Shown: positions 1 to 64,000 of the stretch, one piece after another
How positions within the stretch are numbered: the first letter of the stretch is position 1
How the letters are laid out: every line of letters starts with the position of its first letter
Source: Oceanicola sp. 22II-s10i
Lineage (GTDB): Bacteria; Pseudomonadota; Alphaproteobacteria; Rhodobacterales; Rhodobacteraceae
DNA: 64,000 bases
NCBI RefSeq assembly: GCF_002210105.1
Contig: NZ_AQQU01000005.1
Location: 186,001-250,000 of the forward strand
Reading direction: 5' to 3'
Translations under genes and position numbers: made by a program
Notes under the pieces: model-generated
Database searches by the model: none
Told to the model about the DNA's origin: nothing
The model's input: only the letters and a program-made list of their open reading frames with translations

Positions 1-446
1 TCCCTGAGGTTGAGAGCCAAGACCTGCGTCAGGAAATGGCGGGCCCCCTCCTGGTGCAGGTTGGCGTGCCGGGCGTCACCGTCCGCCACGGCGAGAAACC
101 GGGCAAGACTGGCCGCCTCCAGCGCCTGAAACGCCGGATCCTCGGACACCAATGTGCCGCCCACGAGTTGCGGCAGCAGCGCCTCGGGGCGGTCCCAGTC
201 GGACCCGGCGAAGAGGCCCGCGGCATCCATCCTGGGGGCGCGCTGACGCACCACGCCCAAGCCGCCGGACTGGGCGATGATGCGACCCAGCACGTCGAGA
301 ACCGGCCCCTGGTGGCGGGACTTCGCAAAGGGCCGGGCCCGCTCGAGCCGCTCGATCGCCATATCGAGCGTGCTGGCGAGCCGGACCAGTGCGGCGTCGT
401 CAGCGCCAGTCTGCCCATCCTTGGCGGACGCGTCTGTCAGGGTCAT
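1..446 (-). CDS. Unrecognised protein, partial (3' end beyond the window)
   Basis: The reading frame starts at ATG 446-444 and stays open to the left edge, giving about 148 residues. Its ATG shares a base with the TGA of the upstream ATP-grasp gene (TGATG), so the two are very probably translated together. The protein is helical-looking and soluble, with no signal peptide, membrane segment or cysteine motif visible. The N-terminus starts MTLTDASAK. I do not recognise the family. The coupling suggests that it works with the ATP-grasp enzyme. Shorter frames on the plus strand here are antisense shadows. Confidence 0.6.
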   Translation of the reverse strand, partial: MTLTDASAKDGQTGADDAALVRLASTLDMAIERLERARPFAKSRHQGPVLDVLGRIIAQSGGLGVVRQRAPRMDAAGLFAGSDWDRPEALLPQLVGGTLVSEDPAFQALEAASLARFLAVADGDARHANLHQEGARHFLTQVLALNLR

Positions 447-1672
447 CAGACGTAGTAATCCAGTTCTTCCTGCCTCTTGAGAAGGTCCCTCAAGTCATGC
501 GCATTGTCACCGAAGAAATAGGCCAGTCCCCAGTGCGTGCCGAATGCTGACCGTTTGGCCACCTTCTGCTCACGCGGGTCCGAGAGTTCGTGGAACTCGA
601 AATAGGGATGGTTGGCCGTCTCTTCCGGCACCTGCAGGCGGCTCACGACGCGGCGGCGTGGATAGACGCCAAAGCAGCCCGCATGGCCCTTCGCATCGAC
701 CACCTCTTTCGGGAAGAAGGCGTCGAGTTCCTCCTGCGTGGTCTTCGGATCGAAAGCCAGCACCAGTCCCTGATAACCGTTGAAGCCATAGGCCCGTTCG
801 ATCAGCTCCAGTGCGTTGAAGCCCGGCGGACGGTAGGCAACCTCGCCGAAGTAGAGCTTGTTGTCGCTGGTCAGGAAGTATTCAGGGTGAATGAAGCCGA
901 AGTCGATGTCGAAGACCTCGATCAGCTTCTCGATTTCCTCCGTGATCCGCTCACGGTGTGCCTCCAGTTCAGGGGTCGCCGGGACGAAGACCGAGTAGCC
1001 CAGGGTGACGTATTCGGAGATGTTCAGGAACTCGATCTTGCCGTTCTTGATCCAGGCTTCCACGGCGAATTCCCAGCCGTCCAGATGACTCTCCAGCAGG
1101 GCCGGGAACTCTTCGTCGGGAATGTTGTCGACATCCTCCGGCGTGCGGATCACCCGGTGTCCGGCCGTGCCGGACTTGTCGAAGGCCTTGAAGTGAATCG
1201 GATCGTTGGGGTCGCCATCAAGCTTGAGCAGCGTCTGGTTGACCCGTTTCAGAAAGCGGATCACGTCCCCGCGGTCATGGGCTTCCTCGAAGACGCCCAC
1301 GCGGATACCACCCAGTTGCGCCCGGCGCTTCATCAGCGACTTGTCACGGAACAGCATTGCCTGGCCCAGAAGGCGCGGGTTCTTCAGCAACACGGCGTTC
1401 ACCGCACCGGCCCATTCGACCGTCTCCTCGAAGATCGGGATGGCGACATCGACGCCCATGTCCTCGAGCGTCAGAGCAAGCTCGTGAGACCGTTCGTTGA
1501 GCCGGTCGAAGTCCCAGGGCACGAACGGAATATCGTTCTGACGGCAGTAGTCCTCGGCCCAGGGCGGCGCGACCACCACGTATCTGCGGTCGAAACGGTC
1601 CACCGCTTCGATGGCGTTCAGGCTCCATCCGAGCAGGGCAACAAAGCCCTTGTCGGGGTTCTTGTCGGTCAT
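446..1672 (-). CDS. ATP-grasp domain protein (carboxylate-amine/thiol ligase type)
   Basis: A 408-residue soluble protein. The middle and C-terminal halves resemble the ATP-grasp fold. The stretch FKAFDKSGTAG (around residues 160-170) looks like the flexible nucleotide-binding loop. The acidic segment around GFIHPEYF and LYFGEVAYRPPG (roughly residues 265-300) matches where ATP-grasp enzymes keep their metal-binding acidic residues. The N-terminal 100 residues look like the pre-ATP-grasp Rossmann domain. Family members join a carboxylate to an amine or thiol through an acyl-phosphate, but the substrate cannot be read from the sequence. The gene is followed with a one-base overlap by an unrecognised gene, and only noncoding sequence lies upstream. 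Confidence 0.75.
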   Translation of the reverse strand: MTDKNPDKGFVALLGWSLNAIEAVDRFDRRYVVVAPPWAEDYCRQNDIPFVPWDFDRLNERSHELALTLEDMGVDVAIPIFEETVEWAGAVNAVLLKNPRLLGQAMLFRDKSLMKRRAQLGGIRVGVFEEAHDRGDVIRFLKRVNQTLLKLDGDPNDPIHFKAFDKSGTAGHRVIRTPEDVDNIPDEEFPALLESHLDGWEFAVEAWIKNGKIEFLNISEYVTLGYSVFVPATPELEAHRERITEEIEKLIEVFDIDFGFIHPEYFLTSDNKLYFGEVAYRPPGFNALELIERAYGFNGYQGLVLAFDPKTTQEELDAFFPKEVVDAKGHAGCFGVYPRRRVVSRLQVPEETANHPYFEFHELSDPREQKVAKRSAFGTHWGLAYFFGDNAHDLRDLLKRQEELDYYV

Positions 1673-1965
1673 GGCATTTCCTTTCCTCGGGCAGCATCAC
1701 ACGGACGCATTGGCGTCCTGTCCGCTCGCGGACGGGTGATGTCCTCATACGGGAATGGCGATCCCCGGCGAGCTGGCTCTGCCTCGGTTTCGGCTAAATA
1801 CCCTAGCGCGCAAGGATCGGATTGCAATTCCGGCGGCCAAGTCGGCGGCTCCGGGCGCCCGGAACCGGTCGCCCCGATGCGCTCAGATGAGGGCTCTTAA
1901 GGGACCTGAACCGTGCCGCTTTTTCCTTCGCCGACTGGGCGCGGGCCTGAGGGCTGGCTCTATCC
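1673..1965. other. Intergenic stretch, no gene seen
   Basis: Nearly 300 bases upstream of the ATP-grasp gene. It should hold that gene's promoter, but no convincing -35/-10 pair was found by eye. The short plus-strand frame here (1755-1988) has no family resemblance and runs into the IS remnant, so I treat it as noncoding. Confidence 0.4.
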
Positions 1966-2298
1966 GGCCGTCATTACTGCTCCGTTGACTATCAGGCCGA
2001 AGCTCGACGGCGCGGTATCCTGATCTTCATGCGTGGCAAGGCGATCTGCTACGACAACGGCATGGTCGAAACGTTCTTCAAGATCATCAGATCGGACCTG
2101 ATGTGGCCGATCGCATGGCAAACCCGAAGGCAGGCGGAAAACGCGAACGCCGGACACGGCGACGGGTTCTGCCATCCCGTCAGGCGGCACTCTCCGTTCG
2201 ACTTCCAGAGCCCGATAGCCTCCACGCGACAGGTTGGAGAAATGAACCGACCGCTCTGCCAAAAAACCCGGACAAGTCCATCATTTCCTCGCCGCTAA
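1966..2298 (+). pseudogene. IS3-family transposase (OrfB) C-terminal remnant
   Basis: From about 1972 the frame reads HYCSVDYQAEARRRG, then CYDNGMVETFF, then AWQTRRQAEN and NPVRRHS-like residues (here HPVRRHS). This is the C-terminal third of the DDE integrase core of IS3-type OrfB proteins, including the YDNAMVE-type catalytic glutamate motif. There is no start codon, no N-terminal two-thirds and no OrfA. Several consensus residues are changed, for example CHPVRRHSPFDF for the usual YNPVRRHS. The tail beyond about 2240 no longer follows the family. It is a dead fragment beside the catabolic locus. Confidence 0.8.
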
Positions 2299-2389
2299 AT
2301 CGGCCCTACCGCTGTGTCTGCTTTCCCGTTTCCCGCTGCTCTCAGGTCGATGTCAGAGACTCATTGAGAGAGTTTGCAACCAGCCCGTG

Positions 2390-3118
2390 CTAGTCTTCCG
2401 CGAAGTCGATACCGGCTTCCGGCCTGTCGACATATCGTCTGCGTGCGTTGAGGATATGGCTCTCCATCACCGCGTGAGCCAGTGCGGCATCCCCGGTTCG
2501 GAACGCGGAGATGAGATCGCGGTGATGCATCATGCTGCGGGCCATGTCCTCGTCGGAGAACGTTCCGAACGTCCAGGCCTGCAGGACCAGTTCATAGGTG
2601 TCGTTGATGAAACGTTCCAGCCTCGGCCCGCCCGCGATACTTGCGATCCGGCGATGAAAGCGGTCGTTGAGCACGGCGAGCCGGTCGCGGTCGGACGCCG
2701 ACCGGCTGCGCGATGCCGTCTCCATCTCGCTCGCCAGGGCCTCAAGCTCCGCGACGTCCTGGGCAGAGGCCCTCGACGCTGCGCGCGCGGCGGCGTGCGG
2801 CTCCAGAAGGGCGCGCAGGTCGAACACCTCCTCGATGTCCTCGCGGGACCAGTTCCTGACGTAGGCACCACGGTTCGGAATGACATCGACGAAGCCCTGG
2901 CTGGCCAGCAGCAGAAGCGCCTCGCGCGCGGGTGTTCTGCTGACGCGGAATTCGCCTGCGATCTCGGCCGCGGCCAGATGGGTGCCGGGCGGCAGGTCGC
3001 CCGACAGGATCCGCTGCCGGATCGCCCGGTGAATCCGCGCGATCACGTCAGACCCGCGGCCTTCTACCGTGCCGGGTGTCTCTGCATCCGGTTTTCCGTC
3101 ACGCCCAGCGTCGGTCAA
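2390..3118 (-). CDS. GntR-family (FadR/FCD-type) transcriptional regulator
   Basis: A 242-residue one-component regulator. An N-terminal winged helix (about residues 25-90) contains the typical FRVSRTPAREALLLLASQGF-type recognition segment. It is followed by an all-helical FCD ligand domain (about 95-230) with conserved basic and histidine residues (RFHRRIA, MMHHRDLI) that bind a metal and a carboxylate ligand in the family. The frame overlaps the end of the upstream lyase gene by 20 bases, so the two form one minus-strand unit. The start used here is TTG 3118, whose ribosome site is poor. A GTG at 3046 is the alternative. The likely targets are the divergent acid-degradation operon and its own transcript. 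Confidence 0.85.
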   Translation of the reverse strand: MTDAGRDGKPDAETPGTVEGRGSDVIARIHRAIRQRILSGDLPPGTHLAAAEIAGEFRVSRTPAREALLLLASQGFVDVIPNRGAYVRNWSREDIEEVFDLRALLEPHAAARAASRASAQDVAELEALASEMETASRSRSASDRDRLAVLNDRFHRRIASIAGGPRLERFINDTYELVLQAWTFGTFSDEDMARSMMHHRDLISAFRTGDAALAHAVMESHILNARRRYVDRPEAGIDFAED

Positions 3119-3953
3119 ACTCCCAGACCTCTTCGAATCCGATCAGCCGATTGAAATCGCCGAACTCCATGAGCTCAACGCTCTGCGGGAGGATACCGTT
3201 GCCCTTCAGCCCTTCATATACCGAAGTCGCGGCGCGCGCGGCGGCCAGCAGGCCCGTCACCGGATAGATCGCGACGGAAAACCCCATGGCAGCGTAGTCC
3301 TCCAAAGGCAGGACCGGCGTCTGCCCGCCATGCACGACGTTGACCAGCAGGGTCGCGTCGATCTCGCCGCCGATGCGCTTCAGTTCCTCGACGGACTGAG
3401 GGCTCTCGACAAAGACCACGTCGGCACCCGCCTGTGCGAAGGCACGGCCGCGCGCGATGGCCTCGTCCAGGCCATACTTGGTTCGGGCGTCCGTGCGCGC
3501 GATCACCAGAAAATCGTCCGAAGCGCGGGTGTCGACCGCAACCTCGATCTTGCGCAGCATTTCGGGCAGCGGGATGACCTGTCGGTCCGGGGTGTGGCCG
3601 CATTTCTTCGGGAAGATCTGGTCCTCGATCTGGATGGCCGAGGCGCCGGCCTTCTCATAGCCCTCGACAGTCGCCTTGACGTTCAGCAACCCGCCGTAGC
3701 CGGTGTCGGCATCGGCGATCAGGGGCGTCCGGGTCCGCGTGCAGATCTGCTCTACCCTGTCGCGCATGTCGCGATAGGTCGCGATGCCCGCGTCGGGCAG
3801 ACCGAGGGACGAGGCGATGACGCTGAAGCCGGACATGTAGAGCGCCGGGAACCCGGCCTTGTCGGCCGCGATGGCCGACACGAGGTCGTAGACGCCCGGC
3901 GCAGTGATGCAGCCGGGCCCGGACAGCGCCGCCTTGAGTTTCGGATCCGCCAT
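3099..3953 (-). CDS. Isocitrate lyase/PEP-mutase family enzyme
   Basis: A 284-residue TIM-barrel protein. The diagnostic motifs are DADTGYG (81-87), the ED pair binding Mg2+ (110-111) and KKCGH (116-120), with the catalytic cysteine in the flexible loop. KKCGH is the form found in lyases that split C-C bonds of 2-hydroxy acids, such as 2-methylisocitrate or dimethylmalate lyase, so this is a lyase rather than a mutase. The length matches methylisocitrate-lyase relatives rather than true isocitrate lyase. ATG 3953 is preceded by GGAGG. It is divergent from the acyl-CoA operon and is followed directly by the GntR regulator, so it probably handles a product of that pathway. The exact substrate is unknown. 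Confidence 0.85.
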   Translation of the reverse strand: MADPKLKAALSGPGCITAPGVYDLVSAIAADKAGFPALYMSGFSVIASSLGLPDAGIATYRDMRDRVEQICTRTRTPLIADADTGYGGLLNVKATVEGYEKAGASAIQIEDQIFPKKCGHTPDRQVIPLPEMLRKIEVAVDTRASDDFLVIARTDARTKYGLDEAIARGRAFAQAGADVVFVESPQSVEELKRIGGEIDATLLVNVVHGGQTPVLPLEDYAAMGFSVAIYPVTGLLAAARAATSVYEGLKGNGILPQSVELMEFGDFNRLIGFEEVWEFDRRWA

Positions 3954-4031
3954 GAAGCCTCCGCTGGTGTAACAATCGTGACGACAGGATTACATGCAAA
4001 GCTGATGCCAATCCAGAGAAAATAACGCACA

Positions 4032-4046
4032 TTTCGCGTTGCGAAA
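4032..4046. promoter_or_regulatory. Perfect 6-bp dyad (TTTCGC-GTT-GCGAAA), operator candidate
   Basis: TTTCGC and GCGAAA form perfect arms around GTT in the space between the divergent lyase and acyl-CoA dehydrogenase genes. A second self-complementary site, TGCATGCA, lies at 4054-4061. A GntR regulator is encoded next door, so one of these is a reasonable binding site. This is inference from position and symmetry only. Confidence 0.4.
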
Positions 4047-4145
4047 ACATGATTGCATGCACTTTGCCCCTGCGCTAGCGTCGCCCCAGTCGCAGCACGC
4101 AGGTCGAGTCGCGACTGGCGCTGCGTCGAGCGGGAGGGGATCGCG

Positions 4146-5279
4146 TTGAACGAGTCGGAAGAAGAGATCGCCGCGATCGTCCGCACGGCGCGCAGCTTCG
4201 TCGAAGACCGCCTGCGCCCGCACGAGAACGCCGTGGATCGCGCCGATCACATCGACGAGGCGCTGATCGCCGAACTGCGGGCCGAGGCGGTTGCGCTCGG
4301 TCTTTACGCTTTCAACATGCCCGACAGCCTGGGCGGCCTCGGCCTCGGCCCGCGCGCCGTCGCGGCGGTCGAAGAAGTGATGGGCCTCACCTCGATGCCG
4401 CTGGCCGAGGCCTTCGGACACCAGCCGATGTCCCTCATCCACGTGGCGGACCACCAGCGGGACTGGCTGCTGGATCCGGTGATGCAGGCCGAGAAGACGC
4501 TGGCCTATGCGCTTACCGAACCCGGCGGCGGCAGCGACCTGTCCACCATCCGCACCCGCGCGGTGCGCAGCGGCGACGGCTGGGTGCTGAACGGGTCCAA
4601 GACCTTCATCTCGCATTGCACGACGGCAGACTACATCGTCGTCCTGGCCGCCACAGACCCCGAGGCACGGCTGTCGCGCCGCCTTACGGCCTTCGTGGTT
4701 CCCGCCGACACGCCGGGGGTGGCGCTGGACGCTCCCTTCCGCAAGCTGGGCTGGCACGGCTATCCGATTGCCGGTTTCAGCCTGTCGGACGTGACAGTGC
4801 CGGACGAAAACGTTCTGGGCGAACCGGGCCAGGGGCTGGCGGTGATGATGTCCACGGTGAACACCGACCGCCGCTGGTCCGCCAACCGCGCCAACGGCAT
4901 GGCCGCGCGGCTGATGGAGCTGGTGCTGCCGCATGTGAAGGAGCGTCAGATCGGCGGCGCGCCCCTCGGCGAAAAGCAGGCGATCCAGATGATGCTGGCC
5001 GACTGCGACCTCGATCTGGAAACCTCGCGCTTGCTGGCCCTGCGGGCGGCGGATGCGGCGAATGACGCGGATGTGGCGGTCTGGTCGTCGCGCGCCAAGC
5101 TTTATGCGACCGAGGCGCTGACACGGATCGCCGACCGGGTGCTGCAGATCTTCGGCGGCGCCGGTTTCATGGCCGACCTGCCGGTCGAGCGGATTTATCG
5201 CGACGCGCGTGGCCTGCGGATCGGCGAAGGCACGTCCGAAGTCCAGCGGCTGACCATCGCAAGGGCCCTGCTGGCATGA
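4146..5279 (+). CDS. Acyl-CoA dehydrogenase
   Basis: A 377-residue flavoprotein that would oxidise an acyl-CoA to the 2-enoyl-CoA. The flavin/substrate loop TEPGGGSD lies at about residues 124-131. The C-terminal GEGTSEVQR (about 360-368) keeps the glutamate used as catalytic base by many family members. The start is taken as TTG 4146 because GGAGGGG ends six bases before it. An in-frame ATG at 4053 would add 31 residues that do not resemble the family and would run into the regulatory region. It is the first gene of the plus-strand operon, and its TGA overlaps the next ATG (ATGA). Confidence 0.9.
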   Translation: MNESEEEIAAIVRTARSFVEDRLRPHENAVDRADHIDEALIAELRAEAVALGLYAFNMPDSLGGLGLGPRAVAAVEEVMGLTSMPLAEAFGHQPMSLIHVADHQRDWLLDPVMQAEKTLAYALTEPGGGSDLSTIRTRAVRSGDGWVLNGSKTFISHCTTADYIVVLAATDPEARLSRRLTAFVVPADTPGVALDAPFRKLGWHGYPIAGFSLSDVTVPDENVLGEPGQGLAVMMSTVNTDRRWSANRANGMAARLMELVLPHVKERQIGGAPLGEKQAIQMMLADCDLDLETSRLLALRAADAANDADVAVWSSRAKLYATEALTRIADRVLQIFGGAGFMADLPVERIYRDARGLRIGEGTSEVQRLTIARALLA

Positions 5280-6436
5280 GCGGGCGCGACGCCATCGTCC
5301 TTGCCGGCATCGGCGAGACGCGGGTCGGCAAGCTGCCGGGCCTGTCCTCGGTCGAGCTGCAGGCCGAGGCGGTGATCCGGGCGGTGAAGGACGCCGGCCT
5401 CGCGCTGCACGACGTGGACGGACTGCTGAACCTCGGCCCCTATGTCCAGCCCTCGTCGATGTTCGCGACGACGCTGGCCGAGTATCTGGGCGTCAAGCCC
5501 ACCTATTGCGCCACCATCGACGTCGGCGGCACCGTGACCGGGATGACGATGATCCAGAACGCGATCTGGGCCATCGAATCCGGTCAGTGCGAGGTCGCCG
5601 TCTGCACCTTCGGCGAGAACGCCCTGACCGGCCGCGCAGTTGGCGTTCAGGGCCTGAAGATGGACAACCTGCTGGGCGGCGAGGAATGGGAAGAACCCTT
5701 CGGCGTTCAGGGCATGGTGATCCCCTACGCGCTGCTGGCGCAGGCGTGGCGCGACGAGCACGGGACGGGGGACGCGGATTTCGGCGCGGTGGCGACGGTG
5801 ACGCGGGCGCATGCCCTGCTGAACGACAACGCGCAGATGACAAAGACGATGACGCAGGAGGACTACCTCGCCTCGCGGATGATCGCGACGCCACTGCGGC
5901 TGTTCGACTGTTCGCTGGTGTCCGACGGCGCGGGCGCGGTGGTGCTGATGCGCGCGGACCGGGCGCGGAAGCTGGGCGCGCGGCAGGTCGCGGTGCGGGC
6001 CGTGGCGCAGAAGACGACGCACAATTCCGCAGCCGCCCTGCCCGACATCGCCGACCTCGGCATGGCAGAGGCCGGCGCGCGCGCCTTCGAGGCGGCGGGC
6101 ATGGGGCCCGAGGACATGGACATGCTGGCCCTGCACGACGCCTTCACCATCTCGGTGCTGATCACGCTCGAAGCGCTCGGCTTCGCCCGCCCCGGCGAGG
6201 CGGGGGCGCTGGCACGGTCGGGCGATCTGTCGCTCGGCGGGCGCTGGCCGCTCAACACCCATGGCGGGCTGCTGAGCCAGGCGCATATCGGCGGCATGCT
6301 GCATATCGTCGAGGCGGTGCGCCAGCTGTCGGGCGATGCCGGCAAACGGCAGGTCGAGGGCGCGCGCCGCGCGCTGGTCAGCGGTAACGGCGGCGTCTTC
6401 TCGGTCTGCGGCGCGATGATCCTGGAGGCGGCATGA
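5276..6436 (+). CDS. Thiolase-superfamily protein (SCP2/Ltp2-like) lacking the cysteine nucleophile
   Basis: A 386-residue thiolase-fold protein. The segment that carries the nucleophilic cysteine in thiolases reads IDVGGTVTG (about 81-89) and has no cysteine. The HDAF (287-290) and NTHGG (327-331) motifs of the SCP2-type subgroup are kept. This pattern, with a DUF35 gene immediately downstream (ATGA overlap), is that of lipid-transfer-protein/aldolase pairs such as steroid side-chain Ltp2-DUF35. In those the thiolase-like subunit performs retro-aldol cleavage of a 3-hydroxyacyl-CoA. Here it would cut the hydrated intermediate made by the neighbouring dehydrogenase and hydratase. A plain thiolytic role is less likely. 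Confidence 0.8.
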   Translation: MSGRDAIVLAGIGETRVGKLPGLSSVELQAEAVIRAVKDAGLALHDVDGLLNLGPYVQPSSMFATTLAEYLGVKPTYCATIDVGGTVTGMTMIQNAIWAIESGQCEVAVCTFGENALTGRAVGVQGLKMDNLLGGEEWEEPFGVQGMVIPYALLAQAWRDEHGTGDADFGAVATVTRAHALLNDNAQMTKTMTQEDYLASRMIATPLRLFDCSLVSDGAGAVVLMRADRARKLGARQVAVRAVAQKTTHNSAAALPDIADLGMAEAGARAFEAAGMGPEDMDMLALHDAFTISVLITLEALGFARPGEAGALARSGDLSLGGRWPLNTHGGLLSQAHIGGMLHIVEAVRQLSGDAGKRQVEGARRALVSGNGGVFSVCGAMILEAA

Positions 6437-6852
6437 ACGATCAGGCAGACCTCTGGGCCCCCATGCCCCACCCGACCGGTTTCTCGGCGACTTTCTGGGA
6501 CCACGCGGACAAGGGCGAACTGGCCCTGCCGAAATGCGAGGCCTGCGACGCGCTGCACTACCCGCCGCGCCGCTTCTGCCCCGAGTGCGGCGGTGACGCC
6601 CTGACGTGGACCGCGATGTCGGGCCGGGCGACCGTGGTGTCCCATTCGACCGTGCTGACCTCGTTCCACGGGCAGGACTGGGTCGGACAACTTCCTTACG
6701 TGGTGGTCCTCGTCGACCTCGACGAAGGTCCGCGGATGCTGTCCCGGCTGGTCGGCAGCGACACCATCGCGCGCGGCGACCGCGTCCATGTCACCTTCGC
6801 CGAGGTGCAGGGCCGACGCCTGCCCTACTTCACGCCGGAGGGCGCGGCATGA
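6433..6852 (+). CDS. DUF35/OB-fold zinc-ribbon protein, partner of the thiolase-like protein
   Basis: A 139-residue protein with a rubredoxin-like zinc ribbon (C35, C38, C49, C52; CEAC...CPEC) followed by a C-terminal OB fold. Members pair with thiolase-like or polyketide-synthase-like enzymes and are needed for their activity or CoA binding. The gene overlaps both neighbours (ATGA at each end), so it is made in step with the preceding protein. That arrangement supports a heteromeric complex. Confidence 0.9.
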   Translation: MNDQADLWAPMPHPTGFSATFWDHADKGELALPKCEACDALHYPPRRFCPECGGDALTWTAMSGRATVVSHSTVLTSFHGQDWVGQLPYVVVLVDLDEGPRMLSRLVGSDTIARGDRVHVTFAEVQGRRLPYFTPEGAA

Positions 6853-7610
6853 CCGTCGCCGTCACGACCGAGGGCCACGTGGCCGTCATCGAGATGTCCG
6901 GCGACGGGCGGCACAATCCGCTGAGCGTCGCCCTCGTCACCGCCATGCTGGCCGCCTTCGACAGTGCAGAGGTCATGCAGGCCCGCGCGGTCGTCATCTG
7001 CTCGGCCGCGAAATCCTTCTGCGCGGGGGCCAACATCCCCGACCTCCTGGGCGCGGCCTGGATGGAGGAGACGCCGACAGGCCCCGGACCCGAGGACCTG
7101 TTCGCCCGGATCGAGGCGCACGACCGCCCGGTGATCGCCGCCGTGCACGGCAACGTCATGGGCGGCGGGTTCGAACTGACGCTCTGCGCCGATCTGGTGG
7201 TGGCCGACGCGGCGACCCGCTTTGCGCTGCCCGAAACGGGGCTGGGCGTGATCCCCAACACCGCGCTGCCGAAGCTCGCCGCAATGGTGGGTGTGCGGCG
7301 GGCGATGGACATCATCCTGACACGCAGGTTGCTGAGCGCCGCAGAGTGTCACACTCTGGGCCTCGTCACCGCGGTCACGGAGGAGAACCCGCGCGACACT
7401 GCCATCGCGACCGCGCAATCCATCGTCGAAGGCGCCCCTCCGGGCGCCATCGCGGCGGTAAAGCGTGAACTGCGCCGGCTCGGCGCGACGGACTGGGCGC
7501 AGGTGCACCGCACGCTGACCGCCCTTCCGAAGGAGGAATGGCAGGAGGGCCTCAGCGCCTTCACCGAGAAAAGGCCGCCGGACTACGACGGCTTCTGGTC
7601 CGAGACGTGA
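6849..7610 (+). CDS. Enoyl-CoA hydratase/isomerase
   Basis: A 253-residue crotonase-fold enzyme. The oxyanion-hole segments are CAGANI (58-63) and GGGFEL (105-110). Both acidic residues used for water addition are present: E109 in GGGFEL and E129 in LPETGLG. It is therefore likely to be an active hydratase that adds water to the 2-enoyl-CoA formed upstream in the pathway. ATG 6849 overlaps the TGA of the DUF35 gene (ATGA). The same frame is open further upstream, but that part is the DUF35 gene read in another frame. Confidence 0.9.
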   Translation: MTVAVTTEGHVAVIEMSGDGRHNPLSVALVTAMLAAFDSAEVMQARAVVICSAAKSFCAGANIPDLLGAAWMEETPTGPGPEDLFARIEAHDRPVIAAVHGNVMGGGFELTLCADLVVADAATRFALPETGLGVIPNTALPKLAAMVGVRRAMDIILTRRLLSAAECHTLGLVTAVTEENPRDTAIATAQSIVEGAPPGAIAAVKRELRRLGATDWAQVHRTLTALPKEEWQEGLSAFTEKRPPDYDGFWSET

Positions 7611-7635
7611 CCGATACACCAGGGAGGAAAGACCA

Positions 7636-8769
7636 ATGAGACATTTCGGAAAGTTCACCGCAGCGGCGCTCTTCGCGCTGGCCGCGCCCTTCGCGGCCCC
7701 CGCATCCGCCGAAGACATCACCATCGGCGGGCTGTTCCCGTTCAGCGGCCCGAACGCCGTCTACGGTGACGTGCTGTCGTCGGGCGCCAAGCTGGCGGTC
7801 AAGCACATCAACGCCGACAAGATGCTGAGCGGCGAGCTCTCGATCGCCTACGAGGACACCCAGGCCCTGCCCCAGCCCGCCGTCGTGGCGATGCAGAAGC
7901 TGGTGAGCGTCATGAACGTGCCCTTCACCCTGTCGTCCTTCACCGGCGTGTCCAAGGCGATCGCCCCGATCGGCACCCGCAACGAGGTGGTGATGGTCAA
8001 CGGCGGCGGCGTCGGCCCCGACCTTGCCGAGCTGGGCGATTACTTCTGGAACGTCATCCCGCTCGCCAACCTCGAAGTGCGCGCGTCGGTGCCCTATGCC
8101 GTCAAGGAGATGGGCAAGTCGAAATTCGCGCTGATCTACGTGGACGACCCGCTCGGCGCGTCGATCCTGAAGGAGATCGAGAGCGTTCTGGAAGACGTCG
8201 GCGGCGAGCTGGTCAGCGAGATGAGCGTGGCGCCGACGGCGCAGCAGTTCTCGGGCCTCGCGGCCAAGGTGCGGTCCAGCGGTGCGGATGCCGTCTACAT
8301 CGCAAGCTACGGCGCGCAGCAGGTGCAGATCGCCAAGCAGCTGCGCGACAACGGCGTCGACGCGCAGATGATTTCCTACTCGGCCTACGGCGTGCCGGAC
8401 GCGATGGCCCTGCCGGAGAACGAAGGCGCGATCTTCACCGCGCAGGCGGTCAAACTCGACACCGGCGACGCGATGACCACCCGCTTCGTGGAGGACTACA
8501 AGGCCGAATTCGGCAAGGACCCCGCGCCCTACAACGTCAACTACTACAACGCGACGATGCTTTTCGCGATCCTCGCGCAGGCCCTGGAGGCCGAGGGCAA
8601 GGAGATCACCGGCGCCAACCTGCTCGCCAAGCGCAAGGAGATGCGCAGCTTTGACCTCGTCGGCGGCAACGTGTCGTTCCTCGACAACGGCACGCTGCTG
8701 TTCCCGATCGACGTCAAGGTGATCGAGGGCGGCGCGGCCAAAACGCTCGCCACCGTCGACATCCAGTAA
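7636..8769 (+). CDS. Branched-chain amino acid/organic-acid ABC transporter substrate-binding protein (LivK type)
   Basis: A 377-residue periplasmic protein. A signal peptide of about 25 residues (basic MRHFGK start, hydrophobic core, cleavage near ASA-ED) precedes a type-I periplasmic binding fold beginning ITIGGLFPFSGPNAVYG, the usual Liv opening. The ATG has GGGAGGAAAG just upstream. Despite the Liv name, many such proteins bind aromatic or other carboxylic acids. Here the genes on both sides point to the acid degraded by this operon. The 25-base gap before it and the strong ribosome site fit the higher expression expected of a binding protein. Confidence 0.9.
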   Translation: MRHFGKFTAAALFALAAPFAAPASAEDITIGGLFPFSGPNAVYGDVLSSGAKLAVKHINADKMLSGELSIAYEDTQALPQPAVVAMQKLVSVMNVPFTLSSFTGVSKAIAPIGTRNEVVMVNGGGVGPDLAELGDYFWNVIPLANLEVRASVPYAVKEMGKSKFALIYVDDPLGASILKEIESVLEDVGGELVSEMSVAPTAQQFSGLAAKVRSSGADAVYIASYGAQQVQIAKQLRDNGVDAQMISYSAYGVPDAMALPENEGAIFTAQAVKLDTGDAMTTRFVEDYKAEFGKDPAPYNVNYYNATMLFAILAQALEAEGKEITGANLLAKRKEMRSFDLVGGNVSFLDNGTLLFPIDVKVIEGGAAKTLATVDIQ

Positions 8770-8788
8770 GAACAGGTCCCGGAACGTC

Positions 8789-9658
8789 ATGCTTGCCCTG
8801 CAACTCACGCTCACCGGCCTCCAGGCGGGCGCGCTCTATGCGCTCACCGCCGTCGGCTTCTCGCTGATCTTCGGCTCGACCCGCGTGTTCCATTTCGCGC
8901 ACGGCGCGACCTTCGCCCTTGCCGCGTATCTCTTCTACGCGGTCGAGGCGGCGGGCTACGGCTTCGTTCCGGGCCTTCTTGCAAGCTTCGCGGGGGCGAT
9001 CGCCTTCGGCCTCGCGATCGACTGGTTCATCTACCGCCCGATCCAGCGCGACGAAGGCTCGTTCTTCACGGTCTTCGTCGCCTCCTTCGGCATCGGGATC
9101 GTGGTGCAGAACCTGATCGGCATCTTCTTCGGCCGCAGCTTCGTCACCATCACCTCGCCCCTGTCGCGGGCGAGAGAGGTGCTCGACGGGGTCTATGTCG
9201 CGCCGCTTGCGGGCATCGCCTTTGTCGTGGCGCTGATCTGCCTTCTCGCGCTCGGGTTCTTCCTGCGCACGACGTTCACCGGCAAGGGCCTGCGTGCCCT
9301 GTCGGACGATCCGGAGCTGGTCCGCGTCTTCGGCCTGAACCCGCGCTACCTGTCGGCGGCGGCCTTCGCCATCGGCTCGGCGCTGGTGGTGCCGGCGGCT
9401 GTCTTCACCTCGATGTCGTCGGGGCTGAACCCGGCCATCGGCCACCATGTCATGCTGATCTCGCTCGCCGCGACCATCGTCGGCGGCATCGGGTCGATCC
9501 CCGGCACCATGATCGCAGCCTTCATCTTCGGCCTTGCGGAAAACCTGTCGCTGCTCTGGTTCGAGCCGCAATGGTCCGAGGCCGTCGTCTTTGCCATCCT
9601 CTTTGCCGCGATCATCGCCCGCCCCTCGGGCCTGATGGGCAAGAGCGCGGCACGCTGA
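8789..9658 (+). CDS. Liv-type ABC transporter permease (LivH)
   Basis: A 289-residue integral membrane protein with about eight hydrophobic segments. It has the typical LivH opening (QAGALYALTAVGFSLIFG) and the cytoplasmic loop near GLRALSDDPE that contacts the ATPase. It forms the membrane channel with the next gene's product. Twelve bases separate it from the LivM gene. Confidence 0.9.
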   Translation: MLALQLTLTGLQAGALYALTAVGFSLIFGSTRVFHFAHGATFALAAYLFYAVEAAGYGFVPGLLASFAGAIAFGLAIDWFIYRPIQRDEGSFFTVFVASFGIGIVVQNLIGIFFGRSFVTITSPLSRAREVLDGVYVAPLAGIAFVVALICLLALGFFLRTTFTGKGLRALSDDPELVRVFGLNPRYLSAAAFAIGSALVVPAAVFTSMSSGLNPAIGHHVMLISLAATIVGGIGSIPGTMIAAFIFGLAENLSLLWFEPQWSEAVVFAILFAAIIARPSGLMGKSAAR

Positions 9659-9669
9659 AGGAGGGCGGC

Positions 9670-10542
9670 ATGGAAAACTATCTCGCCAATCTCGGTGTCC
9701 TGATCTGCGTCTATTCGATCCTCGCGATCACGCTGAACTTCATCATGGGCTATGCGGGCATCTTCTCGCTCGCCCACGCGGTCTTCTTCGGCTTCGGCGC
9801 CTACACGGGCGGGTTCATTGCGCTGAACTACACCAGTTCGATGTTCGTGACCCTGCCTGCCGCGATGGTCGTGTCGGCGGTGCTTTCGCTGCTGCTGGCC
9901 ATTCCGACACTCAGGGTCCGGGGCGAATACTTCGTCGCCGCGTCGCTGGGGCTCCAGATCCTCGCCGTCACTCTTTTCACGGAGTGGAAGGGGTTCACCG
10001 GCGGGATCGGCGGGCTGGTCGGCATCCCCCCGGTGTCGCTCTTCGGGACCGAGATTTTCCGCCCGACGTCCTTCGTCATCGTCACCATCGTCGCCCTGAT
10101 CGTCACCATCGGGATCTTCCACCTGCTGGTGCATTCCAACTTCGGCCGGTCGCTGCGGGCGATCCGCGACAGTGAAAGCGCGGCTGCGGCGTTCGGGAAG
10201 AACGTGCCGGTCATCAAGACCGTCTCGCTCGCCATTTCGGCGGCACTGGCGGGGATGGTGGGCGCGCTCTACGCGAGCTACCTGGCGTTCATCAACGTCG
10301 AAAGCTTCATGCTCGACACCTCGGTGCTGATCATGGCGATGGTGATCATCGGCGGAACGGGCACGCAGCTTGGCCCCATCGTGGGCGCGATCGTGCTGCT
10401 CAGCCTGCCGTCCGCAATCACCTACCTGAACTTCCTGCCGCAGTCCGAGATCGGCGCGATCCAGCAGATCATCTACGGCGCGGGCATGACGCTGCTCATG
10501 CTGTTCCGCCCCGGCGGCATCGTGGGGAGCGGAGGGAAATGA
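9670..10542 (+). CDS. Liv-type ABC transporter permease (LivM)
   Basis: A 290-residue membrane protein with about eight or nine hydrophobic segments. It has the LivM signature GYAGIFSLAHAVFFGFGAY near the N-terminus and the ATPase-coupling loop RSLRAIRDSESAA. The start ATG 9670 follows GGAGGGCGGC. The open frame extends upstream to 9571, but that part overlaps livH out of phase and is not family-like. The stop overlaps the next ATG. Confidence 0.9.
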   Translation: MENYLANLGVLICVYSILAITLNFIMGYAGIFSLAHAVFFGFGAYTGGFIALNYTSSMFVTLPAAMVVSAVLSLLLAIPTLRVRGEYFVAASLGLQILAVTLFTEWKGFTGGIGGLVGIPPVSLFGTEIFRPTSFVIVTIVALIVTIGIFHLLVHSNFGRSLRAIRDSESAAAAFGKNVPVIKTVSLAISAALAGMVGALYASYLAFINVESFMLDTSVLIMAMVIIGGTGTQLGPIVGAIVLLSLPSAITYLNFLPQSEIGAIQQIIYGAGMTLLMLFRPGGIVGSGGK

Positions 10543-11321
10543 CCATGACCGAGACCCATACCCCCGAGGAAACCCACGAGGACAAGGAAGTCCTGATGGA
10601 GCTGGCCGGCCTCGGCCGCAGCTTCGGCGGCGTCAAGGCGGTCGACGACGTGTCGATGAAGCTGCGGGCCGGCATCGTGACGACGTTGGTCGGGCCGAAC
10701 GGCGCGGGCAAGACGACGCTCTTCAACCTCATCACCGGGCAGCTGGCCCGCGACACCGGCCACATCACGTGGCTGGGGCGGCGCATCGACAAGATCAGGC
10801 CGCACGAGGCGGCCCGGCTGGGCATGGTGCGGTCCTTTCAGGACCTGCGGCTGTTCGAGAAGATGACGGTGGAAGAGAACATCATGACGACCTTCGAACG
10901 GTCGCCCCTGCCCCGCATCACCACCCCCGCGAAGCGGGCCGAGCGGCGCGAGTTCATCGACCGCATTCTCGAACGCTGCGCCCTGACCGACAAGCGCAAC
11001 ACACGGGCCAGCGACCTGGCCTATGCCGAACGCAAGTTCCTGTCGCTGGCGCGGATCATCGCCGCGCAGGGGCGGCTGTGGCTGCTGGACGAACCCGCCT
11101 CGGGCCTCGATCCGCAAAGCTACAACCGCCTGCTTGGGATCATCCGCGAGGAGGTGCAGACCGGCGTGACCGTCTGCATCATCGAACACAACCTCGACAT
11201 CGTTATCGGCATCTCGGACCGGATCGCCTTTCTCGACCGGGGGAAACTGCTGGCCGACGACACGCCGCAGGTGGTGCTGAACGATCCGAAACTCGCCTCC
11301 ATCTATTTCGGAGAACGCTGA
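10539..11321 (+). CDS. Liv-type ABC transporter ATP-binding protein (LivG)
   Basis: A 260-residue ATPase. The Walker A motif is GPNGAGKTT (52-60) and Walker B is LLDEPASGLD (182-191). The signature segment reads LAYAERKFLSLARI (160-173) in place of the common LSGGQ. Such divergence is normal in LivG proteins. About 20 hydrophilic residues precede the domain. ATG 10539 overlaps the livM stop, and an in-frame ATG at 10545 is an alternative. Confidence 0.9.
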   Translation: MTMTETHTPEETHEDKEVLMELAGLGRSFGGVKAVDDVSMKLRAGIVTTLVGPNGAGKTTLFNLITGQLARDTGHITWLGRRIDKIRPHEAARLGMVRSFQDLRLFEKMTVEENIMTTFERSPLPRITTPAKRAERREFIDRILERCALTDKRNTRASDLAYAERKFLSLARIIAAQGRLWLLDEPASGLDPQSYNRLLGIIREEVQTGVTVCIIEHNLDIVIGISDRIAFLDRGKLLADDTPQVVLNDPKLASIYFGER

Positions 11322-12004
11322 TGGCCGAGACGCTTATCGAGGTGCAGGGCCTGCACGCGGGCTACAAGGGTCATGCGGTGATCGAGGACATCGACCTGTC
11401 GCTGAACCCCAACGAGGTGCTTTGCCTGATCGGGCACAATGGCGCGGGCAAGTCGACGCTGCTGAAGTGCATGTTCGGCCTGCTGCCCCGGATGCAGGGC
11501 AACGTGCGATATGGCGGCGGCCTGACGCATGAGCAGGTCGCGCTGGTGCCGGAGGGCAAGGGCGTCTTTCCAAGCCTGACGGTGGCCGAGAACTTTGACC
11601 TCGGGCTCGACGCCGCGAAGATCAAGGGCGCAGAACGCGCGGCGCGGGTCGACTGGGTGCTGGGGGTCCTGCCCCAGATCCGCGAGTTCCTGCACCGCCG
11701 CGCGGGCACGCTGTCGGGCGGACAGGCACAGATGGTGTCGATCGGGCGGGCGCTGCTGAAACGGCCCCGCGTGCTGATCATGGACGAGCCGTCCATCGGG
11801 CTGGCGCCGAAGCTGTTCCAGGACCTGCTGGGCCCGATCCGTGCGCTGCAGCAGGCCGAGGGGCTGACGATCCTGCTGGTGGAACAGAACGTCCGCGAGG
11901 CGCTGAAGGTGTCGGACCGGGTGGCGGTGATGAAACAGGGCCGGATGGTCTGGCACGGCACCCCGTCCGAATTGAGCAACGACCGGCTGATGGAGCTCTA
12001 CTGA
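11321..12004 (+). CDS. Liv-type ABC transporter ATP-binding protein (LivF)
   Basis: A 227-residue ATPase with Walker A GHNGAGKST (38-46), signature LSGGQAQM, and Walker B with D-loop MDEPSIGLAP. It completes a two-permease, two-ATPase importer. ATG 11321 shares a base with the preceding TGA (TGATG), and its own TGA shares a base with the next ATG. Translation therefore runs straight through transporter and catabolic genes. Confidence 0.9.
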   Translation: MAETLIEVQGLHAGYKGHAVIEDIDLSLNPNEVLCLIGHNGAGKSTLLKCMFGLLPRMQGNVRYGGGLTHEQVALVPEGKGVFPSLTVAENFDLGLDAAKIKGAERAARVDWVLGVLPQIREFLHRRAGTLSGGQAQMVSIGRALLKRPRVLIMDEPSIGLAPKLFQDLLGPIRALQQAEGLTILLVEQNVREALKVSDRVAVMKQGRMVWHGTPSELSNDRLMELY

Positions 12005-13605
12005 TGCCCGACACCCGACGTCCCGCCGCGCAGCCCCTCGGGGCCGTTCTGGCCGATCTCGCCCGCGACCACGGCGACCGTGATTTCATCGTCCAGCAGG
12101 ATGACACCCGGACCACCGTGGCCGAGACCGACGCGCTTGCGGGCCGGCTGGCCGCTTGGCTGGCGGACCGCGGGATCGGCCGCGGCGATCGGGTTGCCGT
12201 CTGGTTGCCGAACCACCCGGTCTGGATGGGTCTCTTCTTCGCCTGCGCCCGGCTCGGTGCGACGCTGGTGTCGGTCAATCCGCGATACCGGCAGGCCGAA
12301 CTTCAGCACCTGCTGTCGAAGTCCGGTGCCGCGATGCTGGTGTATCCCGGCCCCGACGGCCACACCGACTTTGCCGCCGAGATCGCGTCGCTTGACGCCG
12401 ACACGCTGCCCGACCTGAAAGCGCTGACCGTCTTCCTGCCGGGCGGCGCGGTTCCGGAGGCCATCGGCCCCTGGCCTGTCACGGAACTCGACCCCGCTGC
12501 CCTGCCCGACTCCGTGCCGGACATGCAGGCCGAACTGGACGACCCGGTGATCCTGTTCACCACCTCCGGCACCACCAGCGCGGCCAAGCTGGTCACGCAT
12601 ACCCATCGGACCATCCACGCCCACATGACCGGCAACGCGCCGTTCTTCGGCTTCGACGAGGGATCGGCCTATCTCGCCGTCCTGCCGTTCTGCGGCGTGT
12701 TCGGGCTGACTGCCTCGCTCATCACGCTATGGACGGGCGGCCGCGTGGTGACGATCGAGGCCTATTCCACAACCGCCGCCGCCGAGCTGATGCACCGCGA
12801 GCGGATCACCCACATGTTCGGCAGCGACGACATGTTCGTCCGCATCTGGCACCACGACCGCACGGCCTATGCCTCGGTACGTTACGGCGGCTTCGCGCGC
12901 TTCACGCCCGGCATCGAGAAGGATCTGGCCGACATGGCCCGCGCCGGTGTGCCGCTGCACGGGCTCTACGGCGCGTCCGAGGTCAACGCGCTCTTCTCCG
13001 GCCAGCCGGACAGCCTGCCCATCGAGGAGCGGTTGCTGGGCGGCGGCATCCCCGCCCACCCCGACGCGAAGATCCGCATCCGCGATCAGGAGAGCGGGAA
13101 GCTGCTGTCGGTGGGCGAGACCGGCATCCTCGAGGTTCTGGCCCCGACCAACGCCGTCGGATACTTCCGCAACCCCGAAGCGACGGCCAAGACCATAGAC
13201 GCGGAAGGATACGTCAGCACCTCGGACCTCTGCCGGATGCGCGAGGACGGCAGCTTCGTCTATGTCGGCCGCAACGGCGACGTGCTGCGGCTGTCGGGTT
13301 TCCTGACCGATCCGGCCGAGATCGAGGAAGCCATCGAGACCTGTCCGGGGGTCGAGAAGGCGCAGGTCGTCGGCGTCACCGAAAAGGGCCGAACCCGCCC
13401 CTTCGCCTTTGTCATCACCGACGGCCCCTTCGACGAAAAGGCGGCGATCGCCGATGTCGCGGGGCGGCTCGCGCATTACAAGGTGCCGCTGTCGATCGTC
13501 GAACTGGACGCCTTCCCGACGGTCGAAAGCGCCAATGGCCTGAAAATCCGCAAGGAAGTCCTCAAACGCCGCGCCCAGGAAGCGCTGGACCGGAGCGCGA
13601 CATGA
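12004..13605 (+). CDS. AMP-forming acyl-CoA synthetase
   Basis: A 533-residue adenylate-forming enzyme that would activate the imported acid with ATP and CoA. The phosphate loop FTTSGTTSAAKLV (about 180-192) replaces the usual TSGTTGxPKG but keeps the core. GLYGASEV (about 320) and a YVGRNGDVLRLSGF-type hinge follow. The C-terminal NGLKIRKEVL carries the catalytic lysine near residue 510-520. One-base overlaps on both sides tie it to the transporter and the MaoC gene. The substrate is not evident from the sequence. Confidence 0.9.
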   Translation: MPDTRRPAAQPLGAVLADLARDHGDRDFIVQQDDTRTTVAETDALAGRLAAWLADRGIGRGDRVAVWLPNHPVWMGLFFACARLGATLVSVNPRYRQAELQHLLSKSGAAMLVYPGPDGHTDFAAEIASLDADTLPDLKALTVFLPGGAVPEAIGPWPVTELDPAALPDSVPDMQAELDDPVILFTTSGTTSAAKLVTHTHRTIHAHMTGNAPFFGFDEGSAYLAVLPFCGVFGLTASLITLWTGGRVVTIEAYSTTAAAELMHRERITHMFGSDDMFVRIWHHDRTAYASVRYGGFARFTPGIEKDLADMARAGVPLHGLYGASEVNALFSGQPDSLPIEERLLGGGIPAHPDAKIRIRDQESGKLLSVGETGILEVLAPTNAVGYFRNPEATAKTIDAEGYVSTSDLCRMREDGSFVYVGRNGDVLRLSGFLTDPAEIEEAIETCPGVEKAQVVGVTEKGRTRPFAFVITDGPFDEKAAIADVAGRLAHYKVPLSIVELDAFPTVESANGLKIRKEVLKRRAQEALDRSAT

Positions 13606-14066
13606 CGAGTCTCTACTACGAGGATTTCGAGGAAGGTCAGGTCTTCGAGAGCAGCGGGCGAACGATCACCGAATCCGACCTGACCATTTTCTCGATGGTC
13701 TCGGGTGACTGGAACAAGGTCCACAACGACGCCGCCTATGCGGCAACCACGCCGTTCGGAGAGCGGATTGTCCACGGGCCGCTTGGCATCGCCATCTGCT
13801 TCGGCTTCATCCACGCCATGGGTATCTTCGACGACAGCGTGGTCGCGATGACCGGGATCGATGACTGGACTTTCGACAAGCCGATCGTCATCGGCACCAC
13901 GCTGCACCTGCGGATGACCATCACCGGCAAGTCAATGGGCCGTTCGGGACGCACCGGAAAACTGGGACGCAGGTTCGAGCTTCTGGACCAGGACGGCACC
14001 TGTTTCCAGAGCGGTCTATCGGATGTCCTCGTCCGCACGCGGGCCAGCTTGCCCGGCACGCAATGA
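13602..14066 (+). CDS. MaoC-family (hotdog) dehydratase
   Basis: A 154-residue single hotdog-fold protein. The segment DWNKVHNDAAYA followed by RIVHGPL holds the Asp/His pair of (R)-specific enoyl-CoA hydratases. It could hydrate or dehydrate a 3-hydroxyacyl-CoA with stereochemistry opposite to the crotonase-type enzyme at 6849. It is the last intact gene of the operon (ATGA overlap with the synthetase). Confidence 0.88.
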   Translation: MTSLYYEDFEEGQVFESSGRTITESDLTIFSMVSGDWNKVHNDAAYAATTPFGERIVHGPLGIAICFGFIHAMGIFDDSVVAMTGIDDWTFDKPIVIGTTLHLRMTITGKSMGRSGRTGKLGRRFELLDQDGTCFQSGLSDVLVRTRASLPGTQ

Positions 14067-14094
14067 AATCTGCGGTGGTCTGCACCGGCATCCC

Positions 14095-14253
14095 GGAAGC
14101 GCTGCCGGTGGTCATGACCCCCTTATCCCCGACATCCATCACGAACCCGACATCGGCGGGGTGAAGCTGGGCCTGCGTAACGCGCAGGCCCAGGCGATGA
14201 TCGACGAAATCCGCGCAGGCAGGGGCCCGTGCGCCCGCACCGCGCGCCCCTAA
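14095..14253 (+). pseudogene. Remnant of an ADP-forming acyl-CoA synthetase (ATP-grasp part)
   Basis: Reading ALPVVMTPLSP and then, after a one-base shift near 14130, PDIHHEPDIGGVKLGLRN matches the conserved PVVMKxxSPDIxHKxDxGGVxLGL segment of the ATP-grasp half of ADP-forming acetyl/acyl-CoA synthetases. Only about 40 residues survive. They are frameshifted and run out at TAA 14251. It abuts the stop of the convergent ABC ATPase gene. It suggests that the operon once had, or was inserted next to, a second CoA ligase. Confidence 0.65.
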
Positions 14254-15320
14254 AGAACGACCATTCCGGCCGGATCGAATTCCAGGAAGACACGGGCGCC
14301 GACATCGTGAAGGTCGGAAGGCAGCGCGCTGACCCTTAGGCTCTGCCGCGCGCCCTCGGGCCGCACGACGTAATCCCAGTTCTCGCCCAGATAGGACCGC
14401 TCCTCGATCACGGAAGGCACCACGGGGCGTCCCTGCACGGCCTGTGAGGGCTCGGCGATCAGCCGGAGGAGCTGCGGCCGGACCGAGAATTCCATTTCCC
14501 CCTCGCGATTGCCCACCTCGGCGGAGAAATACTTCGCATCGACCTTGTAGCCGCCGAAATCGAGCCCGCCGTTGACGCGGGTGGCGCCCACGAGGTTGGT
14601 CCGCCCTATGAAACCCGCCACGAAACGGCTGCGGGGATGGTTGTAGAGGTCGAAGGGCGTGTCCACCTGCTCGATCCTTCCGTTGTTCATCACCGCGATC
14701 CGGTCCGAGGCGACCATTGCCTCGCCCTGGTCATGGGTGACGTAGACCGTGGTGATGCCGAATTCGTCGTGCAGGCGGCGGATTTCGAAGCGCATCTCCT
14801 CGCGGAGGTTGGCGTCGAGGTTCGACAGCGGCTCGTCGAGCAGCAACACACCCGGACGGACGACGATGGCGCGGGCCAGCGCCACGCGCTGCTGCTGGCC
14901 GCCCGACAGTTCCGCGGGATAGCGGTCGGCGAGGTGGTCCATGCGGGTGATGCGAAGGATATCCTTCACCTGCCGGTCGATCTCGGGTTTCGACAGCTTC
15001 CTCAGCTTCAGCCCGAAGCCCACGTTCTGCGCCACCGTCATGTTCGGCCAGATCGCGTAGGACTGGAAGATCATCGACATGTCGCGCCGTTCCGGCGGCA
15101 GCGATGTCTGGGCCGAGGACAGCACCCGGTCGCCCATCGAGATCGTGCCGCCTGTCGGGCGGATGAAACCGGCGATCATCCGCAGCGTGGTGGTCTTGCC
15201 GCAGCCCGACGGACCGAGCAGCGAGACGAACTCTCCCTCTTCGATGCTCAGGTCGATCTGGTCGACGGCCACGGCCTCGCCGTAGTGCTTGGAGATGCCG
15301 CGCAGGTCCAGCTTGCTCAT
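14250..15320 (-). CDS. ABC transporter ATP-binding protein (FbpC/PotA type)
   Basis: A 356-residue ATPase. Walker A GPSGCGKTT lies near residue 40, the Q-loop is FQSYAIWPNMTV, the signature LSGGQQQRVALARA, and Walker B and D-loop LLLDEPLSNLDA. A C-terminal TOBE-type domain follows (about 240-356). The frame is open far upstream, but ATG 15320 starts the family homology and sits in an ATGA overlap with the permease stop, so translation is coupled. Transporters of this class take up iron(III), polyamines, thiamine or phosphonates. The ligand is not clear here. Confidence 0.92.
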   Translation of the reverse strand: MSKLDLRGISKHYGEAVAVDQIDLSIEEGEFVSLLGPSGCGKTTTLRMIAGFIRPTGGTISMGDRVLSSAQTSLPPERRDMSMIFQSYAIWPNMTVAQNVGFGLKLRKLSKPEIDRQVKDILRITRMDHLADRYPAELSGGQQQRVALARAIVVRPGVLLLDEPLSNLDANLREEMRFEIRRLHDEFGITTVYVTHDQGEAMVASDRIAVMNNGRIEQVDTPFDLYNHPRSRFVAGFIGRTNLVGATRVNGGLDFGGYKVDAKYFSAEVGNREGEMEFSVRPQLLRLIAEPSQAVQGRPVVPSVIEERSYLGENWDYVVRPEGARQSLRVSALPSDLHDVGARVFLEFDPAGMVVL

Positions 15321-17062
15321 CGGGGTGTCCTCATCATGAAGTCGCGTCCGACCAGCTTGAAGCCCAGCCAGACAAAGAAGGTGGTGGTGACCAGGATGAT
15401 GCAGCCGATGGCCGCGACCGCCTCGAAGCGGCCTTCCTCGGTCATGTCGAAGATCAGCACGGACATCACGCGGGTGTTCGGGCCGACCAGGAAGATCGCT
15501 GCCGACAGCTCGCGCGTGGCCGGGATGAAGACCAGCAGGAAGCCCGCGAAGAGCGTCTTCTTCAGCAGCGGGGCCACGACATGGCGGATCGCGGTGAAGC
15601 GTCCGCCGCCGAGCACGCGGACCGCCTCTTCCATCTCCGGGTTGATCGAGCGCATCCCCGCCGCCGCCGTGCCGTAGGAGATCGGCAGGAAGCGGGCCAT
15701 GAAGGCGACGACGATGATCGCGGCCGTGCCGTAGAGGCCGAGCGGCGGGGGGGCGTAGGCCGCGTAGAAGCCGATGGCGAGGACAATCCCCGGAATGACG
15801 AAGGGCGCCATGCAGAGGAAGGCGAGCACGCTCGCGAACGGGATCAGGTTGCGGGTGACGATATAGGCCACGCAGAGCGCGAGGCCGAGCGCGCCGAAGG
15901 CCGCGAGCCCGGCGAACAGGAAGGAGTTGACGATCGCTTCCTGTGTCAGCTTGGAGACGAACAGGACGTCGTAATAGTTCTGCAGCGTCAGGTTGGACGC
16001 GTTCAGCCCCTTGCCCCACGCCTCGGAGAACGAGGCCACGACCATCGTGTAGCCCGGCAGGTACATCGCCAGCAGGCCGACGAAGCCGCACCATGCCAGC
16101 AGCACCCATTTCCATGCACCGATATCCAGTTCGCGCCGTTCGCCGCCCTTGCCGGTCTGGGTGACGAAGCCCTTGCGGTTCAGCAGCAGGCGCTGGACCC
16201 AGATCAGCGAGACGGTGATGAGAAGCAGCGGCATCGAATAGGCGGCGGCCACCTCCATGCGGAAGGGATAGCCGAAGAACTGGAAGAGCTGCGTCGTGAC
16301 CACATTGATCCGCGCCGGGATGCCAAGGATCGCGGGCACGCCGAAGAGCGCGATGGATTCGAGAAAAACGATGATGATCCCGCCCAGGATCGACGGCCAG
16401 ACCAGCGGCAGCGTGATCTTGAGCGAGGTGTACCAGGTGGGCGAGCCGAGGATCGCGGCGGCTTCCTCCATCTCGGTCGAGATCATGTCGAGCCCGGCCT
16501 TGGTGAAGAGGAAGATGAACGGGAACGCGTTCAGCGCGATCATCAGGACCATGCCGAAGAAGGAATAGATGTTGAACAGCGGCGTCTCCGAGCCGGTCAG
16601 CCACTGCCAGCCCTCGTTCAGCCAGCCGGAGTTCGGGCCGGCGATCAGGATCCATCCGATCGACGTCAGGTAGGGCGGCAGGATGAAGGCACCGAGGACG
16701 GAGGCCCAAGCGAACCACTTGGCGGGCATGTTGGTGCGCGACACCGCCCAGGCCATCGGCACGGCAAAGACAACGCACAGCGCGGCGGTGCACAGCCCCA
16801 GCAGGCAGGAATTGATCAGCGCCTCGAGATAGCGCCAGCGACCATAGGCCTCGACATAGTTCTGCAGCGTGAAGGCGCCGGTCGACGGGTCCTCGAAGCT
16901 GACTTTCAGCAGGAAGCCGATCGGCCAGATCACGAGGACGCAGAGGATCGCGATCAGCAGGATCCACAACAGGTTGATCGGTTCGAGATTGCGGAACCGG
17001 CGCAGCCAGCCGTCGGGCTGTTGGCCCGCCTCGGCGGCGTAGTCAGAGGCTTGGTCGGTCAT
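15317..17062 (-). CDS. ABC transporter permease with two fused permease domains (FbpB type)
   Basis: A 581-residue membrane protein with about twelve hydrophobic segments. It carries two EAA-type ATPase-coupling loops, EEAAAILGSPTWYT near residue 205 and EEAVRVLGGG near residue 480, so one chain supplies both halves of the channel. This fused form is typical of the iron/phosphonate-type importers whose ATPase follows it here. It lies between the binding-protein gene (105 bases upstream) and the ATPase gene (overlapping). Confidence 0.92.
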   Translation of the reverse strand: MTDQASDYAAEAGQQPDGWLRRFRNLEPINLLWILLIAILCVLVIWPIGFLLKVSFEDPSTGAFTLQNYVEAYGRWRYLEALINSCLLGLCTAALCVVFAVPMAWAVSRTNMPAKWFAWASVLGAFILPPYLTSIGWILIAGPNSGWLNEGWQWLTGSETPLFNIYSFFGMVLMIALNAFPFIFLFTKAGLDMISTEMEEAAAILGSPTWYTSLKITLPLVWPSILGGIIIVFLESIALFGVPAILGIPARINVVTTQLFQFFGYPFRMEVAAAYSMPLLLITVSLIWVQRLLLNRKGFVTQTGKGGERRELDIGAWKWVLLAWCGFVGLLAMYLPGYTMVVASFSEAWGKGLNASNLTLQNYYDVLFVSKLTQEAIVNSFLFAGLAAFGALGLALCVAYIVTRNLIPFASVLAFLCMAPFVIPGIVLAIGFYAAYAPPPLGLYGTAAIIVVAFMARFLPISYGTAAAGMRSINPEMEEAVRVLGGGRFTAIRHVVAPLLKKTLFAGFLLVFIPATRELSAAIFLVGPNTRVMSVLIFDMTEEGRFEAVAAIGCIILVTTTFFVWLGFKLVGRDFMMRTPR

Positions 17063-17085
17063 TGGGTCCTCGTGAAAATTGTGTG

Positions 17086-17120
17086 GCCCGCCGCCGCGGT
17101 CAGGTCACTGCGGCGGGCCG
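17086..17120 (-). promoter_or_regulatory. Stable hairpin between binding-protein and permease genes
   Basis: GGCCCGCCGC (17086-17095) and GCGGCGGGCC (17111-17120) are perfect 10-bp arms around a 15-base loop. A second GC-rich stem follows at about 17121-17150. There is no T-run. The position, just upstream of the permease start in an otherwise compact minus-strand unit, is unexpected for a terminator because the binding-protein gene lies on the same strand at lower coordinates. It would sit between the permease/ATPase and binding-protein transcripts and could stabilise mRNA ends. Confidence 0.4.
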
Positions 17121-17167
17121 GGCGGCGCGTTCGCCGGGCCGCCGGAGCGGCCCGCGGAGAGGAAGCG

Positions 17168-18193
17168 TCAGCCGCCGAAGGTGTCGCGCCATTCCTCGAT
17201 GATCGGCTGGACGCCTTTCACCAGTTCGTCCTCGGACAGGTCCGCCGTCGGAATATCCTCCAGCGAGCGAACGCCGGAGGGCGGTTCCACAGCCGAGCTG
17301 ATCGGCAGCATGCCGTTCTCGACCATGCGCTCCGAGGCTTCCTTGCCGATGATGAAGTTCACGAAGAGCTGCGCGGCATTCGGATGCGGCGCGTTCGCAA
17401 GGACTGCCGTGCCGCCGAGGCTGAGCTTGGAGCCGTCGGTGGGATAGATGATCTCGATCGGGTTGCCGGCGATCTTGTTGCGCGCGGCGACCGAGAACAC
17501 CGCGATCCCGACTGCGCGCTCGCCCGCGGCGATCACGGTCGGCGGGTCGATGAGCGAGCGGCCGATGTAGGGGTCGTTGTCGCGAAGACCGGTAAAGAAC
17601 TCCTCACCGTAGAGCTTCTTCATCAGAACGGCCCAGGACCCCGCGCCGCCCGAGAAGCCGGGGTGCGTCACGGCGACCTTGCCCTTCCATTTCGGATCGG
17701 TGAGGTCGGTCCAGTTCTTGGGCGCCTCCTCGGCGCTGACCTGCTCGGTGTTGTAGGCCATGACCGTCGGGTTGGCCGTCGTCGCGTACCAGAACCCCGG
17801 CTGCATGTCCTTGAACGGGGCGCGCACCGTGTCCGCGTCCGGCGGCGTGAATTCCATCAGCATCTTCTGGTCCCGCAGCTCGTGCAGGTGGCCGAGGTCG
17901 GTGCCGCTGAAGACGTCCGCCTGAGCCACGCCCGCGCGGACATCCTGCGCGAGGCGGGCATAGATCACCTGTCCGGTGGCCCGGATCACGTTGACGGAGA
18001 TGCCCGGATATTTCTCCGAGAAGATCTGCCCCAGATCCTCCGCCAGCCCGGTGGAGAACTGCGACACATACCATGTCACCTCGCCCTCTTCCTTGGCCTT
18101 TGCATAAAGCTCGTCAGCCGTCTGTGCCGTGGCCGTCTGGCCCAGGGCCAGGGCCAGCACGGTGGCAGTCGCCAGTGCCATCAATCGTTTCAT
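17168..18193 (-). CDS. ABC transporter substrate-binding protein (iron/putrescine/phosphonate type)
   Basis: A 341-residue periplasmic protein. The signal peptide is MKRLMALATATVLALA... with cleavage near TATA-QTA at about residue 24. The mature part resembles the extracellular solute-binding family that includes ferric-ion and 2-aminoethylphosphonate binders (ELYAKAKEEGEVTWYVS opening, NPTVMAYNTEQV, DLTDPKWKGKVAVTHP). The gene is on the minus strand ahead of the permease in transcription order (binding protein, permease, ATPase). A conserved pair of adjacent tyrosines for iron is not obvious, so an organic ligand is at least as likely. Confidence 0.88.
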   Translation of the reverse strand: MKRLMALATATVLALALGQTATAQTADELYAKAKEEGEVTWYVSQFSTGLAEDLGQIFSEKYPGISVNVIRATGQVIYARLAQDVRAGVAQADVFSGTDLGHLHELRDQKMLMEFTPPDADTVRAPFKDMQPGFWYATTANPTVMAYNTEQVSAEEAPKNWTDLTDPKWKGKVAVTHPGFSGGAGSWAVLMKKLYGEEFFTGLRDNDPYIGRSLIDPPTVIAAGERAVGIAVFSVAARNKIAGNPIEIIYPTDGSKLSLGGTAVLANAPHPNAAQLFVNFIIGKEASERMVENGMLPISSAVEPPSGVRSLEDIPTADLSEDELVKGVQPIIEEWRDTFGG

Positions 18194-18316
18194 TTGGTCT
18201 CTCCTCCCATTGTCTCCGGTTCCCTGCCGCCGCGTCCCCTCCGGTCGCGGTGCGGCCGGGCGACCGCCTTGCGCCCGCGTGCCGCGGGCCGTGCATGCGT
18301 CTGACCCGTCATGGGG

Positions 18317-19546
18317 TCAGATCACCTCCTTGCGGCGCAGATCCGCGATCTCCTCCGCGCTCAACCCCGCCTCGGCCAGCACGGCTTCGGTGTCCGCGCC
18401 GATTCCGGGGATGGGTCGTTCGATCCGTTTCGAGGCCCCGAGGATGTCGACCGGGCTGCCGATCAGGCTGATCTCGCCCAGCTCCGGGTGCTGCACCTTC
18501 TGGGCGATCCCGAGGTGCCGCACCTGCGGATCCTCGAACACCTCGCGGATGTTCTTGACCGGTCCGCAGGGCACGCCCGCGGCATTCAGCGCCTCGCTCC
18601 AGTCCTCGGCCGTGCGGGTGGCGAGCACCTCGGCCACGATCTGCTTGAGTTCGTCGGCATTGGTGCGGCGCGCCTTGCCGGTCGCGAAGCGGTCGTCCTC
18701 GAGCATCCAGTCCAGCCCCGCGACCCCGCAGAACCGCGCGAACAGCCGTTGCGAGGACGCCGCGATGTTCATCCAGGCGTCACTGGTGCGGTAGGTGCCC
18801 ATCGGGACGCCGGTCGGATGGTCGTTGCCCGCGGTTTCAGGGACATGCCCGTCCATCAGCCAGCGCATCGCCTGGTTGTCGAGCATCGTCACCTGCGCCT
18901 GCAGCAGCGAGGTCTGCACCCAGCCGCCTTTGCCCGTCACCTCGCGGTCGAGCAGCGCGGTCAGGATGCCCTGCGCCAGGAAGAGCCCCGCACAGAGGTC
19001 CGAAATCGCGATCCCGACACGCAGGGGCCGCCCGCCCGGCTCGCCCGTCACCGACATCAGCCCGCCGAGACCCTGCGCGATCTGATCCACCCCGCCACGC
19101 TCGGCATAGGGGCCGGTCTGGCCGAAGCCCGAAATCGAGCCGTAGACGATCCCCGGATTCACCGCCCGGACCGCTTCGTAATCGACGCCGAGCCGATGTT
19201 TCACGTCGGTCCGCATGTTCTCGATGATGACGTCCGCGTCCCGCGCCAGCCGGAGGAAGATGTCACGCCCTTCGGTGGTCTTCAGGTCCAGCCCGACCGA
19301 ACGCTTGCCCCGGTGCAGGTTCTGGAAGTCACCGCTGTCCCGCGCGCCGATCAGGTCGCCCGCCGCCTGATCCACCTCGCGGCGTTCGATCCGCAGGACG
19401 TCCGCACCCCAGTCCGAAAGCTGGCGCACGGCGAAGGGGCCGGCGCGCGCATGGGTCAGGTCGAGCACCCGGAATCGCGCCAGAGGCCGCCGCGCCCCGG
19501 CGACCGTGGCTGTCTCGCTTTCGGTTGTCCTGTGATCGTCCGCCAC
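18317..19546 (-). CDS. CaiB/BaiF family (class III) CoA transferase
   Basis: A 409-residue enzyme that moves CoA between carboxylic acids. RFRVLDLTHARAGPFA opens the fold. The nucleophilic aspartate lies in VGIAISDLCAG (about residue 165). GKRSVGLDLKT and VIIENMRTDV are further conserved segments. The start is taken as GTG 19546, preceded by GGGAGGAGCAC. The frame is open to 19702, but the extra residues are not family-like. It is downstream of the alpha/beta hydrolase gene on the same strand and probably activates or recycles the acid handled by this cluster. Confidence 0.88.
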   Translation of the reverse strand: MADDHRTTESETATVAGARRPLARFRVLDLTHARAGPFAVRQLSDWGADVLRIERREVDQAAGDLIGARDSGDFQNLHRGKRSVGLDLKTTEGRDIFLRLARDADVIIENMRTDVKHRLGVDYEAVRAVNPGIVYGSISGFGQTGPYAERGGVDQIAQGLGGLMSVTGEPGGRPLRVGIAISDLCAGLFLAQGILTALLDREVTGKGGWVQTSLLQAQVTMLDNQAMRWLMDGHVPETAGNDHPTGVPMGTYRTSDAWMNIAASSQRLFARFCGVAGLDWMLEDDRFATGKARRTNADELKQIVAEVLATRTAEDWSEALNAAGVPCGPVKNIREVFEDPQVRHLGIAQKVQHPELGEISLIGSPVDILGASKRIERPIPGIGADTEAVLAEAGLSAEEIADLRRKEVI

Positions 19547-19646
19547 GTCGTGCTCCTCCCACCGGGAATGGCCCGGCTCCGGATCAGCGTGGAGAGAATG
19601 GTCGGACCGAACAAGGTGCAGGAACTGACCGTCGTTGCAGTTTTTC

Positions 19647-20492
19647 TCAACAGTCGAAAAGCGACTTTTCGAGCAGCGCGTTGACCTGCCCGGCGGCCTC
19701 ATAGGCCACCCAGTGTCCGGCGCCTTCGATCAGGGACACGCGGACATCCGGGCACCTGTCGGCCACCCTCGCCATCCGTTCCGCCAGCCGATCCTCGGGC
19801 ATGAAGGCGTCGCGCGTGCCCCAGATGAGCGTGACGTCGGAGCCGCAAGCGGCCAGCCCCTCGGCCAGGTCGGCGGTGCGGGCCACCCCGTTCAGGCGGA
19901 GCCGGGATTCGCCTGAGTTGAGCATCTGGATGCACAGCGCCATCGGGTCGATCCGCGCCGGATCGGCGATCATGATGGACCCGAGGTTGTCATGATGCGC
20001 CTGCCGCAGGGCCTCTCCCTCCAACCCGCGGACCTTGCGCATCTGCGGCATCAGGGGCCGTCCGAACCCCGCCGGCGCACAGAGCGCAATGCGGCGCTGA
20101 CGCCCCGGATCGCGCTGCAGAATCTCCGCCGTGATGGACCCGCCGTAGGAAAAGGCGACGAGATCGTAGACGGCCTCTGACCCGATGATCTGGTCTAGCC
20201 CCGCCGCGACCTCGGCCGCCATGGCGGGAAAGTCGAGCGGCATCGCGGGCATGTCCGACAGCCCGAACCCCGGAAGGTCGGCGACGATCAGCCGGGCGCG
20301 GCCCCGGAACGCCTCGACCTGCCGGATCCAGTGCCGCCACGAGCCCGAGGCGCCGTGGAAGAACACCACCGGTTGCCCTTCGCCCCAGCAATGCCAGACG
20401 ATCTGCCGGCCGGCCGGCCCGGTCCTGATCCGCTCCGCCCCGGCCTGAAATGCACCGAGCCCGGCCTCAGCCGCCGCCAACTGTTCCGTCAT
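19647..20492 (-). CDS. Alpha/beta hydrolase (meta-cleavage hydrolase-like)
   Basis: A 281-residue protein. The oxyanion segment is VVFFHGASGSWRHW. The nucleophile elbow is AFSYGGS, acidic residue segment WGTRDAFMP, and histidine segment EGAGHWV. The size and motifs match 2-hydroxymuconic-semialdehyde or lactone-type hydrolases, but the substrate is open. ATG 20492 is used because GAGGTGA precedes it at proper distance. An in-frame ATG at 20525 would add eleven residues. It is divergent from a LysR gene that may control it. Confidence 0.85.
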   Translation of the reverse strand: MTEQLAAAEAGLGAFQAGAERIRTGPAGRQIVWHCWGEGQPVVFFHGASGSWRHWIRQVEAFRGRARLIVADLPGFGLSDMPAMPLDFPAMAAEVAAGLDQIIGSEAVYDLVAFSYGGSITAEILQRDPGRQRRIALCAPAGFGRPLMPQMRKVRGLEGEALRQAHHDNLGSIMIADPARIDPMALCIQMLNSGESRLRLNGVARTADLAEGLAACGSDVTLIWGTRDAFMPEDRLAERMARVADRCPDVRVSLIEGAGHWVAYEAAGQVNALLEKSLFDC

Positions 20493-20643
20493 CTTTCCGC
20501 TCACCTCTTCCACGTCCCTGTTCATGCCCCGCCCGGTCTTGTCGCAACCACGGGGCCGAGTACCCTCTTCCCCGGGACCGGCGCGGGACATGGCAGGTTT
20601 GCTCAACTGTCCGTGCCGTCCGGGAAACACGGAGATCCGGCCA

Positions 20644-21627
20644 ATGCGCCAGTTGCCGCCACTCAATGCGATCAAGGGATTCGAGGCCGTGGTCCGCCTC
20701 GGCAACCACAAGGACGCCGCTGCCGAGCTTGGCGTCACGCACGGCGCGATCAGCCGGCAGGTCAAGGTGCTGGAGGATTACTTCGGGGCGAAGCTGTTCC
20801 AGCAGCGTGGCCGGAACCTGGTCCCGACGGAGCTTGCGCGGTACTACGCGGCCGAGCTTGGCGCCGTGCTCGACCGCGTGTCGCAGGCCACGCAGCGTGT
20901 GAGGGAACCGGCCATCGCCCGGAAGGTCCGCATAACCGGCACGTCCAGCCTCCTGATGCACTGGCTGGTGCCCCGACTGCCCGGCTTCCAGGCGGCGCAC
21001 CCTTCGGTGGAAGTCACGATTTCTGCCAATCGTGCGCCCTATGCCAAGGTCGCCGCCACCAACGACATCGTCCTGCGTCGCCATCCCATGCGTCGTGACG
21101 GCTTCGAATGTCGTCCGTTGTTCCGGGATCGCCGCGTGCTCGTCGGCACGCCGGAGCTTTTCCGGCGCTGCCGGGTCGAACAGCCGTCGGACGTGCTGGA
21201 CCACACGCTCCTCGTCACCGACGGCAGGACCGAGGCCGGTGTCTGGGACCGCTGGATCACGGCCAACGGTCTGACGCCGACGCCGCATGCAAACCGGATC
21301 AAGTTCGACCACGTCTTCGTCCAGATCGAGGCGGCGGTGAACGGCCTAGGCTTCGCCCTGCTCAGCGAGGTGCTGATGGAACAGTATCTGGAAAGCGGCG
21401 AGCTGATCTCGCCCTTTCCGGACACGGCCATGGCCTATCCGAATCTCTACGCACTCGTGCCCGAGGACGCGCGATCCTCGCCGGGCATCCGATGCTTCGT
21501 CCGGTGGATCGCCGAGGAAGGCCGCAAGGTGTCCGGGCCGATGGAAGGGGCGGATGACGATACGCTCCGCCCGGTCGATTTCGACCTCATGGCGGACTCC
21601 CCCTTCCAGAGCTTCGCGCTCGGCTGA
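20644..21627 (+). CDS. LysR-family transcriptional regulator (GcvA-like)
   Basis: A 327-residue regulator. The N-terminal winged helix (about 1-65) opens LPPLNAIKGFEAVVRLGN, with AAAELGVTHGAISRQVKVLE as helix-turn-helix, the pattern of the GcvA subgroup. The C-terminal two-lobe effector domain follows. ATG 20644 follows GGAGATCCGGCCA and starts the homology. An upstream ATG at 20524 would add forty non-family residues. It is divergent from the hydrolase/CoA-transferase genes and convergent with the crotonase gene. Confidence 0.9.
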   Translation: MRQLPPLNAIKGFEAVVRLGNHKDAAAELGVTHGAISRQVKVLEDYFGAKLFQQRGRNLVPTELARYYAAELGAVLDRVSQATQRVREPAIARKVRITGTSSLLMHWLVPRLPGFQAAHPSVEVTISANRAPYAKVAATNDIVLRRHPMRRDGFECRPLFRDRRVLVGTPELFRRCRVEQPSDVLDHTLLVTDGRTEAGVWDRWITANGLTPTPHANRIKFDHVFVQIEAAVNGLGFALLSEVLMEQYLESGELISPFPDTAMAYPNLYALVPEDARSSPGIRCFVRWIAEEGRKVSGPMEGADDDTLRPVDFDLMADSPFQSFALG

Positions 21628-21629
21628 TC

Positions 21630-22412
21630 TCATGCGCCCCGGAACATCGGCTTGCGCTTCTCCATGAAGGCGGTGCGGCCTTCGACGAGATCGCCGCTTT
21701 CGGCCGAGCGCCGGTGCAATTCCGTCATGAGCGCGTGGTCGCGCGAGGCCTCGGGCAGCAGCGCCTGAGTCACCATCACCTTGCTGGCCTCGACCGAGAT
21801 GGGCGCGTTTTCGGCCAGAGTTTCACAATAGGCCGTGACCGCTTCTTCCAGCTCCGCCGCGGGAAGCACCCTGTCGACCAGCCCGATCCGGAACGCCTCG
21901 GCCGCACCGAACCGGCGGGCGGAGAACAGGATGTCCTTGGCGCGCGAAGGACCTACGAGTTGCATCAGCCGCTCGACGCCGCCGACACCGTAGACGATGC
22001 CGAGCCGCGCAGCCGGAATGCCGAAGACCGCATCCTCAGAGGCGAACCGCAGGTCCGCCTGAAGCGCCAGGGCAAGACCCCCGCCCATGCAGTAGCCGCG
22101 GATCATCGCGACAACGGGCTTGGGACATGTGCCAAGCCGCCGGAACGCGCGATCCCGTCGCGCACTGCCTTCGCGGATCCGCTCGGGCGACGCCTGGGTG
22201 TCGGAGAACCGCGAGATGTCCCCGCCGGAGGCAAAGGCCTTTTCGCCTGCCCCGGTCAGGATCACCGCCCTGAGCGCGGGCTCGCCTTCGATCCGGTCCA
22301 ACGCCTCGCAGAGTTCGTCGAGCATTTCCGGCGTAAGCGCGTTCAGACGCTCCGGATGCGAAATGGTCAGCCGGGCAACGGCACCCCGCGTGGTCAGTTC
22401 GATCTTGGCCAT
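21630..22412 (-). CDS. Crotonase-fold protein lacking both hydratase glutamates
   Basis: A 260-residue enoyl-CoA hydratase/isomerase-family protein. The oxyanion-hole segments (FASGGDI and GGGLAL) are intact, so CoA-thioester binding is likely. The two acidic residues of true hydratases are alanine here: A114 in GGGLALAL and A134 in IPAARLG. It probably performs another crotonase reaction, such as isomerisation, decarboxylation or C-C cleavage. ATG 22412 follows GGTGGGAG. The frame is open to 22505, but without family resemblance. Two bases separate its stop from the convergent LysR stop. Confidence 0.85.
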   Translation of the reverse strand: MAKIELTTRGAVARLTISHPERLNALTPEMLDELCEALDRIEGEPALRAVILTGAGEKAFASGGDISRFSDTQASPERIREGSARRDRAFRRLGTCPKPVVAMIRGYCMGGGLALALQADLRFASEDAVFGIPAARLGIVYGVGGVERLMQLVGPSRAKDILFSARRFGAAEAFRIGLVDRVLPAAELEEAVTAYCETLAENAPISVEASKVMVTQALLPEASRDHALMTELHRRSAESGDLVEGRTAFMEKRKPMFRGA

Positions 22413-22637
22413 GTCACTCCCACCATTGGTTTCCCTGAGGGGTTTGACACAGAGCGGCCTGGCAAACGACTCAGGGAACCTCTCCGGAGGGTCAGTTTTT
22501 GTCACCTGTATGCCCTGTGCATTCGTGTCGGCCTGTCAGGGTGCAGAGAGTTTCATGGTCACACGAACGCAGCAGGGTCAGAACCCGCTGATTTCGGGCA
22601 GTTGTCATGAGCCAGCCTTCGTATGGAGACGTCGAGC

Positions 22638-22931
22638 ATGAGCAACCTTTTCTGGCTTACCGAAGCGCAATGGGAGCGCCCGCAACCTTTCTTTCCGAAG
22701 AGCCACGGCAGGCCGCGCGCCGATGATCGGCGCGTCGCAAATGGGATTATATTTATTAACTTCAATGGTTTAGGATGATGCGATACGCTAGAAGCACAAT
22801 GACTCCTTGGCGACCCCGACTATGATGCAGACGAGTTAAGAGAAGGGCTGAAAGACAAGGGATTGAGGGTTTGCATCGCGGGCTGGAAGGGTCGAAAGAG
22901 CACGGTTCGATATGATCGCCGCCGCTGTTAG
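22638..22931 (+). pseudogene. IS5-family transposase remnant with internal deletion
   Basis: Two pieces of one transposase survive. The first is the N-terminus (22638-22778: MSNLFWLTEAQ, FFPKSHGRPR, DDRRVANGIIFI). The second is a C-terminal core piece in another frame (22803-22931: LLGDPDYDAD, LREGLKDKGLRVCI, GRKSTVRYDRRR). In intact IS5/IS427-type proteins these flank a DDE core of over 100 residues that is missing here. Terminal inverted repeats could not be identified. Confidence 0.8.
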
Positions 22932-23149
22932 CGACGCTACCGTCCAGTCATCAGGTCCGGAACGTTTCCGATTGAGACAACGAGTTTTCGGTCAACGGCA
23001 CTGGAGATGGTGCTCAGCCCCTCCTGCATACCCCTCGAAACCAACGGAAAATCCAGTCGCGACCAAGCGGGCAGAACGCTTTCGCGGGGGCAGGTGGCGG
23101 AGAGGATGGGCCTGACATCCAACCTTCTCCACTCCAAATGATCTTTTAA

Positions 23150-23406
23150 TTAGTAGGACCGGCAGAGCGGAACATCATAACGACAGCGCGTCCGTCTACC
23201 CAAGAATTCGTCGCGAAGGCGGCCGTTGAAGCTCTCGACGAAGCCGTCTTGCACTGCCTTACCCGACGCGATGTAGTGCCAATCGACGCGACGCTCCTCC
23301 TGCCATGTCAAGTTGGCGTTCGAGGTCAGATCCATGCCATTGTCGCTGCCCGCAATGCTGGGGAATTCGCAGATCTCTGCAATACGGTCCAGCGCGCGAG
23401 CCACCT
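23150..23406 (-). pseudogene. IS3-type integrase-core transposase remnant
   Basis: On the minus strand, from about 23404 down, the frame reads [31 protein letters not shown] and [17 protein letters not shown]. These are the second and third acidic-residue segments of an rve integrase core (SDNGxEFTS and [13 protein letters not shown]). The N-terminus and the C-terminal tail are lost. The frame upstream merges without a break into unrelated sequence near the MFS gene. It is a different element from the IS3 remnant at 1966. Confidence 0.8.
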
Positions 23407-23547
23407 TGGGCCTGGCGCCAAGGTCCGTGACCGGCCCGGAACAGCCCTTCATGCCCGGCGCAGCAAGGCGGCTGGCATGGGCACAAAGGGCGGGGAGTTG
23501 CCGTTCGCTCCGTCTGGCACAGCTTTCGCCCGCGGGCAAACCGTGCA

Positions 23548-24960
23548 TCAGCCGGCAAGGGGCTGCTCCGGTCGGCGCCGGGCGATCCCAAGCACGGGAA
23601 GCATACCGACCAGGGCACAGGCGGCGATCAGCAACCAGGCCATGTGGAACGCGGACAGCGCGGTCTCGGTCGCGGCCGGTTGCCCGGCGATGGCCACCAG
23701 AAGGGCGATCCCCATGGCCATTCCGACCTGTCGGATCATGTTCAGCACCGCCGACCCGGTCGAGAAATATGCCGCGGGCAGAGCCCCTGCGCCTGTCCCC
23801 ATCAGGGTCGGGAGCGCGAGGCCGACGCCGATGCCGGACAGCACCGCCGCGCTCAGAGAGGCGGCGATCGACGGCGTCAGTCCATAACCGAGCGCTGTGA
23901 TCGCCTGTGACAAGGCGAAGGTGGCCAGCCCCATGCAGATAACGGCCGGTGCGCCGATCCGCTCGATCAGGCGACCCGCGACGAACATCGAGGTCAGCGG
24001 CACGAGGAAGCGGCCCGGGGCGAGGATCAGGCCGGTCCGGAACGGGCTCCAGCCCCAGGCCGTCTGCTCCCATGTCACCCGCGACACCAGGAAGGCGCCG
24101 AAGGCGATCATGAAGGGCAGGAGCCCCAGGGTCGCCGCGGTGAAGGTCCGGTTCCGAAACAGTGCCGGCTCGATCAGCGGCCGCTTGGCGCGCAGGCAGT
24201 GCAGGGCGAAGATCACAAGCAGGACGAGGCCCGCGGCCATCCCGGACCAGGCGCCGGTTGCCGTCCAACCCTGCGTGCCGGCCGTGATCAGCCCGAAGAT
24301 CCAGAGCGCCACGCCCGCCGTTGCGAGCAGCGCGCCGATGAGGTCGGGCCAAGGTACATCCTGTCCGGGGATCGCGGGCAGGACCCGCATCCCGATCACG
24401 ATGGCCACCAACCCGATCGGCACGTTGACCAGGAAGACCCACTGCCAGCCGAAAATGAGCAGGACGCCCCCGATGACCGGGCCGAAGGCGCCGGCAAAAC
24501 CCCCGATGGCGGACCACAGGCGCGCCGCGCCGCTGCGCCGCGACGGTTCGAACGCCGCCAGCACGAGGCCGAGCGAGGTCGGCGTCATCAGCGCCGCGCC
24601 AATGGCCTCGACCACCCGGAACGACAGGATCATCGGCACATTCACTGACAGCGCACAGCCCGCAGACCCGAGGGTGAAGAGCGCGATCCCGGACAGGTAG
24701 CTGCGGTCCCGCCGGAACCGCTCGGCCAGGCGCCCCATGAATACCAGCAGTGCCGCGTAGACGATCGCATAGCTGTTCAGGATCCAGGACAGGTCCGACA
24801 GGGAGGCATCCGGGAAGGCCCGACCGATGCTCGGCAGGGCCACGCTAACCACGAAGAGGTCGAGGGTGGCGAGGATGGTGCCAACGCAGGCCAGCGCCAG
24901 GACGAGGTTCGGGCGGTCGGCGCCGGTCGGCGCGGCGGCGGGGGGCTCGAGGGCGGCCAT
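23548..24960 (-). CDS. MFS multidrug/metabolite exporter, DHA2 (EmrB/QacA) family
   Basis: A 470-residue membrane protein with about fourteen hydrophobic segments. The first segment carries [16 protein letters not shown], the family's membrane-embedded acidic motif D1-like pattern (LDxxIVNVALP). Motif C-like [15 protein letters not shown] lies near residue 155-170. It would export a compound by proton antiport. It is eleven bases downstream of the SDR gene on the same strand, so both probably answer to the divergent TetR regulator. Confidence 0.88.
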
Positions 24961-24971
24961 CGCGGACAGGC

Positions 24972-25760
24972 TCAGGCAACGTCAGTGTAGCGCAGGGCGG
25001 GATGCGTCTGACCGAAATTCGGCAGCATCATGTGGCGCGCGGTGTTGTAGGTCGTCCACTGGCCATCGTCGGGCAGCGGCGGGATCGTCACCGTCTCGCG
25101 GCGGTCGAAGCCGACCAGCGCGGCATCGACCAGCGGTTCGACCTCCATCACCCCCTGCATGGTGTCCACATCTCGACCGGCATGGGACCAGATCTCGGTC
25201 CGGGTCGCGGCGGGCAGGACAGCCTGGACGTAGACCCCCTTCGGCCCAAGCTCCAGTGACAGCGCCTGGCTCAGGTAGAGGACATAAGCCTTGGTGGCGC
25301 CGTAGACAGTCATCCCCAGTTCCGGCGCAAGCCCGACCACAGAGGAAAGGTTTACGATGGCCCCGCCACCGGCGGCAGCGAACCGCTGTGCAGCTGCATG
25401 GGCCAGCAGAGTGACGGCGCCGGTGTTCAGCGCGATGAGGTCGGCGATGCCGCGCTCCGGCTGGTCGGGGAAGGTGCCGCCAAGGGCCGTGCCGGCATTG
25501 TTCACGAGCGTTCCGATGCTGTTGTCCCTGCGCAGCAGATCGGCCACCCGGCTGGTGTCCTCGGGCTGCGAGAGGTCTGCCACGACGATCTCGACCATGA
25601 TGCCGTGGTCGGCGCGCAGCCGCGCGGCGAGGGCCTCCATCCGGCCGAGGTTGCGCGCCACGAGTACAAGGTCCTGCCCCCGTCGGGCAAACCTGTCGGC
25701 ATATATGGCGCCGATGCCGGTAGAGGCGCCGGTGATCAGGGTGCGGGTGCTTTGGGACAT
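24972..25760 (-). CDS. Short-chain dehydrogenase/reductase (SDR)
   Basis: A 262-residue Rossmann oxidoreductase. TGASTGIG (about 9-16) binds NAD(P). NNAG, the serine in VNLSSVVG and the catalytic Y-x3-K in YGATKAYV follow in order. ATG 25760 begins the family homology. An extended frame to 25985 would cover the regulatory region and the TetR start. It is divergent from the TetR gene and is followed by the MFS exporter, an arrangement common for inducible detoxification units. Confidence 0.88.
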   Translation of the reverse strand: MSQSTRTLITGASTGIGAIYADRFARRGQDLVLVARNLGRMEALAARLRADHGIMVEIVVADLSQPEDTSRVADLLRRDNSIGTLVNNAGTALGGTFPDQPERGIADLIALNTGAVTLLAHAAAQRFAAAGGGAIVNLSSVVGLAPELGMTVYGATKAYVLYLSQALSLELGPKGVYVQAVLPAATRTEIWSHAGRDVDTMQGVMEVEPLVDAALVGFDRRETVTIPPLPDDGQWTTYNTARHMMLPNFGQTHPALRYTDVA

Positions 25761-25788
25761 GCGACGGTTCCGTAATGCTGCGTTATAC

Positions 25789-25802
25789 ATGATGGTCATC
25801 AT
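25789..25802. promoter_or_regulatory. Operator-like palindrome 1 (ATGATG-GT-CATCAT)
   Basis: Perfect 6-bp arms with a 2-base centre lie in the 100-base gap between the divergent SDR and TetR genes. A related palindrome lies 27 bases further on. The pair is embedded in a locally AT-rich stretch and probably overlaps the promoters of both genes, as in TetR autoregulation. Confidence 0.55.
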
Positions 25803-25815
25803 GATATAGACATTA

Positions 25816-25829
25816 ATGATGGTGATCAT
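25816..25829. promoter_or_regulatory. Operator-like palindrome 2 (ATGAT-GGTG-ATCAT)
   Basis: Perfect 5-bp arms with a 4-base centre. It shares ATGATGGT with palindrome 1, centre-to-centre distance 27 bp. It is the likely second binding site of the neighbouring TetR regulator. TACATGAT (25787-25794) and ATCATGTA (25825-25832) also form an outer inverted repeat spanning both sites. Confidence 0.5.
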
Positions 25830-25860
25830 GTATTGAGTCAATGGCGAAGGGAGATGCACC

Positions 25861-26415
25861 ATGCGCGTCAGCAGGAAACAGGTCGCGGCGAACCGGGACG
25901 CCATCGTCGAGGCCGCGGGAAAACTCTTCCGGGCGAAGGGGTTCGATGCCGTGACGGTGGCTGAGGTGATGCGCGCTGCGGGCATGACCCACGGCGGGTT
26001 CTACGGCTATTTCAAGACCAAGGACGACCTCTTTGCCGCGGCGATGGCGCAATCCCTTGAGGAGGTCGTGCGCACCTATCCCACGCTTGGCGAGCGGGCC
26101 GCCCGATATCTCACGGCGCAACACCGCGACGACATGGCAGGCGGCTGTCCGGTTGCCGCGCTGGCTGGAGAGATGCCACGTCACCCCGGCGCCGCGCGGG
26201 CCGAGATGACCGGCGCTCTGCGCGCCCAGATCGACCGGATTGCAACGACGACGCAGGGAGAGGACGAGGCCGCTCGCAGGCGGGCCGCCATCGGCAGTTG
26301 GTCGGCGATGGTGGGGGCCCTGATCCTGTCCCGGATGAGTGATGACCCCGGGCTCGGCGACGAGATCCTCGAGAGTACTCGCGCCTGGCTGGACGCTACC
26401 GACCGCCCTTCCTGA
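25861..26415 (+). CDS. TetR-family transcriptional regulator
   Basis: A 184-residue repressor-type regulator. The N-terminal helix-turn-helix VTVAEVMRAAGMTHGGFYGYF (about 37-57) is typical of the family and is followed by a helical ligand domain. ATG 25861 follows GGGAGATGCACC. It is divergent from the SDR/MFS pair, with two palindromes in the gap, which implies that it represses both directions and is released by an unknown compound. Confidence 0.92.
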   Translation: MRVSRKQVAANRDAIVEAAGKLFRAKGFDAVTVAEVMRAAGMTHGGFYGYFKTKDDLFAAAMAQSLEEVVRTYPTLGERAARYLTAQHRDDMAGGCPVAALAGEMPRHPGAARAEMTGALRAQIDRIATTTQGEDEAARRRAAIGSWSAMVGALILSRMSDDPGLGDEILESTRAWLDATDRPS

Positions 26416-26843
26416 TCAGTTCGCCGCCCTCGCCAGCGCAATATGCGCCTCGACCGCCGGGTTGCCGCCGGCCCGAAGTACCCCCGGCACGACGTTCAGC
26501 ACCGGCGGATCGACCAGGGCGCCGTCGGCCATGTCCGCCTCAGGCGCACCACTGTCGTTTGTGGTGGACGCAGCGCAGGTCCGCTGTCCGCCCTGTCTGA
26601 CAGGCCCACACGCGGTTGTGGCGGGGATGGAGCACGCGCAGCAAAGGTCCGGAAGGTCCGCCCTGCGTACCTTGCCCAATCGGATCAGGCTCCACTACGC
26701 TTCGAAAACTGCTTTATGGAAGCCGCGCCGCAGCAATCGAAGTTTCGGAGAATGTCCGGATAAGACCGGCCGCGGACTATCGCACCGATCGAGTAAATGA
26801 CGTTGTCATCGTGAGACCGCCAAAGAATTCCACCTTCTGGCAT
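26416..26843. other. Stretch without a recognisable gene; possible decayed coding remnant
   Basis: A minus-strand frame from 26679 to 26416 ends in a protein-like tail (ADGALVDPPVLNVVPGV, then AVEAHIALARAAN) that could be the C-terminus of a lost gene, but I cannot assign it. The rest, especially 26690-26843, is of lower G+C and carries stop codons in all frames. No promoter or repeat stands out. Confidence 0.35.
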
Positions 26844-27605
26844 TCAACTAAGCCCCTTCAGGATCTCTTCGATAAAAACCCCTGTCTTGCGGACGATCAG
26901 GTCCTTGTCATTGTCCAGCGTCGCCACGTGGTAGGAATCGTCAAGCCACTGCAGACGGATATCCGAAGACCCGACCTTGCGCATGACGCGGTGCGCGTTC
27001 ATCGGATGCACCACGTGGTCTTCGCGCGATTGAAAGATCATCAGCGGACAGGTGATCCTGGCCAGACGGTCCCCGACGGCGGCCTGCGCCAGATAGACCT
27101 CGCGTAGGCAACTCACAGGAACCTCAGCATAGGCCAGTTCCTCTACCCCTTCCGCCTTGATGTCCGAGCCGATGCCGGGGATGCGCTGCGGTGCGTCGGG
27201 CGCTAGGATCAGTTCCGCCAGGCCGCCGTCGTTTTCACCCGCGATGGCGTTGATCGGAATGGCCCCGGCGATGGTCCCGGCATAGGCTTCGGCCAGCCCT
27301 AGCGTCAGCATCCCGCCCATGGACAGCCCGGTGACGAACACCGGATCGCCCCGCGCCGCGAGTTGCTGAAACGCGACATCGGCCGAGGCCATCCAGTCGA
27401 GGTATCCCGTCTTCTCCATCTCGTCGGGCGAAGTGCCGTGGCCCGCAAGGCAGGGGCCCAGAACGTGAAATCCGAATGCCTCGTTCAGGCTCTGGCCAAG
27501 ATGGCGCATGCTCTGCGTCGAACCGGTGAAGCCGTGCAGGACGAGGACCGAACAGTCCTTTCCCTGGTATTCGAATGGCTCCGCTCCGGGCATGTACTTT
27601 GTCAT
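26844..27605 (-). CDS. Carboxylesterase (Est30/monoacylglycerol lipase-like alpha/beta hydrolase)
   Basis: A 253-residue soluble esterase. The oxyanion motif is HGFTGST, the nucleophile GLSMGGM, the acidic segment SREDHVVHP, and the catalytic histidine SYHVAT near residue 225. The order and spacing match bacterial carboxylesterases of the Est30 type. It lies 21 bases downstream of the sugar-type ABC transporter genes on the same strand. It may release the transported compound from an ester, but no substrate can be named. Confidence 0.85.
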   Translation of the reverse strand: MTKYMPGAEPFEYQGKDCSVLVLHGFTGSTQSMRHLGQSLNEAFGFHVLGPCLAGHGTSPDEMEKTGYLDWMASADVAFQQLAARGDPVFVTGLSMGGMLTLGLAEAYAGTIAGAIPINAIAGENDGGLAELILAPDAPQRIPGIGSDIKAEGVEELAYAEVPVSCLREVYLAQAAVGDRLARITCPLMIFQSREDHVVHPMNAHRVMRKVGSSDIRLQWLDDSYHVATLDNDKDLIVRKTGVFIEEILKGLS

Positions 27606-27626
27606 GATCGTCTTCCTCCCCTGGGA

Positions 27627-28601
27627 TCAGGTCCTTTGCATTCGCACGGCATAAGCCATTGCCGCGACTGCGATGATGGCACCCTGCAACATCAGCTTGC
27701 CCGGCTCACCCAGACCGAGTGATGTCAGCAGGTTGAAACTGAAGGTCAGCATGAAGGCTGCGACCGCCGGCCCCAGAACGCCCCCCTTCCCGGACCCGAA
27801 GGTGACCCCGCCAAGGATCACGGCGGCGAGGGAGTTCAGGGCAAGATCGCTGCCGATATCCATGCTGCCGACCCCGACGAAGCCGACCAGAAGCAAGCCG
27901 CTCGCCACGGCGAAGAGGCTCGACATGACATGAACGACTGTCAGGACGCGGATATAGGGAATACCCGAGACCCAGGCGGCGTTCGGGTTCGACCCGATCG
28001 CATCCACATAGCGCCCGAAGACCGAAAACCGCAGGAACAGCGCAAAGGGGATCAGCAGTGCCAGCCAGACCAGCAGGGCGATCGGGACGATACCGATCCG
28101 CTTCTGTCCGATGAATTTCAGTACCTCGGGCGCATCGCCGGGGGCGTAGAACTGGCCAAGCGAAATGACCACGCCGGACAGGATCATAGCCATGGCCAGC
28201 GTGACGATGACCGACGATGCGCGCAGGCGGGTGATGAAAAAGGCGTTGGCCAGCCCGACCACGAGGCCGAAGAGGATGCAGATCGCGATCAGCACCGGCG
28301 GCGGATAGGGCAGCGCGCCGCTGGTCAGGATATAGCTGACCGCGACGATCACCCCGCCGATCGACAGGTCGAGCGACAGCACCCGCATGCAGACCGACTG
28401 GCCAATTACCGCGATGCCAAGCGGTGCGGCCTGCCGGACGATCAACAGCAGCAGAAGCGGCGACAGCAGCATGGGCCGTGTGAAATAGGCGAACAGCAAC
28501 AGCAGGGCCGTGCCGAGATAGGCGAACGGCAGGTTCAGCACGAAGCGGAGCGCATCGGTCGCGCCTGGACGTGACGAAAAGGCTCGCGTCGTCATCGTCA
28601 T
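27627..28601 (-). CDS. Ribose-type ABC transporter permease (RbsC family), second copy
   Basis: A 324-residue membrane protein with about nine hydrophobic segments, containing the family motif RVLSLDLSIGGVI and the C-terminal GVTFGSGKGGVLG. ATG 28601 sits in an ATGA overlap with the stop of the preceding permease gene. The frame is open further upstream but is then out of phase with that gene. Two different permeases suggest a heterodimeric channel. Confidence 0.9.
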   Translation of the reverse strand: MTMTTRAFSSRPGATDALRFVLNLPFAYLGTALLLLFAYFTRPMLLSPLLLLLIVRQAAPLGIAVIGQSVCMRVLSLDLSIGGVIVAVSYILTSGALPYPPPVLIAICILFGLVVGLANAFFITRLRASSVIVTLAMAMILSGVVISLGQFYAPGDAPEVLKFIGQKRIGIVPIALLVWLALLIPFALFLRFSVFGRYVDAIGSNPNAAWVSGIPYIRVLTVVHVMSSLFAVASGLLLVGFVGVGSMDIGSDLALNSLAAVILGGVTFGSGKGGVLGPAVAAFMLTFSFNLLTSLGLGEPGKLMLQGAIIAVAAMAYAVRMQRT

Positions 28602-29533
28602 GCGCCGATCGTCTTGCGAGGCTGGAGGCTCACCGCTGACAACAGCAGCAGGCCGGTCGCCGCCGCCCGGATGAAGGGCGAAACGCCGATCAGGTTCATC
28701 CCGTTGGTCATCAGGCCAAGGGCGACGGTCCCCGCGATCACGCCCGGCACGCTGCCGATGCCGCCGGCCAGCAGCACGCCGCCAAGCGCGATGGCCGTGA
28801 CCGATTCCAGCCCGTATTGCACACCCATCGTAGGCTCGGCCGAGGCGACGCGGGCCGACAGGAAGAGACCGGCGAGAACCCCGCCGAAGGAACACAGCAC
28901 GTAGCAGGTGATCCGTTGCATCGTGACGTTGACCCCGTTCCGCGCCGCGTTCAGATCATTCGCCCCGACCGCAAAGATGCGCAGTCCGAACCGGGTCCGG
29001 CTGGTCAGAACCCATGTTGCGACAACCGCCAGCACGCACCAGTAGAAAGCCGCCGGAAGACCGAGGAACGTGAACCGCACCAGCGCCTCGAGGTAGTCCG
29101 GCACGTCGCCTCCGGGCACGGGCAGGATCAGCAGGGCCAGCCCCTGAAGGAAGGTCATGCTGGCCAGCGTCATGATCAGCGGATGCACCGCGAAGACCGT
29201 CACGCCGATCCCGTTGACGAGGCCCACGCACAGCCCGGCCATCAGCGCGGCGGGCACCGCCAGCGCCGGATCGACAGAGACGATGATCGCGCTGGTCAGG
29301 CTGAGGACCGATCCGACCGACAGGTCGATCCCGCCCGAGACCGCGACGATCATCTGGCCGAGGGCGACCAGCAGCAGCGCCGCAATCTGGGCATTGACGT
29401 TGGCATAGTTCTGAACGGTCGCGAAATTGGGCGCTGTGAAGCCCAAAAATACGAACATCACCACCGGGATGCCAAGGGCGACCAGCCCCAGCCCCGATCT
29501 TCCCGGAAAGCGGATCATCTGCCGGATGCTCAT
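28598..29533 (-). CDS. Ribose-type ABC transporter permease (RbsC family), first copy
   Basis: A 311-residue membrane protein with about nine hydrophobic segments. The RbsC-type motif is SGGIDLSVGSVLSLTS (about 65-80), and the coupling loop region is ARNGVNVTMQR. The gene overlaps the ATPase gene upstream (ATGA) and the second permease downstream, giving the order binding protein, ATPase, permease, permease. Confidence 0.92.
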   Translation of the reverse strand: MSIRQMIRFPGRSGLGLVALGIPVVMFVFLGFTAPNFATVQNYANVNAQIAALLLVALGQMIVAVSGGIDLSVGSVLSLTSAIIVSVDPALAVPAALMAGLCVGLVNGIGVTVFAVHPLIMTLASMTFLQGLALLILPVPGGDVPDYLEALVRFTFLGLPAAFYWCVLAVVATWVLTSRTRFGLRIFAVGANDLNAARNGVNVTMQRITCYVLCSFGGVLAGLFLSARVASAEPTMGVQYGLESVTAIALGGVLLAGGIGSVPGVIAGTVALGLMTNGMNLIGVSPFIRAAATGLLLLSAVSLQPRKTIGA

Positions 29534-31101
29534 GCCACCGCCTCCTGTTCGATGCCGCCGGTCAGGGCGGCGTGCATCACCTGTTCCTCTGTCGCCTCGG
29601 TGCCGGTGAACTCGGCGACCAGCGCACCACCGCGCACGGCGAGGATCCGGTCGCAGAGGCCAAGCACCTCGGTCAGTTCGCTCGAGGTGATCAGCACCGC
29701 CCCGCCGGCATCGGCGAATTCTCGCAGCAGGCCATAGATCTCAGCCTTGGCGCCGACATCGACCCCGCGCGTCGGCTCCTCGATCAGCAGGACATCCACG
29801 CCCGAGGCCAGCCAGCGCCCGATCATCACCTTCTGCTGGTTGCCGCCCGAAAGCGCCCCTACAGCCTGACCCGACCCCGCCGAAACCACCCGCATCTTGG
29901 CAAGCAGCTGTTCGATCGCGTTGCCGCTGATGCGCGCCCGCTGCCAGATCGACTGATCGCGCAGCATCCCGAGCGCCACGTTCTGACGGATCGACAGCGG
30001 CAGGTAGAGCCCTTCGATCTTGCGATCCTCCGGGATGAACCCGACGCCGGCGCGGGCGGTGGCCACGATCGATGCCGGCAGGTGTTCGACATCACCGGAC
30101 TTCCGGCCGGCTTTCGACACGGTGCCGGCCGACGGCGGCTCGATACCCGCGAGGGCGCGGATGATCGCGCGCTGCCCCTGCCCTTCCAGCCCGGCGAGGC
30201 CAAGGATCTCTCCGACGGACAGACGGAACGAGACCGCACACCCGAACGCCGATGGCGCCAGCGCCTCCACCACCAGCCGCGGCTGCCGCTTGGTCGGTTG
30301 CGGACGACGCTCGGGGTAGAGCGTGCCGATTTCGCGCCCCACCATCAGCGCCACGAGACGTTCGTGGTCGAGCTCCTGCGTCGGATGCGTCGCCACGTGC
30401 TTCCCGTCCTTCAGGACCGAAACGACGTCACAAAAACGGAAGATCTCATCCAGCCTGTGGCTGATGTAGAAGATCAGCTTGCCCTGCGCCCTGAGCTGAG
30501 CGATCAGACGGGCCAGCTTTTCGACCTCGGGCGCATTCAGCGCGGCGGTCGGTTCATCGAGGATGAAAATCTCGGCCTCGGCAGCGATCCCCTTGGCGAT
30601 CTCGACCATCTGCTGTTCCCCGACCGACAGGTCCGCGCAATAGGTGTCGGGTGAAATGCGGCTGTCCAGACGGTCCAGCGCGGCCTGCGCCGCCCGCCGC
30701 ATTGCCCGCCGGTCGATCAGGCCGAACCGCAGCGGTTCCCGGCCAAGGAACATGTTCTCGGCCACGGTCAGATTGGGCAGCAACGTCAGTTCCTGAAAGA
30801 TCGTCGAGATGCCGTGCCGCCGGGCGTCCTGCGGCGACCCGAGGGTCACCGCATCTCCACGCAGTCGCAGCGTGCCGCCGTCCGGGCGATGGACCCCGGC
30901 CAGCAGGTTCATCAGCGTCGACTTTCCCGCGCCGTTCTCACCCGTCACGGCATGGACCGAGCCGTGGCCGCCACGGAGCGAAACCTCCGTCAACGCGGCG
31001 GTCGACCCGAACCGCTTGGATATTCCTGCAAATTCGACAAGCGTCCGGCCCGGAGAAGCCTTTTCCGGGCCGGACACCGCCTGTTCAGTGTCCTTGGACA
31101 T
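29530..31101 (-). CDS. Ribose-type ABC transporter ATP-binding protein (RbsA family, two domains)
   Basis: A 523-residue protein with two fused nucleotide-binding domains. The first has Walker A GENGAGKST (about residue 53) and signature LSVGEQQMVEIAKG. The second has the degenerate Walker A GLAGLEGQGQ usual for RbsA proteins and an intact signature LSGGNQQKV and Walker B LLIEEPTRGVD. It powers uptake of a sugar or sugar-like compound by the two permeases. Confidence 0.93.
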   Translation of the reverse strand: MSKDTEQAVSGPEKASPGRTLVEFAGISKRFGSTAALTEVSLRGGHGSVHAVTGENGAGKSTLMNLLAGVHRPDGGTLRLRGDAVTLGSPQDARRHGISTIFQELTLLPNLTVAENMFLGREPLRFGLIDRRAMRRAAQAALDRLDSRISPDTYCADLSVGEQQMVEIAKGIAAEAEIFILDEPTAALNAPEVEKLARLIAQLRAQGKLIFYISHRLDEIFRFCDVVSVLKDGKHVATHPTQELDHERLVALMVGREIGTLYPERRPQPTKRQPRLVVEALAPSAFGCAVSFRLSVGEILGLAGLEGQGQRAIIRALAGIEPPSAGTVSKAGRKSGDVEHLPASIVATARAGVGFIPEDRKIEGLYLPLSIRQNVALGMLRDQSIWQRARISGNAIEQLLAKMRVVSAGSGQAVGALSGGNQQKVMIGRWLASGVDVLLIEEPTRGVDVGAKAEIYGLLREFADAGGAVLITSSELTEVLGLCDRILAVRGGALVAEFTGTEATEEQVMHAALTGGIEQEAVA

Positions 31102-31110
31102 CGACTGCTC

Positions 31111-32178
31111 TTATTTGCCGAAGTTCTTGAGTATCTCGTCTTCCGGATAGGTCGAGGTGACCCAGAACGCATCGTTCAGGTCAGGCCGGTAATAGTCCTT
31201 GAGCGTCTCGTTGGTGATCGGCGCCGGATCCGAATAATAGGACTTGTTCAACTGCTTGCCCTCGAGCAGCGCCACGGTCGCCCGCACCAGCGCCGGCCCG
31301 ATGCCGGGGGTGTAGATCGGCGCGACGGAGTCGAGCTCGTTCTCGGTCCAGATGCGCAGGAAGCCGTTGTTGCCCTCGCCGGTCATCGGAACCAGCGGTT
31401 TGCCCACGTCCTTGAACACGTCGACGCAGGCGCGAGTCATGTCGGCACCCGAGAACCAGATCGCATCCACGGGCTGCCCGGACAGCACGAGGTTCTCGCA
31501 CAGCTGCTTGCCCTTGGTGTAGTTCCAGTCGCCGAAGACCTCCGAGCCGATCTTGATGTCGGAGCCTTCCAGCGCCTCCATCAGCCCTTCGTAGCGCAGC
31601 GTCTCCTCGTTCACCCCGGCGATGCCGCGGAAGGCCCAGATCGTGCCCTTGCCGCCCAGCTTCTGCTTCAGCCATTCGCCCCCTGCACGCCCGAAGGCCT
31701 TGCCACCGAGGTTCAGTTCCACCGCCGAGTTCAGAACGCCTTCGGACGATCCGTAGGTCGTCACCAGAATGCCCGCCGCGATGGCCGCATCGACCTGGTT
31801 CTTGACCGTGGCAGGCGCCATCGGCGCGACGATGATCGCATCGACCTTGCGGGCGATCAGGTCTTCCATGTCCGAGACCTGCTTGGCCGACGCCCAGCCC
31901 GCCTCGGTAAAGATGAATTCCTTGATCGACTCGGTCTTGGCTGCCTCGTACTTGGTTTCCTGCACCATCTGCACGATCCAGGTGTTCCCCAGTCCGGGGA
32001 AGGACATGCCGATCGTGTAAGGCCCTTCCTTGGCGAATTCGCCAGCCGCGGTCATGTCCTCGGTCGTCGGGTCGAGCAAGCCCGGTGCCAGCAGTTCCTC
32101 GGCCAGAGCCGAACCGGATGCCAAGGCCACGCAGCCGGCGAGAAGGCATGCGCGCATGCCCCAAACTTTCAATGTCAT
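31111..32178 (-). CDS. Sugar-type ABC transporter substrate-binding protein
   Basis: A 355-residue periplasmic protein. The signal peptide is MTLKVWGMRACLLAGCVALASGSALA with cleavage near residue 26. The type-I periplasmic fold begins YTIGMSFPGLGNTW, the usual opening of ribose/autoinducer-type binders. GGAGGATAAAA precedes the ATG. It is first in the transporter operon and is divergent from a LysR gene. Ligand specificity cannot be assigned. Confidence 0.9.
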   Translation of the reverse strand: MTLKVWGMRACLLAGCVALASGSALAEELLAPGLLDPTTEDMTAAGEFAKEGPYTIGMSFPGLGNTWIVQMVQETKYEAAKTESIKEFIFTEAGWASAKQVSDMEDLIARKVDAIIVAPMAPATVKNQVDAAIAAGILVTTYGSSEGVLNSAVELNLGGKAFGRAGGEWLKQKLGGKGTIWAFRGIAGVNEETLRYEGLMEALEGSDIKIGSEVFGDWNYTKGKQLCENLVLSGQPVDAIWFSGADMTRACVDVFKDVGKPLVPMTGEGNNGFLRIWTENELDSVAPIYTPGIGPALVRATVALLEGKQLNKSYYSDPAPITNETLKDYYRPDLNDAFWVTSTYPEDEILKNFGK

Positions 32179-32346
32179 TTTTATCCTCCCAGGGGCCGCA
32201 CTCGCCCGGCTCTGCCCGTGCCCGACGCCCGGCTGCGGCCGGTTCGTTCAAGGCGACATGGGACATGCCCGGCCCGGTTTCCCGGCCTCCACGAGAACAT
32301 TCGCTGACCTGTCGTTAGGTTGACAAATCGTAACTTTTCATAGCGT

Positions 32347-32376
32347 GATAACCGAAATCTATCGGCTTCGGTTATC
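32347..32376. promoter_or_regulatory. Perfect 10-bp inverted repeat (GATAACCGAA/TTCGGTTATC), operator candidate
   Basis: Arms at 32347-32356 and 32367-32376 are exactly complementary, separated by ten bases. The repeat is seventeen bases before the LysR start used here and lies in the region divergent from the sugar transporter. A TTGACA hexamer lies at 32320-32325. The site could bind the LysR protein or another dimeric regulator. Binding is inferred from symmetry and position only. Confidence 0.6.
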
Positions 32377-32392
32377 GGGCAACTTAACCTCT

Positions 32393-33256
32393 ATGTCGCT
32401 GACAAGAATAGATATTCGCCATATGCGCTACGTGCTCGCGGTGGCGGATCACGGCGGATTCCGATGCGCGGCCATGTCGCTCAACGTGTCGCAACCAGCG
32501 GTTTCCAAGAGCGTGCAGGATACCGAGGCCGACCTTGGCTACAAAATTTTCGACCGGCATCCCGGCGGTATCTCCCTGACAGAGAACGGTCGGATGTTTG
32601 TCGACGATGCCCGCAAGGTGGTGGCGCAGTTCCTGCGCGCGATCCGGTCCGCACGCCGGAATGACGAGGATGCCAAGGGTCACATCATCGTCGGGTATTC
32701 CGCCCTTGCCGCGCCTCAGCAGTTCTCGCCGGGTCTCGAGGCGTTCAACGAACGGCAGGCCCGGGTCCAGATCGAAATGCACATGCGGTCGCTCAAGACT
32801 GGCGAAATCGACGTGGGATTCCTGCTGTCGCATCCGAGCGTCAGGGATGACGATATTTCGCAAAGCCGCCTCTGGACCACGCGGATCGGCGTGATCTGCC
32901 CACGCGGACACGGCCGCCCGACTCTGGACGGTCTGCGACAAGAGAAATTCGTCATGGGCCTGCGCGAGAACTGGCGCTCGTTCCGGATGATCCTGGATGT
33001 CGCCTGCGAAAAAGCAGACCTCGTGCCCTACATCGTCGACGAGGCTTGGGACGTCCACGTGATCTTTCAGCGCGTCGCCGCCGGTCGGGGTATGACCCTC
33101 TACCCGATGTCGATCAGGGACAATCTGCCCGCCACGCTGGAAATCCATGAGGTGGAAGGGTTCGACGCGGAACTCACTATCGCGATGGCGTGGAGCCGCA
33201 CCGCGGACACCCAACTCCTTCAGTCGTTTCGCAAGATTTATCACGATCTATGCTAG
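32393..33256 (+). CDS. LysR-family transcriptional regulator
   Basis: A 287-residue regulator. The winged helix (about 5-65) contains MRYVLAVADHGGFRCAAMSLNVSQPAVSKSV-type residues, followed by a two-lobe effector domain. ATG 32393 is chosen because an upstream ATG-like start at 32345 would place the inverted repeat inside the gene. ATG 32423 is a further alternative. It probably controls the divergent transporter/carboxylesterase operon. Confidence 0.88.
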   Translation: MSLTRIDIRHMRYVLAVADHGGFRCAAMSLNVSQPAVSKSVQDTEADLGYKIFDRHPGGISLTENGRMFVDDARKVVAQFLRAIRSARRNDEDAKGHIIVGYSALAAPQQFSPGLEAFNERQARVQIEMHMRSLKTGEIDVGFLLSHPSVRDDDISQSRLWTTRIGVICPRGHGRPTLDGLRQEKFVMGLRENWRSFRMILDVACEKADLVPYIVDEAWDVHVIFQRVAAGRGMTLYPMSIRDNLPATLEIHEVEGFDAELTIAMAWSRTADTQLLQSFRKIYHDLC

Positions 33257-33372
33257 TTGAATGCATCGCTATCCAACAAGACCCTGTCGCCATCGCGTGG
33301 GAATGATGAAAACAACAACATTAGAGCGTCTAGTAGATATACGAGCCTTGGAAAGCCGATCTCGTCGCGCAG

Positions 33373-33765
33373 ATGACTGCCACTGGGATTATGGAGGAAC
33401 GGATCCCACCCGAGATTCTCAAGATGATCGACCTTCACGTTCTCACCAGCTTGTCGGCATTTACGGGCAAGATAGCCGAACAGGAAGCGAGACGGGAAAA
33501 GCGACCCGGCGCACCTACGATTGATCTTGTCGTTCATCTGGTCATTGGTGTGCTTTTCCTTCGGGAAAAGCAAATTCGACCCGATGCGTCTACAATGTCC
33601 ATTTGTCGCGCGGTCGCGACACAGCTGGGACCTGGGTTTAGCAAGGACCACATCAAGCGCATTGTAGACCGCGCTGTTTTTCATGCGCACGATGCCCTCG
33701 GCTTGGTGGAGCGAAACCAGGAAGTCCGTGTATCCGGAGCTTGGAAACCTCGGGGCGGGAATTGA
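33373..33765 (+). CDS. Hypothetical protein of the tRNA-Thr-adjacent region
   Basis: A 130-residue soluble, helical protein with no motif I can name. Composition and hydrophobic pattern look like a real protein (IDLHVLTSLSAFTGK, VVHLVIGVLFLREK, FSKDHIKRIVDRAVFHAHDALGLVE). Its C-terminal part resembles a winged-helix or small helical domain, but this is not firm. ATG 33391 with an internal GGAGGA nearby is another possible start. Base composition is more AT-rich than the flanking chromosome. It is followed by a broken gene fragment in another frame. Confidence 0.45.
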   Translation: MTATGIMEERIPPEILKMIDLHVLTSLSAFTGKIAEQEARREKRPGAPTIDLVVHLVIGVLFLREKQIRPDASTMSICRAVATQLGPGFSKDHIKRIVDRAVFHAHDALGLVERNQEVRVSGAWKPRGGN

Positions 33766-34213
33766 CGATACCCGGGCTTTGGGCTGGGAAGGGGTGCATC
33801 TGCCCAGAGACGTTCCCGGCCAAGGGAACATTTGGGTGTCGAGATAAGCGAAGGATCAAACGCGCGTCGCATTGCACGAGTTGCAGCACGCGATACAGAG
33901 CCTAGAAGGCTTCGCACCCGGAGCCAATGCTGGAAGCGCGACCTCGGCACTCGCCTATCTGGGCCTCCTCACGGCAGGCCTCCAGAGGCGGCTTCCGCCT
34001 TCGATATTCACTAGGATCGCGCCGGACCTTGCAAGCCGGGACCCCGAGCGCATCACGCGGGCGATCCAGTCTTATGATCTCGATACCCATGCCTTCGCGG
34101 CGCAAAGGGAGGTCGAGCAGATCATGCGAAATCCTCCGACAGCCTACCGACGGATGCCCGGTGAGATCGAAGCCCGCAACGTCCAGTCCCGACAATTCAT
34201 GTCACCCGAGTAG
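33728..34213 (+). pseudogene. Broken metallopeptidase-like gene with HELQH motif and in-frame stop
   Basis: From TTG 33872 the frame reads HELQHAIQSLEGF and goes on to 34213. HELQHA(I/V)Q followed by EGFA is the zinc-site segment seen in the large polyvalent proteins of phages and conjugative elements. The same frame upstream gives VYPELGNL, GWEGVHLPRDVPGQGNIWVSR and then TAA at 33845-33847, directly before the motif. The reading frame is consistent on both sides of the stop, so a single base change seems to have broken one longer gene. A short protein from TTG 33872 remains possible. Confidence 0.5.
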
Positions 34214-34373
34214 CGGCGCGAGACTCCGCCTTGGTTGACCCGCGACACGACTTCCGCCGCAAAGTGAGGGTCCAACCTCCATGCCGAGGATGGGGTTTTA
34301 GGAAGGATTGGGTCGATCAAGGTCGCTCGTATGGGAAGGCGCGCCTAAGCGCATCGACTGCGGCAACTATGAA

Positions 34374-34604
34374 CTATGCGGGCTCCTGAGCACCGGTGAG
34401 AATGGAGTTTACGAGAGCCTGCATCTTAGCTGCATCCAGCACAACATCGGCGGGCGGACAAAACAGCGGCGCCCCCTCTAGGGTCCCTTCGAGATTGGCG
34501 ACGTTGATGCCCATTGCAGCCGCTGCGAGATACAGACGGGCTTGCTCAACGGTTCCGGGCAATCGAGCAACTTCTGCCGCAGCGGAATCAGCGAAGCAGA
34601 CCAA
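34374..34604 (-). CDS. Small exported-type protein, Rap1a-like, with doubtful 5' end
   Basis: About 76 residues from TTG 34604. The sequence TVEQARLYLAAAAMGIN, then FCPPADV and MQALVNSIL resembles the small Rap1a/Tai-type domain, but the match is loose. Upstream in the same frame a signal-peptide-like start exists (ATG 34634, AAG, then TKTLAIALVCFADSAAA), but TAG at 34628-34626 is the third codon. Either the gene starts at the non-ATG codon without a full signal peptide, or it is a pseudogene. Confidence 0.4.
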   Translation of the reverse strand: MVCFADSAAAEVARLPGTVEQARLYLAAAAMGINVANLEGTLEGAPLFCPPADVVLDAAKMQALVNSILTGAQEPA

Positions 34605-34809
34605 CGCAATCGCCAGCGTCTTCGTCTACTTCATCTGACACCTGAGCCACCGTCCGTTCGCAACGCTACCCTAGAATCTCCCCGTTCTCGAGCGGTTGAG
34701 CTCCAGAGAAGAAACGTTGAGTGTGTTGCCCCGGTGCTTCCCAAGCGGCGGCGAGGCTTGGCCGGGCGTCCGCAGCACTTCCGCAAATCTCTGTTTAATA
34801 TGGGAAAAC

Positions 34810-34884
34810 TGGTGCCGCAGGGGAGGATTGAACTCCCGACCTCACCCTTACCAAGGGTGCGCTCTACCACTGAGCTACTGCGGC
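34810..34884 (-). tRNA. tRNA-Thr (anticodon GGT)
   Basis: On the minus strand the acceptor strand GCCGCAG pairs with CTGCGGC, followed by an encoded ACCA end. The D-arm GCTCAGTGGTAGAGC is present. The anticodon stem-loop CACCC-TTGGTAA-GGGTG gives anticodon GGT. The T-arm has GTTCAATC. It reads ACC/ACU threonine codons. Its 3' end faces the composition-shifted region at 33257-34800, a typical arrangement for an integration site. Confidence 0.95.
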
Positions 34885-35027
34885 GGTCAGGTGGGGGCCT
34901 TTTACCGAATGCGCGGGCGAGTGCAAGAACTTTGCTGCGGCTTTTTTCGGGTAATCCGAAGGCCAATGATGCCCCCGCACCCGCGGCACCGCTGGACGCG
35001 GGGCGCCGATAGACTTAAATCTCTGCC

Positions 35028-35172
35028 ATGAGCAAAAAGGCAGGCACGGGCCAGAGCAGAGAGGACCGCCTCAAACAGGCGCTCAAGGCCAATCTGGCGC
35101 GCCGCAAGGCGCAGGCCAGGGCACGTGACCGCGCCGACGAGGCCAAGTCAGAGAGCAGCGAAGAGGACAGCG

Positions 35173-35180
<8 letters not shown>
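35028..35180 (+). CDS. Small basic protein upstream of murA
   Basis: A 50-residue hydrophilic peptide starting [20 protein letters not shown], rich in Lys, Arg and Ala in the first two-thirds and acidic at the end. It has no signal peptide or known domain. Its last codons overlap the murA ATG by eight bases, so murA translation may be coupled to it. The function is unknown. Confidence 0.6.
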
Positions 35181-36437
<1,257 letters not shown>

Positions 36438-36438
<1 letters not shown>

Positions 36439-36911
36439 TGGCCGCCGACGCCAGATTCGAGGACGGGGCCGAACATCCGTTGAACCTCGGCGCGATGGAC
36501 GAGACCGATCTGACGATCCTCTCGGCCCTCGCGCAGGATGCCGTCTTTCCCGCGACCGAAATGCTCTGGCGGCCCAGGGAGCATCGCTTTGCCCTGCTGC
36601 TGAACCGCTTCCGGTGGGAGGATCAGGGCCGCGACCGGCACGGCGCAGAGCGTGTGCAGGCGGTGCTGCTGGCCGAGAACGTAACCAGTGTCGCCAGTCA
36701 GGGCATCGACCGCAACGACGGCGACACGATCCTGTCGCTGCTGTCGATCACCTACACCCCCGACGCGGAACCGCCCGGAGGCGTGGTGACGCTGACGCTG
36801 GCCGGGGACGGCGCGATACGGCTGAAGGTCGAGGCCCTGGAAGTGCGGCTGCGCGACGTGACCAAGCCCTATCGCGCGCCGTCGGGCAAGGCGCCGGGGC
36901 ATGGCGACTGA
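36438..36911 (+). CDS. DUF2948 family protein
   Basis: A 157-residue soluble protein of the DUF2948 family, recognised by its position after murA and by conserved segments LSALAQDAVFPATEM and FALLLNRFRWED. The function is unknown. It overlaps murA by one base (TGATG). Confidence 0.85.
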
Positions 36912-36989
36912 GGTCGCGGATCACTGACGTGAAGATTGAACCAGGAACGGCCGCGTCCGGCGGGCCGTTCTTTCCTGATCGCGACGATC

Positions 36990-37115
36990 CTAGCGGAAGC
37001 CGAGCCAGACGTCGGCCCGGTCGTCGGACTCGGGCGCACTGTGAACGGGCGCGGTGAACGCACCGGCAAAGAATGCGAACACGATCAGGGTCTTGACCAG
37101 AAACTTGTCACGCAT
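36990..37115 (-). CDS. Small secreted or membrane-anchored peptide (41 residues)
   Basis: The frame ATG 37115 to TAG 36990 encodes 41 residues. A basic start MRDKFLVK is followed by a hydrophobic stretch TLIVFAFFAGAF, an alanine-rich exit, and a short polar tail ending VWLGFR. GGAG lies seven bases before the ATG. It is convergent with DUF2948 and divergent from the ABC exporter. The function is unknown. The signal-peptide pattern plus ribosome site argue that it is real. Confidence 0.55.
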   Translation of the reverse strand: MRDKFLVKTLIVFAFFAGAFTAPVHSAPESDDRADVWLGFR

Positions 37116-37261
37116 GGCGGCTCCGATATTCTGCAACTGCACAATGGCAGCCGTAATCCACTTTGCATACGCAGCACAATAGTAAAACGACCGCGTCCGG
37201 TTGACGCCTTGACCAATGCCTGCCTTGTGGCCAATTAGCGGGCAAACGTTAGGAAATCCTT

Positions 37262-39067
37262 ATGGCCAGGCCACCGACCCAAGCACCGAACGGCGCCGGA
37301 AACGAGCGCGCCAGCTCGCGTCAGGTGGGCGTGCTGACCCGGCTCTGGCCCTTCATCAAGCCCTACCGCGGCCAGCTCTCCCTTGCCTTCGTCGCCCTGA
37401 CGATGACCGCCGGCATCTCGCTGATCCTGCCGCTGGCGGTGCGCCGGGTGGTCGACAACTTCGGCGGCGGTGCGACGCAGCTGCTGGACAAGTATTTCGG
37501 CGCGGCGCTGGTCTTTGCCTTCCTTCTCGCCCTCGGCACCGGCCTGCGCTACGCGCTGGTCACACGGCTGGGTGAACGGGTGGTGGCCGACATCCGCAAG
37601 GCGGTCTTCGCCCGGATGATCGGGATGAGCCCGTCGTTCTACGACAACGTCATGACCGGCGAGGTGCTGTCGCGGATCACCACCGACACCACGCTGGTGC
37701 AGTCGGTCATCGGCTCCTCCGTCTCGATCGCGCTGCGGAACATGATGATCTTTCTCGGCGGCATGGTTCTGATGCTCTTCACCTCGGCCAAGCTGACCTC
37801 GCTCGTCCTGCTGATCGTGCCGCTGGTGATCGTGCCGATCATGACGCTGGGCCGCCGCCTGCGCACTCTGTCGCGCGAGAACCAGGACTGGATCGCCGCC
37901 TCGTCCGGCAGCGCGTCCGAGGCGCTGCTGTCGGTGCAGACCGTGCAGGCCTACACCCACGAGGACCTCAGCCGCGCCGAGTTCGACCGTGTGACGGAAC
38001 AGAGCTATAACGCCGCGTGGCGCCGGATCGTGACCCGGTCGCTGATGACCGCCATCGTGATCTTCCTGATCTTCGCCGGGGTCGTCGGCGTGCTCTGGAT
38101 CGGCGCCCGCGACGTGCGCGAAGGGGTGATGAGCACCGGCGCGCTGGTCCAGTTCGTCATCTACGCGATCATGGTCGCCGGGGCCGTTGGCGCGCTGTCC
38201 GAGATCTGGGGCGAACTGCAACGCGCCGCCGGGGCCACCGAGCGCCTGGTCGAACTGATGTCCGCCGAGGACAAGGTGAACGACCCCGCCGCGCCCGTCG
38301 CCCTGCCCGCCCCTGTCCGGGGCGAGATCGTTTTCGACGACGTCACCTTCCGCTACCCTGCCCGCCCGAACGCCGCCGCGCTGGAGAACTTCGACCTGAC
38401 CATCCGCGCGGGCGAGACGGTCGCACTGGTCGGCCCCTCGGGCGCGGGCAAGTCCACCGTGATCCAGCTGATCGAACGCTTCTACGATCCCGACAGCGGC
38501 GAGGTCCGGCTGGACGGTGCGGCGCTGAGCACACTCGACCGCCGCGCCTTCCGCAAGCTGGTGGCGCTGGTGCCGCAGGACCCGGTGATCTTCGCCGCAT
38601 CGGCCCGCGACAACATCCGCTTCGGCTGGCCCGACGCCACGGATGCCGAGGTCGAGGCCGCCGCCCGTGCCGCCGAGGCGCATGACTTCATCACCCGTCT
38701 GCCGCAGGGCTACGACAGCCCGCTCGGCGAACGCGGGGTGATGCTGTCGGGTGGCCAGAAACAGCGCATCGCCATCGCCCGCGCCATCCTGCGCGACGCG
38801 CCGGTGCTGCTGCTGGACGAGGCGACTTCGGCGCTCGACGCCGAATCCGAACGGCTGGTGCAGGATGCCGTCGACACGCTGGCCGAGGGCCGCACGACCA
38901 TCATCGTCGCGCACCGTCTCGCCACCGTGAAGAAAGCCGACCGGATCGTGGTCATGGACCAGGGCCGCATCGTCGCGCAGGGCACCCACGACCAGCTGGT
39001 GTCTCAGGAAGGCCTCTACGCCCGCCTCGCGCGGCTCCAGTTCACGGACGGTCTGGCCGCCGAATAG
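37262..39067 (+). CDS. ABC exporter, fused membrane and ATPase domains (MsbA/ABCB type)
   Basis: A 601-residue half-transporter. About six hydrophobic segments (residues 20-320) precede the ATPase domain with Walker A GPSGAGKST (about 390), Q-loop VPQDPVIFAAS, signature LSGGQKQRIAIARA and Walker B with D-loop LLLDEATSALDA. It works as a homodimer exporting lipids or drugs. The cargo is not predictable. Confidence 0.92.
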   Translation: MARPPTQAPNGAGNERASSRQVGVLTRLWPFIKPYRGQLSLAFVALTMTAGISLILPLAVRRVVDNFGGGATQLLDKYFGAALVFAFLLALGTGLRYALVTRLGERVVADIRKAVFARMIGMSPSFYDNVMTGEVLSRITTDTTLVQSVIGSSVSIALRNMMIFLGGMVLMLFTSAKLTSLVLLIVPLVIVPIMTLGRRLRTLSRENQDWIAASSGSASEALLSVQTVQAYTHEDLSRAEFDRVTEQSYNAAWRRIVTRSLMTAIVIFLIFAGVVGVLWIGARDVREGVMSTGALVQFVIYAIMVAGAVGALSEIWGELQRAAGATERLVELMSAEDKVNDPAAPVALPAPVRGEIVFDDVTFRYPARPNAAALENFDLTIRAGETVALVGPSGAGKSTVIQLIERFYDPDSGEVRLDGAALSTLDRRAFRKLVALVPQDPVIFAASARDNIRFGWPDATDAEVEAAARAAEAHDFITRLPQGYDSPLGERGVMLSGGQKQRIAIARAILRDAPVLLLDEATSALDAESERLVQDAVDTLAEGRTTIIVAHRLATVKKADRIVVMDQGRIVAQGTHDQLVSQEGLYARLARLQFTDGLAAE

Positions 39068-39177
39068 GACCCCGCCGCCGGGAATCGCGCCTTGATTTCG
39101 ATCATGGCTGAGCTCGCATGCCGGATCGAGAATGTTTCCTCCACGTCACGCACGTGGCTGTAAGAGGAGGAGACGTA

Positions 39178-39588
39178 ATGAGTATCACCGGTATCCGGTC
39201 AGCGCCGGCGGCTGTCGCGCTGACACTGGCCATGGCGACCCCCGCCCTGGCCGCCGAGCCCATCGGGGAAAGGGAGTTCATGCACAGCTGCGCCATCTGT
39301 CACGGCACCGACGCCAAGGGCAGCGGCCAGTTTGCGGAACTGATGACCGTGCAGGTCCCCGACCTGACCGGCATCGCCAAGGCCAACGACGGGGTCTTCC
39401 CGCTGCTGTCCGTGGTCCACATCGTCGACGGGCGCTCGGGCGTACGCGGCCACGGCTCGCCGATGCCGATCTGGGGCGACCGCTTCAAGGCCGAGATCGG
39501 CGACTCCAAGGGCGATTACGGCGCGGAAATCGAGGTCCGCGGCCGCATCCTGTCGCTGGTCTACTACCTGGAATCGGTCCAGCAGTGA
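39178..39588 (+). CDS. Periplasmic c-type cytochrome
   Basis: A 136-residue protein with a signal peptide (cleavage near ALA-AEP, about residue 26). A single haem site is CAICH (C38, C41, H42), with a probable distal methionine in GSPMPIWG (M96). It is a class I monohaem cytochrome for periplasmic electron transfer. ATG 39178 follows AGGAGGAGACGTA, a strong ribosome site. An upstream ATG at 39118 would add residues before the signal peptide. Confidence 0.9.
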   Translation: MSITGIRSAPAAVALTLAMATPALAAEPIGEREFMHSCAICHGTDAKGSGQFAELMTVQVPDLTGIAKANDGVFPLLSVVHIVDGRSGVRGHGSPMPIWGDRFKAEIGDSKGDYGAEIEVRGRILSLVYYLESVQQ

Positions 39589-39624
39589 ACGCGGCGGCGC
39601 CCGGAGCGATCCGGACGCCGTCAT

Positions 39625-40086
39625 TCAGCCCGCCGCCTCGCGCGCGGCCTTGAACCGGGCATAGGCCCAGTCCGCCCACTGGTCCTTGAGCTTGTAGAAC
39701 CCCTCCAACGCAGGCACGCCTTCGGGCAGTGTGACCCAGGGCAGTTTGCTTTCGGTGTAAATATGCACGTCCGGCGGACATGCGGCGGGCGTCTCCAGCG
39801 TCCCGACCCGGACAAAGGCGATCGCCGGTCCCATGCCGTAATGGCTCCACAAGGCGACCTGGCAGGTCGGGCAGCGGTGGACGATCTGCCCCCGCCTGCT
39901 GCTGGTCGGGGTGACGACGGCCTCGGTCCTGCCCTCGACCTCCAGACAGGACATCTCGATCAGCGCGTTGACCGCGAAGGCGCTGCCGCTCTCGCGCTGG
40001 CACCACGTGCAGTGGCAGCAGTGGACATGCAGCGGCCTGTCCGCCATCCGGTAGCGGACCGCGCCGCAGGTGCATCTTCCGTTCAT
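39625..40086 (-). CDS. GFA/CENP-V family zinc protein
   Basis: A 153-residue protein of the glutathione-dependent formaldehyde-activating family. Cysteine pairs CTCGAVRY near the N-terminus, HCCHCTWCQR and CPTCQ form the two zinc sites of the fold. Many members act on glutathione adducts or small electrophiles, but some have other roles. ATG 40086 shares its A with the TGA of the preceding gene (TGATG), an odd coupling with a gene of different base composition. Confidence 0.85.
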   Translation of the reverse strand: MNGRCTCGAVRYRMADRPLHVHCCHCTWCQRESGSAFAVNALIEMSCLEVEGRTEAVVTPTSSRRGQIVHRCPTCQVALWSHYGMGPAIAFVRVGTLETPAACPPDVHIYTESKLPWVTLPEGVPALEGFYKLKDQWADWAYARFKAAREAAG

Positions 40087-40523
40087 CAGGGACCCTTTGT
40101 TTGCTCCATGGCAGTGTAATCTTGGTCTGTTCGCTCGCGTATCGCCAACTGACCCATCTCGCACAGAAACTCGGTCAAACCTTTGAGTTGCTTCAAATTA
40201 ACAGCGAACCCTCCGCCTTCGTGATAATACCTCACATTGACGAACAACTTCCCGTGTCGGGTCAATTGTTCCGAAAGCTGAAGGCCCGTCCGCTCTGCAT
40301 ATTTCTCCTGCAACCAAGCTTTTCGGTCTTCACTCAAATTTCGATACAGCGCGAACAAGTCGTGGCCGGAGCTTGCTCCCAATCCCTTCAGCGAAAGTTC
40401 ACAAGCAAAGGTATAAAGCACAATCGCAGGCTCAATCTCTTCAAACGATTGGTCAGATTTATTGGCTAGGCTGAGGAATCCCCGCGCTCGGTTCAGAACG
40501 ATTGCTCTTACCTGATCGTGCAC
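40086..40523 (-). CDS. HEPN-like helical protein of lower G+C
   Basis: A 145-residue all-helical protein. The segments ACELSLKGL, GHDLFALYRNL and FVNVRYYHEG are arranged like a HEPN domain (the ExxLK, GHdL and RYxxE-type positions). The canonical RNase Rx4-6H motif is not evident, so a catalytic toxin role is unsupported. The DNA is clearly more AT-rich than both neighbours, which suggests transfer. It ends in a TGATG overlap with the GFA gene. No nucleotidyltransferase partner is adjacent. Confidence 0.6.
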   Translation of the reverse strand: MHDQVRAIVLNRARGFLSLANKSDQSFEEIEPAIVLYTFACELSLKGLGASSGHDLFALYRNLSEDRKAWLQEKYAERTGLQLSEQLTRHGKLFVNVRYYHEGGGFAVNLKQLKGLTEFLCEMGQLAIRERTDQDYTAMEQTKGP

Positions 40524-40544
40524 TGGGAATCGCTCCTTTACCCT

Positions 40545-41759
40545 CTATCCCCGTGGCGCAACGACCAGCCGGTCGATCCCGCGCGTGCCCGACAGGCCGC
40601 GCACCCTCGGGCGGTCGCCCACTACTTTCGCATCCGGCCAGTGCCGGGCGAAGGCCGCCAGCGCCTCCTCCAGCTCGACCCGCGCCAGCGCCTCGCCCAG
40701 ACAGCGGTGCGCGCCGCCGCCGAAGGCGGGCGAATGGCGCGGATGGTCGGTGCGGGTGATGTCGAAGCGCGCGGGCTCCGCATAGACATTCGGATCGCGC
40801 ATCGCGGGCAGCAGCAGCGGCATCAGCACCGTCCCCTCGGGGATCAGCGTCCCTTCCAGCTCGAAGGGCTTCACCGCCACGCGCGCGAAGGACCCGACCG
40901 AGGGCTCGTAGCGCAACCCCTCCTCCACCGCCGGGCCCTTCCACGTCTCGGGGTCCGACTTCAGCAGCTCCCACTGCTCGGGATGATCCAGCAGCAGCGC
41001 CAGCGTGGCGGCCATCGCGGCCCGCGTGGTGTCCGATCCGCCGAGGATCAGCGTGACGATGGTGACGCGGATCTCCTCCTCGGACAGCCGCCCGTCATCG
41101 ACCGTGGCAAGGAAACGCGTCAGGAAATCGTCCAGCGGGTTTCTGCGCCGTGCGGCCATCAGACCGGAGACATAGGCGATCAGCTCGCCCATGCTGGCGT
41201 CGGCCTCGGCCAGCACGTCCTCGGACCGGGCGCCGAGGATACGGATCGCGGAATAGACCATCGTCGTGAAACGCGGCACGTCCGTTTCCGGCACGCCCAG
41301 CACCCGCGCGATCACGCCCGCCGGGAACGGGCCCGCGATCTCGGCCAGCACGTCGACCTCGTCCCGCATGGCCAGCGGCGCGATCAGGGCCTCCGCCGCC
41401 GCCGCGACCTCGGGGCGCAGCGCCCGCATCATCGGAAAGGCAAAGGTTCGCGCCAGGGGCGTCCGCCGCCGCTGATGCGCCTCGCCGTTCGAGGTCAGCA
41501 GCGAGTTCGACAGGAACTCCCACCCCGGCCCGCTGGTGATCCCGCGCAGGCGCAGGCCCTCGGTTTCGATCTGGCGGGTGATGTCCTCGTCCAGCAGGCG
41601 GTGGAACAGGTCATAGCCCAGTGAATAGACCAGCCCCATGCGGTCCCGCGCCAGCCGCCCCTGTTTCAGCGCAAGGGCCAGATAGGCGTGGTCGTCCATC
41701 GCCTTGTCGGTCCGGGGTTCCAGCAGCGGCAGGTCGGCAACGCGGGTCGGTTCGGTCAT
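40545..41759 (-). CDS. Cytochrome P450
   Basis: A 404-residue soluble bacterial P450. The oxygen-activation helix is ILGGSDTTRAA. The ExxR segment is near EEGLRYEPSV, and the haem ligand loop FGGGAHRCLG has Cys353. ATG 41759 follows GAGGTGTCC. An upstream in-frame ATG at 41777 is less likely. No ferredoxin or reductase gene is adjacent, so electron donors must come from elsewhere. The substrate is unknown. Confidence 0.93.
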   Translation of the reverse strand: MTEPTRVADLPLLEPRTDKAMDDHAYLALALKQGRLARDRMGLVYSLGYDLFHRLLDEDITRQIETEGLRLRGITSGPGWEFLSNSLLTSNGEAHQRRRTPLARTFAFPMMRALRPEVAAAAEALIAPLAMRDEVDVLAEIAGPFPAGVIARVLGVPETDVPRFTTMVYSAIRILGARSEDVLAEADASMGELIAYVSGLMAARRRNPLDDFLTRFLATVDDGRLSEEEIRVTIVTLILGGSDTTRAAMAATLALLLDHPEQWELLKSDPETWKGPAVEEGLRYEPSVGSFARVAVKPFELEGTLIPEGTVLMPLLLPAMRDPNVYAEPARFDITRTDHPRHSPAFGGGAHRCLGEALARVELEEALAAFARHWPDAKVVGDRPRVRGLSGTRGIDRLVVAPRG

Positions 41760-41770
41760 GGACACCTCGG

Positions 41771-41804
41771 AAAACACAGGGCCGCGGCATCACTACCGCG
41801 GCCC
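41771..41804 (-). terminator. Intrinsic terminator of the 5'-nucleotidase gene
   Basis: GGGCCGCGG (41779-41787) and CCGCGGCCC (41796-41804) are perfect 9-bp arms with an 8-base loop. On the minus strand the stem is followed by TGTGTTTTCC. It lies between the nucleotidase stop and the P450 start. Confidence 0.75.
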
Positions 41805-41837
41805 GAGTGTGTCATGGAAAGGCGGTTACGCAAACGC

Positions 41838-43400
41838 TCACTTGGTGGCGATGCGGCCGTCCGTATAGGGCGTGTAGGGCGAGTTCTTGGCGAGGTACTC
41901 CGCCGTCACGTCAGCCAGGTCCGGGCCGTAGTCATAGGCGTTCATCCCGTCGCGGAACATCTTGTAGCCGTCGCCGCCGTTGCGGACGTAGTTGTTGGTG
42001 ACGATGCCGTAGACCTTGGCGGGATCGACCGGCTCCCACGCGTCGCCTGTCTGAACCTCGGCCGACACCACGCGGCTGCCCGGCGCGGCGGCGGGGTCAT
42101 AGGTGAACTTCAGACCCGCGACCTGAGGGAAGCGCCCTGCGCCTTCCTCAAGCTGGCTCAGCCCGTTCTCCAGCGCGTCCAGCACAACCTGGCCCGTCGC
42201 CTGGAAGGTGGACAGGGTGTTCTGGAACGGCAGCACCGTCAGAACCTCGCCCATCGTCACCTCGCCCTGGTCGATCGAGGCGCGCAGGCCCCCGCCGTTG
42301 GCGAATGCGATCTGGATGCCCTGATCCTTGACCCGGTCCAGCATCGCGTCGGCCACGAGGTTGCCCATCGTGCATTCGCCCGCGCGGCAGCTGCCCTTGT
42401 CGCCGTCGATGGCTTCGGCCGTTTCGGCGACAACCTTGTTGCGGATCTCCTCCAGCGGCGCGGCGGCTTCCTTGATCCGCGCCTTGGTGGCCTCGTCCTC
42501 GACCACGGCCCCGTCCATCACGATCGGCGCGCCGACCGCCTCGACGATCCGGCCCTCGTCGTCGAAGGTCACGTTCAGCTCGCCCAGGAACTTGCCGTAG
42601 GCATAGGCCGACACGATCGCCGTCTCGCCGATGATCGTCGGATAGGGCCCCTCGGCCCCGTCCATCCCGCCGAGCAGGGTGTTGGTATGGCCGCCCACGA
42701 TCACGTCGACCCCGGTGGTCCGCGCCGCGACCTCCTTGTCGACACCATAGCCCGAATGGCTGAGCACGATGATCTTGTTGACCCCCTGCTCGATCAGCTT
42801 GTCCACCTCGCCCTGCACCGCATCGGACGGGTCGGTGAAGGTGATGTTCGGGCCGGGGCTGGCCAGTTCGTCGGTGTCATGCGGGGTCAGGCCGATCAGG
42901 CCGATCTTCTCGCCGCCCTTCTCGATGATCGTCGACTTCATCAGCACATCGGCCAGCAGCGGCTCGCGGCTGACGTCGGCGTTGGACATCAGGACGGGGA
43001 AGTTCACCGCATCCATGAAGCCGCGCAGCACCTCGGGGCCGTCGTCGAATTCGTGGTTGCCGACGGTCATCGCGTCATAGCCGAGCTTGTTCATCATCTC
43101 GGCGGCCAGCTTGCCCTTGTAGTAGGTGTAGAACAGGGTGCCCTGAAACTGATCACCGCCGTCGACAAGGATCGTGTTCCCTTGGCGCGCCGCCTCGATC
43201 GCCGTTACCAGGCGCGCCGTGCCGCCAAAGCACTTGCCCTCGCCGTTGTCCGCCTCGGAACAGCCACTGTCGTACTTGCTGATCGGCTCGAACCGGGAAT
43301 GAAAGTCGTTGGTATGCAGGATCTTGAGGGTGTAGTCGGCATGAGCCGCCCCGGCGATCAGGGCAAGGGCTGCGGAACCGGCAAACAGGCGAAGCGACAT
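41838..43400 (-). CDS. Periplasmic 5'-nucleotidase/metallophosphoesterase (UshA type)
   Basis: A 520-residue exported enzyme. The signal peptide is MSLRLFAGSAALALIAGAAHA (about 21 residues). Metallophosphoesterase motifs are HTNDFHSR, DGGDQFQG, GNHEFDDG, SHSGYG and GGHTN, and the C-terminal nucleotidase domain has NGGGLR. It hydrolyses nucleotides or related phosphate esters in the periplasm. The frame is open upstream to 43469, but ATG 43400 begins the signal peptide. Confidence 0.92.
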   Translation of the reverse strand: MSLRLFAGSAALALIAGAAHADYTLKILHTNDFHSRFEPISKYDSGCSEADNGEGKCFGGTARLVTAIEAARQGNTILVDGGDQFQGTLFYTYYKGKLAAEMMNKLGYDAMTVGNHEFDDGPEVLRGFMDAVNFPVLMSNADVSREPLLADVLMKSTIIEKGGEKIGLIGLTPHDTDELASPGPNITFTDPSDAVQGEVDKLIEQGVNKIIVLSHSGYGVDKEVAARTTGVDVIVGGHTNTLLGGMDGAEGPYPTIIGETAIVSAYAYGKFLGELNVTFDDEGRIVEAVGAPIVMDGAVVEDEATKARIKEAAAPLEEIRNKVVAETAEAIDGDKGSCRAGECTMGNLVADAMLDRVKDQGIQIAFANGGGLRASIDQGEVTMGEVLTVLPFQNTLSTFQATGQVVLDALENGLSQLEEGAGRFPQVAGLKFTYDPAAAPGSRVVSAEVQTGDAWEPVDPAKVYGIVTNNYVRNGGDGYKMFRDGMNAYDYGPDLADVTAEYLAKNSPYTPYTDGRIATK

Positions 43401-43520
43401 GGGTGCAACCTTTCCGAGGGAATGTCCGCGCGGATGCTGCCCGCAAGCGCCGCGCAAGTCAAAACACAAACCACGATCTCACCGCTTGACCAAGTGTCAG
43501 CGCCGACGGCATGAGAGGCC

Positions 43521-43859
43521 ATGCTGATCTACAAGATATTCCGGGCCCCCGAATGGGCCGCGCTCGAATCCGCAGGCTCCACCCCCGGCGCGCCGGTCGA
43601 CGTGGCCGACGGCTATGTCCACTTCTCCACCGCCGCACAGGCTGCCGAAACGGCCGCCAAGCATTTTGCGGGCGAAGAGGGCCTCGTCCTGCTCGCCCTC
43701 GATCCCGACAGCCTCGCGCCCGACCTGAAGTGGGAACCGTCGCGCGGCGGACAGCTCTTCCCGCATCTCTACCGCGACCTGCGGCTGACCGACGTACTCT
43801 GGTCGCGGCCCCTGCCCCTCGGGCCCTCTGGTCACATCTTCCCGGACGACATGGCATGA
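43521..43859 (+). CDS. DUF952 family protein
   Basis: A 112-residue protein with the family pattern YKIF at the start, [17 protein letters not shown] and FPHLYRDL near the end. The function is unknown. In many genomes it sits next to pyrD, as here, where the stop overlaps the pyrD ATG (ATGA). Confidence 0.88.
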
Positions 43860-44917
43860 AGCTGATCGAACGCGCAGGCCTCGCCGCGCTGCACAGGATC
43901 GACCCGGAACAGGGCCACCGCCTCGCCATCAAGGCGCTGAACATCGGCGCCGTGCCGCTGGCCGGGCTCGTCTCATCGCCCCGTCTGCGCTGCACGGTGG
44001 CCGGGCTGAACCTGACCAACCCCGTGGGCCTCGCCGCGGGCTTCGACAAGAACGCCGAGGCGCTGGCCCCCCTCTCCCGCGCGGGCTTCGGCTTCATCGA
44101 ACTGGGCGCCGTCACGCCCCGCCCGCAGCCCGGCAACCCCAAACCGCGCCTGTTCCGCCTGTCCGCCGACCGCGCCGCGATCAACCGCTTCGGCTTCAAC
44201 AACGACGGGATGGAGGCAGTCCGTGAACGCCTCGCCCGCCGTCCCCGCGACGCGGTGATCGGCCTGAACCTCGGGGCGAACAAGGACAGCGAGGACCGGG
44301 CGCAGGACTTTGCCAAGGTGCTGGAACGCTGTGGTCACTACCTCGACTTCGCGACGGTCAACGTCTCCTCGCCCAACACCGAGAAGCTGCGCGACCTGCA
44401 GGGCAAGGCCGCGCTGACCTCGCTGCTCAAGGGCGTGATGCATGCCCGGTCGGGGCTGATCCGCGAGATCCCGATCTTCCTCAAGATCGCGCCGGACCTG
44501 TCGGACGCCGACCTCGCCGACGTGGCCGAGGTGGCCGCGCTCACCGGCGTCGACGCCATCGTCGCCACCAACACGACCCTGTCCCGCGACGGCCTGCGCA
44601 CCCCCGGTGCCGCCGAGATCGCGGGCGGCCTGTCCGGCGCGCCTCTGTTCGAGAAATCCACGCGCGTGCTGGCCCGGCTGTCGCAGCTGACCGGCGGCAC
44701 GGTGCCGCTGATCGGCGTGGGCGGCATCGCCAGCGCCGAAGACGCCTATGCCAAGATCTGCGCGGGCGCGTCTGCGGTCCAGCTCTACACCGCACTGATC
44801 TACAAGGGCCTGTCACTGGGGGCCGACATCGCGCGCGGCCTCGACCGGCTGCTGGCGCGGGACGGGTTCGAAAGCGTCACGCAGGCCGTCGGCTGCCAGC
44901 GGGAGGAATGGCTGTGA
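43856..44917 (+). CDS. pyrD: Dihydroorotate dehydrogenase (quinone), class 2
   Basis: A 353-residue flavoenzyme for the fourth step of pyrimidine synthesis, attached to the inner membrane and passing electrons to quinone. The N-terminal helix region [18 protein letters not shown] is the class 2 membrane-associating part. NVSSPNT holds the catalytic serine loop, NRFGFNN binds substrate, and VATNTTLSR and GVGGI bind FMN and phosphate. ATG 43856 overlaps the DUF952 stop. Confidence 0.96.
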
Positions 44918-45255
44918 GCGTCACCATCTGGCACAACCCGCGCTGCTCCAAATCGCGCCAGACCCTCGCCCTGCTGCAGGATCGCGGGATCGAACCGACC
45001 GTGCGCCTCTATCTCGACGACGCGCCCTCGGCGGCGGAACTGGCGCAGGCGCTCGACCTGCTGGGCCTCGCGCCCTCCGGCCTGATCCGCAAGGGCGAGG
45101 CGGAGTTCAAGGAGCTCGGTCTGAAGGAGGCGTCGGAGGACGCGATCCTCGCCGCGATGGCGGCGCATCCCCGGCTGATCGAACGCCCCGTGGTCTTTGC
45201 CAATGGCCGCGCCGCGCTCGGCCGGCCGCCCGAGGCTGTGCTGGACATTCTCTGA
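44908..45255 (+). CDS. arsC: ArsC-family arsenate reductase-like thioredoxin-fold protein
   Basis: A 115-residue glutaredoxin-dependent ArsC/Spx-type protein. The active site is HNPRCSKSR with a single cysteine near residue 13, and [17 protein letters not shown] is the conserved C-terminal substrate loop. It overlaps the pyrD end by ten bases. No other arsenic genes are nearby, so a true arsenate role is not proven. Confidence 0.85.
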
Positions 45256-45318
45256 TCCCGGCTTTGACCTGCGCGCCCGCGCAACCTACATTCTGATCCC
45301 ATCGGAACGGAGGCTTTC

Positions 45319-45591
45319 ATGGCGGGCGGTTGGTCGCGCGACGGCGCGGTTCAGGATCAGATCGACGCATCCATCGCGGATGAGCTGAAACGCATGCAGC
45401 AGGCGCGCCGCGCGCCGGTCGGGGAAAGCCTGACCCATTGCGCGGAATGCGAGGAGGAGATCCCCGAGGCCCGCCGCATCGCCCTGCCGGGGGTGAAACT
45501 CTGCATCGACTGCCAGCAGGAGCGTGACGGCCAGCACACCCAGCGTGGCGGGATCAACCGGCGCGGGTCGAAGGACAGCCAGTTGAAATAG
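45319..45591 (+). CDS. DksA/TraR-type zinc-finger protein
   Basis: A 90-residue protein. An N-terminal helix precedes the C4 zinc finger CAECEEEIPEARR...CIDCQQ (about residues 41-66), the TraR/DksA pattern. The long coiled-coil of DksA is shortened. It probably binds RNA polymerase's secondary channel, by family analogy. Confidence 0.88.
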   Translation: MAGGWSRDGAVQDQIDASIADELKRMQQARRAPVGESLTHCAECEEEIPEARRIALPGVKLCIDCQQERDGQHTQRGGINRRGSKDSQLK

Positions 45592-45977
45592 CCGGGGGGC
45601 CTTGCCCCTCTCCGCCTCCCCCCGGCCGGGCAAGCCTGCCCGTGGGTAGGCGCACGCAACACCCGAACGGCGCGCTTTATCCCCGCCACATCCCTCCTCA
45701 CCCAAAGGTCATCGCGCGGCCCCCAAAGCGCCTGCCCCCGGGACGGGCAGGCGCTAGGCGCGGCGGCTTCGCCTTGATTCCGCGCCTCGTCAAGCAGAGC
45801 ACCCAGCCGGACAAAGCCCCCTCACCGCCCGCACCACGCCGGGCAAGCCTGCCCTTGTCCCGCGCCATCCGCGCACGGCCCCCGGCCCCTGCCGAACACC
45901 GACGTGATACCGACGCGGCGCCGACCCCGCTTTCCCGCCGGTTTTCAGGCACTTGTCCCCGCCCTTTCACCCCGCAT
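45592..45977. repeat. Repeat-rich intergenic stretch (17-bp direct repeat and 11-bp hairpin)
   Basis: There is no convincing gene here. GCCGGGCAAGCCTGCCC occurs at 45625-45641 and again at 45838-45854. Between the copies AGCGCCTGCCC (45727-45737) and GGGCAGGCGCT (45745-45755) form a perfect 11-bp stem with a 7-base loop. All three share GGGCA/TGCCC cores, so they look like one repeat family. There is no T-run, so it is not a simple terminator. Confidence 0.6.
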
Positions 45978-46009
45978 GAAAAAACCGCGCCCGGGGTACC
46001 GGACGCGGT
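45978..46009 (-). terminator. Intrinsic terminator of carD
   Basis: ACCGCG-CCCGG (45984-45994) pairs with CCGG-A-CGCGGT (45999-46009), with one mismatch bulge. On the minus strand it is followed by TTTTTTCATG. It is 25 bases beyond the carD stop. Confidence 0.85.
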
Positions 46010-46034
46010 CAAAAGGTTTCGGGAACGGATACGC

Positions 46035-46544
46035 TCAGGCGGCGCGGCCGACCAGCACTTCGTCCACCTGCTTGGCGGCGGCGACCTCGTCCCCGCCGGA
46101 CACGGCGGCGACTTCACGGGTCAGACGCTCGAGCGCGGCTTCGTAGAGCTGACGCTCGGAATACGACTGCTCGCGCTGGTCGTCGTTGCGGTGCAGGTCG
46201 CGCACCACTTCGGCAATCGCGATCAGGTCGCCCGAGTTGATCTTCTGTTCGTATTCCTGAGCCCGGCGCGACCACATCGCGCGCTTCACCTTGGCCTTGC
46301 CCTTGAGCGTGGTCATCGCCTTGGACACCACGTCGGGGCTGGACAGAGAACGCATCCCGATTTCAGTCGCCTTGTTCGTCGGCACGCGCAGGGTCATCTT
46401 GTCCTTCTCGAAGGAAATCACGAAAAGCTCCAGCTGGATGCCGGCGATTTCCTGTTTCTCGATGGAAACGATCTGACCCACGCCATGCGCGGGATAGACA
46501 ACATAGTCGTTCGGACGGAATTCGTTCTTCTTCATCTTGGTCAC
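46035..46544 (-). CDS. carD: CarD-family RNA polymerase-binding transcription regulator
   Basis: A 169-residue protein. The N-terminal RNA-polymerase-interacting Tudor-like domain reads NEFRPNDYVVYPAHGVGQI, and a helical C-terminal DNA-binding domain follows. It stabilises open promoter complexes in alphaproteobacteria. The start is taken as GTG 46544, because AGGAAGG lies five bases before it. ATG 46535 is the alternative and is poorly spaced from that site. Confidence 0.92.
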   Translation of the reverse strand: MTKMKKNEFRPNDYVVYPAHGVGQIVSIEKQEIAGIQLELFVISFEKDKMTLRVPTNKATEIGMRSLSSPDVVSKAMTTLKGKAKVKRAMWSRRAQEYEQKINSGDLIAIAEVVRDLHRNDDQREQSYSERQLYEAALERLTREVAAVSGGDEVAAAKQVDEVLVGRAA

Positions 46545-46853
46545 ACAGTCCTTCCTCGTGCGCACCCCTGAGGTCCGGCCACGAATGGCGACGCAGCGGC
46601 TGGACGTCGAAGCCATCTGGCATGGACGCCGGTCGTTACGTATCTTCGGATTTTCTCTACGCGGTCAGCAGCGTCCGCGTTTGTTGGGGGCAGGCAGCTT
46701 CAGTCATTGGCGAAGTAGACCATACCACGAATCGGGCCTCTGCGGAAGAGACTCGCCACCTACCGTCCCGTTTTCGCTCGAAAAAGGCCACAGAGCGGCC
46801 CCATATAATCGGCTTCCCCGGCGAAAACCCGCCGGAATCACCGGCGAATCGGC
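46545..46853. other. Intergenic stretch between fdxA and carD
   Basis: About 310 bases without a supportable gene. It must contain the carD promoter on the minus strand, though no clear hexamers were found by eye. Near fdxA, CCGGCG (46818-46823) and CGCCGG (46830-46835) form a weak stem that may end the fdxA message. Confidence 0.4.
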
Positions 46854-47192
46854 TCAGCCGCCCTCGCCCGGCTTCTCGCTGAAGTATTTCTCCAGCTTGC
46901 CGTCCTCGCCGTCCCGCTCTTCCGCCTCGGGTAGCGGATCCTTGCGGGTGATGATGACCGGCCAGAGCTCGGAATACTTGCGGTTGAACTCCACCCACTT
47001 GTCCATGTCCGGCTCGGTGTCCGGACGGATCGCGTCGGCGGGGCATTCCGGCTCGCAGACGCCGCAGTCGATGCACTCGTCGGGATGGATCACCAGCATG
47101 TTCTCACCTTCGTAGAAGCAGTCCACCGGACAGACTTCGACGCAGTCGGTGTATTTGCAGGCGATGCAGTTGTCGTTGACGATATAGGTCAT
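46854..47192 (-). CDS. fdxA: Ferredoxin, 7Fe type
   Basis: A 112-residue ferredoxin. The first cluster region is [18 protein letters not shown] and the second [12 protein letters not shown]. The spacing of the first site is that of the [3Fe-4S]+[4Fe-4S] FdxA proteins. A C-terminal extension of about 45 residues is usual in this family. It is a cytoplasmic electron carrier. The order carD, fdxA, S4 gene, helicase is common in Rhodobacterales. Confidence 0.95.
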
Positions 47193-47249
47193 GGTGCGCG
47201 CAGGCCGGAGCAGTTTGCAGTCACCGGGTAGCTAACCCGCAGGCCCCGA

Positions 47250-47651
47250 TCATTCAAGCGCCCGGCGGCGATCAAGATCGAGTTTCCTGCGATCCCGCTT
47301 CGTGGGGCGCGCATTTCCCTCATCGCGCTGAATTGGTGGACTATCGTTCGGCTCGGGCGGGCCCGGCTCGAGGTCCTCGTAGAGCGCCTGCGCCTCGGTC
47401 GCGGGGCCTCGACGCACGCCGATCGCGCCGATGCGGATCACCCGGATGCGCCCGCCCTGCGGGAATGTCAGCACGTCGCCGGGCCCCACGGCGGCGGATG
47501 TCTTGGCCGCCCGTTGCCCGTTGACGCGGACATGGCCCGCCGAGACGACACCCGCGGCGAGGCTGCGGCTCTTGAAGAACCGCGCCTGCCACAGCCATTT
47601 GTCGATGCGAATTTTCGCTGTGCCCCGGCCCTCTTGCGGATCGGTGCTCAT
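47250..47651 (-). CDS. hslR: S4-domain RNA-binding protein (Hsp15-like)
   Basis: A 133-residue protein with an N-terminal S4 fold (IRIDKWLWQARFFKSRSLA, then GHVRVNGQRA, then VGPGDVLTF), followed by a basic tail (TKRDRRKLDLDRRRALE). Hsp15 relatives bind stalled 50S-peptidyl-tRNA complexes. It starts eight bases after the helicase stop and was probably transcribed with it. Confidence 0.88.
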   Translation of the reverse strand: MSTDPQEGRGTAKIRIDKWLWQARFFKSRSLAAGVVSAGHVRVNGQRAAKTSAAVGPGDVLTFPQGGRIRVIRIGAIGVRRGPATEAQALYEDLEPGPPEPNDSPPIQRDEGNARPTKRDRRKLDLDRRRALE

Positions 47652-47659
47652 ACCTGGCC

Positions 47660-50554
47660 TCAGGACTTGTCCCTGAGCGCCATCAGTGCCGCCGCGAAGG
47701 GGTTGTCCGGGTCGATCCGGTCCTTGCCCGATTTCTTGGGCGCGGAGGAGAAGGTCTTGGCCCCCTGCTCGCGGCGCGGACCCTTGCCCTGCGGCTTGCC
47801 CTTGGGACCGCGTCCCTTGCCCTCGGGACGATCGCCACGCGCCTTCTGGCCCTCGCCACGGCCCTTGCCGCGCTCGCCGCGCTCGCCCCTGTCCTGCCGC
47901 GGACGCCCGCTGCCCTGCTGGCGCTGACGGCCCCAGGTGAAGGTGTAGAACACCTCCATCTCAGCAGGCTCCGCAGGCGCATTCGCCGCTTCCGCCACGG
48001 GGGCCTCTTCGCCCGCTTGCTCGGGCGCCTCGGCGGCGTCCACCACAGGCTCGGCGGCAGGCTCTTCCGCCGGGGTATCCGCGTCGGCCGAGCTCTCGGC
48101 CACGGCCGCTTCGGATGCCGCTTCCACGCTTTCAGCCTCGGGCGCCGGGGCGGCGGCAGGCTCGGCCTTCACCTTCGCCCGCTCGCCCTTCTCGGCGTTG
48201 TAGCCCAGCCCCTGCATCAGGTCGGCGAACTGGTCGAGCGTCATGCCGGTGATCGACAGCATGTCCGCCTTGGCCTCGAACCCCGCACGGGAGTTCTCGG
48301 ACCGCAGCATGTCGGCCAGCCGTTCCAGCATGTCGATGCGGATCGCCCGCTCGCCCGCCTCGCGGTAGCCAGCCATCGCGTGATAGCCCTCGGGCGCGTC
48401 CTTGGCGGCGGGAACCGTCACCAGACCCGGCGGCGGCGCTTCGGGGAATTCGTCCAGACCGCGCGCCAGCGACCACAGCACCAGCCGCAGACGGGTCGGC
48501 GCCGGCTTGAGCAGCAGCGGCATGAAGACGGTGAACTGCCCGAACCGGACGCCATGCTTGCGCAGCGCGCCACGGGCGTCCTGATCCAGCGACTTCACAT
48601 CATCGGCCACGTCGGCGCGCGGAATGACACCAAGCGCCTCGACCAGACGGAAGGCAAAGCCGCGGGCGAGGCCCTGCATCGCCTCGTCCCGGCTCATCGC
48701 CAGAAGCGGCTCGAACAGCGCCGCGATCTTGCGGTCGATGAAATGCTGCAGGCGGCGCTGGACCTTCTGCATCACGTCCGGGCCCGCCGTCTCGTCGACG
48801 AAGGCCACGACCTGCGGCTTGAGCGGATCGGCCCCGGCAGTCAGCTTGCCGACCGCGTCGGTGCCCCACATCAGGCCGCCCTGTTCGGTAAAGTCGATCT
48901 CGGTATCGGGCGCGTTGTAGAACCGGTCGGCCCTGAGGTGGAAATGCGGCGCGAGCGCCTGCGCGCTGGCCTGCGCCACCGCTTTCGCCTCCTGCCCTTC
49001 GGCGGACTTGTCCTGCCGGAACCGGAAACCTTCAAGACGGCCGACGAATTCGCCTTCGACCGTCACTTCACCCTTGTCGTTCACTTCGGCCACCAGGGCC
49101 TCCTTCTGCTTCAAACGCCGCAGGAGCACCGAGGTGCGGCGGTCGACAAATCTCTGCGTCAGACGGTCATGGAGAGCGTCCGACAGGCGGTCTTCTACAG
49201 CGCGTGTCTCGCCGCGCCAATGGCTTTCGTCCCTGACCCAAGCGGATCGCTGCGCAACATAGGTCCAGGTCCGAATATACGCGAGCCGCTTGGAAATGGC
49301 ATCAATATCGCCATCCACGCGGTCGATGCGGCGGATCTGGCTGGCCAGCCATTCGTCCGGGATGCATCCGTCCTGATGCAGGAAGCCGAACAGACGTTCC
49401 AGCAGGCCCGCATGTTCATTATGGCTGATTCCCCGGAAATCCGGCACCCGGCAGACGTCCCAGAGCAGCTTGACCGCCGCCGCGTTGGTCGTGCGCGCCT
49501 GAACCTCGGGCGCCTCCGCCATGGATTTGAGCGCCATCAGGTCGTCCGCCTCGCGGGCGCGGACGAGGTTCGGGTCGTCGTTCCCGGCCTCGAGCGAGGC
49601 GATAAGCCCGGCGACGGAGCCGAAGTTCAGGGCGGAATTCCGCCACTGAAGCTTGCGCTGCGGGGTAAAGCTGTGGTCCTCGATTGCCTCGACGACCTCC
49701 TCCTCCAGCGGCGCGGCCTCGCCGGTCACGCCGAAGGTGCCGTCGGTCATCCCGCGCCCGGCCCGGCCCGCGATCTGGGCCAGTTCGTTGGGGGCGAGGT
49801 GGCGCATCCGGCGGCCGTCGAATTTCGTCGTGGCGGAAAAGGCGACATGGTCGATGTCGAGGTTCAGCCCCATCCCGATCGCATCGGTGGCGACGAGGTA
49901 GTCGACATCGCCGCTCTGGTAGAGTTCCACCTGCGCGTTCCGGGTGCGCGGGCTGAGCGCGCCCATCACCACCGCCGCCCCGCCCTTCTGGCGGCGGATC
50001 AGTTCGGCGATGGCATAGACGTTTTCCACCGAGAACCCGACGATGGCAGAGCGCGGCGGCATGCGGCTGATCTTCTTGGACCCGGCATAGGTCAGCCTGG
50101 ACATCCGCTCGCGCCGCATGAACTGCACCTTGGGCACAAGCGCCGCGATGGCGGGCCGCATGGTGTCCGATCCGAGGAACAGCGTCTCGTGCAGCCCGCG
50201 CGAGCGCAGCAGGCGGTCGGTGAAGACATGGCCGCGCTCGGGATCGGCGCAGAGCTGGATTTCGTCGATGGCCAGGAAATCCGCGCCCATCCCTTCGGGC
50301 ATCGCCTCGACCGTGCAGACCCAGTATTGCGTGCGGGGCGGGACGATCCGCTCCTCGCCCGTGACCAGCGCCACCACCGAGGGTCCGCGCAGGGCGACGA
50401 TGCGGTCATAGACCTCGCGCGCCAGCAGGCGCAGCGGCAGGCCGATGACGCCCGTGCGGTGGCCCAGCATCCGCTCGATCGCGTAGGTCGTCTTGCCGGT
50501 GTTGGTGGGGCCGAGGACCGCTGCGATCCTGCCCCGGTCGGCCAGCGCTGTCAT
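47660..50554 (-). CDS. SUV3-type ATP-dependent RNA/DNA helicase with long C-terminal tail
   Basis: A 964-residue SF2 helicase. Walker A is GPTNTGKTT (15-22) and the DEAD-type box is DEIQ (97-100). Motif VI is QIAGRAGRG (about 275). LGSDTMRPAI and ATDAIGMGLNL are further helicase motifs shared with mitochondrial SUV3. The C-terminal quarter is an Ala/Glu-rich linker followed by an Arg/Gly/Lys-rich tail (GRQRQQGSGRPRQDRG onward), which probably binds RNA. In mitochondria this helicase works in RNA turnover. A similar role is inferred here. Confidence 0.88.
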   Translation of the reverse strand: MTALADRGRIAAVLGPTNTGKTTYAIERMLGHRTGVIGLPLRLLAREVYDRIVALRGPSVVALVTGEERIVPPRTQYWVCTVEAMPEGMGADFLAIDEIQLCADPERGHVFTDRLLRSRGLHETLFLGSDTMRPAIAALVPKVQFMRRERMSRLTYAGSKKISRMPPRSAIVGFSVENVYAIAELIRRQKGGAAVVMGALSPRTRNAQVELYQSGDVDYLVATDAIGMGLNLDIDHVAFSATTKFDGRRMRHLAPNELAQIAGRAGRGMTDGTFGVTGEAAPLEEEVVEAIEDHSFTPQRKLQWRNSALNFGSVAGLIASLEAGNDDPNLVRAREADDLMALKSMAEAPEVQARTTNAAAVKLLWDVCRVPDFRGISHNEHAGLLERLFGFLHQDGCIPDEWLASQIRRIDRVDGDIDAISKRLAYIRTWTYVAQRSAWVRDESHWRGETRAVEDRLSDALHDRLTQRFVDRRTSVLLRRLKQKEALVAEVNDKGEVTVEGEFVGRLEGFRFRQDKSAEGQEAKAVAQASAQALAPHFHLRADRFYNAPDTEIDFTEQGGLMWGTDAVGKLTAGADPLKPQVVAFVDETAGPDVMQKVQRRLQHFIDRKIAALFEPLLAMSRDEAMQGLARGFAFRLVEALGVIPRADVADDVKSLDQDARGALRKHGVRFGQFTVFMPLLLKPAPTRLRLVLWSLARGLDEFPEAPPPGLVTVPAAKDAPEGYHAMAGYREAGERAIRIDMLERLADMLRSENSRAGFEAKADMLSITGMTLDQFADLMQGLGYNAEKGERAKVKAEPAAAPAPEAESVEAASEAAVAESSADADTPAEEPAAEPVVDAAEAPEQAGEEAPVAEAANAPAEPAEMEVFYTFTWGRQRQQGSGRPRQDRGERGERGKGRGEGQKARGDRPEGKGRGPKGKPQGKGPRREQGAKTFSSAPKKSGKDRIDPDNPFAAALMALRDKS

Positions 50555-50561
50555 CAGGTCC

Positions 50562-51122
50562 TCAGATGTCGGTGCCGCTTACGCGGGTCCTGAGCCGTTC
50601 GACCGCCGCTTTCGCTTCCTCGTGGTTTGGATTGATGTCGAGCACCATCTCGTACAGCCGGAACGCCTCGTCGGTCTTGTCGAGGCTCTCCATCACCACG
50701 CCGAGCCCGTAGATCGCGGCGTAGTGCTGGGGGTTCAGGGCCAGTGTCTGCTCCAGATCGTAGAGCGCCAGCCCGAATTCCTCGGTCCGGAAGAAGACCA
50801 TCGCGCGGGTGTGCCAGCCTTCGGCAAAGTCCGGCGCATGGTCGGTCAGCGCGGACAGGTGCCCGATGGCGACGTCCACATCGCCCGCTTCCAGTGCGTC
50901 CCTGCCCCGTTTCAGCAGCAGGTCCATCGCCGGAGAGCCGGATTTCGCCCACTCCATCCTGATTTCCCGCTCGATGCGCTTGGCATCGGCTGGATCGGCG
51001 CCCTTCAATCGGTCTAGAAGGGAAGCGTTCGAGTCGTCCTGCGCCAGCGCGCCCCCGGTCACCAGAACCAGGGAAGCCAGTGCCGCGACGGCAGTTTTGT
51101 AAATGTGATTAACCACGCCCAT
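50562..51122 (-). CDS. Exported tetratricopeptide-repeat protein
   Basis: A 186-residue protein with a signal peptide (MGVVNHIYKTAVAALASLVLVTGG region, cleavage near ALA-QD). It has three or four TPR units, seen as MDLLLKRGRDALEAGD, GWHTRAMVFFRTEEF and YAAIYGLGVVMESLDK. ATG 51122 is chosen because it starts the signal peptide. The frame is open to 51629, but there it lies antisense to two other genes. It is an adaptor of unknown partner in the periplasm. Confidence 0.82.
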   Translation of the reverse strand: MGVVNHIYKTAVAALASLVLVTGGALAQDDSNASLLDRLKGADPADAKRIEREIRMEWAKSGSPAMDLLLKRGRDALEAGDVDVAIGHLSALTDHAPDFAEGWHTRAMVFFRTEEFGLALYDLEQTLALNPQHYAAIYGLGVVMESLDKTDEAFRLYEMVLDINPNHEEAKAAVERLRTRVSGTDI

Positions 51123-51195
51123 AACTATTCCAGTGTAGCCTGCCGGATTAGGCATGTAAGCCCCGTTCCGGCAAATTTCAGTGAGGAAGGCGGAA

Positions 51196-51483
51196 ATGAG
51201 CGAAGATTTGAACGCAGCGGCGGAAAAGCTGAACGAGAAACTCGGCGGCGGCTTTGACGGCGTGGCGAAATTCATGGTCGAGGGCGAAGGCGCGATCATG
51301 GTCGATTCCTCCGGTGCGCGGGTCGCGGACGAGGATGCGGACGTCACCCTGACCGCCGATCGCGACACTTTCATGAGCCTGCTGTCGGGCGACCTGAACC
51401 CCACGACGGCCTTCATGACCGGCAAGCTCTCCGTGGATGGCGACATGGGCAAGGCGATGGCCCTCGGATCGGCACTGGCCTGA
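51196..51483 (+). CDS. SCP2 sterol-carrier-like protein
   Basis: A 95-residue single SCP2 domain: LNEKLGGGFDGVAKF at the start, ADVTLTADRDTFMSLLSGDLNPTTAFM-type residues in the middle, GKLSVDGDM near the end. Family members bind lipids or acyl-CoAs. ATG 51196 follows GAGGAAGGCGGAA. The hydrolase gene starts within a few bases of its stop. Confidence 0.9.
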   Translation: MSEDLNAAAEKLNEKLGGGFDGVAKFMVEGEGAIMVDSSGARVADEDADVTLTADRDTFMSLLSGDLNPTTAFMTGKLSVDGDMGKAMALGSALA

Positions 51484-51487
51484 TCGC

Positions 51488-52480
51488 TTGACGCTGAGAA
51501 TCGAAGAGGCCCCGTTCTGGTCCGACATCGACGACGGACCGGCGGGCGGCAAGGCGGTGTGGGTGCACACCGCCGACGGCGTGCGGATCCGGGTTGGCGC
51601 TTGGCCGCTGGACGACGCGGCGGCGGCACGGGGGACGGTTCTGCTGTTCCCCGGCCGCACCGAATACATCGAGAAATACGGCCGGGCCGCAGGCGACTTC
51701 GCGGCGCGCGGCTATGCCACGCTGGCCGTCGACTGGCGCGGACAGGGGTTCGGCGACCGGATGACGGACAATCCCCTGCAGGGACATGTCGGCAGGTTCT
51801 CGGACTACCAGCTGGACGTCGCGGGCGCGCTGGCCGCGGCCGAGATGTGGCGGCTGCCGAAACCCTGGCACCTGCTGGGCCACTCGATGGGCGGCTGTAT
51901 CGGCCTGCGGTCCCTCTACGACGGCATGCCGGTCGCCTCCGCCGCCTTCACCGGCCCGATGTGGGGCATCGCGCTGAGCGAACCCACCCGGACAATCGCG
52001 CGGTTGCTGTCGTCCGCGGGCACGCGGATGGGGCTCGGCAAGCTCTACGCCCCCGGCACCGTCCGGGACGCCTATGTGATGATCGAACCGTTCGAGGGCA
52101 ATCGCCTGACGAACGATCCCGAGATGTACGACTACATGCGGCGCCAGACCATCGCGCACCCGGAATATGCGCTGGCGGGCCCGACGCTCGGCTGGCTGCA
52201 CGAGGCGCTGAAGGAAACCGCCGAGATGGCGCAGATGCCCGCGCCGGACTATCCCTGCATCACCTTCCTGGGCACCCGCGAAAAGATCGTCGACGTCCCG
52301 GCGGTGCATCGGCGGATGGAAAGCTGGCCGAACGGCCGCCTGGAACTGGTCGAGACGGGCGAGCACGAGGTGATGATGGACACGCCGGAGGTCCGCAAGG
52401 CGCTGTTCGACACCATGTGCGCCCATTTCGACGCGCACGGCGGGGCGGATCAGGGCATCAGCACCGCGCTGCGCTCGTAA
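51488..52480 (+). CDS. Lysophospholipase-like alpha/beta hydrolase
   Basis: A 330-residue serine-aminopeptidase-fold hydrolase. The HG-type segment is LLFPGRTEYIEKYG. The nucleophile is GHSMGG, the acidic residue near LGTREKIVD, and the histidine in TGEHEVMMD. The size and the FPGRTEYIEKYG segment match PldB-type lysophospholipases. TTG 51488 is used as start because family proteins begin close to TLRIEEAPFW. The frame is open to 51437 but would overlap the SCP2 gene. Pairing with an SCP2 protein suggests lipid handling. Confidence 0.82.
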   Translation: MTLRIEEAPFWSDIDDGPAGGKAVWVHTADGVRIRVGAWPLDDAAAARGTVLLFPGRTEYIEKYGRAAGDFAARGYATLAVDWRGQGFGDRMTDNPLQGHVGRFSDYQLDVAGALAAAEMWRLPKPWHLLGHSMGGCIGLRSLYDGMPVASAAFTGPMWGIALSEPTRTIARLLSSAGTRMGLGKLYAPGTVRDAYVMIEPFEGNRLTNDPEMYDYMRRQTIAHPEYALAGPTLGWLHEALKETAEMAQMPAPDYPCITFLGTREKIVDVPAVHRRMESWPNGRLELVETGEHEVMMDTPEVRKALFDTMCAHFDAHGGADQGISTALRS

Positions 52481-52923
52481 TCCGCGCTGTCGCGGGTCAG
52501 GTCGTCATAGACGATCTCGACCGACACGCTCTGCACCGATCCCAGCGGGAAGGTGCGGTAAATGGGCCCGTCATCCGCCGTGATCGCGTTCGGCGCGGCG
52601 GTGCCTTCGTGACAGGCGGGCATGACCCACGGCTCCAGCGGCGCGCCGTTGACTGAGAAATGCAGCCCGACAAGACCGCACCGCCAGGACAGGATCTGCG
52701 TGATGTAGACCAGATCCTGACCGTCGTATTCCCGCACCGCGATCCAGTTGGCCTTGGTCAGCGTCATGATCTGCTTGATCTCGGCGGCGGTGGTGAACTT
52801 GCCCGTCGGCTCCTGCGGCTCCGCCTCGTAGACCGGCCCCGTCACCGGTGCCTCCGCCGCCATTTCCGGCGCAGCGCCACTGTTGAACGCCACCGCGATC
52901 ATGATGAGGATCCATGTGAGCAT
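52450..52923 (-). CDS. Hypothetical exported protein
   Basis: A 157-residue protein with an N-terminal hydrophobic stretch (LTWILIMIAVAF) acting as signal peptide or anchor, then a domain with two cysteines (WRCGLVG and PACHEG) that could form a disulphide. I do not recognise the family. ATG 52923 follows AGGAG at good distance. An upstream ATG at 52977 would put the hydrophobic part inside. It overlaps the end of the convergent hydrolase gene by about 30 bases. Confidence 0.7.
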   Translation of the reverse strand: MLTWILIMIAVAFNSGAAPEMAAEAPVTGPVYEAEPQEPTGKFTTAAEIKQIMTLTKANWIAVREYDGQDLVYITQILSWRCGLVGLHFSVNGAPLEPWVMPACHEGTAAPNAITADDGPIYRTFPLGSVQSVSVEIVYDDLTRDSADYERSAVLMP

Positions 52924-53060
52924 CGGAAATCTCCTGTCTGTCCGGCAACCTGTGGCGACAAGGCACCCGGTCGGCAAAATATGGCCCGCCGTTCTGTCCG
53001 TAGGGCGGTGAATTCGATATGTCTCGGCCCAGGTAATTTCAGCATCGGACCGTTCTCACT

Positions 53061-54065
53061 ATGGCAAGGGGCACGCCCAAAAGCCAACCTTTCAACATCG
53101 CGGTGGTCGTCCAGTCGGGGCGGCTGCAATACGAGGCGCTGATCTTTGCCGCCTCGCTGCGCGAGAAGAGCCCCGGTTTCTCCGGCCGCCTGCTGCTGAT
53201 GGAGCCGCAGCCCGGCCCGCTCTGGGATGGCAACCCCGGCGTCCACAACACCGAGATCCGCACCCTGCTGACCGAGCTGGGGGCCGAGTTCGTGCCCTTC
53301 GAGAGCCGGCATTTCGGCAAGTCCTACCCCTACGGCAACAAGATCGAGGGCCTGCTGGCCCTGCCCGAGGGCGAACCGTTCGTGTTCTTCGACACCGACA
53401 CGCTAATCACCGGCGAGATCAGCGAGGTCCCGTTCGATTTCGCGCGCCCGACCGCGTCGATGCGGCGCGAGGGGACGTGGCCCAAGATCGAGCTTTACGG
53501 GCCCGGCTACGGCGCGATCTGGAAATCGCTCTACGACAAGTTCGGGCTGGACTACGACAGCTCGCTCGACCTGTCGCAGCCGGACGAATACTGGCAGCGC
53601 TACCTGTATTTCAACGCGGGGTTCTTCTTTTACGAATGCCCGCGTGTCTTCGGCCAGACCTTCCTCGACTACGCTCTGGCGATCCGCCATGACGCGCCCA
53701 GGGAACTGGTGTGCCAGTCGCTCGATCCATGGCTGGACCAGGTCGCGCTGCCGCTGGTGATCCACAAGCTGGGCGGCGGGCGGGAAACCCTGCCCGCGGG
53801 GCTGCTGGACGGCAGCGTGTCCTGCCACTACCGCGTGCTGCCGCTGCTCTACGCGCGGGAAAGCGATGCGGCGGTCGCGGTGCTGGAGGAGGTCACGGCG
53901 CCCAACCGGATCAAGAAGGCGCTGAAGCAGTACGAGCCGATCAAGCGCATGGTCTACCAGAACCGGGGCGAGAAGGCGCGCGCGCTGTTCGACCGGGACA
54001 ACCTGCCCCGGCGCGAACAGGCGATCCGCAACCAGCTCAAGCGCGAAGGCTACTGGTTGCGCTGA
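53061..54065 (+). CDS. Putative GT-A-fold glycosyltransferase
   Basis: A 334-residue soluble protein. The N-terminal Rossmann-like part (FNIAVVVQSGRLQYEALIFA) and the acidic FFDTDTLI near residue 115 resemble the DxD nucleotide-sugar site of GT-A enzymes. NAGFFFYECPRVF near residue 195 resembles the acceptor-side NxG segment. The C-terminal 60 residues are basic. A ribosome site is not obvious before ATG 53061. The family is not known to me, so the function is a guess from fold-like motifs. Confidence 0.6.
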   Translation: MARGTPKSQPFNIAVVVQSGRLQYEALIFAASLREKSPGFSGRLLLMEPQPGPLWDGNPGVHNTEIRTLLTELGAEFVPFESRHFGKSYPYGNKIEGLLALPEGEPFVFFDTDTLITGEISEVPFDFARPTASMRREGTWPKIELYGPGYGAIWKSLYDKFGLDYDSSLDLSQPDEYWQRYLYFNAGFFFYECPRVFGQTFLDYALAIRHDAPRELVCQSLDPWLDQVALPLVIHKLGGGRETLPAGLLDGSVSCHYRVLPLLYARESDAAVAVLEEVTAPNRIKKALKQYEPIKRMVYQNRGEKARALFDRDNLPRREQAIRNQLKREGYWLR

Positions 54066-54076
54066 TCCGGCGACAC

Positions 54077-54116
54077 GGACGAAAACGCCCGCCGGATGTC
54101 GGCGGGCGGTTCGTCC
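54077..54116. terminator. Bidirectional hairpin terminator
   Basis: GGACGAA and TTCGTCC flank CGCCCGCCG-GATGT-CGGCGGGCG, giving a stem of about sixteen pairs with a small interior bulge. It lies between two convergent genes, the putative glycosyltransferase (ends 54065) and the gene ending at 54150, so it can serve both. Confidence 0.75.
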
Positions 54117-54149
54117 TGGCCGGAGGGAAACGGCTCAGGCCTTGACGGG

Positions 54150-54824
54150 TCAGGCCTTGGGCTTTTCCAGCAGGGTGTACGAGGTGATGACCTCGCCCGA
54201 GACCTGCACACGGGCCAGCTGGCCCTTGCCCTTGCCCTTGCCCTTGCGCTGCGCCTTGGCATTGACCGCGGCCTTGATGACGCGGGCCAGCTGCTGGTTG
54301 ACGCCCGCCCTGCGCGGGGCTGCCGTGTCGTCCACGGCACCGCCGATGGCGGCCTCGTAAACCGAGCGGGTCCGGGCGTCGGTGGTCAGGGCGCGCATGA
54401 CGGTCAGCATGAAATGCTCGTCAAAGCCGCCTTCCGCGTCGATCTCGCGCGCCTTTGCGACGGCGGTGTCGATGATCTCGCGCTTGGCGGTGATGCGGTC
54501 CTTGAGCTCGGGCTCGAAGGCATTGGCGGCGAGCAGGTAGGATTCGACCGCTTTCTGCAGGAAGTGGTTCATCTCGAGCCCCTCGTCGCGGGCGGCCTTG
54601 CGGGCGGCGACGCGGACGGCGGTTTCGAGGAAATCGGCAGGGCCCTTGCCGCCCTTCTTGGCAGCCTTTTCGGCCACATCGGCATCCGCCTCGGGCTTGA
54701 CCTTGGGCGCGGCGACTTTCGCCCTGGCGCCGGCGGGCTTGTCCGCCCGCGCGCCCTTGCCACCCCGGCCGGCGCGGGCGGGTTTCTTAACCTTGGTTTC
54801 TTGATCGAGGACGTCCTTGGCCAT
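54150..54824 (-). CDS. Hypothetical protein with basic histone-like N-terminus
   Basis: A 224-residue protein. The first 65 residues are Lys/Ala/Gly-rich (KVKKPARAGRGGKGARADKP), like a histone H1 tail. A helical domain follows (DFLETAVRVAARKAARDE, LQKAVESYLLAANAFE), then a second basic patch (QRKGKGKGKGQ) and a conserved-looking end (VQVSGEVITSYTLLEKPKA). Nucleic-acid binding is plausible but unproven. ATG 54824 has GGAG eight bases upstream. Its promoter region contains two tandem 27-bp dyads. Confidence 0.7.
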   Translation of the reverse strand: MAKDVLDQETKVKKPARAGRGGKGARADKPAGARAKVAAPKVKPEADADVAEKAAKKGGKGPADFLETAVRVAARKAARDEGLEMNHFLQKAVESYLLAANAFEPELKDRITAKREIIDTAVAKAREIDAEGGFDEHFMLTVMRALTTDARTRSVYEAAIGGAVDDTAAPRRAGVNQQLARVIKAAVNAKAQRKGKGKGKGQLARVQVSGEVITSYTLLEKPKA

Positions 54825-54841
54825 TTCGGCGACTCCATGGA

Positions 54842-54868
54842 TTCAACATAGGTGCAATGTATGTCGAA
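54842..54868. promoter_or_regulatory. Operator-like dyad copy 1 (TTCAACATA-N9-TATGTCGAA)
   Basis: Nine-base arms at 54842-54850 and 54860-54868 with one mismatch, separated by nine bases. A second copy with the same half-site and spacing follows 38 bp downstream. The unit covers the likely -10 region of the minus-strand gene at 54824, so bound protein would block its transcription. Confidence 0.6.
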
Positions 54869-54884
54869 ACCGACACCGCTTCAA
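54856..54884 (-). promoter_or_regulatory. Candidate promoter of the basic-tail gene
   Basis: On the minus strand TTGAAG (54884-54879) and TACATT (54861-54856) are separated by 17 bases, each matching four of six consensus positions. Transcription would begin about 25 bases before ATG 54824. Both hexamers lie inside the two dyads. Confidence 0.4.
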
Positions 54885-54906
54885 CATACATCCATCCTAT
54901 GTTGGA
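54880..54906. promoter_or_regulatory. Operator-like dyad copy 2 (TTCAACATA-N9-TATGTTGGA)
   Basis: Nine-base arms at 54880-54888 and 54898-54906 with one mismatch and a nine-base spacer, identical in left half-site to copy 1. It lies on the -35 side of the minus-strand promoter and about 115 bases before the divergent SMR gene, so it could affect either. Confidence 0.6.
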
Positions 54907-55019
54907 CACGTTAACGGGAACGCTCCGTCTCTGATCCGCGAACAGCGGAACATGACGTCTGTGCATTGCGCCCGCCGCGCGGACAGAGAAGAAGGCGGCA
55001 GTCGTTCAGGAGAATCCCG

Positions 55020-55361
55020 ATGTCCCTGCCCCTCGCCTATCTGCTGCTTGCCATTGCCATCGCGTCCGAGGTGATCGCGACCACCGCCCTGTCGCTGTCC
55101 AACGGCCTGACGCGGACCGGACCGATTGTCGTTTCGGCCATCGGCTATGCCGTGGCCCTCGGGCTGCTGGCGGTGGTCATGCGGGTGATGCCGACCGGCG
55201 TGGTCTATGCGATCTGGTCGGGGCTGGGCGTCGTGCTGATCGCGCTTGTGGCGTGGCTCTGGCAGGGCCAGCGGCTGGACCCGCCCGCGCTGATCGGCAT
55301 GGGGTTGATTGTGGCGGGCGTGCTGGTGGTGAACCTGTTCTCGGGTGCCGTCAGCCACTGA
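55020..55361 (+). CDS. Small multidrug resistance (SMR) transporter
   Basis: A 113-residue membrane protein with four hydrophobic helices. The first helix carries the essential glutamate in ASEVIATTAL (near residue 16). GYAVALGLLAVVMRVMPTGVVYAIWSGLG-type helix 2/3 residues match EmrE/SugE relatives. It exports cations or guanidinium-type compounds by proton antiport as a dimer. ATG 55020 follows CAGGAGAATCCCG. Confidence 0.92.
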   Translation: MSLPLAYLLLAIAIASEVIATTALSLSNGLTRTGPIVVSAIGYAVALGLLAVVMRVMPTGVVYAIWSGLGVVLIALVAWLWQGQRLDPPALIGMGLIVAGVLVVNLFSGAVSH

Positions 55362-55429
55362 TCGCGCTTGCCGGGTCTCCGGTGCCCGCCTAGGCTCAGC
55401 TGGCCGAGACCCCGATGGCGGAGGCCCTG

Positions 55430-56068
55430 ATGCCACTCGACACCTGGCTGATCTATGTCGCGACCGTGCTGCTTCTGATGATCACGCCGGGCCCCAGTCA
55501 CCTGCTGATGCTGTCGAACAGCCTGTCCAACGGGCTGAAACGCTCCAGCATGACGGCGGCGGGCGACCTGACCGCGAACCTGTTCCAGATGCTGGCCGCG
55601 GGCTTCGGCCTCGCCGCGCTGGTGCTGGCGGTCGAACACGCGTTGACGGCAATCAAGCTGGCGGGCGTCGCCTATCTGCTGTGGCTGGGCGCCCGCAAGC
55701 TGTGGCTGGCGCGTCCGGGGCGCGAACAGGCGGCCCGCCCCCGCGCCAGCCTGCGCAGCCTGTGGATGCAGGGGTTCATCACCTCGGCGGCCAATCCCAA
55801 GGCAGTGGTGTTCTTTGCCGCCCTGTTCCCGCAGTTCATCGCGGCGGACCTGCCGTTCTGGCCGCAGTTCCTGATCCTGTCGGCGACCTACATCGCGCTC
55901 GACGGCGCGTTCCTGCTGGCCTACGGCGGCGCGGCGCACTGGCTGGCGGACCGCATGGCGGCCCCCGCCCGGCTTTGGATCGACCGCATCGGCGGGGCGG
56001 CGATGATCGTCGCCGCGATCCTGCTGGGCCTCAAGACGGTGGACGACGTGGCGCGTGCGCCCCGCTAG
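55430..56068 (+). CDS. LysE/RhtB-family amino-acid or metabolite exporter
   Basis: A 212-residue membrane protein with about six hydrophobic segments. MITPGPSHLLML near the N-terminus and GFITSAANPKAVVFFAALFPQF in the middle are the LysE/RhtB family marks. The start ATG 55430 has GGAGG six bases upstream. ATG 55415 in frame lies before that site and is less likely. Confidence 0.9.
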   Translation: MPLDTWLIYVATVLLLMITPGPSHLLMLSNSLSNGLKRSSMTAAGDLTANLFQMLAAGFGLAALVLAVEHALTAIKLAGVAYLLWLGARKLWLARPGREQAARPRASLRSLWMQGFITSAANPKAVVFFAALFPQFIAADLPFWPQFLILSATYIALDGAFLLAYGGAAHWLADRMAAPARLWIDRIGGAAMIVAAILLGLKTVDDVARAPR

Positions 56069-56071
56069 GGG

Positions 56072-56488
56072 TCAGTGCGCCAGCACGCCCGCCATGTCGC
56101 GGAAGCCCTTGACCTCGATCGGATTGCCCGAGGGGTCGCGGAAGAACATCGTCCACTGCTCGCCCGGCTGACCCTCGAACCGCACCTGCGGTTCCAGCAC
56201 GAAGGCCACGCCTGCCGCCTTCAGCCGCTCGGCCAGCGCCTTCCATTCGTCCAGCAGCAGGACGAAGCCGAAATGCGGCATCGGCACCATGTGATCGCCG
56301 ACCTTGCCGGTCGCCGCGTTCGGGAAGGGTTCGCCCAGATGCAGGGAGAGCTGATGCCCGAACAGGCCGAAATCCACCCATGTCTCGGTCGACCGCCCCT
56401 CCTCGCCGCCGAGGACGCCGCCGTAGAACGCGCGCGCCTCGTCCAGATCGGTGACGTGAAAGGCGAAGTGGAAGGGGCGCAGGTCCAT
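56072..56488 (-). CDS. VOC (glyoxalase/dioxygenase) superfamily protein
   Basis: A 138-residue protein with two beta-alpha-beta-beta-beta units: FHFAFHVTDLDEARAFYGGVLG at the start and MPHFGFVLLLDEW with FFRDPSGNPIEVKGF at the end. Histidine and glutamate metal ligands of the fold are present. The reaction is unknown. It has only three bases between its stop and the convergent LysE stop. Confidence 0.85.
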   Translation of the reverse strand: MDLRPFHFAFHVTDLDEARAFYGGVLGGEEGRSTETWVDFGLFGHQLSLHLGEPFPNAATGKVGDHMVPMPHFGFVLLLDEWKALAERLKAAGVAFVLEPQVRFEGQPGEQWTMFFRDPSGNPIEVKGFRDMAGVLAH

Positions 56489-56634
56489 CGGAACTCTCCG
56501 GTCGGTGACGGGTGAACGGCGGCACACTGGCCCCGCGACCGGGGAATGGCAAGACGGGCACCGCCGCTCAGGGAGTTGCCGCAGGGGTAGCGGATCGCTT
56601 AGGCATGGCGCAGAGGACAAGGAGAGGACACCCG

Positions 56635-57915
56635 ATGACCTACGGATTCGACACCCTGCAAGTGCATGCAGGCGCCCGCCCCGACCCGGCGACCGGCGCG
56701 CGCCAGACCCCGATCTACCAGACCACGGCCTACGTGTTCCGCGACGCGGACCATGCTGCCGCACTCTTCAACCTGCAGGAAGTGGGCTACATCTATTCCC
56801 GCCTGACCAACCCGACCGTCGCCGTTCTGGCCGAGCGCGTCGCGACGCTCGAGGGTGGACAGGGCGCCGTCTGCTGCTCGTCCGGGCACGCGGCGCAGAT
56901 CATGGCGCTGTTCCCGCTGATGGGGCCGGGCTGCAACGTGGTCGCCTCCTCGCGGCTATACGGCGGGACGATCACGCAGTTCAGCCAGACGATCAAACGC
57001 TTCGGCTGGTCGGCCAAGTTCGTCGATTTCGACGACCTCGACGCGGTGGCGGCGGCCATCGACGACAACACCCGCGCGGTGTTCTGCGAATCCATCGCCA
57101 ACCCCGGCGGCTACATCACCGATCTGGACGCTATCGCGGGAGTCGCGGACAAGGCGGGCCTGCCGCTGATCGTCGACAACACCAGCGCGACGCCCTACCT
57201 CTGCCGCCCCATCGAACACGGCGCGACGCTGGTGGTGCATTCCGCCACCAAGTACCTGACCGGCAACGGCACCGTCACCGGCGGCGTGATCGTCGACTCG
57301 GGCAAGTTCGACTGGACCGCCTCGGGCAAGTTCCCCTCGCTGAGCGAGCCGGAACCCGCCTATCACGGGCTCAAGTTCCACGAGACCTTCGGCCCGCTGT
57401 CCTTCACCTTCCACTCCATCGCCATCGGGCTGCGTGACCTCGGGATGACGATGAACCCGCAGGCCGCCCACTACACCCTTATGGGGATCGAGACCCTGTC
57501 GCTGAGGATGGAGCGCCACGTCGTCAACGCGATCAAGGTGGCCGAGTGGCTGGAGACCCATCCGGCGGTGGCCGAAGTGACCTATGCCGGGCTGAAATCC
57601 TCGCGCTATGCTGACCGCGTGCCGCGCATCTGCCCCAAGGGCGCGGGCGGTCTCTTCACCTTCCGGCTCAAGGCGGGCTACGACGCCTGCGTCAAGCTGG
57701 TGAACGCGCTCGACCTGTTCAGCCATGTGGCGAACCTCGGCGATACGCGGTCGCTGGTGATCCACTCCGCCTCGACCACGCACCGCCAGCTGACGCCCGA
57801 GCAGCAGACGGCGGCGGGCGCGGGTCCGGACGTGGTGCGCGTGTCGATCGGGATCGAGGATGCCGACGACCTGATCGCGGACCTCGATCAGGCGCTGAAA
57901 CAGGCGGCCGGCTAA
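56635..57915 (+). CDS. metY: O-acetylhomoserine aminocarboxypropyltransferase (sulfhydrylase)
   Basis: A 426-residue PLP enzyme of the Cys/Met metabolism family making homocysteine from O-acetylhomoserine and sulfide. [11 protein letters not shown] carries the PLP lysine near residue 205, and [13 protein letters not shown] and SRLTNPTV are substrate/PLP segments. The length of about 426 is that of MetY rather than the shorter cystathionine synthases. ATG 56635 follows AAGGAGAGGACACCCG. No SAM riboswitch was recognised upstream. Confidence 0.93.
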
Positions 57916-57939
57916 CGGTCGCGATAACGCCAAGGTGTC

Positions 57940-57977
57940 CCGGGCGGCGGCAACCCGCCCGGCGTTTTCCTTTTCCT
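57940..57977 (+). terminator. Intrinsic terminator of metY
   Basis: CCGGGCGG (57940-57947) and CCGCCCGG (57955-57962) form a perfect stem with a 7-base loop, followed by CGTTTTCCTTTTCC. Confidence 0.85.
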
Positions 57978-58057
57978 CGGGGTTCTCGTGCTATATGATG
58001 TGCGCCTAAAGAGGCGTGCCCATATGGGCGAGTCCCCACAAGCAGCAGCCGGCCCGT

Positions 58058-60961
58058 ATGAAACCGAACTTCGCGCTATCCCTCTCCATGGACGGGATCA
58101 CCCTGTATCACAGGGGGACTCCGGGCTGGCTGGTGGTGGGCGAGGTGCCGCTCGATTCGGCGGACCTGTCCGGCGCTTTGGCGGACCTGCGCGAACAGGC
58201 GCGGCGGCTCGATCCGGCGCCGATGCGCTGCAAGCTGATCGTGCCGAACGACCAGATCCGCTACATGACCATCGACACCGGCGGAGTCGGCGAGGCGCAG
58301 CGCCGCGCGGTGGTCGAGGCGGCGCTGGACGGGGCGACGCCCTACGAGCTGGAAGAGCTGAACTACACGTTCACCGTCTCGGGCGACACGACCCAGATCG
58401 CCGCCGTCGCGTATGAAACGCTGGAAGAGGCGGAAAGCTTTGCCGCCGATCACGGCTTCGTGCCGGTCAGTTTCGCCGCCCTGCCCGACCGTGCCGATTT
58501 CGCGGGCGAGCCCTATTTCGGCGTGACGCGGATGGCCGGGGACATCCTGGCGCCCGGCGAATCGGTTGAACGTGACCTGCTGGTCCTGCGGCCGGTCGGT
58601 CGCGCCACCATCCCGGATGAGACGCCCGCGGTGCCGGACCCCGCGCCGCAGGACGCGGCGCCCGAGGACACGGCCCCCTCCGATCCCGCGGACGCCATCC
58701 CGGCGGCCCCCGTGTCAGCCGCTCCGCCGGCGACGGCGGACCCGCAAGTCGCTGCCCCGCCCGATACGAAGGATGCGGACGACGAGATCCCGCCGATGCC
58801 CGCGTTCGGTTCGCGCCGGGCCACTCCGGCACCTGCCGCCACGCCGCCGTCGGCCCCCTCCGCCACAGGGCCCTCGACCGATCCGGCACCGGCCCAGCCG
58901 ATGCCCGTCTTCGGCTCGCGCCGCGATCCCGCCATTTCGCGCCCGCCGTCGCCCGCCGAGGACCGGTCGCGTCCGCTGCCGGACGCGCGCTTCGTGCCGC
59001 GGCTTGGCGCCGCGCGGGAGGGTGGCGAACGTGCGCCGTCCTTCGCCAGCATCCGCGCGCTGCGCGATCCGGGCACCGGGGCACCGCCTTTGGCCGGGGC
59101 CAGCCGCGACACCGCGCCCGACCGCCCGGGCGGTCAGACACCCCCTGCCGCGGATGACCACGCCGGCCGGTCCGAACCGCCACTGCGCCGCCTGACGCCG
59201 CAACCGGATCAGCCACCGGCACCGGCCGTTGCGACCGCGACGCCCGCCCCGGAGCGAAACGCCGCGCCGACCCCGCCCGCGCCGGAGCCGTTCACCGCAC
59301 GCAGCTCGGCCCCGACCCGCAGCAATGAAGTCTTCGAAGACGGGGCCGACGACGACGGTCCCGGTGAATCGACCCACAGCGTGGTCCGGCGGATCGCCGA
59401 ACGGCGCGGCAAGCCGCAGCCGAAACCGCAGCCGAAACCGAAACCCGCGCGACCCGCGGCAAAGGCCACAGGCGGGCTGCTGGCGCGCATCCGCCGCCGG
59501 TCTACCGATGCGGAGCCCGAGCCCGAAGCGCCGGAAACCGCGCCGCTGCCCGAGGCCACGGTCGGCAAGGCCGCCGCCGCGCTGAAGGCACAGCTCGCGG
59601 CCCGGCGCGGGCCCAGCGACGACCGCATTGTCCGCGAAGCCGAAGCGGCGCGAATGACAGTATTCGGCGCGCGGCCGTCGCAGGTCATCGACCGGCCGCG
59701 CTACCTGGGCCTGCTGCTGACCGCGCTGCTGATCCTGTTCCTCGCCGGTGTCGCGGCCTGGGCCTCGGTCTTCATGAGCGATGACCTCGCCGGGCTGCTC
59801 GGCCGCGACGACACCATGCGCGAGACCGCGCTTGAGATCGGAACGGACGGAGAGGAAGAGGACGGCGACCTGCAGATGGCGCGCGTCGACCCGACCGAGC
59901 CCGCCCTGCCGCGCCGCCTGATGCCGGACGCCGGCGTCAGGCCCCAGCCCCTGCGCCAGCGCGTGCCCGAGGAAGCGCCCCGCGCCCTGCCCCCCGCGGT
60001 CGAGGCGCCGGACCCCGAGGCCGAGGCGCGCTATGCGGCCACCGGCGTCTGGCAGAGCGCCCCCTACGAGCCGCCCGCCCCGCGGGGCGAGTCGCTCGAC
60101 GATCTCTACATCGCCTCGATCGACCCCGCGATCACCGCGGTCGACGCCGTGGCCCTGCCGCTCGGTGAGGGCGAACGGACCGACCGGCGGCTCGGCACCC
60201 AGGCGAACCCCGCGCCCGCCGGGACGGTGTTCGACCTGGACGACCGAGGATTTGTCCGTGCCACCCCGGACGGCGCCGTCAGCCCGGACGGCGTGACCGT
60301 ATTTGCCGGAGAGCCCGCCCGCCGCCCGCCCCTGCGACCCGCCGAGGCGCAGAGTGACGACGCCCCGGTGCAGGTGGCCGCGCTGGCACAGAAACGCCCG
60401 CGCCTGCGGCCCGGCAACCTGGCCGAACGCAACGAACGCTCGACCCTCGGCGGCTACACCCGGACGGAACTGGCGACGCTGCGGCCCCGGCTGCGTCCCG
60501 CCCTGTCCGAGGCGCGCCAGCAGGCCGAGGCCCAGGCCGAAGCCGAGGCGCAGGAGGATGCGGCGGACACCGGCACCGATCTGGCCATCGCCACGTCGCG
60601 CCGGCCCTCGGCCCGGCCGGGCAATTTCGCGGCAACCGTGTCGGCCGCACAGGCCGCGGCAATCCAGCCCGTGGCGGTGGTCGCGCCGCGCCAGACCGTC
60701 CAGCCGAACATCCCGTCCAGCGCCTCGGTCACACGGACCGCGACGATCCGCAACGCGATCGACCTGAACCGGATCAACCTTATCGGGGTCTACGGCCAGC
60801 CCTCCAGCCGCCGTGCCCTGGTGCGCCTGTCGGATGGCCGCTATCGCAAGGTGAAGGTGGGCGACGCCATCGACGGCGGCCGCGTGTCGGCCATCGGCGA
60901 CGGCGAGTTGCGTTACACCAAGGGCGGCCGCAACCTCACACTGACCATGCCGAAGGGGTGA
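58058..60961 (+). CDS. Large single-pass membrane protein, GspL-like N-domain and PilP/GspC-like C-domain
   Basis: A 967-residue protein with four visible parts. Residues 1-165 look like the actin-like cytoplasmic domain of GspL/PilM proteins (FALSLSMDGITLYHR, LIVPNDQIRYMTI, GATPYELEEL). Residues 170-540 are a Pro/Ala-rich disordered linker. One hydrophobic helix is at about 548-572. After a second long linker, residues 894-967 form a compact domain (LNRINLIGVYGQPSSRRALVRL, KVKVGDAIDGGRVSAI) like the HR/PilP domain of GspC. ATG 58058 begins the N-domain. A frame start at 58016 adds fourteen residues. The role is inferred as a pilus or secretion-system inner-membrane scaffold. Confidence 0.7.
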   Translation: MKPNFALSLSMDGITLYHRGTPGWLVVGEVPLDSADLSGALADLREQARRLDPAPMRCKLIVPNDQIRYMTIDTGGVGEAQRRAVVEAALDGATPYELEELNYTFTVSGDTTQIAAVAYETLEEAESFAADHGFVPVSFAALPDRADFAGEPYFGVTRMAGDILAPGESVERDLLVLRPVGRATIPDETPAVPDPAPQDAAPEDTAPSDPADAIPAAPVSAAPPATADPQVAAPPDTKDADDEIPPMPAFGSRRATPAPAATPPSAPSATGPSTDPAPAQPMPVFGSRRDPAISRPPSPAEDRSRPLPDARFVPRLGAAREGGERAPSFASIRALRDPGTGAPPLAGASRDTAPDRPGGQTPPAADDHAGRSEPPLRRLTPQPDQPPAPAVATATPAPERNAAPTPPAPEPFTARSSAPTRSNEVFEDGADDDGPGESTHSVVRRIAERRGKPQPKPQPKPKPARPAAKATGGLLARIRRRSTDAEPEPEAPETAPLPEATVGKAAAALKAQLAARRGPSDDRIVREAEAARMTVFGARPSQVIDRPRYLGLLLTALLILFLAGVAAWASVFMSDDLAGLLGRDDTMRETALEIGTDGEEEDGDLQMARVDPTEPALPRRLMPDAGVRPQPLRQRVPEEAPRALPPAVEAPDPEAEARYAATGVWQSAPYEPPAPRGESLDDLYIASIDPAITAVDAVALPLGEGERTDRRLGTQANPAPAGTVFDLDDRGFVRATPDGAVSPDGVTVFAGEPARRPPLRPAEAQSDDAPVQVAALAQKRPRLRPGNLAERNERSTLGGYTRTELATLRPRLRPALSEARQQAEAQAEAEAQEDAADTGTDLAIATSRRPSARPGNFAATVSAAQAAAIQPVAVVAPRQTVQPNIPSSASVTRTATIRNAIDLNRINLIGVYGQPSSRRALVRLSDGRYRKVKVGDAIDGGRVSAIGDGELRYTKGGRNLTLTMPKG

Positions 60962-60991
60962 TTTCCCGGACCTGACGCCAAAGGCGGCAGG

Positions 60992-61141
60992 CGAAAGGTC
61001 CGGTTGACCTTTCGGGGATATCACGGGCAACGCCCCGACAGCTTGTGTCGCGGCGGCCTGAGGTGCGCTGACCCGTCAGTAACGCGGGCCCCCGACGAAA
61101 GAGGGGGGCTGTCTGCCCCCCACCGGACCTGAAGGTCCGGT
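60992..61141. terminator. Three hairpins between convergent genes
   Basis: CGAAAGGTC/GACCTTTCG (60992-61014, 5-base loop), GGGGGGC/GCCCCCC (61103-61121) and ACCGGACCT/AGGTCCGGT (61122-61141) are perfect stems in the 226 bases between the convergent large membrane-protein gene and hppD. None has a long T-run. They probably terminate or stabilise the two messages. Confidence 0.55.
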
Positions 61142-61187
61142 TCCCCCCGAAAGTATTTTGGACCAGAAGAAGACGGGACCGTTCGCC

Positions 61188-62282
61188 CTATTCGGCGGCG
61201 ATCTCTCCGTTGGCGATCTGTTCGGCCTCGATGGATTCGAAGAGCGCCTTGAAGTTGCCCTCGCCGAAACCGTCGTCGCCCTTGCGCTGGATGAATTCGA
61301 AGAAGATCGGCCCGATCACGGTCTTGGAGAAGATCTGCAGCAGGATCTTCGTCTCGCCCCCGTCCACGACGCCTTCGCCGTCGATCAGGATGCCGTGCTT
61401 TTTCATCCGCTCGATCGGTTCCTCGTGACCCTGCACGCGGTCCTTGCTCATCTCGTAATAAGCGTCGGGCGGGCCGGGCATGTACTTGATGCCGTTCTCG
61501 GCAATCGCGTCGGTGGCGGCGTAGATGTCCTCGGCCCCGACCGCGATGTGCTGAATGCCCTCGCCGTTGTACTTCTTGAGGTAGGCGACGATCTGCCCCT
61601 CCTCGCCCCGGTCCTCGTTGATCGGGATCCGGATGCGACCGCAGGGCGAGGTCAGGGCGCGGGAATAGAGGCCGGTGAACTTGCCCTGGATGTCGAAGAA
61701 GCGGATCTCGCGGAAGTTGAAGAGGTCGCCGTAGAACCGGAACCACGTGTCCATGTTGCCCTTGTGGACGTTGTGGGTCAGGTGGTCGAGGTAGTAGAAC
61801 CCCACGCCGCGCGGCTTGGACTGGTCCAGCCACTCGAATTCCTCGTTGTAGGGCGAGGTGTCGTAGTAGTTCTCGATGAAGTAGATCAGCGAGCCGCCGA
61901 TGCCGACGATGGCGGGCACGTCCATGACCTTGCCGTCACCCTCATAGGGTGTCGCGCCCTTGGCGACCGCGTGGTCGAAGGCGTGCTGCGCGTCGACCAC
62001 GCGCCAGCCCATGGAGGGGGCGCAGGGGCCGTGTTCCTCGATGAACCTGGCGGCGTGGGTGCCCGGCTCGGCATTCACGATGTAGGTGATGTCGCCCTGC
62101 TGCCAGAGCTCGACATCCTTGCTGCGGTGACGGGCGACCTTCTTGTAGCCCATCTTGGCGAACAGGGTGCGCAGTTCCTCGGGGTCCGGATGCGCGAATT
62201 CGACGAATTCGAAGCCGTCGGTCCCCGCGGGGTTCTCGGGCGTGATGGTGGATTGCGGGGCGTCGTGGGGGAAGGGTCCCAT
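61188..62282 (-). CDS. hppD: 4-Hydroxyphenylpyruvate dioxygenase
   Basis: A 364-residue non-haem iron dioxygenase that turns 4-hydroxyphenylpyruvate into homogentisate in tyrosine breakdown. The iron ligands are the histidine in LDHLTHNV (about 165), the histidine in GIQHIAV (about 245) and the glutamate in FFEFIQRKG (about 325). ATG 62282 follows AGGAGCAGACC. The divergent Lrp-type gene is the probable regulator, as tyrosine is an amino acid signal. Confidence 0.95.
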   Translation of the reverse strand: MGPFPHDAPQSTITPENPAGTDGFEFVEFAHPDPEELRTLFAKMGYKKVARHRSKDVELWQQGDITYIVNAEPGTHAARFIEEHGPCAPSMGWRVVDAQHAFDHAVAKGATPYEGDGKVMDVPAIVGIGGSLIYFIENYYDTSPYNEEFEWLDQSKPRGVGFYYLDHLTHNVHKGNMDTWFRFYGDLFNFREIRFFDIQGKFTGLYSRALTSPCGRIRIPINEDRGEEGQIVAYLKKYNGEGIQHIAVGAEDIYAATDAIAENGIKYMPGPPDAYYEMSKDRVQGHEEPIERMKKHGILIDGEGVVDGGETKILLQIFSKTVIGPIFFEFIQRKGDDGFGEGNFKALFESIEAEQIANGEIAAE

Positions 62283-62373
62283 GGTCTGCTCCTGTGTGTT
62301 GGGTGTCTGGCATCAGGATACGCCCGTTCACGCTGGAAATTCGCGCGTTCTGGAGGCAGGATAGAGCCCGAGA

Positions 62374-62388
62374 CGCGGGAATCCCGCG
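62374..62388. promoter_or_regulatory. Perfect 7-bp dyad (CGCGGGA-A-TCCCGCG) between hppD and lrp
   Basis: A 15-bp palindrome in the 136-base gap between divergent hppD and the Lrp-family gene, about 30 bases before the latter. It is a natural candidate for the Lrp-type protein's own site. Support is symmetry and location only. Confidence 0.5.
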
Positions 62389-62418
62389 CAAACCGGCATC
62401 CAAACGCGGAAACCACGC

Positions 62419-62874
62419 ATGATCGACGAGACAGACAAACGACTCCTTTCGGCCTTGCAGACCGACGCCCACCTGACCGCGCAGGATCTGGGCGACCGGC
62501 TGAACCTCTCGGCCAGCCAGGCCGGGCGCAGGCGGCAGAAGCTGGAGGAGACCGGCATCATCCGGGGCTATCGTGCGCGCCTCGATCCGGAGCGGCTCGG
62601 CCTGGCCATCCAGGCCTTCGTGCAGGTCCAGCTGGGCACCCACGGCCCCGAACAGAGCCGCGAGTTCGCGCGGCTCGTCTCCACCCGGCCCGAGATTGTC
62701 AGCGCATGGACCCTGACCGGCGAGGCGGATTATCTGCTACGGGTCTATTGCGCCGACCTGCGTGCCCTGCACAGACTGATCCACGAGGTTCTGCTGCCGC
62801 ACCGGGCGGTCACGCGGGTGCAGAGCCAGATCGTGATGGACCAGTTCAAGGAAGACGCGCCGCTGCCGATGTGA
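62419..62874 (+). CDS. Lrp/AsnC-family transcriptional regulator
   Basis: A 151-residue regulator. The N-terminal helix-turn-helix (TAQDLGDRLNLSASQAGRRRQKLE, residues about 17-40) is followed by the RAM ligand domain (VQLGTHGPEQSREFARLV and TGEADYLLRVYCADL). It is divergent from hppD and probably senses an aromatic or other amino acid to control it. Confidence 0.93.
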   Translation: MIDETDKRLLSALQTDAHLTAQDLGDRLNLSASQAGRRRQKLEETGIIRGYRARLDPERLGLAIQAFVQVQLGTHGPEQSREFARLVSTRPEIVSAWTLTGEADYLLRVYCADLRALHRLIHEVLLPHRAVTRVQSQIVMDQFKEDAPLPM

Positions 62875-62901
62875 GGGGCCGCGCGGCAGGAGGGCAAAGG
62901 G

Positions 62902-63843
62902 ATGAAGATCGGTGTGATGGGCGCAGGCGCGCTTGGCGGGCTGTTCGGCGGCAGGCTGGCGGCGGACGGGCACGAGGTCTGGATGATCGCACGCGGGGCG
63001 CATCTGGCCGCGATGCAGGCGAACGGCCTGCGCATCCTCAGCCCAAAGGGCGACGCGCATCTGCCCGACATCCGCGCCACCGGCGACCCGGCCGAGGTCG
63101 GTGTCTGCGACGTTGTCATGTTCATGGTCAAGAACGGCGACGTGGAAACGGCGGCACAGGCGATCCGCCCGATGGTCGGGCCCGAAACGATGGTCGTCAC
63201 CTGCCAGAACGGTATCTCGGCCTGGGAGCGCCTCGGCGCGGTGATCGGGGCGGGGCATGTCGTCCCCGGCGTCGCCCGCACCCCCGGCGAGATCGCGGAG
63301 CCCGGCGTCATCCGCCACACCGCGATGCTCGACCGGCTTATCTTCGGCGAACCCGGCGGCGGCGGTTCCGCCCGCTGCGACCGGCTGGCCCAGGCGATGG
63401 CCGCCTCGGGGACGACGCCGATCGTTTCGCCCAACATCATGCACGAGCTCTGGTCCAAGTTCGTCGGCCAGTCCACGCTCGCCTCGATCACCGCGCTGAC
63501 CCGGCTCGACATCGGCCCGCTGCGCGAGAACCCGGTGTCGCGCAAGCTGTTCTACGACGCCACCGCCGAGGCCTATGCCGTCGGCCGCGCCGCCGTCCCG
63601 GACCTGCCCGAGGATACGGTCGCGCACAACTGGGCCTTCGTCGAACAGCTGCCCTACGAAATGCATGCCTCGATGCTCGACGACCTGCGGCGCGGCAAGC
63701 CGCTGGAGCATGAATACCTCTCCGGCGACGTGGTCCGGCTGGGCGAGAGGTTCGGCGTGCCGACACCGATCCACTCGGTGTTCTACGCCGCGCTTAAGCC
63801 CGTCGCGGACCGACTGGCCGAAGGGATTTCCGCGCCCGTGTGA
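62902..63843 (+). CDS. panE: 2-Dehydropantoate 2-reductase family protein
   Basis: A 313-residue NADPH-dependent reductase. GAGALGGLFG (about 7-16) binds the nucleotide. VKNGD near residue 80, NIMHELWSKFVGQS with the catalytic lysine near 183, and the helical C-terminal ketopantoate domain follow. The family includes PanE of pantothenate synthesis and close relatives of unknown substrate, so the symbol is tentative. GGAGGGCAAAGGG precedes ATG 62902. Confidence 0.85.
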   Translation: MKIGVMGAGALGGLFGGRLAADGHEVWMIARGAHLAAMQANGLRILSPKGDAHLPDIRATGDPAEVGVCDVVMFMVKNGDVETAAQAIRPMVGPETMVVTCQNGISAWERLGAVIGAGHVVPGVARTPGEIAEPGVIRHTAMLDRLIFGEPGGGGSARCDRLAQAMAASGTTPIVSPNIMHELWSKFVGQSTLASITALTRLDIGPLRENPVSRKLFYDATAEAYAVGRAAVPDLPEDTVAHNWAFVEQLPYEMHASMLDDLRRGKPLEHEYLSGDVVRLGERFGVPTPIHSVFYAALKPVADRLAEGISAPV

Positions 63844-63941
63844 ATTACCGCACATCCGGCGGGGTTTTCGGTGCCCTCGACGCTGGCATGCCCGTCCCCG
63901 CGTGATAGGCTGACGCAGGCGGGGCGCAAATACGGGCACAT

Positions 63942-64000
63942 ATGGACGGCTTTCTCTTTCAGGCATCAATCTACCTGCTGGCGGCGGTGATCGCCGTCCC
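63942..64000 (+). CDS. Kef-type potassium/proton antiporter, partial (5' end only)
   Basis: The last 59 bases encode MDGFLFQASIYLLAAVIAVP and run off the window. This opening matches the first helix of CPA2-family KefB/KefC-type antiporters (FLFQAxIYLLAAVIAVPxA). The call rests on only twenty residues. Confidence 0.6.
   Translation, partial: MDGFLFQASIYLLAAVIAV

Follow-up and report, generated by a model that had tools for sequence, protein, structure and literature searches.

A Rhodobacteraceae gene cluster in which an imported carboxylic acid is probably split by a thiolase-like enzyme with an active site unlike that of true thiolases or steroid-cutting aldolases

Introduction

Which carboxylic acid does a compact set of uptake and degradation genes serve, and how is its carbon chain cut? 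The question is raised by a locus of 13 genes in the window, i.e., the whole 64 kb stretch of DNA analysed here. It bears on acids with a branch at the beta carbon, for which normal beta-oxidation stops at the hydrated intermediate, since this cannot be oxidised. To our knowledge, an aerobic bacterial bypass of this block, as for naphthenic, terpenoid and plant acids, is known for few cases. Our main reading, to which we give a probability of about 0.48, is that the plus-strand operon would encode import, ligation to CoA, dehydrogenation, hydration and a retro-aldol cut to acetyl-CoA and a ketone. A literature search covering titles and the beginnings of abstracts showed no description of this composition, in agreement with the earlier note, which knew of no named pathway that has it.

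Organization and Conservation of the Locus

All the genes of the earlier inventory are present, namely five Liv genes, a CoA ligase, a dehydrogenase, two hydratases, a cleavage pair, a lyase and a GntR regulator, and none of the 13 frames has an internal stop. Eleven genes lie on the plus strand (4146-14066), and a lyase/GntR pair diverges on the minus strand. With the starts of LivM and LivF as re-set in this analysis, the plus-strand junctions are, from 5′ to 3′, -4, -4, -4, +25, +19, +11, -4, -1, -1 and -4 bases. The compactness described earlier thus stands, with the count of junctions below 30 bases corrected from nine to all ten (-4 to +25).

The plus-strand unit begins with an acyl-CoA dehydrogenase (ACAD; 4146..5279, TTG start; Pfam Acyl-CoA_dh_1, 134.3 bits) that carries the motif RIGEGTSE. 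It is followed by a thiolase-superfamily protein, a predicted retro-aldolase with the motif HDAF and without the nucleophile Cys (5276..6436; Thiolase_C_1, 162 bits), by its DUF35 partner, a Cys4 zinc ribbon with an OB fold (6433..6852; zf-ChsH2, 47.2 bits, and OB_ChsH2_C, 57.6 bits), and by a crotonase-fold enoyl-CoA hydratase (6849..7610; ECH_1, 142.7 bits). Next are a LivK-type substrate-binding protein (7636..8769; Peripla_BP_6, 178.8 bits), LivH-type (8789..9658) and LivM-type (9670..10542) permeases, and LivG-type (10539..11321) and LivF-type (11321..12004; ABC_tran, 100 bits) ATPases. One unit therefore holds the binding protein, two permeases and two ATPases of a HAAT/Liv importer. The binding protein and one ATPase were assigned by Pfam, and the other three subunits through homology to annotated Ochrobactrum MT180101 genes, with identities of 51% for LivH (to a branched-chain permease), 54% for LivM (to a permease) and 51% for LivG (to an ATPase). 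The unit ends with an AMP-dependent, PRK06164-like acyl-CoA ligase (12004..13605; AMP-binding, 196 bits; NF004814, 539.3 bits vs a cut-off of 677) and a MaoC-fold hydratase (13602..14066; MaoC_dehydratas, 75.9 bits) with a D-x4-H motif (GDWNKVH). Gene content, order and motifs are, to this extent, read directly from the sequence.

On the minus strand, the frame of a GntR-family regulator with an FCD domain (2390..3118, TTG start; Pfam FCD, 92.8 bits, and GntR, 57.9 bits) shares 20 bases with that of the lyase. The control region contains two operator-like sites on the plus strand, ATTACATGCA (3989..3998) and ATTGCATGCA (4052..4061), which are 63 bp apart. They are the only matches to ATTRCATGCA in 64 kb, where 0.08 would be expected, and two matches were reached in 1 of 100 shuffles. 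GntR would act at both of these predicted operators.

The gene arrangement is more than chance, because it recurs, in its plus-strand order and with the divergent GntR, in a genome of another genus of the same family (G101) and because nine of the 11 genes are constrained there. For these nine, identity between G101 and the window is 0.88-0.96 at codon positions 1 and 2 vs 0.34-0.69 at fourfold sites; LivH, LivM and LivG, for instance, are 92%, 91% and 93% identical to their G101 counterparts. In G101, GntR (81% identical) also diverges from the ACAD gene, and two ATTRCATGCA sites, site 1 among them, are kept at the same 63 bp spacing. The two remaining genes, thiolase-like and DUF35, are decayed in the G101 sequence. 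As the other nine are still constrained, the pair is dispensable there or has been replaced.

The Divergent Lyase

The earlier note took all 13 genes as one pathway, the last product of which, a hydroxy-diacid or malate-like compound, is cut by a lyase of the methylisocitrate type. This is unlikely, although some observations speak for it. The lyase (3099..3953, minus strand; Pfam PEP_mutase, 156.9 bits), a C-C lyase of the isocitrate lyase (ICL)/PEP-mutase family that is perhaps of the alkylmalate type, diverges from the same control region with its two operator-like sites. It also keeps a KKCGH-type motif (FPKKCGH, aligned with lyases of the ICL/PEP-mutase superfamily), which we take to be catalytic in that superfamily. 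In Bosea, moreover, the cluster that holds a 61% identical relative also encodes a citryl-CoA lyase, a Liv set and a ligase.

Nevertheless, no match to the lyase was found in G101 at E<=1e-30 or, at E<=1e-4, within the examined stretches of 19 homologous loci (L031-L049), and the G101 interval between GntR and the operators resembles it over 23 bases at best (E 0.015). Relatives do occur elsewhere in some of the genomes with homologous loci (57% in G1026, at most 44% in G1023-G1025). Among the four contexts of lyase relatives that were examined (three of 48 plasmid records and G1026), that of Bosea is one, and in the other three, from Skermanella, Azospirillum brasilense and G1026, the relative clusters with LeuC/LeuD-like genes. 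The label of methylisocitrate type also goes beyond the motifs, as the lyase scores 253.7 bits with the equivalog model of PrpB (methylisocitrate lyase), below the curated cut-off of 354.4, and its best solved relative is the petal death protein 1zlp. With no match in G101 or in the homologous stretches examined, the lyase looks like a local addition, and, as the relatives in three of the four contexts travel with LeuC/LeuD-like genes, like a portable module for another reaction. We read it as an accessory recruited at this locus, which may act on a hydroxy-diacid later in the pathway. What survives of the proposed import-and-degradation unit is the unit itself, its order in G101 and a cleavage that looks retro-aldol; the lyase as final cutter is not supported.

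Dehydrogenase, Hydratases and the Thiolase-Like Pair

RIGEGTSE is found in all 16 dehydrogenases that are at least 45% identical, window sequence included, and places a Gly where SCAD and ACADM (MCAD; Y400) have Tyr. In isovaleryl-CoA dehydrogenase (IVD), G406-A407 at this site are described as giving room for a branch at C-beta (PMC12369846). At the positions of ACADM Y400-E401, the window protein has Gly at the first and keeps Glu at the second, as ACADM does, where IVD has Ala. By this one-residue argument, the pocket may have room for a beta-carbon branch. The crotonase keeps both Glu positions (GGGFEL and LPETGLG), which we take to be catalytic, as we do the residues of the MaoC D-x4-H motif.

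The best solved relatives of the thiolase-like protein, by sequence and fold, are 4u4e, CtSal (9myr) and TcLtp2 (6ok1), of which the second and third lack the nucleophile Cys. In the window protein, Gly85 or Thr86 (VGGTVTG), depending on the alignment, stands at the site of this Cys in SCP2-type thiolases; a Cys is present there in 7yvy and 6hsj and in 0/19 members of the window clade. The cleavage pair called earlier from motifs is real as genes, with a thiolase-like protein that lacks the thiolase nucleophile. In a tree of 53 rows, the two Cys thiolases split off at 100/98, and the protein lies on the Cys-less side, as do CtSal and TcLtp2. There it belongs to a clade of 19 sequences that has full support. 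All 19 have HDAF, and thus the histidine of the HDxF motif of SCP2-type thiolases, which both true thiolases in the sample share, instead of the catalytic Tyr of Ltp2/Sal aldolases. The other 32 Cys-less rows (28 family loci, L049, 4u4e, CtSal and TcLtp2) all have YDxF/Y. Loss of the nucleophile Cys together with a DUF35 partner, as in Ltp2/Sal, does characterize the window pair. The Cys4 motif C-x2-C-x10-C-x2-C is present in the 18 loci among L031-L049 with a DUF35 match; L047 had none in its examined stretch. In Comamonas testosteroni, DUF35 is described as required for Ltp2 aldolase activity (PMC12502768).

These histidines could instead point to ordinary beta-oxidation, with a true thiolase that uses Thr86 or Cys378 as nucleophile and a 3-hydroxyacyl-CoA dehydrogenase encoded elsewhere. 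HDAF and a later His (QAH) do resemble thiolase histidines, and alignment A1 shows hardly any variation at Cys378. This is quite unlikely, given the lack of a Cys at the nucleophile site throughout the clade and the grouping with Sal and Ltp2. In addition, no match to the 3-hydroxyacyl-CoA dehydrogenase family was found among the 10 window proteins scanned (the other three being Liv subunits), and visual inspection of the ORF lists for five homologous loci and of the annotation of L057-L059 showed none.

For retro-aldol cleavage, His287 and His337 would take the place of the Tyr/Tyr or Tyr/Cys pairs that known aldolases have, around a site where the AlphaFold model is weak (mean pLDDT 69.6; residues 248-289 and 330-338 below 50). 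As the catalytic Tyr of both known aldolases is His here, activity of the HDAF protein on a beta-hydroxyacyl-CoA is a guess. Still more broadly, and tentatively, with the odds against it, the HDAF clade might be a third type of retro-aldolase derived from thiolases, catalytically distinct in that Cys is lost, as in Sal and Ltp2, but His287 (HDAF) and His337 (SQAH) transfer protons without a catalytic Tyr. It would open an aerobic route, so far undescribed, by which beta-branched or cycloalkyl acids lose acetyl-CoA with no carboxylation step. This would hold for Azospirillum, for several betaproteobacteria and for the window genome, with G101 keeping a decayed remnant, and the clade would be functionally exchangeable with an enzyme of the citryl-CoA-lyase type. 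If so, a gene set that is compact and transferable, and whose active site is arranged in a new way, would mark the bypass of the beta-branch block, the steroid aldolases would have a small-substrate relative, and two unrelated enzymes, of citryl-CoA-lyase and thiolase type, would be expected to make the same cut.

The Proposed Pathway and Known Systems

In the retro-aldol pathway, the Liv-type ABC transporter would import a small carboxylic acid, predicted to be of a 3-branched or cycloalkyl-acetic type, and the ligase would activate it to its CoA ester. The dehydrogenase would then introduce an alpha,beta double bond, and the crotonase and/or MaoC protein would hydrate it; the resulting beta-hydroxyacyl-CoA would most likely be a tertiary alcohol. 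Because oxidation of a tertiary alcohol to a ketoacyl-CoA is impossible, the chain would not be thiolysed; instead, the thiolase-like/DUF35 pair would cut it to acetyl-CoA and a ketone (or aldehyde). Consistent with this are the missing nucleophile Cys and the tree position shared with CtSal and TcLtp2, the Cys4 DUF35 partner, the lack of a 3-hydroxyacyl-CoA dehydrogenase match in the 10 scanned proteins, the Gly of RIGEGTSE, the replacement of the pair by a citryl-CoA-lyase type in five plasmid stretches and the parallel logic of the ChsE/ChsH/Ltp2 set. Against it count that no characterised aldolase in the comparison has HDAF, that true thiolases have HDxF, that the pair is decayed in G101 and that 8/18 pair loci have no dehydrogenase in the examined stretch.

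The closest characterised enzymes, by sequence and fold, cut steroid or bile acid side chains, and both have a DUF35 partner. The Sal-Shy(DUF35) aldolase of C. testosteroni shares with the window pair the thiolase fold without nucleophile Cys and, as described, acts after a hydratase (PMC12329534). However, its catalytic motif is YDCY, and its DUF35 is Cys3His1 and fused to MaoC, whereas the window DUF35 has a gene of its own and a Cys4 ribbon. Ltp2-ChsH2(DUF35), which works with ChsE1E2/ChsH1H2 (igr-type operon), shares the Cys4 type and, in the published account, the same logic, with dehydrogenase, hydratase and aldolase in an order that ends in a ketone (PMC12502768). It differs in YDHF and Tyr344 (HDAF and His337 in the window), and the window has a one-subunit dehydrogenase, a crotonase and a Liv importer. 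A steroid or bile acid substrate is very unlikely for the window, as the catalytic Tyr of both aldolases is absent, dehydrogenase and MaoC genes are single, DUF35 is unfused, and, across the loci compared, Liv, tripartite or MFS genes lie nearby. That the pair runs forward, in aldol or Claisen-type bond formation for biosynthesis, is scarcely credible for a unit in which uptake genes stand together with a ligase, a dehydrogenase and a regulator of the GntR family, although other thiolase-fold complexes form bonds and the fold comparison also matched PhlABC and an archaeal thiolase/HMG-CoA synthase complex.

Two other systems bear comparison. IpfD/IpfE, likened to the window pair by description, act alongside a ring dioxygenase and are not known to involve a dehydrogenase-hydratase pair; IpfE is presumably a DUF35 protein. 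In ibuprofen degradation, the ipfDE-encoded thiolase is described as yielding propionyl-CoA by its action (PMC9195938). The itaconate pathway (Ict, Ich/RipB, Ccl) is echoed by a nearby C-C lyase and by a weak match of the MaoC protein to RipB/Ich (itaconyl-CoA hydratase; 53 bits, below the curated cut-off of 340), but the window has a CoA ligase, not a transferase. The lyase of that pathway belongs to another superfamily than the window lyase.

Homologous Loci and Alternative Cleavage Modules

Separation of Liv genes from the enzymes, which the earlier note would have counted against a single unit, is seen in part: they are joined in G101, and several lineages have other transporters. Transporter type thus differs between lineages. 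In Azospirillum, L042, L043 and L045, the Liv sets that accompany the enzymes are not orthologous to that of the window (28-35% identity). The enzymes stand with tripartite-type receptors and no Liv match in L038 (a short contig) and L046, whereas L058, L059 and L061 have an MFS gene.

Among 18 orthologous loci (L031-L048), a dehydrogenase ortholog is present in eight; none was found in the 4-10 kb examined upstream at eight others (L035, L037, L039, L040, L041, L044, L047 and L048), and two contigs are too short to judge. At L037 the pair is retained, and the crotonase is reduced to a remnant of 50 residues.

Five plasmid stretches (Ochrobactrum MT180101, two Paraburkholderia records, Caballeronia NK8 and Variovorax) encode counterparts of the dehydrogenase, at 48-51% identity, and of the crotonase, which is 45-47% identical in four of them and matches in segments of 42-55% in L059; a citryl-CoA-lyase-type protein of citrate-synthase fold stands in place of the pair. 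They add ETF genes, a thioesterase or an amidohydrolase, and in Ochrobactrum the Liv set (45-54% identical) has the same order as in the window. A literature search at listing level found no description of these clusters. Citryl-CoA is itself a tertiary beta-hydroxyacyl-CoA. Dehydrogenase and crotonase thus recur with a C-C cleaving module, either the Cys-less thiolase-like/DUF35 pair or the citryl-CoA-lyase type. The two are not always alternatives, since a citryl-CoA lyase adjoins the pair at L041 and L044.

Layout and control region of the operon

The thirteen genes of the locus lie where the earlier note had placed them. On the minus strand are a GntR/FCD regulator (2390-3118) and a C-C lyase of the isocitrate lyase/PEP-mutase family (3099-3953). 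On the plus strand is an operon of eleven genes (4146-14066) encoding an acyl-CoA dehydrogenase (ACAD), a thiolase-like protein and a DUF35 protein (together, the pair), a crotonase, LivK, LivH, LivM, LivG, LivF, a CoA ligase and a MaoC protein. None of the thirteen frames contains an internal stop. With ATG starts assumed for LivM (9670) and LivF (11321), the ten junctions between the plus-strand genes measure -4, -4, -4, +25, +19, +11, -4, -1, -1 and -4 bases. No terminator-like site lies between the operon genes on the plus strand; two such matches fall within LivK and within the ligase. No sigma-70-type promoter site was found by a scan of window 3900-14400, and there is no genomic island signal in base composition.

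The interval between the GntR and ACAD genes contains ATTACATGCA and ATTGCATGCA, with a spacing of exactly 63 bp, both in the window's genome and in G101, a Rhodobacteraceae genome of another genus. The 64 kb contain two occurrences of the motif ATTRCATGCA against an expectation of 0.08, and two were obtained in 1 of 100 shuffles. These sites are candidate operators for GntR.

Conservation of the cluster and decay of the pair in G101

The idea of a cluster widespread in its family was discarded, as ACAD was matched at E<=1e-90 in just 2 of 295 family genomes, namely the window's own and G101, when the top four to six first-look candidates per genome were scored. By the same scoring, matches at E<=1e-85 were found in 2 of 385 class genomes and in 1 of 398 genomes of the phylum sample, the window's own genome being counted in both. 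A search with the thiolase-like protein at E<=1e-60 gave a match in 30 of the 295 family genomes; the window aside, the remnant in G101 is the only one above 42% identity.

In G101, the gene order is identical from GntR through ACAD, the pair, the crotonase, LivK, H, M, G and F to the ligase and MaoC. Identity to the window is 80-93%, except for the pair, which is matched in pieces at 53-54%. In the nine intact genes, identity is 0.88-0.96 at codon positions 1+2 versus 0.34-0.69 at fourfold sites; thus, these genes have been under selection since the window and G101 split. The thiolase remnant is split over two frames (0.74 and 0.84 at positions 1+2; 0.58 and 0.53 at fourfold sites). The DUF35 match (0.72 and 0.50, respectively) starts near residue 64, and consequently the zinc motif is outside the matched part. 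This remnant is the only thiolase-like match in G101 at E<=1e-60 among the best six of 17 candidates scored, and the genome carries a citryl-CoA-lyase relative of 33% identity. The decay of the pair implies that the cut has been taken over by another enzyme or that the operon is being lost.

Homologous loci carrying the pair

One scan of genome contigs with the thiolase-like protein returned 19 loci: four from Azospirillum (73-74% identity), fourteen from beta- or unplaced proteobacteria (63-67%) and one from a Chloroflexi MAG (42%). Within the 18 loci L031-L048, an ACAD ortholog (50-56%) is near the pair in eight (L031-L034, L038, L043, L045 and L046), and a crotonase ortholog (45-53%) in nine, the same eight and L042. 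Thus, dehydrogenase, crotonase and pair recur together without forming a fixed set. No ACAD ortholog was found within the 4-10 kb examined upstream at L035, L037, L039, L040, L041, L044, L047 and L048; at L036 and L042, the contigs end too near the pair for ACAD to be scored. The notion of a constant core of dehydrogenase and pair was dropped, since the dehydrogenase ortholog is missing beside the pair in 8 of the 18 loci. At L037, whose pair is nearly identical to that of L038, ACAD is lost and a 50-residue piece of crotonase (11652-11801) directly follows DUF35; here, the dehydrogenase is gone and the pair kept, the opposite of what happened in G101.

Uptake genes differ among these loci. 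The Liv sets beside the pair in the four Azospirillum loci, L042, L043 and L045 are at least 56% identical within their own group and 28-35% identical to that of the window, while tripartite-type receptors are present at L038 and L046. The Azospirillum and Paralcaligenes clusters also contain a CoA-transferase III, an HMG-CoA-lyase-like protein and an Amidohydro_2 protein. The last (L031, 13591-14415; L042; L043; L057, 11910-12746) is 56-73% identical among the pairs compared and is present both in clusters with the pair and in those with a citryl-CoA-lyase type; no copy of it was found in the window. It is weakly related to solved proteins, most of which are named aromatic acid decarboxylases. 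A PrpR-type sigma-54 activator gene (Pfam) flanks the upstream end of the Azospirillum cluster at L031, where the window has GntR, and a 55% relative of it lies at the upstream end of the Rubrivivax cluster (L046).

Active site of the thiolase-like protein

A comparison of motifs over 53 rows gives GGTV(T/S)(G/A)M, HDAF and NxHGGLLSQAH for the window's protein and 18 orthologs, as well as SGNGGxFxxCG wherever that end is present. The other 32 rows that lack the Cys (28 family loci, L049, 4u4e and the aldolases CtSal and TcLtp2) have YD(A/C/S/H)(F/Y), and HD(A/C)F is the motif of the two thiolases that keep the Cys. The 19 HDAF sequences form one clade (support 100/100), whose exact sister is unsure in a tree where several characterised rows are on long branches. 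According to PMC12329534, the catalytic residues are Tyr302 and Cys304 in CtSal, and Tyr294 and Tyr344 in TcLtp2. Taken with the motif pattern, this indicates that the window's clade lacks both acid-base sets and the thiolase nucleophile. In alignment A1 (19 rows, with L049 included and L047 excluded), His337 is invariant and His287 is kept in all rows except L049; by this alignment, the two are natural candidates for the acid-base residues of the HDAF clade. An AlphaFold model confirmed the fold, with active-site loops too poor for the geometry of these two residues to be judged.

The dehydrogenase pocket

The window's dehydrogenase has IGEGTSE versus IYEGTSE in SCAD. In human isovaleryl-CoA dehydrogenase (IVD), G406-A407 leave space for a C-beta branch, while ACADM has Y400-E401 there (PMC12369846). 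Gly occupies that position in all 16 sequences of at least 45% identity. IGEGTSE recurs in one of the more distant neighbours, L003 (36%). L004-L008, as far as they were read, show IGGGTSQ or GGGTSQ, and Tyr is present in another five (L014, L016, L018, L022 and L025). This Gly is half of the IVD arrangement and is no more than suggestive of room for a beta-branch.

Exchange with a citryl-CoA-lyase type

A plasmid search with ACAD gave seven records at 48-51% identity, five of which were examined, with H12 and H15 left out: L057 (Ochrobactrum), L058 and L061 (Paraburkholderia), L059 (Caballeronia) and L060 (Variovorax). All five stretches have a crotonase and a citryl-CoA-lyase-type protein, which carries a citrate synthase domain and, in the two cases tested, exceeded the NF004868 cut-off; the pair has no match in them at E<=1e-12. 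The Ochrobactrum Liv set is 45-54% identical to that of the window and has the same K-H-M-G-F order; L060 has a tripartite-type receptor and, encoded on the opposite strand, a different Liv set. At L059 (Caballeronia sp. NK8 pNK84, 11151-17730), annotation splits the citryl-type cluster into numerous short pieces, and matches to the crotonase and ETF come in segments, as would be seen in a decaying or badly sequenced copy.

Loci with ACAD of at least 45% identity comprise ten with the pair (that of the window, L031-L034, L038, L043, L045, L046 and, as a decayed copy, G101), five with the citryl type and none with both. At L053/L081, ACAD is at 45% and a thiolase of 37% is on the other strand. 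Nevertheless, at L041 (8794-11551) and L044 (4668-8713), a citryl-CoA-lyase-type gene adjoins the HDAF pair on one strand, with no ACAD ortholog in the examined stretch, which counts against a strict either/or of the two cutters. Elsewhere, the window's genome may itself encode a citryl-CoA-lyase-type enzyme. The first 330 bases of its contigs C6 and C10 contain pieces of such a gene, 53% identical to that of Paraburkholderia over ~108 residues.

Proposed pathway and its alternatives

In the reading that we prefer, at slightly below even odds (about 0.48), the acid would be activated by the ligase, dehydrogenated, hydrated and cut by a retro-aldolase to acetyl-CoA and a ketone. Such a route would explain why no 3-hydroxyacyl-CoA dehydrogenase was seen, why the Cys is lost, why the dehydrogenase carries Gly and why the citryl-CoA-lyase type takes the place of the pair at other loci. 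It would transfer to small acids the ChsE/ChsH/Ltp2 chemistry described in PMC12502768. The 8 of 18 loci with the pair and without the dehydrogenase ortholog keep this reading at that level and leave the idea of a third aldolase type doubtful; a thiolase reading and a steroid reading, both unlikely, each become very slightly more likely. Tricarballylate, 3-methylglutarate or itaconate routes were also considered, given the HMG-CoA-lyase-like and CoA-transferase III genes in Azospirillum and the citryl-CoA lyase at other loci, but nothing links them to the window.

A cyclohexylacetate route ends with a lyase that yields cyclohexanone. Judged by title and start of abstract, none of the papers found on cyclohexylacetate degradation, on a naphthenic acid lyase, on clusters with citryl-CoA lyase, on the ipf genes for ibuprofen or on thiolase/DUF35 clusters describes this gene set. 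CHAA appears as a compound name in PMC13188881. The cluster belongs to a known kind, that of thiolase-like/DUF35 aldolases; within the literature covered, its type of active site, its proposed setting in small-acid breakdown and the module exchange have no precedent.

The divergent lyase and the neighbours of the operon

The earlier note had the divergent lyase cut the final product of the pathway, a role that was not borne out. The lyase has no match in G101 at E<=1e-30 (the best similarity in the GntR-to-operator interval is 23 bases, E 0.015) or in the examined stretches of L031-L049 at E<=1e-4. Petal death protein is the closest of its relatives with a solved structure. Relatives of the lyase occur elsewhere in the genomes of some of these loci, at 57% in G1026, where the next gene resembles LeuC by eye, and at up to 44% in G1023, G1024 and G1025. 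Among 48 plasmid records with a relative, contexts were examined in three. The Bosea relative (61%) shares its cluster with a citryl-CoA lyase, a ligase and also a Liv set; in Skermanella and in Azospirillum brasilense (57%), LeuC/LeuD genes accompany the relative. The lyase thus looks like a C-C lyase added in the window's lineage, probably for alkylmalate-like acids, and not like the defined end of the pathway.

Next to the regulator, a short plus-strand ORF (2029-2298), with just one sub-threshold unrelated match in Pfam, contains YDNGMVETFF, which is reminiscent of IS3-type transposases. Beyond the operon and convergent with it, a second unit (14250-22412, mostly minus strand) contains an SBP_bac_6-type ABC importer (binding protein, permease and ATPase), a CoA-transferase III, an alpha/beta hydrolase, a crotonase and a plus-strand LysR gene (20644-21627). 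Its CoA-transferase is 39% identical to that of the Azospirillum cluster.
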